From a virus: a DNA stretch of 22,240 nt. Under the pieces are notes generated by a model. It made no database searches and was not told the origin of the DNA. It saw only the letters and a list, made by a program, of their open reading frames with translations. The first letter of the stretch is position 1; every line of letters starts with the position of its first letter. Of the stretch, positions 1 to 22,240 are shown piece after piece. The position numbers and the translations under genes were made by a program. The stretch spans positions 1 to 22,240 of IMG/VR virus record IMGVR_UViG_3300039159_000361, one strand, 5' to 3'.

Positions 1-808
1 CCTGCGCTAGTTTGCCGGATCCGTACAGCACGCCGCTCGACGTCGTGCCGTTGATGGTCACCATCGTGAGGCACGCGCTGTCATTGACCCGGGGTAGACC
101 GAGGTACGCCCAGTCCGCGACCTCGCCCGCGTTCGCTAGACCTAGCGAGACACCGCATAGCGCGCGCGTCGCCGTGACCCCGAAGTTCCCCGCGGTGAGC
201 GTGGACGCGGAGAGCGTGACGGTCTGGATCGATCGAATGAATCGCCCGGCGGTGGTCGAGTTGATCGCGAGCATTCGACTCGCGGCGTACGACGCAGACA
301 CCGAGACAGCAATGTTAGCCGTCGACCCGTCGTCATACGTGACGGCGCAAGTGAACGTCGTCGCCGTCGATCCCGTCGCCGTGTACCATTCCAGCCACCA
401 CTGCACGTCGGAGTAATTCGCGTCGCCGCGCCTATCGACGAGGGCCACATCGGACGCGTCGACGTTGACGGTCTGCGCCGTCGTCACCGTGCCGGACTTG
501 CCGCCTGCGTGCGCTAGGCGATCGTGGATCTGGACGTCGGTACCGGTGTTGCCCGAGACGAAGAACAGGCGCGCGAGGTACGTCTTGATCGGGGCGGTCG
601 GATTCGGGAACGTGAACCCGCCCAACGTGGTGTTATCGCAGATGGCCACCGTCGTGGGGATCGCCCCCTGCGCGGGGATGCCCGCCGAGCGCCAAAGAGA
701 CGTGAAGCCGCCGAGGAGCTGCGACGAGAGCGACGCCTTGCTGATGACGAGGCTCGTCGAATTGTTGCCGAGAGCGTTGATAAGATCGTCGCGGCTCGCG
801 ATCGTCAT
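1..808 (-). CDS. Phage virion-type protein, 3' end cut by window edge
   Basis: The frame is open from ATG at 808 to base 1 with no stop, giving at least 269 residues; the C-terminus lies outside the window. The N-terminus (MTIASRDDLINALGNNS) and the later LWRSAGIP, PIKTYL and IHDRLAHAGGKSGT segments match my memory of a tailed-phage structural family that travels with the upstream 133-aa protein. The rest is Thr/Ser/Ala-rich and beta-like, as in a decoration or tail-surface protein. No signal peptide, membrane segment or catalytic motif is visible. Its ATG overlaps the upstream stop (ATGA), so the two are translationally coupled. It is third in a leftward operon with the portal. The virion assignment is fairly safe from context; the exact role is not known. 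Confidence 0.75.
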   Translation of the reverse strand, partial: MTIASRDDLINALGNNSTSLVISKASLSSQLLGGFTSLWRSAGIPAQGAIPTTVAICDNTTLGGFTFPNPTAPIKTYLARLFFVSGNTGTDVQIHDRLAHAGGKSGTVTTAQTVNVDASDVALVDRRGDANYSDVQWWLEWYTATGSTATTFTCAVTYDDGSTANIAVSVSASYAASRMLAINSTTAGRFIRSIQTVTLSASTLTAGNFGVTATRALCGVSLGLANAGEVADWAYLGLPRVNDSACLTMVTINGTTSSGVLYGSGKLAQ

Positions 809-1206
809 GCGTTCCCGTCGGTGAGACTAAAGCTCGTGACGTTGATCTGCTGACCCGACGCGAAGACCACGTTGTCAACGGTCATGTCCCCTCCGCCGGC
901 GGTCGCAGTGACCGTGCCCTGGATGTGGCACGTAGCGCCGGCAAAGACGCGAAAATGCCCAGCGGTCCCTGCGGCGTCAGCGCTCGCGTCCTGCCACGTG
1001 CCTAGCAGCGCCTTCACTCCGGATGCGGCAGCCGACATCCAGTCGGACGGCAAGGCGAGCGTCGCGAGGACAGTTCCGGATGAGGCGGTCGCGCACGTCG
1101 CGGGCGGCGCGCCGCTGCGGATCTCGAGCGATGGAGAGACTCCAATCGTGGTCTCGATGCTGTCGAGACGTGCGTTGCGGACGGCGACGGATAACTGGAC
1201 GGCCAT
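805..1206 (-). CDS. Small phage virion-type protein
   Basis: 133 aa. It begins MAVQLSVAVRNARLDSIET, followed by a TIGVSPSLEIRSGAPPATC stretch, and ends with GGGDMTVDNVVFASGQQINV. I recognise this pattern as a recurrent small structural protein of tailed phages, predicted to be beta-rich. The start sits one base inside the portal stop (TAATG) and is preceded by GGAGAG about 6 nt upstream on the minus strand. The stop overlaps the next ATG. Coupling to the portal implies co-production with virion parts. No enzymatic motif is seen. It could be a head decoration or minor tail protein; the sequence alone does not decide. Confidence 0.75.
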   Translation of the reverse strand: MAVQLSVAVRNARLDSIETTIGVSPSLEIRSGAPPATCATASSGTVLATLALPSDWMSAAASGVKALLGTWQDASADAAGTAGHFRVFAGATCHIQGTVTATAGGGDMTVDNVVFASGQQINVTSFSLTDGNA

Positions 1207-2891
1207 TAGTTACTCTCCATTTTGGGCGCCGGAACGCCGTAGCGCTCGGCTGTTTCGTTGATCTGCTTCTGCGTGAGCGAGAGGCCGAGCGCCTTCATTT
1301 CGCGGATGTCGGCGATGATCGCGGCGGTCATGCGTGAGGCATGTACGGCCTTCTCCATCGGGCTTGGCTCCGGCGTCGCCACAGCAAGCGGCGGCGCGGC
1401 GACCGGAGCGGGGGCCACAACGGGCGCCGCGTCGGCGGCCTTCTTGATCCCGAACTGCTCGACGGTCAGGAGCCCGTCAGCGTCGTCGGAGCCATCAGGG
1501 AGCCGGAGCGCTCCGAGTCCAGCGGACGCGCGCGCCTCGTTGACGGAGATGACGCGCGCGAGGTCGGTGGGCGCGAGCGCGATGGTGGGAGCCTGCGCGC
1601 CGTCCTCCACGGAGGGGAGCACGGGCGCGTCGATGCCGTGCTTCTTCGCCAAGCCGTTGACGTACTCCTGGGAGACGTCGAACCCGTTCGCGCGCGTCTT
1701 CTCGACCTCGTCGAAGAATGCGACGGTACGCTCGGCATCCGAAGCGCGAGCCGCGTCTGCATCCGCGTCGGGAAGCTTGTATGTCCGCAGCGGCGCGAGG
1801 CGCGAGTCGCCGAAGTTGATCGCGCACCACGGCTCGACAAATCCGGTTTGGATCGCGCGCTCGATCGCCTTCCTGTCGCCTTGGATCTTGGTCGTCGCGA
1901 CACCGAACAGCGCTTGAATGTCGACGCCGGGAGCTCCGCCAGCCGCACCGAGAACACCATCGGTGCCGAGGTAGATTCGCGCCGCGGCCTTCTCGGCGTT
2001 AGCCACGAGCTCGATCCAGACCTGGTAGGCCGTGCTCGTGTTGACCAAGTACTCGATCGACGCGCCGGCAGGGATGATCGCGACCGGGCTGTCGCCGCTC
2101 GCGATCGACTGTAGCGCATCGAGGAACGCGATCGCGTCCTGAGTCATGCCGTCTGCGTTCCTGAGCGGCACGCCCTCGGCCATCTTGCCGATGACCTTCG
2201 CGGATCCGTGCGACACGGAGCCCTTGGCCCAGTCGCGAGCGGCGAATGCGTGCCGAGCCCATACCATCGCAGCGGGTAGCAGAGCGCCGGATTTGAACGG
2301 GTCGATCTCGCCGAGTTGTGCGATCGCCCAGCGGCCATCGCCGTGGGTGATCGGCTCCTCTACGCCACCATCGGTCTGCGTCTTGTAGCAGCGGTCGTAT
2401 GAGTCCCATCGCACGTGCTCGATCGGCCACGACGCGATGGCAAGGTCGACGCGAGAACCGTCCTCGCGCGGCAGCCACGTGCCGCGCAGGAACGCGACGC
2501 CATGGTTGACGAGGCAACCATGGAAGTCTCGCTCCGTGTCGTGCGTGAGCGCTACGCCAGTCTGCCCAAAGAGCGCCTCAGCCTCCGACGCGACACCTAC
2601 CGCGCGAGCACCGGGGGCGGGCTTGATTTCCTTCTCGACGCTCGCGAGCGCATCAAGCCGGTTGGCGTACGCGACGTAGAGCGCATCATCGGTGCGCATC
2701 GACGCCGCGAGACGAGCGGGCAACGTGAAGTAACCGCGCATCTGCTGGTTGCGCGCGTCGACGATCGTGGAGAGCTCCCACGAGTACGCGCCGGGCGAGA
2801 CCTTCGGCGTCCGACCGTCGGCACGAAGGCGCGAAACGTCGAATTCGGAGGCCTCGCGAATCTTCCGGGCCTTCCGAGATTTCGCGGCCAT
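1206..2891 (-). CDS. Mu gp29-like portal protein (DUF935 family)
   Basis: 561 aa, close to the usual length for Mu-type portals, which form the dodecameric DNA-entry ring at one capsid vertex. Family-like segments include SWPIEHVRWDSYDRCYKT (about residues 153-170), a WARHAFAARDWAKG segment in the middle, HGSAKVIGKM, and the late FVEPWCAINFGDSRLAPL followed by AFFDEVEKTRANGFDVS. The N-terminus is basic (MAAKSRKARKIREASEF). An Ala/Pro-rich linker (about 490-515) precedes a helical C-terminal tail. Only a weak GGGG lies upstream of the ATG. In Mu the portal is co-directional with gene I and capsid; here it runs away from them. Family call is confident from sequence; ring stoichiometry is from family knowledge. 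Confidence 0.92.
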   Translation of the reverse strand: MAAKSRKARKIREASEFDVSRLRADGRTPKVSPGAYSWELSTIVDARNQQMRGYFTLPARLAASMRTDDALYVAYANRLDALASVEKEIKPAPGARAVGVASEAEALFGQTGVALTHDTERDFHGCLVNHGVAFLRGTWLPREDGSRVDLAIASWPIEHVRWDSYDRCYKTQTDGGVEEPITHGDGRWAIAQLGEIDPFKSGALLPAAMVWARHAFAARDWAKGSVSHGSAKVIGKMAEGVPLRNADGMTQDAIAFLDALQSIASGDSPVAIIPAGASIEYLVNTSTAYQVWIELVANAEKAAARIYLGTDGVLGAAGGAPGVDIQALFGVATTKIQGDRKAIERAIQTGFVEPWCAINFGDSRLAPLRTYKLPDADADAARASDAERTVAFFDEVEKTRANGFDVSQEYVNGLAKKHGIDAPVLPSVEDGAQAPTIALAPTDLARVISVNEARASAGLGALRLPDGSDDADGLLTVEQFGIKKAADAAPVVAPAPVAAPPLAVATPEPSPMEKAVHASRMTAAIIADIREMKALGLSLTQKQINETAERYGVPAPKMESN

Positions 2892-2919
2892 CGCCCCGAA
2901 GTATGTGTGATCCAGGGAA

Positions 2920-3120
2920 CTACGTGGATTGTTTTGAGCGTTTGTATCGTTCGTGGGCGTTGATGCTGACCCTGTTCTTTCGCCAGTAGAGAGCGTTGTA
3001 CCGAAGCATATAGTGCTTGCGACACCAGCCTTTTAGCGTCGCGTGCTCGACGCATTCCGGATCGGAACAGACGGCGTTTCGCCTTGACCTAGGACTCATA
3101 GGCTCAAAACGCATTGCCAT
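2920..3120 (-). CDS. Small zinc-finger / HNH-VII-like protein
   Basis: 66 aa from ATG 3120; an in-frame TTG at 3132 would add four residues, and an ATG at 3099 would shorten it. The visible motif is C18-x4-C23-x9-C33-x2-H36 (within VCSDPECVEH and GWCRKHYML), followed by a very basic tail rich in Arg, Lys and Tyr. This resembles the zinc knuckle of phage recombination-endonuclease-VII/HNH-type small proteins (CSxxGCxx...GxCxxHYxR). The second nuclease half is absent, so DNA or RNA binding is likelier than cleavage. Base composition is clearly AT-richer than its neighbours, suggesting a recent arrival. It lies between the portal and the divergent head cassette. No good ribosome-binding site is visible. 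Confidence 0.6.
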   Translation of the reverse strand: MAMRFEPMSPRSRRNAVCSDPECVEHATLKGWCRKHYMLRYNALYWRKNRVSINAHERYKRSKQST

Positions 3121-3142
3121 CAGATAGCACAATCAATCACCA
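3121..3142. promoter_or_regulatory. Divergent intergenic region, probable promoter site
   Basis: This is the only short AT-rich, non-coding gap between the leftward zinc-finger/portal group and the rightward head cassette. Both directions must initiate at or near here unless transcripts enter from outside. The stretch holds TGATTGATTGTGCTATCTG on the minus strand, in which a weak -10-like CTATCT can be seen, but no convincing -35/-10 pair. In Mu a C-activated late promoter (PI) lies at the corresponding place before gene I, so an activator-dependent promoter would fit. Position is inferred from gene layout; motif evidence is weak. Confidence 0.3.
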
Positions 3143-4288
3143 TTGTCCGCAGTGAAGCCTCGGCGAAAACACCACGTGCGGCGCGAGCGATGCGTATCGC
3201 TTGGCCTCGTGGCGACTGGCGACACCACGCCCAGCGAGTTCTGCGTCTTCACCTCAGGCACCGTTGAGACGGTCAAGGGCGTCTTCACCTTCGGCCCTGC
3301 CGAGGCTGCTGCGGTCATGGCCGAGTACGAGGCGCACGGGGCGGAGATCATGATCGACTACGATCATGCTGCTCTTGGCGGCTCGTCGGCTGATCCGGCG
3401 CTCGCGGGTCGCGCGGCCGGCTGGGCCAACCTCGAACTTCGCGACGGGGATCTCTACGCCGTCAACGTGCGCTGGACTCCGGCCGCCTCGCTGGCACTGC
3501 TCGCTCGCGAGTGGCGGTACATGAGCCCGGCATTCCAGACTGATGGCGATCGCATCGTCGCGCTGCTGAACATCGCAATCGTAAACCTGCCGGCCACGCG
3601 GAGGCTAGAGCCGCTCATGGCTGCCTCTCTCACCTCACTCTCAGGAGCCGGAATGATGGATCCCAAGCTGATCGCAGAAGCACTGGACGCACTCGTCGCG
3701 GGCGACGATGCCAAGTGTGCCGAGATCCTCAAGGGCATGATCGCCTCCGCCGCTGGTGCCGAGGTTGCCGAGGATCCGGCTGCCGAGGATCCCGCAGTGG
3801 AGCCGCTGGCCTCGATGGACCCTGCGGCCGACAAGCCCGAGGAAATCGCAGCGGCCCTCAACGCCGTCCAGTCGCTCTCGGGCAAGACGTCCTTCGTCGC
3901 CAGCGTCGCGGACGTCCGCACCTGGCACGCGTCGCACCTCGCGCTCGCTGCGGGCCGCAAAGCCCTTGCCGACCGCGAGGTCGTGCTCGAGGGCGCCGAG
4001 CGACGCAAGCTATGCGTCGAGCTCGTGACCCTCGCAGGCCGAGCGCCCGCCAACGTCTGGGCCACGTCGGCCGCAGGCGCGCCCCCGAAGGGCTACCTCG
4101 CATCGATGCCGATCGCGGACCTCCGCGAGTACCACGCCGACGCGGTGAAGGCGCACGCGGGCAAACCTGCCGCGAGCAGGCCGCCCACGACGGGCGCTGA
4201 CGATCTCACCGACGGCGAGCGAGCCAAGTGCTTTGCCGCAAAGATTGATCCGGCGAAGTTCGCCGCACTGAAAAAGGCAAGGGGCTAA
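3143..4288 (+). CDS. Mu gpI-like prohead protease with fused scaffold
   Basis: 381 aa, comparable to Mu gene I. The N-terminal half is the serine-type maturation protease that trims scaffold inside the prohead. MIDYDHAALGG (70-80) carries the likely catalytic His75, and WRYMSPAF (124-131) the likely Ser128; the family ending NIAIVNLPATRRLEPL (143-158) follows. From residue 171 comes an Ala/Glu/Asp-rich helical scaffold half, also made separately (see 3653-4288). The start is uncertain: TTG 3143, GTG 3152 and GTG 3176 are all in frame and none has a Shine-Dalgarno sequence, so the first 10-12 basic residues may not be translated. The next gene follows after 3 nt. Family assignment is strong; catalytic residues are assigned by motif position. 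Confidence 0.88.
   Translation: MSAVKPRRKHHVRRERCVSLGLVATGDTTPSEFCVFTSGTVETVKGVFTFGPAEAAAVMAEYEAHGAEIMIDYDHAALGGSSADPALAGRAAGWANLELRDGDLYAVNVRWTPAASLALLAREWRYMSPAFQTDGDRIVALLNIAIVNLPATRRLEPLMAASLTSLSGAGMMDPKLIAEALDALVAGDDAKCAEILKGMIASAAGAEVAEDPAAEDPAVEPLASMDPAADKPEEIAAALNAVQSLSGKTSFVASVADVRTWHASHLALAAGRKALADREVVLEGAERRKLCVELVTLAGRAPANVWATSAAGAPPKGYLASMPIADLREYHADAVKAHAGKPAASRPPTTGADDLTDGERAKCFAAKIDPAKFAALKKARG
3643..3655 (+). promoter_or_regulatory. Internal Shine-Dalgarno and start for nested scaffold
   Basis: AGGAG at 3643-3647 is followed after 5 nt by ATG 3653, with a second ATG directly after, inside and in frame with the protease gene. It is stronger than any site seen at the protease's own 5' end. 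It sits exactly where the protease domain ends and the scaffold-like region starts, matching the I/Z overlap known in Mu. Confidence 0.75.
3653..4288 (+). CDS. Nested scaffold protein (Mu gpZ-like), in-frame internal start
   Basis: 211 aa, identical to the C-terminal part of the protease precursor and started at MMDPKLIAEALDAL. It is rich in Ala, Glu, Asp and Lys with long predicted helices and a flexible acidic stretch (about 30-60), as expected of an internal scaffold that guides capsid protein assembly and is then degraded. The strong SD at 3643-3647 supports independent initiation, giving a large excess of scaffold over protease. In phage Mu the scaffold Z is produced from the 3' part of gene I in this way. 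The sequence shows the start signal and the domain boundary; production as a separate protein is inferred. Confidence 0.7.
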   Translation: MMDPKLIAEALDALVAGDDAKCAEILKGMIASAAGAEVAEDPAAEDPAVEPLASMDPAADKPEEIAAALNAVQSLSGKTSFVASVADVRTWHASHLALAAGRKALADREVVLEGAERRKLCVELVTLAGRAPANVWATSAAGAPPKGYLASMPIADLREYHADAVKAHAGKPAASRPPTTGADDLTDGERAKCFAAKIDPAKFAALKKARG

Positions 4289-4291
4289 GAC

Positions 4292-4711
4292 ATGGCTGTA
4301 CTGACTACTGAGCGTCTGACGTCGTTCTTCGGCCACTATCCTGCGCGCCGAACGGTGGGCATGAGGGCGTCCGTCAAAATCTTCCAGGGCGCGATGGTCG
4401 CCATCGACTCCAGCGGCAACGCGATGCCGGCTGGCCTTCTTGCCGCTGGATCGGTCCGCGTTATCGGCGTCGCAGCTGCGACCTACGATAATTCGGCGGG
4501 CGCCGCGGGAGCGCTCGAATGCGAGGTGAAGGTCGGTGAGTTCAAGCTCGTAAACAACGCAGGCGAGCCCGTCACGCGCGCGCTCGTGGGCGCGGACTGT
4601 TTCGTCCTTGACGATCAGACGGTGTCACTGACGAGCGCCAGCAGCACCCGCGCTGTTGCAGGCAAGGTCCAGTCGGTCGACTCCGACGGCGTTCGCGTTT
4701 TCTTCGCGTGA
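4292..4711 (+). CDS. Capsid decoration / head-stabilising-like protein
   Basis: 139 aa, beginning MAVLTTERLTSFFGHYPARR. Features are a KIFQGAMVAIDSSGNAMPA segment, repeated GVAAATYDNSAGAAG-type turns and a C-terminal VAGKVQSVDSDGVRVFF strand. This is the pattern of small beta-rich cement proteins encoded between scaffold and major capsid in many phages, and it takes the place of Mu gp33. AAGGGG at 4279-4284 is well placed before ATG 4292. The gene is 3 nt after the protease/scaffold stop and 17 nt before the capsid gene, so all three should be co-expressed. No catalytic motif is present. Decoration is inferred from position and composition. Confidence 0.65.
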   Translation: MAVLTTERLTSFFGHYPARRTVGMRASVKIFQGAMVAIDSSGNAMPAGLLAAGSVRVIGVAAATYDNSAGAAGALECEVKVGEFKLVNNAGEPVTRALVGADCFVLDDQTVSLTSASSTRAVAGKVQSVDSDGVRVFFA

Positions 4712-4728
4712 CCTGAGAGGAGATCAAC

Positions 4729-5679
4729 ATGGGTATCGAATTCAATCTCATCTCGGTTGACGCGCAGATCGCGCTGACCGACTTTCGTACGGACTTCGAG
4801 CTTGCCTACCTGCAAGAGGTTTCCCCTGCAGACGAGTGGGCCAAGCTCCTTGGCCTCTACTACGCCTCCAAGGCGCTGAAGACCAAGTTTCCTATCCCCG
4901 TGTCGGCCGCTGGATACTCCGAATTCAAGGGCGATGTGACCTATCGGTCCATCTTCGAGAAGAGCTTCGAGCTCGTCCCGAAGACCTGGCAGGACGGCGT
5001 TGCGGAATTGGCTTCGGTTGTCGAGGCGCCAGACTTCATTGGCTGGCCCGGGCAGGCTGCGGCTATGGCATCGGCCGCTCGCTCGCTTCCAAACGAGATC
5101 ATCTCCGGCCTGCTCGAGTCGAACGCTGTTCACCCGCTCGATGGCTTGACGTTCTTCAACGCGTCTCACCCCGTCAACCTCTTCGATGTCGTCCCCGGCA
5201 CCTTCGCCAACACCTTCACGGGTGCGGGCACTGCGGCCTCTACTACGGCGCTTGAAACCGCGAAGGCGAATATTCGCAAGATCAAGGCCGCAAACGGGAA
5301 GCCGATGGGCCTGCGCATGACGCACGTGCTCGCCCATCCGGACCGTGAAGAGAGCTGGCGAAACATTCTCGATCGCGATCTGATCATCGAGTCGATCGGC
5401 GCCAACAACTTCGGCACGGTCAACAACCGTCACAAGGGTAGCGTCCAGCTCATCGTGAGCGACCAGTTTACGGTCTCAGCGCAGTGGTATGCCCTCGCGC
5501 TCAATAAGCCCGGGATGTACCCGTGGGTCGTGCAGGATGCGGGTGCGCCCGAGACCATCATCCAGGACAAGACGGACGCACTCTACAAGGCTTCTCTCCA
5601 GGTCGGCATGGCGTCGATCCTTCGCGGCAACGGAGGCCTCGCGCTCCCGCACTGCATCCACCGCTACGTCGGCGCCTGA
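4729..5679 (+). CDS. Mu gpT-like major capsid protein
   Basis: 316 aa, near Mu gpT length (about 305). Family-like segments are the start MGIEFNLISVDAQIALTDF, KTWQDGVAELASVVEAPDFIGWPGQ in the middle, HPLDGLTFFNASHPVNLFD (about 140-158) and the C-terminal MASILRGNGGLALPHCIHRY. It forms the icosahedral shell with an HK97-type fold. A very strong AGGAG (4718-4722) lies 6 nt before the ATG, fitting a protein needed in large amounts. Codon use seems slightly less GC-extreme than in the tail genes. A 79-nt gap (5680-5758) follows, in which I see no gene or convincing signal. Confidence 0.93.
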   Translation: MGIEFNLISVDAQIALTDFRTDFELAYLQEVSPADEWAKLLGLYYASKALKTKFPIPVSAAGYSEFKGDVTYRSIFEKSFELVPKTWQDGVAELASVVEAPDFIGWPGQAAAMASAARSLPNEIISGLLESNAVHPLDGLTFFNASHPVNLFDVVPGTFANTFTGAGTAASTTALETAKANIRKIKAANGKPMGLRMTHVLAHPDREESWRNILDRDLIIESIGANNFGTVNNRHKGSVQLIVSDQFTVSAQWYALALNKPGMYPWVVQDAGAPETIIQDKTDALYKASLQVGMASILRGNGGLALPHCIHRYVGA

Positions 5680-5758
5680 TCTCTCTGGCGCTACGGCGCT
5701 CAACATCACCTGACCACGCCACAGCTCGCCCGGACCTCCGGCGCGGGCTCGTGGCGGT

Positions 5759-6406
5759 GTGGCGTCCGACCTCTACTGCTCGCGAAGCGACGTTGCCCGG
5801 CGGCTCCCGCCCGGCGCGCTGACATCGTCGGCGGGCCTGGTCGCGTCCTCGCTGGCAGCTTCGAACGCCATCACCTACGACGGCCACGGCCTCGAGACAG
5901 ACGACCCGGTGACGGTGCGCGTGGCCGGCAACGGCGTGCTCCCCGTGCCGCTCGTCGAGGGCGTCACGTACTACGCGCGCCGGCTGACGAACGCGACCCT
6001 CGAACTGGCCGCCACGGTCGGAGGCGTGGCCATCAATCTGACGTCGGACGGGACGTCGGTGATCATCGCCCGCGACCCCGACTTCGACGGGCTGATCGAG
6101 TTCTACTCGCGGTGGGTCGACGGGTTCTTCCTCGCCCACATGGTGCCGTTCACGGCTCCGATCCCTGCGATCGTGAAGGGCCTCGTCGCCGACCTCGCGG
6201 CGAAGCGGCTGCTCAACATCTCGGGCCAGGACTCCGACGCGGTGAACGCCGCGGAGCTCGCAGCGAAGGCGCAGCTCGAACGATTCGCCACTGGCATCCC
6301 GACGCGCGACGCCACTGCGACGCTGCCCGCCGCCAACCTCGCGATCACGTCGAGCCTGAGCGCTACGAGCGACCCGCGCGGCTGGGGATCGGGGACGATC
6401 CCATGA
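5759..6406 (+). CDS. Mu gp36-like (DUF1320) head-tail adaptor with inserted domain
   Basis: 215 aa; gp36-type proteins are usually about 140-150 aa. The adaptor core is split. The N-terminal LYCSRSDVARRL (5-16) and the later helical part from DPDFDGLIEFYSRWVDGF (107 on) through IPAIVKGLVADLAAKRLL match the family. Between them, about residues 33-104, lies a beta-type module with HGLETDDPVTVRVAG and GVTYYARRLTNATLELAA, a pattern common in phage tail-surface proteins. GTG 5759 is the only start in frame after the stop at 5711, and its upstream SD is poor. Its stop overlaps the next ATG. Role: connector ring under the portal (family knowledge); the insertion is directly visible. Confidence 0.75.
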   Translation: MASDLYCSRSDVARRLPPGALTSSAGLVASSLAASNAITYDGHGLETDDPVTVRVAGNGVLPVPLVEGVTYYARRLTNATLELAATVGGVAINLTSDGTSVIIARDPDFDGLIEFYSRWVDGFFLAHMVPFTAPIPAIVKGLVADLAAKRLLNISGQDSDAVNAAELAAKAQLERFATGIPTRDATATLPAANLAITSSLSATSDPRGWGSGTIP

Positions 6407-6804
6407 GCCTCACCGGCGACATCTCCAGCATCACGAGCTTCGCGACGGCGCTGCGCCGGCTCCCCGCCGTCGTCGCGATCAAGGTCGCGGCGGCCGCGGC
6501 GCCTGCCCTGACGGAGGCGGCGCGCGTCACGTTCGACGCGTCCGAGGACGCGTATGGCGGGTCGTGGGTCCTCCGCGAGGACGGCAATCGAGCCACGCTG
6601 AAGAAGTCCGGCACGCTCTCCAGCAGGCTGCGCTACGTCGCGGTGGGCACGCGCCTGCGCGTCGCGCTCGGCACGAGCTACGCGAAGTACGTGCTCGGTC
6701 GCCGGCCCGCGCTACCGCGCCCCGGCGCGCCCCTGCCCGCCTCTTACATCGACGTCCTGAAACGCGCCGTCGAAACAGTCTGCAAGGCGGAGCTCGGCCG
6801 ATGA
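6403..6804 (+). CDS. Head-tail connector / tail-completion-like protein
   Basis: 133 aa from ATG 6403, which overlaps the previous stop (ATGA). The frame is open further upstream, but that part lies inside the adaptor gene and reads as a shadow. It has an N-terminal helical, Ala-rich region, then FDASEDAYGGSWVLREDGNRATLKKSG, then a Pro/Arg-rich RRPALPRPGAPLPASYIDVLKRA ending. This order and the AYGG.W...G..L..SG pattern are typical of HK97 gp10-like or Mu gpG-like tail-completion proteins. Position between adaptor and terminator agrees. No membrane segments or catalytic residues. Assignment is from pattern and order; which family cannot be decided here. Confidence 0.6.
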   Translation: MSLTGDISSITSFATALRRLPAVVAIKVAAAAAPALTEAARVTFDASEDAYGGSWVLREDGNRATLKKSGTLSSRLRYVAVGTRLRVALGTSYAKYVLGRRPALPRPGAPLPASYIDVLKRAVETVCKAELGR

Positions 6805-7406
6805 GCCTCACCACGATCCACGACGTCGGTGCAGCGCTACAGGCGTACCTCCGCGTGCAGGGGTGCCCGCTCGACGTCGTCGACGGGCCGGAGGGCACGC
6901 GCACCACGACAGCCGGGCGCGAGCGCATCGTCATCGAGCACGATTCCGGGCAGGCCTCGTTCGACGGTCCGCGCGGCCTGCACCTCAACGCGCGGCACGC
7001 CTACACGGCGATCGACCCCTACAAGATCACGATCTACGCGCGGAGCGCGCGCTCCGGCGCGCTCCAGTTCGAGCACCGTTCGCGCGCGCTGCTGGTGCGC
7101 GAGGTGGTGCTGGCTGGCCTTCGGTACGTCTCGGCGGTGAACAAGAACCGGTTCCTCCCCAAGTCGGGCGCCTTCACCGACGTCGGCGACCTCGTGAAAT
7201 CGGAAGCGAACGGCGGCGCCGTCTACGAGATGACCGTGACGTACGAGCTTCCGATCCGCGTCGTGACGTTCGCTGGCGAGGCCCAGCCCGAAGGCGCGCT
7301 CTCGAACATGACGAGCAGGACCAAGGTCTCGCGCACGGGCGCAGCCGACGACGACAACAACCCCAACACGCCGCCGCTCACAAGCGAAACGGCATGTGGA
7401 GCTTGA
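6801..7406 (+). CDS. Tail terminator-like protein (Mu gp37 position)
   Basis: 201 aa from ATG 6801, overlapping the previous stop (ATGA). The longer open frame to 6564 lies inside the preceding gene and is not used. The first part (TTIHDVGAALQAYLRVQG) resembles the opening helix of tail-terminator proteins, followed by strands and a conserved-looking GAVYEMTVTYELPIRVVT edge. The C-terminal 35 residues are polar and low-complexity (DDDNNPNTPP) and probably disordered. It lies directly before the sheath, where Mu carries gp37/gp38. The likely role is capping the tube and sheath so that the finished tail can join the head. Evidence is mainly position and fold-like pattern. Confidence 0.55.
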   Translation: MSLTTIHDVGAALQAYLRVQGCPLDVVDGPEGTRTTTAGRERIVIEHDSGQASFDGPRGLHLNARHAYTAIDPYKITIYARSARSGALQFEHRSRALLVREVVLAGLRYVSAVNKNRFLPKSGAFTDVGDLVKSEANGGAVYEMTVTYELPIRVVTFAGEAQPEGALSNMTSRTKVSRTGAADDDNNPNTPPLTSETACGA

Positions 7407-7409
7407 GCC

Positions 7410-9329
7410 ATGCCGCTGATTCCCGAAGCAAACGTTGCCATCTCCGCGACCGCCGCCGCCCTCGCGGGAGGCACCGGCTATCACGTCGTGATCGCTCCGG
7501 TCAGCGTGAGCGCTGACATCACCCCGCGCCTCTTCCAAAACGGCACGGACATCCTCGCGCAGCACGCGTACGCCCCCGGCGTCGACTACGCGGCGCTATT
7601 CATCGAGGGCACGAAGAAGCCGGTCATATTCATCGGCGTCCCGATCGTGACCCCCGGCGTCGTCGGTCGTCAGAACGCGAGTGGCGTTCTCGGCACGTGC
7701 GTGATCTCCGCCGCCGCTGGTGGTGCCGGCGCGCTCGACGAGACCTCGGTGATCTTCGCGGTCACCAACCCCGGAACGATCGGGACCACCGGCATTCGCG
7801 GCACGCTATCGCTCGACGGTGGCATCACGGCGAAGGTCATCAGCCTCGGTACCGCGAACACGTACGTGATCCCCTACGTCGGCCTCACGCTCTCGTTCGG
7901 CGCCGGCACGCTGCTCCTCGGCGATCGCTACACGTTCTCGACGACCGCGCCCATGTGGGACAACGCCGGGCTCACCGCGGCGCGGCTCGCGCTCGTCGCG
8001 CAGCAGAAGCTCTCGCGGACGTGGATGGTCATCGGTGACCTTCCTGACGCGACGACGGCCGGATTCATCACGACGCAGGTGAACGCGTACGAGACCGCGA
8101 ACAAGCGGTTCGTCCTCGCGCGCGCGCAGGTCCGCGACCAGCTCCCGCTCGCCTCCAAGTCGCGCATCCCGAAGACGATGACCGGAGCGCCGAGCATCAC
8201 GTTCGGCGCGACGACCACGATCACCCGCGCGGCGGGGTCATTCCTGACGGATGGCTTCCTGGTCGGCGACGTCGTGGTGGTGGCCGGGTCGGTTTCGAAC
8301 AACGGATCGAGGGGCGCGATCACCGCGCTCACCGCGACGGTCATGACCTTCGCCTCCGGCATCGTCAACGAGGGTCCGATCGGCACCGTCACAATCGTCG
8401 GCTCCGAAGGCCTCGTGTTCACGACCACCACGGCGACCCGCTCGGTGGGCTCGTGGCTGACCGACGGCTTCCGCGTCGGCGACTCGGTCACGACCGCCGG
8501 CACCGCCTCGAACAACGGCACGAAGGTCGTCACGGCGCTCACCGCGACCGTGCTGACGTACGCGTCAGGAGGCGCCGCCGAGACCATCGGGTCCGCGCTC
8601 GTCACGATGACGAAGGGCGAAACGGTGGCCACCTACGTGGCTCTCATGGACGCCGCGTTCACGTCCGTCGACGCGCAGAAGCGGCTAAGCCTCGGCCTCG
8701 GTCGCCTCCGCAAGCTGAGCCCGATCACGGGCGCGGCGCCGCGGCGCCCGGTGCAGTGGGCGGCGTCGATCCGCGAGTACCAGAACGACGTTCACCGTCC
8801 GACGTGGACAAAGGAAGACGGGCCCCTCGACGGCTGGAGCGCGCTCGACGCGTCCGGCAACCTCGCCGAGTACGACGAGTACGTGAACGGCGGCGGCCTT
8901 GCGGCTCGCTTCACCGTCGCCCGCTCGTGGGGTAACGGGCCCAACGGCGCATTCATCGCTATGGATCTGACCCGCGAGGTCGAAGGCTCTACGCTTCAAT
9001 TCACGCACAACATGCAGGTAGCGAACGTCTTCTGCTCGATCGTCCAGCAGAAGACCGAGAATATCATCGGCAAAACGCCGGTGCTGAATGCGGACGGCAC
9101 CGCGACGAGCCAAGCGCTGCAGTTGCTTGAAGAGTCGGTAAACACCGACGTCAAGCAGGCGCTCATGAAGCAGTTCGTGCCCGGGCAAGGGCAGCGCGCG
9201 AGTCTCGCGGTTTGGCGCGCATCCACCGACGACGACCTACGCGGCGTCAACGCGACCCTCACCGGCGTCGGCGAGCTCCGCGTCAATGGAACGATCGTCC
9301 GCGTGAACACGCTGGTCGCAGTGAGCTGA
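7410..9329 (+). CDS. Contractile tail sheath protein (Mu gpL-like) with duplicated insert
   Basis: 639 aa, longer than Mu gpL (about 495). The N-terminus (MPLIPEANVAISATAAAL) and the C-terminal domain with VQWAASIREYQNDVHRPTW, LTREVEGSTLQFTHNMQVANVF and VARSWGNGPNGAFIAMDL fit sheath proteins, which form the contracting outer tube. Residues 263-334 and 335-405 are two diverged copies of one module (about 72-residue period), each with a TDGFxVGDxVxxAGxxSNNG core and then TALTATVxTxASG. They sit inside the middle, surface-exposed domain. Another beta-rich stretch (about 95-170) also exceeds the core. SD GGAG lies before ATG 7410; the tube gene follows after 10 nt. Confidence 0.9.
   Translation: MPLIPEANVAISATAAALAGGTGYHVVIAPVSVSADITPRLFQNGTDILAQHAYAPGVDYAALFIEGTKKPVIFIGVPIVTPGVVGRQNASGVLGTCVISAAAGGAGALDETSVIFAVTNPGTIGTTGIRGTLSLDGGITAKVISLGTANTYVIPYVGLTLSFGAGTLLLGDRYTFSTTAPMWDNAGLTAARLALVAQQKLSRTWMVIGDLPDATTAGFITTQVNAYETANKRFVLARAQVRDQLPLASKSRIPKTMTGAPSITFGATTTITRAAGSFLTDGFLVGDVVVVAGSVSNNGSRGAITALTATVMTFASGIVNEGPIGTVTIVGSEGLVFTTTTATRSVGSWLTDGFRVGDSVTTAGTASNNGTKVVTALTATVLTYASGGAAETIGSALVTMTKGETVATYVALMDAAFTSVDAQKRLSLGLGRLRKLSPITGAAPRRPVQWAASIREYQNDVHRPTWTKEDGPLDGWSALDASGNLAEYDEYVNGGGLAARFTVARSWGNGPNGAFIAMDLTREVEGSTLQFTHNMQVANVFCSIVQQKTENIIGKTPVLNADGTATSQALQLLEESVNTDVKQALMKQFVPGQGQRASLAVWRASTDDDLRGVNATLTGVGELRVNGTIVRVNTLVAVS
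8196..8628 (+). repeat. Tandem domain duplication inside the sheath gene
   Basis: Two in-frame copies of a roughly 216-nt unit, 8196-8411 and 8412 to about 8628. Protein similarity between copies is high around the TDGF.VGD and SNNG motifs and the ALTATV motif, while DNA identity is only partial, so the duplication is not recent. The second copy lacks a few residues at its end. Confidence 0.8.
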
Positions 9330-9339
9330 GGAGCCTCCC

Positions 9340-9849
9340 ATGCCTGACAATTCTTCCGGATCGCTGAACATCCACGAGTGCTCCTGGGCCGATGGTGAGA
9401 TCACCATCCTGGCCCCCGGCGGCCCTACCGTTCCCATGCTCGATCTTGAGGCCTGGAAGTGGAGCCGCAAGAACGAGCGCGGCGAGTCGCGCGGCCTCTC
9501 CGGTCGCGTGAAGAAGCGCACCCGCGGCTCCTCCTCATGCGAGGCCTCGGCGACCGCGACCCGCGCCGGGTGGATGCTGATCCTCGAGACCATCGAGGAG
9601 ATCGCGCTCGCCCTCAACCGAACGCGCGACGACAAGGTCATCATCGGCGGGATCGACTTCGACGTAGTGATCCAGCACACGCCGCTTGGCGACTCCCGCA
9701 TATACGCGGTGAAGCTTTCGGGCTGCTCGCTCGACGGCGACTCGTCGGACATGAAGCAGGGGAACGAGGCCGACATGATCGAGCTGGTCCTCAACCCTAT
9801 GGAGATCTCGGTGAAGAGCGCCACGGGCAAGTGGCTGGTGTACGCGTGA
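9340..9849 (+). CDS. Tail tube protein (Mu gpM-like position)
   Basis: 169 aa. TGAGGAG at 9327-9333, overlapping the sheath stop, lies 6 nt before ATG 9340. The protein shows alternating strands: EITILAPGGPTVPMLDLEAWKW near the start, SGRVKKRTRGSSSCEASATAT in the middle, then ALNRTRDDKVIIGGIDFDVV and a final MIELVLNPMEISVKS strand. Size and position directly after the sheath and before the chaperone match the inner tube subunit of myoviruses. No lipobox or membrane segment. It stacks in hexameric rings inside the sheath (family knowledge). Assignment rests on gene order, size and strand pattern. Confidence 0.7.
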   Translation: MPDNSSGSLNIHECSWADGEITILAPGGPTVPMLDLEAWKWSRKNERGESRGLSGRVKKRTRGSSSCEASATATRAGWMLILETIEEIALALNRTRDDKVIIGGIDFDVVIQHTPLGDSRIYAVKLSGCSLDGDSSDMKQGNEADMIELVLNPMEISVKSATGKWLVYA

Positions 9850-10301
9850 GCGACACCACCAAGCACCTCACCGCCGACCAGCGGATCGCGGCCTCCGCGG
9901 CGCGCCGCGCCGAGCGCGCCGAGGCAGAGGCCGATGCTCGCAAGGAGCAATTCGCCGACGACCTCGAGGCCATCGAGGCCATCGAGGCGAAGCTCGGCGC
10001 GCGCGTTCGCTACAGCGCGCAGGTGTCGAACTTCGTGCCTGGTCTGCCTGTGATCGTCGGCGTGCGGCCACCGGAGCCGGCCGAGCACAAGCGGTTCGTC
10101 AAGATGGTGAACGCGAACGGCAACAACGCCGACGCGAAGATCGCCGCGGTCGCGCAGCTTGCGCAGCTCTGCTGGGTCTACCCCGAAGACAAGTTCACGC
10201 GCGATGCGATGGTCCAGGCGAACGCGGGCCTGATCTCAAGCGTCGGAAACTTCGCGTACTCGCTCGGGGATGTGGAGCTCAAGGACGAGGGAAAAGAGTA
10301 G
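9846..10301 (+). CDS. Tail assembly chaperone, unshifted product
   Basis: 151 aa from GTG 9846, overlapping the tube stop (GTGA). The N-terminal 45 residues are highly charged and helical (AERAEAEADARKEQFADD), followed by a compact domain with VGVRPPEPAEHKRFVKMVN and QLAQLCWVYPEDKFTRDAM, typical of phage tail-chaperone G-type proteins. These coat the tape measure before the tube polymerises round it. The final codons GGA AAA GAG TAG include the slippery site that sends a fraction of ribosomes into the -1 frame (see 9846-10456). The open frame starting upstream at 9459 is only a shadow of the tube gene. Confidence 0.8.
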   Translation: MSDTTKHLTADQRIAASAARRAERAEAEADARKEQFADDLEAIEAIEAKLGARVRYSAQVSNFVPGLPVIVGVRPPEPAEHKRFVKMVNANGNNADAKIAAVAQLAQLCWVYPEDKFTRDAMVQANAGLISSVGNFAYSLGDVELKDEGKE

Positions 10302-10456
10302 CCGCGCGGGCCGACCTCGCGCGGAAGTACCCGAGCGCCCTCGCAGACTGCCTGCTCGCGTTCCGTGATGCGAGCGACACCGGCGTAGACGCGCAGGCGG
10401 GCGCAAGGATTCAAGCGGAGTGGATGCTGTCTCAGATCGCTCAGACCAAGAGGTGA
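9846..10456 (+). CDS. Tail assembly chaperone, -1 frameshift fusion product
   Basis: Predicted 203 aa: 150 residues in the first frame up to AAA 10293-10295, then a shift back by one base, reading AGA GTA GCC from 10295 to TGA 10454-10456. The added 53 residues (RVAARADLARKYPSALADCL and onward to a QAEWMLSQIAQTKR end) form an amphipathic helical domain with no start codon or SD of its own at its beginning. The 159 nt between the first stop and the tape-measure start would otherwise be unexplained. This is the G/GT arrangement found in lambda and most long-tailed phages. The fusion is inferred from the signal at 10289-10324 and the open downstream frame. Confidence 0.82.
10289..10324 (+). promoter_or_regulatory. 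Programmed -1 ribosomal frameshift signal
   Basis: Slippery heptamer G_GGA_AAA at 10289-10295 in the correct phase. A 6-nt spacer containing the zero-frame TAG stop follows (10296-10301). Then comes a perfect 7-bp GC stem, CCGCGCG (10302-10308) with CGCGCGG (10318-10324), closing a 9-nt loop. All three elements are in ideal order and spacing. Lambda uses the near-identical G_GGA_AAG. Confidence 0.85.
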
Positions 10457-10460
10457 TGTC

Positions 10461-12284
10461 GTGTCGGACGGTTCGAGCTTCGAGATCGACCTAGGCGTGA
10501 AGGGCGGCGACGCCGCGGCATCCGCAGCGTCGGCGCTCGACACGCTCGCGTCAAAGCTCGAGTCCGCCGGCGCCGCCTCGACGGCGGCGTCCGCCGCGAT
10601 GGCCGCGGGTCAGGGGGCGTACGACGCGTCGGAGAAGGCAGCGCTTAGGGCGTCGGTGGCCCTCGAGAAGATCGGTCTCGCGGCGGCAGCGCAGACCGGC
10701 AAGGCGGCTGCTATCGCCGCCGAGTACGGGCTCTTCTCCCCGCAGGCCGCGAAGGCCTCCGAGAAACTCGCTGCGCTCACCGCCGCCCAAGCGAACGCCG
10801 CGACAAAGGCCGCGACGACAGCCGCCGCCATGAACGCAGAGGCCGCATCGCTCGACAAGCTCAGGGCTGCATCGAGCGCCGCTACGACAGCCGAGGAAAA
10901 GCTAGGCAAGGCCCACGACGACGCGAAGAAGAAGATCGCGGCGTCGGATAAGGCCTCGAAGGACTCGGCTGACGCGCAGGCGAAGAGCGTAGGAACGGCG
11001 GGCCTGCTCGAGGGCGCGTTCGCTAAGCTCGGCGGCCCGCTCGGCGACATCGGGCAGAAGGCGACCGGCGCGCTCGGCGCGTTCCTGAAGCTAGGGAAGG
11101 GCCTCGGCGATGCCGGGCCGTACGTGGCGCTCGCGGTAGTAGCCGTCGCTCTCGCGGCCGGCATCGCGGCGGCTGGCATCGCGGCGGCCGGCGCCACTCT
11201 CGCGATCCTGAAGCTCGGTGTCACCAACGGCGACACGGCGCGCACGGCGCGGCTGCTCGCCGAGGAGGCGAAGGGCGGCGCGGCCGGCCTCGCCGCCACC
11301 GCAAAGCTCGCGCTCTCGCTCGACAACCAGTCGAAGAAGCTGAAGGAGAACATCGGTAAGATCTTCTCCGTCGGCGCCGGCCCGCTCGAGCGTTTCCTTG
11401 AGGGCCTCGGGAAGATGGGCGCGCTCTTCGAGGAGGGCAGCGTCACCGCGAACGCGATCAAGGTCCTGTTCGGGTCGTTCTTCGACCCGATGCTCGACGG
11501 GATCACGAAGCTGATCCCTCGTTTCGTAACGATGTTCATCCAGTTCGAGATCTTGGTGATGAAAGCCATGATCGCGATCAAGCCTTGGGGCTCGACGATC
11601 CTGGACGTGGCCAAGGTCGTGGGCGTACTGGCCCTCGTCGTCGGTGTCGGCCTCGCCGTCGCGATCGGAGTTGTCGTTGCGGGGATCGCACTCATGGCGG
11701 TCGGCATCGGCATCGCGATCGCGCTCGTCACGGCCATCATCGCGGCCTTCGTGTACTTCGCTGTTGTGACGTACCAGGCTGGCGCGTCGCTGATCGACGG
11801 CATCGGCGCTGCGTTCGAGTGGCTGAAGGGTCTCTCGCTGTCTGAGATCGGAACGCAGCTGATCGACGGCCTGGTGGCCGGCCTGATGAGCGCCGGCCCG
11901 AAGGTGCTCAGCGCAATCACCGGCATCGCGAAGGGCGCAATCACGGCGGCCAAGACGGCGCTCGGCATCGCGAGCCCGTCCAAGGTCTTCGCCGAGATCG
12001 GCATGCACACCGCGGCCGGCATGGAGCAGGGCGTCGACGGCGGCGCGGATGCGGTCCAGGGTTCCATGGAGGCGATCGTCGAGCCCCCGGCGGTATCGGG
12101 CGGCGGCGGCGCTCCGGCGGCGAGCGCGGGCGCGTCGGGCGGCATCGCCGGCGGCGCGGGTGGCAACGTCTACAACATCACGATCAACGGCGCGAGCGGC
12201 GACGACGACTTCCTCAGCAAGCTGCGCGATGCATGCGCGCTGCTTTCGATTCAGTCGGGTGGGGGGGCGCCGGCCAATGGCTGA
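10461..12284 (+). CDS. Tail tape measure protein
   Basis: 607 aa from GTG 10461, with AAGAGGTGA just upstream, overlapping the stop of the frameshift product. Residues 1-190 are Ala-rich helix and coiled coil with many Lys/Glu. Hydrophobic segments lie at about 219-254 (VALAVVAVALAAGIAAAG) and about 386-440 (a long Val/Ala/Ile/Gly run), as in tape measures that insert in the host membrane. GIASPSKVFAEIGMHTAAGMEQG (about 490-515) is a signature-like tail-protein motif, and the C-terminus is Gly-rich with NVYNITINGASG. Using the family rule of about 0.15 nm per residue, the tail would be near 90 nm. The last bases overlap the next gene by 8 nt. Confidence 0.9.
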   Translation: MSDGSSFEIDLGVKGGDAAASAASALDTLASKLESAGAASTAASAAMAAGQGAYDASEKAALRASVALEKIGLAAAAQTGKAAAIAAEYGLFSPQAAKASEKLAALTAAQANAATKAATTAAAMNAEAASLDKLRAASSAATTAEEKLGKAHDDAKKKIAASDKASKDSADAQAKSVGTAGLLEGAFAKLGGPLGDIGQKATGALGAFLKLGKGLGDAGPYVALAVVAVALAAGIAAAGIAAAGATLAILKLGVTNGDTARTARLLAEEAKGGAAGLAATAKLALSLDNQSKKLKENIGKIFSVGAGPLERFLEGLGKMGALFEEGSVTANAIKVLFGSFFDPMLDGITKLIPRFVTMFIQFEILVMKAMIAIKPWGSTILDVAKVVGVLALVVGVGLAVAIGVVVAGIALMAVGIGIAIALVTAIIAAFVYFAVVTYQAGASLIDGIGAAFEWLKGLSLSEIGTQLIDGLVAGLMSAGPKVLSAITGIAKGAITAAKTALGIASPSKVFAEIGMHTAAGMEQGVDGGADAVQGSMEAIVEPPAVSGGGGAPAASAGASGGIAGGAGGNVYNITINGASGDDDFLSKLRDACALLSIQSGGGAPANG

Positions 12285-12804
12285 CCCGAACCCGCTCGAT
12301 AACGAGGAGCTCTACAACACGATCGAGCTCGACGGCGTGGAGTCGCCCGGCGTGGTCAAGCTCTCGGGACACGACCGAGAGATCGACTGGGACGTGAAGA
12401 TCGGCGCCGGCACCACCGGCGGCACGACCACGATGAAGGCGCAGAAGCTGGCCGACTTCACGGCCAGCTTCTTCCTCGCCGACCTCGACGACTTCAACGA
12501 CTGGCCGGCGTTCCAAACTGCGCTCGAGTCGAGCGTGAAGGGCAAGGGCAAGGGCCTCGACGTCTACCACCCGGACCTCGCGCGCAACGGCATCAAGTCG
12601 GTGGTGCTGAAGAAGATCGGCGGCGTCATCCACGACGGCAAGGGCGGGCAGACGATCGCCGTGCAGCTGCTCGAGTACCGCCCTCCGCAGCCGGCGAAGG
12701 TCACGCCCGCGGGCTCGGCGAAGAAGGGCCCCGACCCGGACGCCGCGGCGAAGGCGGAGCTCGCGGCTCTCACCAGCCAGTACCAGGCGACCCCATGGGG
12801 CTGA
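12277..12804 (+). CDS. Tail/baseplate protein after the tape measure
   Basis: 175 aa from ATG 12277, overlapping the tape measure stop. The open frame reaching 12049 lies inside the tape measure and is ignored. The protein has an acidic N-terminus (NEELYNTIELDGVESPG), a GTTGGTTTMKAQKLADFTASFFLAD segment, VYHPDLARNGIKSVVLKKIGG and a Lys/Ala-rich tail. I recall similar proteins after tape measures in other GC-rich phages. Mu has the far larger gpN (DNA-circularisation-type) here, so this may be a shorter substitute that starts the tube on the hub. The G7 run at 12261-12267 lies upstream where an SD would be. Function is inferred only from position. Confidence 0.6.
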   Translation: MADPNPLDNEELYNTIELDGVESPGVVKLSGHDREIDWDVKIGAGTTGGTTTMKAQKLADFTASFFLADLDDFNDWPAFQTALESSVKGKGKGLDVYHPDLARNGIKSVVLKKIGGVIHDGKGGQTIAVQLLEYRPPQPAKVTPAGSAKKGPDPDAAAKAELAALTSQYQATPWG

Positions 12805-14093
12805 GCCTCGCCACCCTCGCGGGCTTCCGCGTGACGGACGCGCACGTCACCATCCCGGCGTGGGGCTGCCCGTACGCCGAGGTCGTGATCGACGGCGAGC
12901 ACCCGCTTGCCGGGCGCGTCGATCTCGTGCTGGCCGATCTCGTGATGTCCTGCACCGTGCTCTCGGGCGGCCCCGCTCTCGGCCGGTCGATGTACCGGCT
13001 CGTCGGCGGCGCCGGCGGATGGGGCAAGACGATCAAGGGGAAGAACTACGTCGACGCCGCGGGCGTCGCGTTGTCGAAAGTGCTCGGCGATGCGGCCGCG
13101 GACGCTGGCGAGACGGTGGTCGTGGGCGCGGACGTGGACGTTGGCGTCGCATGGAACCGCCAGGCGGGGCCCGCGAGCACGCAGCTCAACCTCCTGGCCC
13201 CTCGCGCCTGGTACGTCGATGGGACGGGCACCACGCGCCTCGGAGCGCGGCCGGCTGGCCAGCTCGTCGGCCAGGTCACTCGCGTCACCCCGGCCGACCT
13301 CGCGCGGGGGAAGGTGGTCCTCGCGGCAGCCTCGATCGCCTCGATCCTGCCGGGCGTCGTCGTGGACGGAATCGTCGCGGTCGACGTCCTCCACGAGCTC
13401 ACGCCCAGCACCGGCCTCCGGTCGACCGTCTGGGGACGCCAGGCGCCCAGCACGCTCGACTCCCTGAGCGCGCTGCTCCGCCAGCTCGACCCGGACCGCG
13501 ACTACCGCGGCTTCACGGAGTACCGCGTCGACACGTTCGACGGCGACGCGATCAACGTCCAGCCGGTGCGCGTCTCCTCCGGGCACTCCTACCAGAAGAG
13601 CGTGCCGGTGTGGCCCGGCGTAGGTGGCGCCAAAACGAAGCCCGCGCTCGCCAGCCGGGTGCTCGTCGGATTCATCGAGGCGGACCCGTCGCGACCATTC
13701 ATCGGCCATTTCGAGGACAGCGCGAGCGCCACGAGCCTCTCGCTCGTGACCGATGGGATCGGCGCCGGAGGGCACGCAGTCACGCTCGAGCAGGTGATCA
13801 ACCTCTTCGTCAACTACACGGCGGTCCGCTACACGCTCGGCGACCTCGGCTCGACGTTCTCGCCCGTCTACGCCGCCGCGCCCCCAGCCACGTTGGCTTC
13901 GATGATCGTCGCGATGATCGCAGGGTGCACGACGCCCATTGCGCCGGGCCTGACGCCCGGCGGGCTGCTCGATGCGATCGGCCTGCCCGCCGCGGTCGAA
14001 GCTGCGCTGCTGCTCCAGGTGCCCGACCCGGCGAGCCTCGGCCTGCCGTCGCCCGTGATCCCTGGCCTCGCGAAGAAGGGGTTCCTCGTATGA
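12795..14093 (+). CDS. Baseplate hub protein with C-terminal spike-type OB fold
   Basis: 432 aa from ATG 12795, overlapping the previous stop by 10 nt. Residues 1-260 are beta-rich with the MYRLVGGAGGWGKTIKGKNY and VHELTPSTGLRSTVWGR-like pattern of hub proteins (Mu gpP / P2 gpD type). From about 270, GVGGAKTKPALASRVLVGFIEADPSRPFIGHFED is a gp5/VgrG-like OB-fold signature (VLVxFxExDPxRPxIxG). The end is Ala/Pro/Leu-rich and helical. Mu encodes hub (gpP) and spike (gp45) as separate genes; here one chain appears to carry both, and no separate spike gene follows. The overlap with the next gene is ATGA. Confidence 0.72.
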   Translation: MGLSLATLAGFRVTDAHVTIPAWGCPYAEVVIDGEHPLAGRVDLVLADLVMSCTVLSGGPALGRSMYRLVGGAGGWGKTIKGKNYVDAAGVALSKVLGDAAADAGETVVVGADVDVGVAWNRQAGPASTQLNLLAPRAWYVDGTGTTRLGARPAGQLVGQVTRVTPADLARGKVVLAAASIASILPGVVVDGIVAVDVLHELTPSTGLRSTVWGRQAPSTLDSLSALLRQLDPDRDYRGFTEYRVDTFDGDAINVQPVRVSSGHSYQKSVPVWPGVGGAKTKPALASRVLVGFIEADPSRPFIGHFEDSASATSLSLVTDGIGAGGHAVTLEQVINLFVNYTAVRYTLGDLGSTFSPVYAAAPPATLASMIVAMIAGCTTPIAPGLTPGGLLDAIGLPAAVEAALLLQVPDPASLGLPSPVIPGLAKKGFLV

Positions 14094-14494
14094 CGGCGGA
14101 TCTCGGACGAGACACCAGTTGCACGACGTCGCTCCGCACGGGGCGCTTCGTCACCGGTCCCCTGCTGGTGGCCGAGGCGATCTACCGCCGGCTCACCACT
14201 CCGCGCGGCATGCTCCGTGGGGGCGAGGAGGAGGCGAACTACGGCCTGGATCTGACCGAACTGATCGGCGAGACGAATCCGAAAAACGTGATCGCGTCCC
14301 TACCCGGCCGCATCCGCTCCGAGCTATCGAAGGACGAGCGGGTGCTCTCCGCCACCATCACCGTCGTCGCCACGCTCCTCGGCGTGAACACCGCGCTCGA
14401 GGTCGCCATCGCGGCCACCACGTCGGCCGGCCCCTTCACGCTCAAGCTCCTCGCCTCCGCGGTCACCGTCGAACTCCTGGGGATCACAACCTGA
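14090..14494 (+). CDS. Baseplate wedge protein, gp25/Mu gp46-like
   Basis: 134 aa from ATG 14090 (ATGA overlap). The long open frame upstream to 12860 is a shadow. The pattern GPLLVAEAIYRRLTTPRGMLRGGEEEANYGLDL (about 22-54) is the classic gp25-like segment (ALxxRLxTPRGxL). LPGRIRSELSKDERVLSATI and a final beta strand follow. This protein joins sheath, hub and wedge in contractile machines, being homologous to T4 gp25, P2 gpW and TssE. The usual EPR motif of gp25 proteins is not obvious. The stop overlaps the next ATG. Assignment is good from motif and order. Confidence 0.8.
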   Translation: MTADLGRDTSCTTSLRTGRFVTGPLLVAEAIYRRLTTPRGMLRGGEEEANYGLDLTELIGETNPKNVIASLPGRIRSELSKDERVLSATITVVATLLGVNTALEVAIAATTSAGPFTLKLLASAVTVELLGITT

Positions 14495-15657
14495 TGGCCA
14501 CCGTCTCTCTCGCGACCCTGCTCGTCCAGCAGACGAAGGCGCAGCTCTACACCTTCGCTCTTGGCATCGCGAACGCGGTCGGCCTGCCCGTGTCCTCGTG
14601 GCAGGCGGGCGACCCGACGCGCGCGCACTTCAACGTCGAAGCCGAGACGATGGCGACGCTCGAGGAGGTCATCGTCGGGTACATCCAGTCGGGGTTCCTC
14701 GACTTCGCCACCGGCATCTGGCTCACCATCCTGGCCGACCAGGTCTACGGGGTGACGGTTCCGCCGGCGACGTTCGCGACGACGGACGTCACGATCACGA
14801 ACCAGGGCGGCGCGTACTTTCCCTCGAACCCGCCCGGCTCTCTGACCTTCAAGTCGACGGTCTCGGGCAAGACGTTCACCAACACGACGGGCGGCGCGCT
14901 GGCCAGCGGCGTCGGTCAGACGCTCACCGTCACCGTCGTGGCCGACACGGCTGGATCTTCGAGCACCGCGGGCGTCGGCGAGATCAATGCCCTCGTCACG
15001 CCCCTAGGGTCCGCGACCTGCTCGAACGCCGTCGCGGCGGTAGGCACCGATCAACAGGACGACGCGACGACGCGCGCGCTCTGCCGCGCTTCGCTCGGGC
15101 CGCTGTCGCCGAACGGGCCCGCCCTCGCGTACGGCTTCGTCGCGCTCACGCCCTCGCTCACCGGAACGAGCGGCATCACTCGCCAGCGGACGTATCCTAA
15201 CAGCACGAACGGGCAGGTCGTCCAGTACCTCGCTGGCCCCGGTGGAGCGATCTCCGCCGCCGACCTCGCGCTCGCGCAGGCGGCGATCCTCAAGCTGGCC
15301 ACGCCGCTCTGCATCACGCCCATCCTCTCGTCGGCGGCGAACGTCCTGATCCCCCTCACCTACCAGCTCTGGGTCTACAAGAGCTCGAACAAGACCGAGT
15401 CGCAGATCGCCGCCGACATCGTGGCTGCGCTCACGAAGCTGCTCGCGGGCAAGCCGATCGGCGGCGACGTCATCGTCCCGGGTTCGCCGGGCGCGCTCTA
15501 CACGTCCGACGTGGAGACCGCGCTCAAGGCGGCCGTCCCTCAGGCCTTCCGCGTGATCATCGACAGCCCCGTCGGCGACACGGCGCTCGGCCAGGGCCAG
15601 GTTGCCGCGCTCGGCACCGTGCTCCGCACCATCACCTTCGTCCAGGATCCCACCTGA
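14494..15657 (+). CDS. Baseplate J-like wedge protein (Mu gp47 type)
   Basis: 387 aa from ATG 14494 (TGATG overlap). The N-terminal helix is followed by FLDFATGIWLTILADQVYGV (about 68-87), QGGAYFPSNPPGSLTFKS and a long strand-rich middle with GVGEINALVTPLGSATCSNA. Then come TTRALCRASLGPLSPNGPALAYGFVAL and the conserved-type ending GGDVIVPGSPGALYTSDVETAL. These are the landmarks of Baseplate_J/T4 gp6-like proteins, which build the dimeric wedge ring controlling sheath contraction. Length is near Mu gp47 (about 360). It shares one base with the next gene's ATG. Confident at family level. Confidence 0.85.
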   Translation: MATVSLATLLVQQTKAQLYTFALGIANAVGLPVSSWQAGDPTRAHFNVEAETMATLEEVIVGYIQSGFLDFATGIWLTILADQVYGVTVPPATFATTDVTITNQGGAYFPSNPPGSLTFKSTVSGKTFTNTTGGALASGVGQTLTVTVVADTAGSSSTAGVGEINALVTPLGSATCSNAVAAVGTDQQDDATTRALCRASLGPLSPNGPALAYGFVALTPSLTGTSGITRQRTYPNSTNGQVVQYLAGPGGAISAADLALAQAAILKLATPLCITPILSSAANVLIPLTYQLWVYKSSNKTESQIAADIVAALTKLLAGKPIGGDVIVPGSPGALYTSDVETALKAAVPQAFRVIIDSPVGDTALGQGQVAALGTVLRTITFVQDPT

Positions 15658-16457
15658 TGTTTGCGCGCACCTTCCGCACGATCCGGCGATCCGTCGCGCC
15701 CCGCTGGCTCACCGACGGCGAGGGCGGGCTCGTCGGGTACGCGCTCGACCTGATGAAAGACGCGCTCGCGCAGCGGACCTACCTCGGCCTCCTCGCGCGG
15801 CTCCCTCAGAACGACCCGCTCGGGCTGACTACGGCGCCGCCCGACGCGCTCGTCCAGATGAGCCGAGACCGCCGCGTCTTCCGCGGCATCTTCGACACCG
15901 ACCAGCAGTTCGCCGTGAAGCTGCGCAACTGGCGCACCCCGCGGCGGACGGCGGGCGCCGCGTTCACGCTGCTCTCCCAGCTACATGCGTACGTCGGCAC
16001 CGCGAGCGGCGTGTCGTTCCGCACCGTCGACAACTCGGGCAACTGGTACGCGCGATCTGCCGCTGGCGTAGAGACGTCGAGCCTCGCGATGGGGAATTGG
16101 AACTGGGACGGCGACACGGCAGCGTGGTCTCGCTTCTGGGTAATCATCTATCCGGGAACGCTGTGGCCCGTGACCACGCAGCGATGGGGCACCACCGGAG
16201 CCGTGTGGGGAAGCGCGCCGAACCTCTGGGGCTCGACGGCGATCACGCCAGAGCAGGTCGTGACGCTCCAGGCGATCGTCAACGACTACAAGCCAGCCGG
16301 CACCACGTGCGTGAGCATCATTCTCGCTTCGGATCTCGCGTCGTTCAATCCCGCGTCACCAGAGCCGGATGGCCTCTGGGGTCGCCCGCACAAGATCGTC
16401 GGTGGGGTCGTGGTCCCATCCCGACTCACGACAGCCCGTTACCTCGAAGGAGTCTGA
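15657..16457 (+). CDS. Trp-rich tail/baseplate protein (Mu gp48 position)
   Basis: 266 aa from ATG 15657 (TGATG overlap). The N-terminal part (MFARTFRTIRRSVAPRWL, then LDLMKDALAQRTYLGLLARLP) is helical. The C-terminal half is strikingly Trp-rich (NWNWDGDTAAWSRFWVIIYP, then RWGTTGAVWGSAPNLWGS), followed by YKPAGTTCVSIILASD and a PSRLTTARYLEGV ending. I recognise this as a conserved tail protein of contractile phage cassettes, where T4 gp7/8 or P2 gpI-type baseplate components sit. It probably links the wedge ring to the fibres encoded next. No transmembrane segments or enzymatic motif. Role is from position. Confidence 0.7.
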   Translation: MFARTFRTIRRSVAPRWLTDGEGGLVGYALDLMKDALAQRTYLGLLARLPQNDPLGLTTAPPDALVQMSRDRRVFRGIFDTDQQFAVKLRNWRTPRRTAGAAFTLLSQLHAYVGTASGVSFRTVDNSGNWYARSAAGVETSSLAMGNWNWDGDTAAWSRFWVIIYPGTLWPVTTQRWGTTGAVWGSAPNLWGSTAITPEQVVTLQAIVNDYKPAGTTCVSIILASDLASFNPASPEPDGLWGRPHKIVGGVVVPSRLTTARYLEGV

Positions 16458-16460
16458 TCC

Positions 16461-17492
16461 ATGGCCGTCTACAACCCTTCTCCGAATGTACTTCCCGCGG
16501 GCCTCACGTTCCCCGCTGACGGCGAGACCATCGAGGCCGCGGATGTCACCGTACCGATGGCGGCGCTCGCCGATGCTATCGCGGCGATAGTTCCGCGCAT
16601 CGACATCATTACGGCGGCTAGCGCGTCGTTCCTGGTCCCCCCCAATGTGACAAAGTTAATTGTCGGCGGGATTGGCGGCGGCGGCGGCGGCGGCGGTGGA
16701 GCCGCCGGCTGGAACGTGGCATCCAATTCCTCATCTGGCGGCGGCGCTGGCGGCGCTGCTCTTGAGCGAGTCATCGCGGTGACCGTTGTGCCTGGCACTA
16801 CGCTCAACTTCTTCGTCGGCGGCGCCGGCCCGGGTGGCAGCGCAGGAGCGCCGAACGCAGGCAACGGAGGGGACGGCGCCGACGGGGGGCAGTCCAACAT
16901 CAGTGGCGCGATATCGGCCACGATCTCGCTAGGCGGAGGCGGCGGGCGCGGTGGTGGCACGGTCAACGGCGCCGCATTCAACGTCTACGCGATGGGCGGA
17001 GGCCCATCCCAGTTTAATTGGGCCGCGGTCGTACTTAACGGCCGAGTGACGGTGGGGACCTCCGGGGCCCTCCCCGACGTATTTCCATATACGCAAACAA
17101 ACAAGGGGGTCGGTTATGGCGGACTCGGAGCGTCGGCCGTTACCGGCATGCCCGGCGCGAACAGTGCAACCGGGTTTGCAGGCGGTGCTTCTGGTGCGAC
17201 GTTCGGCGCCCCAAGCGGGTCGTACAATGGTGGTGGTCGAGGTGGCGGCGGAGCAGCCGGCGTCTACGGGGCGGGCGCGGCAGGAGGCAGCGGCGGCGCC
17301 GGCAACAGCGTGGGCGTGGGGGTCGTCGGCGCGGCAGCGGCGGCGGTCTCGGGACCGAATACCGGAGCGGGCGGCGGCGGCGGCGGCGGGGGCGGATCTG
17401 GAACGACCGGCGCGAGCGGCGGCGTCGGGTCTGCCGGGAGCACCGGCCTGGTCTGGATTTACTACGTCGGTCCGCAGGCGGTGATCACGTGA
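16461..17492 (+). CDS. Glycine-rich tail fibre / adhesin
   Basis: 343 aa; AAGGAG (16447-16452) lies 8 nt before ATG 16461. Residues 1-60 form an attachment-type region (NPSPNVLPAGLTFPADGETI). From about 66 the protein is dominated by polyglycine (a run of eight Gly near 73-80; another near 305-313) separated by short hydrophobic strands such as ERVIAVTVVPGTTLNFFVG. It ends with VGSAGSTGLVWIYYVG. Polyglycine-II sandwich adhesins like this sit at fibre tips and bind the host surface, with loops providing specificity. GGC triplet runs at the DNA level make in-frame length change likely. The 3' end overlaps the convergent metalloprotease gene by 31 nt. Confidence 0.82.
   Translation: MAVYNPSPNVLPAGLTFPADGETIEAADVTVPMAALADAIAAIVPRIDIITAASASFLVPPNVTKLIVGGIGGGGGGGGGAAGWNVASNSSSGGGAGGAALERVIAVTVVPGTTLNFFVGGAGPGGSAGAPNAGNGGDGADGGQSNISGAISATISLGGGGGRGGGTVNGAAFNVYAMGGGPSQFNWAAVVLNGRVTVGTSGALPDVFPYTQTNKGVGYGGLGASAVTGMPGANSATGFAGGASGATFGAPSGSYNGGGRGGGGAAGVYGAGAAGGSGGAGNSVGVGVVGAAAAAVSGPNTGAGGGGGGGGGSGTTGASGGVGSAGSTGLVWIYYVGPQAVIT
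16674..16697 (+). repeat. GGC triplet tract in adhesin gene
   Basis: Seven consecutive GGC units followed by GGT, coding polyglycine; a second, imperfect GGC/GGG tract lies near 17370-17392. Slippage would add or remove Gly residues without shifting frame, a route to fibre-tip variation. Confidence 0.7.
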
Positions 17493-17938
17493 CACACGCC
17501 GGCGCGCTGGCACTCGCACTGGTCGGCGTGCGTCCAGATCAACGGCCCGATGGTGTGGTTCATGATGCCTGGCTCGGTCACGTGCCTCATCCCTCGGTAG
17601 TGACCGAATTCGTGGGCCGCGAGCGATGTGGTGAGCGCGGCCGGGTCGAGGGACACATTGAGCACGAACGCGCAACCGATGTCTGCGGCACCGCAGAAAG
17701 GGACGCCCCGCCGAATGATTCTCGCGCGCGGCCACTGCACGTCGTCGGAGGGATGCTCGAGGTCCCAGACGATATCGATCGGCTCCTCGTGCAAGGCATC
17801 GGCAAGCCACCGATTGCCCTCCTCGATCTTCGCTCGCTCCTCGGCTGTGAACGTCACGTCGCCGTGGGCCGTGAAGTCAGGCGCGCACCCGAGAAAGGAG
17901 AGCGCCAGGGCGATAGGGGCGACGAGCGATCGAGGCAT
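17462..17938 (-). CDS. Metzincin-like zinc metalloprotease, probable lipoprotein (moron)
   Basis: 158 aa, read against the tail operon. Residues 1-18 form a short signal sequence (MPRSLVAPIALALSFLGC) with C18 as probable lipidation site; FLGC is an imperfect lipobox, so plain secretion is possible. HEFGHYRGMRH (109-119) is an exact HExxHxxGxxH metzincin zinc site with catalytic E110, and G124-I125-M126 is a matching Met-turn seven residues on, as in matrixin-type proteases. Six further cysteines (82, 89, 141, 143, 149, 155) suggest disulfides. At 158 aa it is a minimal catalytic domain without a clear propeptide. It overlaps the adhesin 3' end by 31 nt. Probable role: lysogen surface or exported protein; substrate unknown. 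Confidence 0.85.
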   Translation of the reverse strand: MPRSLVAPIALALSFLGCAPDFTAHGDVTFTAEERAKIEEGNRWLADALHEEPIDIVWDLEHPSDDVQWPRARIIRRGVPFCGAADIGCAFVLNVSLDPAALTTSLAAHEFGHYRGMRHVTEPGIMNHTIGPLIWTHADQCECQRAGVCHVITACGPT

Positions 17939-17988
17939 GCAGGTCTGACGATTCTCGCAGGTTCGAATTCACCGGGAGGGTTTTCTTC
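17939..17988. promoter_or_regulatory. Divergent intergenic spacer with SD for the fibre gene
   Basis: This 50-nt gap separates the leftward metalloprotease from the rightward fibre gene and must hold the protease's start signals. GGGAGGG (17974-17980) is a strong ribosome-binding site for ATG 17989. A TTCGAATTC block lies in the middle. I see no clear -35/-10 pair for either strand and no SD for the protease gene. Confidence 0.4.
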
Positions 17989-18585
17989 ATGACGCAGGCT
18001 AACGTCGCAGGCTGGCTCCCAGCTCTACTCGGCCCCGTCGTTCTACAGGTAGGCGGCGTCCCGCAGGTGTCGCGCTCGAACATCAACTTCGCGGGCGCTA
18101 CCGCGGGCGACAACCCCGCCACCGACACGCTGACGATCACGCCAAACGCAGCACCGTCGACGCTGACCGGTGATGGCACAGGGTACGCGCAGATCACGGC
18201 GGTAAACGGCACCGTGGTGGCGACGCCCAAGGGCAAGGACACCGACGCGATCCTCTCGACGACGACGCCGAACGCGACCGCCGCCACCATCTTCTCGTAC
18301 CCCACGACGTCGAATCGCATCATCTCGATCGAGGGAGTGATCACGCTCTTCAACGGCGGTGCCGGCCACGCGAAGTACAAGCTCGACGGCCTCTACAAGA
18401 ACCTCGCCGGCACGCTCGTCAAGCATTCGACCACGCCCACCGACGTCGCGACCGGCCCCGAGAGCTCCAGCTCCACCGACGTGATCCTCACGCTGAGCGG
18501 GACGAACATCATCGTGCAGGGCGCGGGCTTCTCGATCAACAACAGCTGGACCGGACGGATCTTCGTGCACGAGGCTGCGTTCTGA
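17989..18585 (+). CDS. Tail fibre-like structural protein
   Basis: 198 aa with a strong SD (GGGAGGG). It opens with VVLQVGGVPQVSRSNINFAGATAGDNPATDTLTITPN, the pattern of trimeric fibre segments (xxxLNFxGATVxDNPxxxTxxVTI) in many phages. A beta-rich domain follows, with NRIISIEGVITLFNGGAGHAKYKLDGLYKN, a Ser/Thr-rich loop (PESSSSTD) and ILTLSGTNIIVQGAGFSINNSWTGRIFVHEAAF. This second half looks like a jelly-roll head domain such as those at fibre tips. No membrane or catalytic motif is present. It resumes the rightward operon after the metalloprotease and is one base from the next start. Fibre or capsid-decoration roles are both possible; fibre is preferred from position. Confidence 0.6.
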   Translation: MTQANVAGWLPALLGPVVLQVGGVPQVSRSNINFAGATAGDNPATDTLTITPNAAPSTLTGDGTGYAQITAVNGTVVATPKGKDTDAILSTTTPNATAATIFSYPTTSNRIISIEGVITLFNGGAGHAKYKLDGLYKNLAGTLVKHSTTPTDVATGPESSSSTDVILTLSGTNIIVQGAGFSINNSWTGRIFVHEAAF

Positions 18586-18586
18586 G

Positions 18587-19585
18587 ATGCAGCCCTGGAT
18601 CTTCATGGGCCGCAGCGGCGCGGCCGTTGCCGCGCCGACGGTGGCCAGCGTCTCTCCCGCCGTTGCGGACACGGCAGGCGGAGGCGGCATCGTCACGATC
18701 ACCGGCGCGAATCTCACCGGAGCATCGGGGGTGACCCTCGGTGGCACCGCCGCCACGTCCGTCACGGTCGTCAACGCGACAACGATCACGTGCGTCCCCG
18801 GGGCACGCGCGGCGGGCGCATCGCTCAGCATCCTCGTCACCACGCCCGCAGGAACGAACGGCGCGAACACGTTGTTCGAATACTGGACGCCGTCGCAGAT
18901 GACGGGCATCGGCGGATACTACGACGCAAACAAGAGCGCGAGCACGTCGTCGTGGGCCGATCAGTCCGCGACCGCGGGGTCGGCGACGCAGGCCACGGGG
19001 GCGCAGCAACCGGTCGTCACGGCGAGCTCCTTCGGCGCGTTGCCGGGTATGACGTTCGACGGCGTGAAGCGAATGCTGCTCGCGTCGAAGCGAACGCAGG
19101 CTTCTGGGCGCTCGGTATTCGCCGTCACGAAGTGGCTGTCCTCCGTCAGTACGACGACAGCCTATGTCGGTAACGCCCCGCTCGTCATGGTCGGGGAATC
19201 CGGCGCGAACGTACAGGGCTCGTTCGGCGCATCGGCGGGAAGCATCGAGTACGCGGACGCGAGCAGCGGATCGCCGCACAATATCCGCGGCTCCACAACA
19301 CTTAACGACAACGTGGCGCGTCTCGTCGGCGTAACGCACAACTCCTCGACCAACGTCGCAAAGCTCTACGTGGGAGCAACGCAGCAGGGCGCCGACGCCG
19401 CGATCACGGCGCCGTACGACTCGCGGTGGGGATGGGATGCGATCGGCTGCGGATTCCTCGCTGGCGGCGACGGCGATGGATTCATCGGCACGCTCGGCGC
19501 GGTCATCGTGCTCGATCAAGTAGCGGCCGGCAGCGACCTCACCAAGCTCAACGCCTGGGCGCGGCAGCGATTCGGAACCCCTTGA
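18587..19585 (+). CDS. Tail fibre protein with IPT/TIG and lectin-like domains
   Basis: 332 aa, starting one base after the previous stop. Residues about 17-95 are a clear IPT/TIG immunoglobulin-like domain: PTVASVSPAVADTAGGGGIV, then ITGANLTGASGVTLGG and TSVTVVNATTITCVPGARAAG. Residues about 100-332 (YYDANKSASTSSWADQSAT, PGMTFDGVKRML, ARLVGVTHNSSTNVAKLYVG, GFIGTLGAVIVLDQ) follow the layout of concanavalin/LamG-like carbohydrate-binding domains often found on fibres. Together they suggest a spacer plus sugar-binding tip. There is no signal peptide, so it is a virion protein and not exported. It ends just before the lysis cassette. Domain calls are by motif reading. Confidence 0.72.
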   Translation: MQPWIFMGRSGAAVAAPTVASVSPAVADTAGGGGIVTITGANLTGASGVTLGGTAATSVTVVNATTITCVPGARAAGASLSILVTTPAGTNGANTLFEYWTPSQMTGIGGYYDANKSASTSSWADQSATAGSATQATGAQQPVVTASSFGALPGMTFDGVKRMLLASKRTQASGRSVFAVTKWLSSVSTTTAYVGNAPLVMVGESGANVQGSFGASAGSIEYADASSGSPHNIRGSTTLNDNVARLVGVTHNSSTNVAKLYVGATQQGADAAITAPYDSRWGWDAIGCGFLAGGDGDGFIGTLGAVIVLDQVAAGSDLTKLNAWARQRFGTP

Positions 19586-19602
19586 GCAGCGAGGATCCAA
19601 CC

Positions 19603-20163
19603 ATGACACTCGATCCACGAAAAGAGCCCGATGGGCCCGCTATCACTCCTACGCAGCCGTCGATGCCCGAGAGCAAAAAAACCGTCAGCCTCCCCACGCT
19701 GACGGACCGCGCGCTGCTCGAGGATCTCGCGCGCGTGGTCCGCAACATCGCGGACAACGTAGGCGAGACGCGGAACGACCTCTACAAGCTCAACGTCAAA
19801 GTGACTTCCACCGACGAGCGCCTCGCCCGCGTAGAGGGCCGGCTCGTGGTGCTCGAGACGGCGCCGATCAGCGTCACGCCATCGATAGCGCCGCCGCCTC
19901 CGCTCACGAGCGTCAAGGTCCGAGCCCTGATCGACAGCACCACATCGCAGATGGATCTCGAACACGACGCGCAGCTCGCGCATGAGCGTGCGGCCCGCGA
20001 GGACCTGGCCGCGAAGGTCGACGTGCTGACCGAGACGCAGCAGACGCAGCTCGCGATCCTCTCGCGCCTCGACAAGATCACCAGCAACCCGCTGGTGAAG
20101 ACGCTCCTCACCATTCTCGGCACCGCGTTCGCAACGTGGGCCGCTTCGAAAGGCCTGAAATGA
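19603..20163 (+). CDS. Coiled-coil protein with C-terminal membrane anchor (XhlA-like)
   Basis: 186 aa from ATG 19603 with GAGGA (19591-19595) upstream; the longer frame from 19426 is inside the fibre gene. It has a Pro-rich N-terminus, then long charged heptad-like helices (DLARVVRNIADNVGETRNDL, then DERLARVEGRLVVLE), a Pro hinge (SIAPPPPLTS), a second helix (ERAAREDLAAKVDVLTETQQ) and a single C-terminal hydrophobic helix (LVKTLLTILGTAFATWAAS). This resembles holin-associated XhlA-type proteins, though it is about twice their size. First gene of the lysis cassette; ATGA overlap with the next. Function as lysis helper or holin is inferred. Confidence 0.55.
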   Translation: MTLDPRKEPDGPAITPTQPSMPESKKTVSLPTLTDRALLEDLARVVRNIADNVGETRNDLYKLNVKVTSTDERLARVEGRLVVLETAPISVTPSIAPPPPLTSVKVRALIDSTTSQMDLEHDAQLAHERAAREDLAAKVDVLTETQQTQLAILSRLDKITSNPLVKTLLTILGTAFATWAASKGLK

Positions 20164-20393
20164 AACGCACACCCGACACGATCGCCGCCCTCTTCCTGCT
20201 CGCAGGCCTCACGCTCGCGTGCGCGCGGCTCGCCGTGGGGTGTGTTGGAGGCGCGGCGGAGGCCACGTACACCGCAGACCTCCTGCGCTGCGTCGACAAG
20301 GCAGCGACGCTCGCCGAGTCGCGCGCGTGCAGGCGCCACGTCGACGGTAACTACGGGATCACGCAGACCACCAGCGACGGGGGCACGCGATGA
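20160..20393 (+). CDS. Small exported lipoprotein-like protein of lysis cassette
   Basis: 77 aa from ATG 20160 (ATGA overlap). Basic start MKRTPDT, hydrophobic segment IAALFLLAGLTLACARLAVG, with Cys at 21 (TLAC, partial lipobox) and another at 28. The mature part carries LRCVDKAATLAESRACRRHVDGNYGI, a two-Cys helical hairpin pattern that I associate with small lysis-region lipoproteins of many phages. It could be an outer-membrane spanin (Rz1-like), although Rz1 proteins are usually Pro-rich and this one is not. The ATG of the next gene overlaps its stop. Export is supported by sequence; spanin role is a guess. Confidence 0.55.
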   Translation: MKRTPDTIAALFLLAGLTLACARLAVGCVGGAAEATYTADLLRCVDKAATLAESRACRRHVDGNYGITQTTSDGGTR

Positions 20394-20563
20394 CCGCCGA
20401 GCAGCTGGCTATCCTGACCGCGACGCGCCTCGCAGCGGAGCTGCTGCTCTCTCTGGTCGACCGCGAGACCGCGGGCCGGGCGCTCGACGATGCCGCCGTG
20501 CGACGGGCCAACGCTGTCGCCGATGTCGCCGAGTCGCTGAAGTGGCCAGGTGAACGCCGGTGA
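20390..20563 (+). CDS. Small helical protein of the lysis cassette
   Basis: 57 aa. ATG 20390 overlaps the upstream stop, GGGGG lies 6 nt before it, and TGA 20561-20563 overlaps the next GTG. The protein is MTAEQLAILTATRLAAELLL followed by a charged helix ending in LKWPGERR. It is Ala/Leu/Arg-rich and amphipathic, without a clear membrane segment or Cys. Overlapping start and stop on both sides and the usual GC-rich third positions argue that it is a real gene. I do not recognise the family. It may be a lysis regulator or antiholin-like partner. Confidence 0.6.
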   Translation: MTAEQLAILTATRLAAELLLSLVDRETAGRALDDAAVRRANAVADVAESLKWPGERR

Positions 20564-20769
20564 CGTTCCCCGAAGCGCTCGTCATGTTGTTCGCGATCGG
20601 CCCCGCCGTCATCGCGGTAGTCCTGAGCGTGCAGGCTCGACGCCAGCGGAGGCGGTACCTCGCCGCGCTCGAGGCGGAGAGGGAGGAGACGCGACGAGCG
20701 TACTCGCTGGGCGAAGATATCGCTGAGCGCCGACATTCGTTCTCGGCGTGGCCATGGAGGCACCGATGA
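20560..20769 (+). CDS. Small membrane protein, candidate i-spanin or holin
   Basis: 69 aa from GTG 20560, with AGGTGA 6 nt upstream, overlapping the previous stop (GTGA). One N-terminal transmembrane helix (LVMLFAIGPAVIAVVLSV, about 7-24) is followed by a strongly basic stop-transfer stretch (RRQRRRY) and a charged helix (LAALEAEREETRRAYSLGED). If oriented N-in, the helix would face the periplasm as in an inner-membrane spanin. The positive-inside rule instead favours C-in, as in some small holins. Its ATGA-overlapping neighbour is the endolysin, so a lysis role is likely; the exact role is open. Confidence 0.55.
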   Translation: MTFPEALVMLFAIGPAVIAVVLSVQARRQRRRYLAALEAEREETRRAYSLGEDIAERRHSFSAWPWRHR

Positions 20770-21491
20770 GACCCGTTATTGAGGCCCGCTGGCTTGAGTT
20801 CACCGAGCCGCTCGAGGGCGGCCTCCCGTACGCTTACACGGACATCCGCGGCATCGTAACGATCGCGTACGGCAACGCCGTGTTCAGCGCCGCGGATTTC
20901 GCGCGCCTGCCGCTGATGCATCCCGGCGGCGTTGCCGCAACGACGGCCGAGAAAATCGCGGCTTACGCCGTGCTAGTGAACAACAACAAGGCCGCCAAGT
21001 CCGGACACCTCTACGCCAAGCGCCTTACGACCATCCGCCTAACGCGCGAGGGCATGAGCGACCTCGCGCTCGGCAGGCTGCACGCGAACGACGGCATACT
21101 GCGCGGACGCATCGACGGATGGGAGGACCTGCCGGCGTGCGCGCAGATGGCGATCCACAGCCTCGCGTGGGCATGCGGCCCCGCGTTCCGATTCCCCAGG
21201 CTCGTCGCTGCTACGGTGGCCGGCGACTACGACGTCGCGGCGGTCCACATCCGGATGAACGAGACGACTCCTGAAGGGCACTTCAACGCCGGGCTCGTCG
21301 CGCGCAACCGCGCGAACGGCATCTTGATGCGCAACGCGGCGCGGGTCCGCGACTTCCGGCTGGACCCCGACACGCTCGTGTGGGATCGGCCGTTGTCCGT
21401 GGATGATGCGCCCACGATGCCCGAGCTCCCCGCCGCGGAGGAGTCTCCCCGGTACTGCGGCGACGACGAGATCCCGGACGACGTCGCGTAG
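20766..21491 (+). CDS. Endolysin, T4-type lysozyme (GH24-like)
   Basis: 241 aa from ATG 20766; GGAGG lies 5 nt upstream, inside the previous gene. Glu17, Asp26 and Thr32 (in LEGGLPYAYTD and GIVTIAYGN) have exactly the 9- and 6-residue spacing of T4 lysozyme Glu11-Asp20-Thr26. NAGLVARNRANGIL (about 177-190) matches the C-terminal arginine-rich GLVxRRxxE region of the family. It cleaves the glycan strands of peptidoglycan at the end of infection. No signal sequence is seen, so it needs a holin. The last 30 residues are acidic and low-complexity (PAAEESPRYCGDDEIPDDVA), and they overlap the antisense RHH gene. Confidence 0.85.
   Translation: MRPVIEARWLEFTEPLEGGLPYAYTDIRGIVTIAYGNAVFSAADFARLPLMHPGGVAATTAEKIAAYAVLVNNNKAAKSGHLYAKRLTTIRLTREGMSDLALGRLHANDGILRGRIDGWEDLPACAQMAIHSLAWACGPAFRFPRLVAATVAGDYDVAAVHIRMNETTPEGHFNAGLVARNRANGILMRNAARVRDFRLDPDTLVWDRPLSVDDAPTMPELPAAEESPRYCGDDEIPDDVA
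21221..21245 (+). repeat. Direct repeat copy 1 (inside endolysin gene)
   Basis: The 21 bases 21225-21245, GACTACGACGTCGCGGCGGT plus C, recur exactly at 22215-22235; including the preceding CGG and one mismatch the match covers 25 bases. Here it encodes GDYDVAAV. Confidence 0.85.
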
Positions 21492-21814
21492 CTAGCTGCT
21501 ACGAGGCTCGCCACGAGCGCGGAGCGGGTGATGCCTCGCGCAGCTGCCAGCTCGTCCAGGCGTGCAGCGTCGCGCGCCTCGAGCCGCAGCATGACCTGGC
21601 GCGAGGTGCGCTCCGACTCGGGCAGGGTGAGCCCTCCGGTGCGCCGTACGCCCTCGGAGCGCAGCCACACCCACTCGGGGGCCTCGAGCGGGAGGCGGCG
21701 CAGATCGCCCTGGGAGACGGCCTCCCACGGACCGCTGCCGATGCGCCTCGTGACGCCTCCTCCCTCGGAGACGCGCCACGTGGCGCTGCCGATGCGTGTC
21801 GTCGATGTCGTCAT
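21227..21814 (-). CDS. Ribbon-helix-helix-domain protein, antisense tail over endolysin
   Basis: 195 aa from ATG 21814 (GAGG 6 nt upstream); ATG 21826, overlapping the upstream stop as ATGA, and GTG 21856 are alternatives. The N-terminal part carries RIGSATWRVSEGGGVTRRI and APEWVWLRSEGVRRTGG. The middle has RQVMLRLEARDAARLDELAA followed by RGITRSALVASLVAAS, a convincing ribbon-helix-helix: strand, helix, G-x-T/S-R-S turn, helix. RHH dimers bind operator DNA. After this the frame continues for about 88 Ser-rich residues made wholly from antisense of the endolysin 3' end (21227-21491), and these may be non-functional. Second gene of the minus-strand operon; likely regulator. Confidence 0.65.
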   Translation of the reverse strand: MTTSTTRIGSATWRVSEGGGVTRRIGSGPWEAVSQGDLRRLPLEAPEWVWLRSEGVRRTGGLTLPESERTSRQVMLRLEARDAARLDELAAARGITRSALVASLVAASYATSSGISSSPQYRGDSSAAGSSGIVGASSTDNGRSHTSVSGSSRKSRTRAALRIKMPFARLRATSPALKCPSGVVSFIRMWTAATS

Positions 21815-21822
21815 CTCATGCC

Positions 21823-22155
21823 TCATCCCTCTACATTGACCGACCGCGCCAGCCACGCATGTGCGTCGGCGAGGACCTCGTATCCCTCGACCATGACGCG
21901 CTCGGCGCCGTGGTCGCGGTCGCTGTCATAGCTCAGGGAGCCGACAACGCGCACGAGTAGGTCGCCAGGGCGCACACTCATGCTGTACTCGCGCACGTAG
22001 CTGCGGAGCGCATCGAGGTCCGCGCAGCACGAGATGCCGACCGGCTGCGTCTCGGCGGACTCGTCGTCCGCGCACCAGCCGTCCTTGCGGCTAGAGTCCA
22101 GCAGCGTGTCGAGGGACTCGGATGCGCGGTGGATTCGGTAGTACGCGAGGGCCAT
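21823..22155 (-). CDS. Unrecognised 110-aa phage protein, first gene of minus operon
   Basis: 110 aa from ATG 22155 to TGA 21823-21825, which overlaps a possible ATG of the RHH gene. It is acidic, with MALAYYRIHRASESLDTLLD at the start, adjacent cysteines in GISCCADLDALRSYV, then REYSMSVRPGDLLVRVVGS and SYDSDRDHGAERVMVEGYEVL. The last segments look like a small alpha/beta domain. There is no signal, membrane segment or motif I can name. No SD is seen; -10-like TAAGAT lies just 6 nt before the ATG, suggesting a leaderless message. It could be a regulator, an anti-defence or accessory protein; I cannot choose. Confidence 0.6.
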   Translation of the reverse strand: MALAYYRIHRASESLDTLLDSSRKDGWCADDESAETQPVGISCCADLDALRSYVREYSMSVRPGDLLVRVVGSLSYDSDRDHGAERVMVEGYEVLADAHAWLARSVNVEG

Positions 22156-22161
22156 GCTCAG

Positions 22162-22189
22162 ATCTTAGCGCGGGATACCCAGCGCGCAA
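22162..22189 (-). promoter_or_regulatory. Candidate leaderless promoter with operator-like inverted repeat
   Basis: On the minus strand TTGCGC (22189-22184) and TAAGAT (22167-22162) are separated by 16 nt, with ATG 22155 only 6 nt after the -10, so transcription would start at or near the start codon. The spacer holds a near-perfect inverted repeat: plus-strand GCGCGGG (22168-22174), ATA, then CCC-A-GCGC (22178-22185). A repressor bound here would block RNA polymerase. The RHH protein of the same operon is an obvious candidate. Confidence 0.45.
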
Positions 22190-22210
22190 GGGGACTCGGT
22201 CGATTTATTT

Positions 22211-22235
22211 CGGGGACTACGACGTCGCGGCGGTC
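22211..22235 (+). repeat. Direct repeat copy 2 (window right edge)
   Basis: Second copy of the 21-base exact (25-base with one mismatch) sequence found in the endolysin gene, 990 bp away in the same orientation. It lies outside any gene I can support, upstream of the minus-strand promoter. Confidence 0.85.
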
Positions 22236-22240
22236 GCGTA

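Follow-up and report, generated by a model that had tools for sequence, protein, structure and literature searches.

A protease gene coded against the tail operon of a phage raises the questions of whether it is a gene at all, how it came to stand in that place, and what its product might do for the virus. The window, by which we mean the whole stretch of DNA that was analysed, is a 22,240-base IMG/VR fragment with a GC content of 67.6%, and it contains a Mu-type portal, a protease, a major head protein, a tape measure, baseplate J and fibre-like genes; lysogeny genes are outside its reach. The closest named relative is Myxococcus phage Mx4 (36% in the protease), which was also the only phage to match the window portal, at 23%, and this relatedness tips the balance slightly towards a myxobacterial host.

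The portal block of the window (2-3143) is read from the minus strand and diverges from the genes for the protease and the major head protein, and this divergence of head genes is common to the window and its relative L013 (5302-8805), while Mx4 is coded entirely on one strand. On the plus strand, 19480-21491 is a likely lysis cassette, the members of which are a protein with a C-terminal TM segment (to 20163), a small lipoprotein-like ORF, an i-spanin-like ORF with an N-terminal TM segment and a coiled coil (20560-20769), and, with a score below cut-off, a lysozyme-like gene (20748-21491) homologous to one in L074 (E 1e-23).

An earlier note on this DNA had described a zinc-site motif at residues 109-119, a Met-turn at 124-126, a signal peptide with Cys18 and six further cysteines, and an opposite orientation with 31 nt of 3' overlap, and each of these was confirmed in the 158-aa ORF or, for the overlap, at 17462-17492 (Table 1). 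The match to the metzincin clan motif, HExxHxxGxxH/D, is exact, and Met126 lies 7 residues past the third histidine of the zinc site. Given that HExxHxxGxxH was expected 0.006 times per window (1000 dinucleotide-preserving shuffles, all six frames) and was observed once, and that the minus frame has a GC content by codon position of 0.65/0.50/0.84, as in other window genes, chance is no explanation for this ORF. A stricter motif that takes in the following Met had a mean of 0.000 in the same window shuffles (n = 1000), and was likewise observed once.

It was reasonable to consider that 17462-17938 is not a gene but the antisense shadow of a plus-strand ORF, 17489-17992, which suits the operon through GTGA/ATGA overlaps. 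The codon-position GC of the plus-strand ORF (0.80/0.51/0.62), together with its lack of a family match, marks that ORF as the shadow, and it was rejected as a true gene. The minus-strand ORF, on the other hand, has the codon-position GC of the window genes, a Pfam match, the motif, a lipobox and homology that extends beyond the motif, and the whole stretch is missing in a relative. The shadow reading is hardly credible, and the ORF is, almost certainly, a real gene of metzincin type. Its position between what the earlier note had called an adhesin and a fibre gene stood, whereas the adhesin label did not, this neighbour being a Gly-rich tail-fibre-like protein (phrog_12796, E 1.5e-6). From the metzincin start codon to the next plus-strand gene there are 50 nt; a simple sigma-70-type scan, ill-suited to a high-GC host, gave no promoter or terminator for the metzincin gene.

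Table 1. Features of the metzincin locus and its flanks (window coordinates).
Feature	Position	Strand	Basis
Probable accessory gene for a 158-aa predicted lipoprotein metzincin	17462..17938	-	coding signature, motif, Pfam, fold, homology
Predicted type II signal peptide and lipobox, residues 1-18 (MPRSLVAPIALALSFLGC), Cys18 as putative lipidation site	17885..17938	-	sequence and lipobox rule
Zinc-binding active site HEFGHYRGMRH, residues 109-119, Glu110 catalytic	17582..17614	-	sequence
Met-turn GIMN, residues 124-127, Met126	17558..17569	-	sequence
Cys-rich C-terminal tail (C141, C143, C149, C155)	17474..17518	-	sequence
Convergent 3' overlap of metzincin and fibre genes, 31 nt	17462..17492	.	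coordinates of both genes
Baseplate J gene, true start probably downstream; start of tail-fibre region	14119..15657	+	Pfam E 7.8e-9, phrog_6, 45% to G042, 55% to L103
Tail protein between baseplate J and fibre, conserved in kin	15657..16457	+	46% to L139, 48% to L103
Gly-rich tail-fibre-like gene, left flank of insertion	16461..17492	+	phrog_12796 E 1.5e-6; N-terminus related to L139:3774-4406
Fibre-region gene, right flank of insertion	17989..18585	+	homologous to L139:4408-4833, E 3e-7

The Pfam match of the protein was to Peptidase_M10 (PF00413; E 2.3e-4), with 21.5 bits against a gathering cut-off of 24; an NCBIfam search returned no real match and a PADLOC search none. We modelled the protein with AlphaFold2 on an alignment with 35 metzincins from viral contigs that had been gathered by motif, and obtained a confident metzincin-like core (pLDDT 79, pTM 0.74), with pLDDT below 50 in loop 84-92 only; a single-sequence control gave no structure. 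The predicted elements, namely a strand at 23-27, a helix at 32-48, strands at 55-60, 73-77 and 94-97, the active-site helix at 104-114 and a C-terminal helix at 137-145, follow the metzincin order. When the model was compared with the PDB by Foldseek the first 28 matches were all metzincins, MMP-9, BMP1, astacin, MMP-13, karilysin and snapalysin among them, at modest scores (best E 0.02, TM ~0.45). Its structural neighbours in BFVD include annotated phage metalloproteases, such as the predicted structures of a matrixin of Maribacter phage Colly_1 and a Zn protease of Lactobacillus phage 3-521, although these are weak matches (E ~0.1) from phages of other hosts, and we know of no test of function for either.

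Since the alignment used for folding had been gathered by motif, homology outside the active site was tested separately, with an HMM for which four phage lipoprotein metzincins had been truncated ahead of the active site. Among 7013 ORFs the window protein (E 0.01) came next after the family members and L015. The motif, the Met-turn, the predicted fold and the homology found beyond the active site all back the proposal of an exported metzincin, and the structure prediction that had been suggested as a check gave no fold unlike metzincins, AlphaFold2 and Foldseek being in agreement. No homologue without the catalytic Glu was met, a check that is not independent because the homologues were collected by motif.

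By motif and predicted fold the protein is a metzincin at the level of the clan, from which a zinc endopeptidase activity may be inferred. An assignment to matrixins or astacins at the family level did not hold. In matrixins, a Ser or Thr follows the third zinc-binding His; here the residue is Val120. Neither a propeptide nor a PRCGxPD cysteine switch was found, and the first predicted strand begins directly past the lipobox. The protein has in common with the matrixins (PF00413, MEROPS M10A) its best Pfam match, the zinc motif, the Met-turn and the predicted fold, but the Val, the missing propeptide and switch, and the score below gathering set it apart, and as judged from its sequence it is not a textbook matrixin.

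The N-terminus consists of a hydrophobic region and the lipobox SFLGC, with Ala at position +2. The cysteine of a lipobox is as a rule the site of lipidation, and by the E. coli sorting rule Ala at +2 indicates a lipoprotein of the outer-membrane type. Given the type II signal peptide, export and lipidation are to be expected; the metzincin is in all likelihood an exported lipoprotein, and the lipobox and the Ala at +2 would put it in the outer membrane. The six cysteines outside the lipobox (82, 89, 141, 143, 149 and 155), an even number, would fit an oxidising compartment, and with its C143-x5-C149-x5-C155 spacing the tail is similar to the FC...C...C tails seen in L004, L074, L013, L006, L048 and L093. 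After export, lipidation of Cys18 would tether the enzyme to the host envelope, on either its periplasmic or its outer face, the catalytic core of ~140 residues presumably braced by disulfides.

As to how the gene came to stand where it does, the relative G042 (loci L124 and L139) matches the window in the portal (48%), sheath (46-48%), baseplate J (45%) and tail protein (46%). Past its tail protein lies a gene (L139:3774-4406) the N-terminus of which is related to the window fibre (score 65, where the best of 20,000 shuffles reached 52), full-length BLASTP between the two finding nothing, and the homologue of the right-hand flank, L139:4408-4833, starts 1 nt after it. In the window the same two flanking genes are 496 nt apart and have the metzincin between them, and the 28 kb of G042 contain no M10 match. 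No metzincin was found in other distant kin, several of the records of which are fragments, or in Mx4; the latter was set aside as a direct comparison, being without a metzincin and having HExxH proteins of a type other than HExxHxxGxxH.

Morons are genes that a phage has acquired horizontally and that are transcribed independently of its other genes (PMC6469090). The window gene is extra with respect to L139 of G042, where it is missing from the same place, and on such sequence comparison it is very probably an accessory insertion. The view of the gene as accessory cargo, already taken in the earlier note, gained from this empty site in a related phage and from the related cargo in kin phages described below. 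No further relatives came up when viral contigs were scanned with the L013 metzincin, P0001, the second fibre gene or baseplate J, and no cellular source was found by the P0001 scan or by one narrow pattern scan of genome contigs.

We sought kin phages with the tail-fibre region that begins at baseplate J. When the window proteins were compared with all loci, four metzincin contigs first picked out solely by their motif (L013, L017, L075 and L103) proved to be kin, and each of them carries a lipoprotein metzincin. In L013 (portal 58%, sheath 52% to the window) it is flanked by the portal block on one side and by a convergent terminase gene on the other, and in L075 (protease 38% to the window) it lies near a large gene that is maybe a terminase (no Pfam match). 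L017, which shares baseplate J and the tail protein, has its metzincin at 10632-11180 on the minus strand, convergent with a fibre gene at 9787-10638 on the plus strand and overlapping it by 7 nt. In L103 (baseplate J 55%, tail protein 48%) the metzincin is at 8831-9334 on the plus strand, directly after a fibre gene homologous to that of L017 (E 1e-18), and is 0.45 kb from a minus-strand integrase; the L103 fibre has a short module in common with the L139 fibre (E 0.007). Integrase matches were found as well in the distant kin G041 and G044 and in Mx4. A lipoprotein metzincin therefore lies 3' of a fibre gene in three members of the lineage (the window, L017 and L103), is coded against the tail operon in two of those three (the window and L017), and is missing from this slot in one relative.

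The phage lipoprotein metzincins of L013, L017, L075, L103, L004/L134, L074 and L048 are like the window protein in having a lipobox, HExGHxxGxxH and a Met-turn, and in several of them the likeness extends to a tail rich in cysteines and, ahead of the active site, to the helix A and W/DL motifs. They are unlike it in that they are mostly longer, have other insertion sites and orientations, and are only ~20-27% identical to it; for the kin copies this is too low to tell shared descent from independent gain. We found no published description of these proteins.

With respect to function, phage T5 offers a model of position. Its llp gene, beside the receptor-binding gene, encodes a lipoprotein that blocks the receptor and excludes superinfection, and that presumably cuts the loss of progeny on debris; other phages are suspected of coding for Llp-like lipoproteins downstream of gpJ (PMC9586334, PMC4728585). 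The window gene is like those of T5 Llp and Cor in encoding a phage lipoprotein beside a receptor-binding or fibre gene, given its lipobox and its fibre-like flanks, in which the receptor binder is a candidate only. Llp and Cor, however, are small blockers without an enzymatic domain, and since the window protein has 158 residues and a full metzincin active site it is at most functionally like Llp, and no member of that group. The enzyme has its parallel in Mtz of Listeria, which is secreted, stems from phage and occurs in prophages as well; this metzincin cleaves a lipoprotein and makes cells more sensitive to lysis (PMC8235301). Export, the Met-turn, occurrence in prophages and a proteolysis that alters the cell envelope are points of likeness; on the other side, Mtz has a Sec/SPI signal and it is its partner Tim that is the lipoprotein, whereas here the metzincin itself would be lipidated, and mtz-tim belongs to a Gram-positive host and lies downstream of holin and lysin.

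Because the fibre-side position and the lipoprotein match the logic of Llp, and the enzyme matches Mtz, we prefer host-surface proteolysis, and consider it moderately probable that the gene encodes an envelope metzincin that alters the host surface, possibly by cleavage of a receptor. The recurrence of similar proteases in related viruses suggests remodelling of the surface of the infected cell. The copies of L013 and L075, which sit by head or packaging genes with no fibre next to them, count against this reading, as does the lack of a general bias in orientation among phage metzincins. The metzincin quite probably acts on host envelope proteins, while a role specifically in receptor removal or superinfection, for which the analogy is with the receptor-blocking lipoproteins of T5-like phages, is possible but doubtful; more tentative still is the idea of a proteolytic superinfection-exclusion lipoprotein, in which the fibre-adjacent metzincin would destroy the cognate receptor where Llp and Cor block it. 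Produced in an infected cell or a lysogen and tethered to the envelope, a metzincin would cleave those envelope proteins that it can reach. In the most specific and least certain version, the surface structure bound by the neighbouring fibre would be destroyed or trimmed, and loss of that structure would mean less superinfection and fewer progeny lost on debris. The receptor of the neighbouring fibre is only suggested as the substrate, although this is what the pairing of fibre and metzincin predicts. If host-surface proteolysis is the true function, phages would be cutting the surface proteins of their hosts in order to protect or convert them, a mode unlike that of the known blocking lipoproteins.

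Other roles were weighed against it. A metzincin produced late could weaken the envelope, cleaving for example a lipoprotein or an outer-membrane anchor, and so aid endolysin and spanins, as has been proposed for Listeria Mtz-Tim, which sensitise cells to phage lysins (PMC8235301). Late expression is possible, given that the metzincin genes of L134 and L074 follow late-looking genes on the same strand and that the lysis-type genes of the window are 1.5-4 kb downstream of its metzincin; in L074, moreover, an endolysin lies 2 kb beyond. The window metzincin is nevertheless coded against the late operon, and no TIMP-like lipoprotein partner was met next to it, where the neighbours are fibre-region genes, the sole other small lipoprotein-like ORF in the window being at 20136-20393. 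Across 40 metzincin records, searches with lysozyme and amidase families (PF00959 and PF01510) yielded few matches at variable distances and no consistent proximity, and a linkage of metzincins to lysis genes was rejected. An accessory part in lysis thus seems rather unlikely.

The protease could also be cargo of lysogenic conversion, a surface enzyme with which the host attacks prey proteins, takes part in kin interactions or alters matrix, and which has no direct role for the phage. Its lipoprotein signal, opposite orientation and insertion would agree with this, as would the integrase that adjoins the kin gene in L103 and the relatedness to Mx4, which suggests a myxobacterial (predatory or saprophytic) host. 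But that host is itself an extrapolation, the window is a fragment and integrases occur only in its kin, and the repeated placement beside fibres would be left unexplained; we judge such cargo unlikely. A virion-associated protease that acts on the receptor, the alternative raised in the earlier note, or on a capsule, in either case during adsorption, is highly improbable even though the gene sits among fibre genes: it is disfavoured by the signal peptide and lipobox and by the opposite orientation, kin copies lie near head and terminase genes with no fibre beside them (L013 and L075), and the metzincin is missing from a close relative that shares the tail genes.

The narrow pattern HE[L/F]GHxxG..H...M[N/Y] matches at least 119 IMG/VR stretches, and among the matches listed many have signal peptides, lipoboxes or N-terminal anchors; exported metzincins are, by these predicted signals, common in environmental phage contigs. 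Given this number and the precedent of a Listeria prophage metzincin that had already been studied (PMC8235301), the description of such a protease as unusual phage cargo was overstated. The locus directs attention to the exported metzincins of environmental phages, a large group that has received little study and for which Listeria offers the one worked example. Not all of the metzincin contigs need be viral, and the 472,749-base record behind L006, which has six M10 matches, may be a metzincin-rich jumbo phage or else a contig of cellular origin that was filed wrongly.

The loci L002, L048 and L135/L136, when first inspected, had given rise to the idea that metzincins are preferentially coded against the gene flow. 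This was rejected, 7 of 76 being flipped as compared with 70 of 665 control genes, in counts that rest on rough gene calling, and only the lineage-level parallel in L017 stands. In L048 a lipoprotein metzincin with a Cys-rich tail (5776-6390, minus strand) lies against the head operon, downstream of terminase, with a 384-aa gene on one side and the major head protein on the other. In the unrelated low-GC phage pair L135 and L136, an N-terminally anchored metzincin (L135:2771-3424 and L136:9109-9768) is opposite to both neighbours and adjoins the same conserved genes of 789, 384, 237, 603 and 1220 aa.

Two further groups were noted in viral contigs. Metzincins of ~140 aa with ordinary signal peptides and the motif HELGHLRGL.HS.DP.SIMYP...CW form a family in L025, L043, L056 and L107. 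The other, an apparently undescribed family of ~194-aa N-terminally anchored metzincins with the motif HELGHALGFLH..N.INHLMN.KW..GGWD, occurs in L045, L050, L061, L080, L089, L094, L098 and L118.
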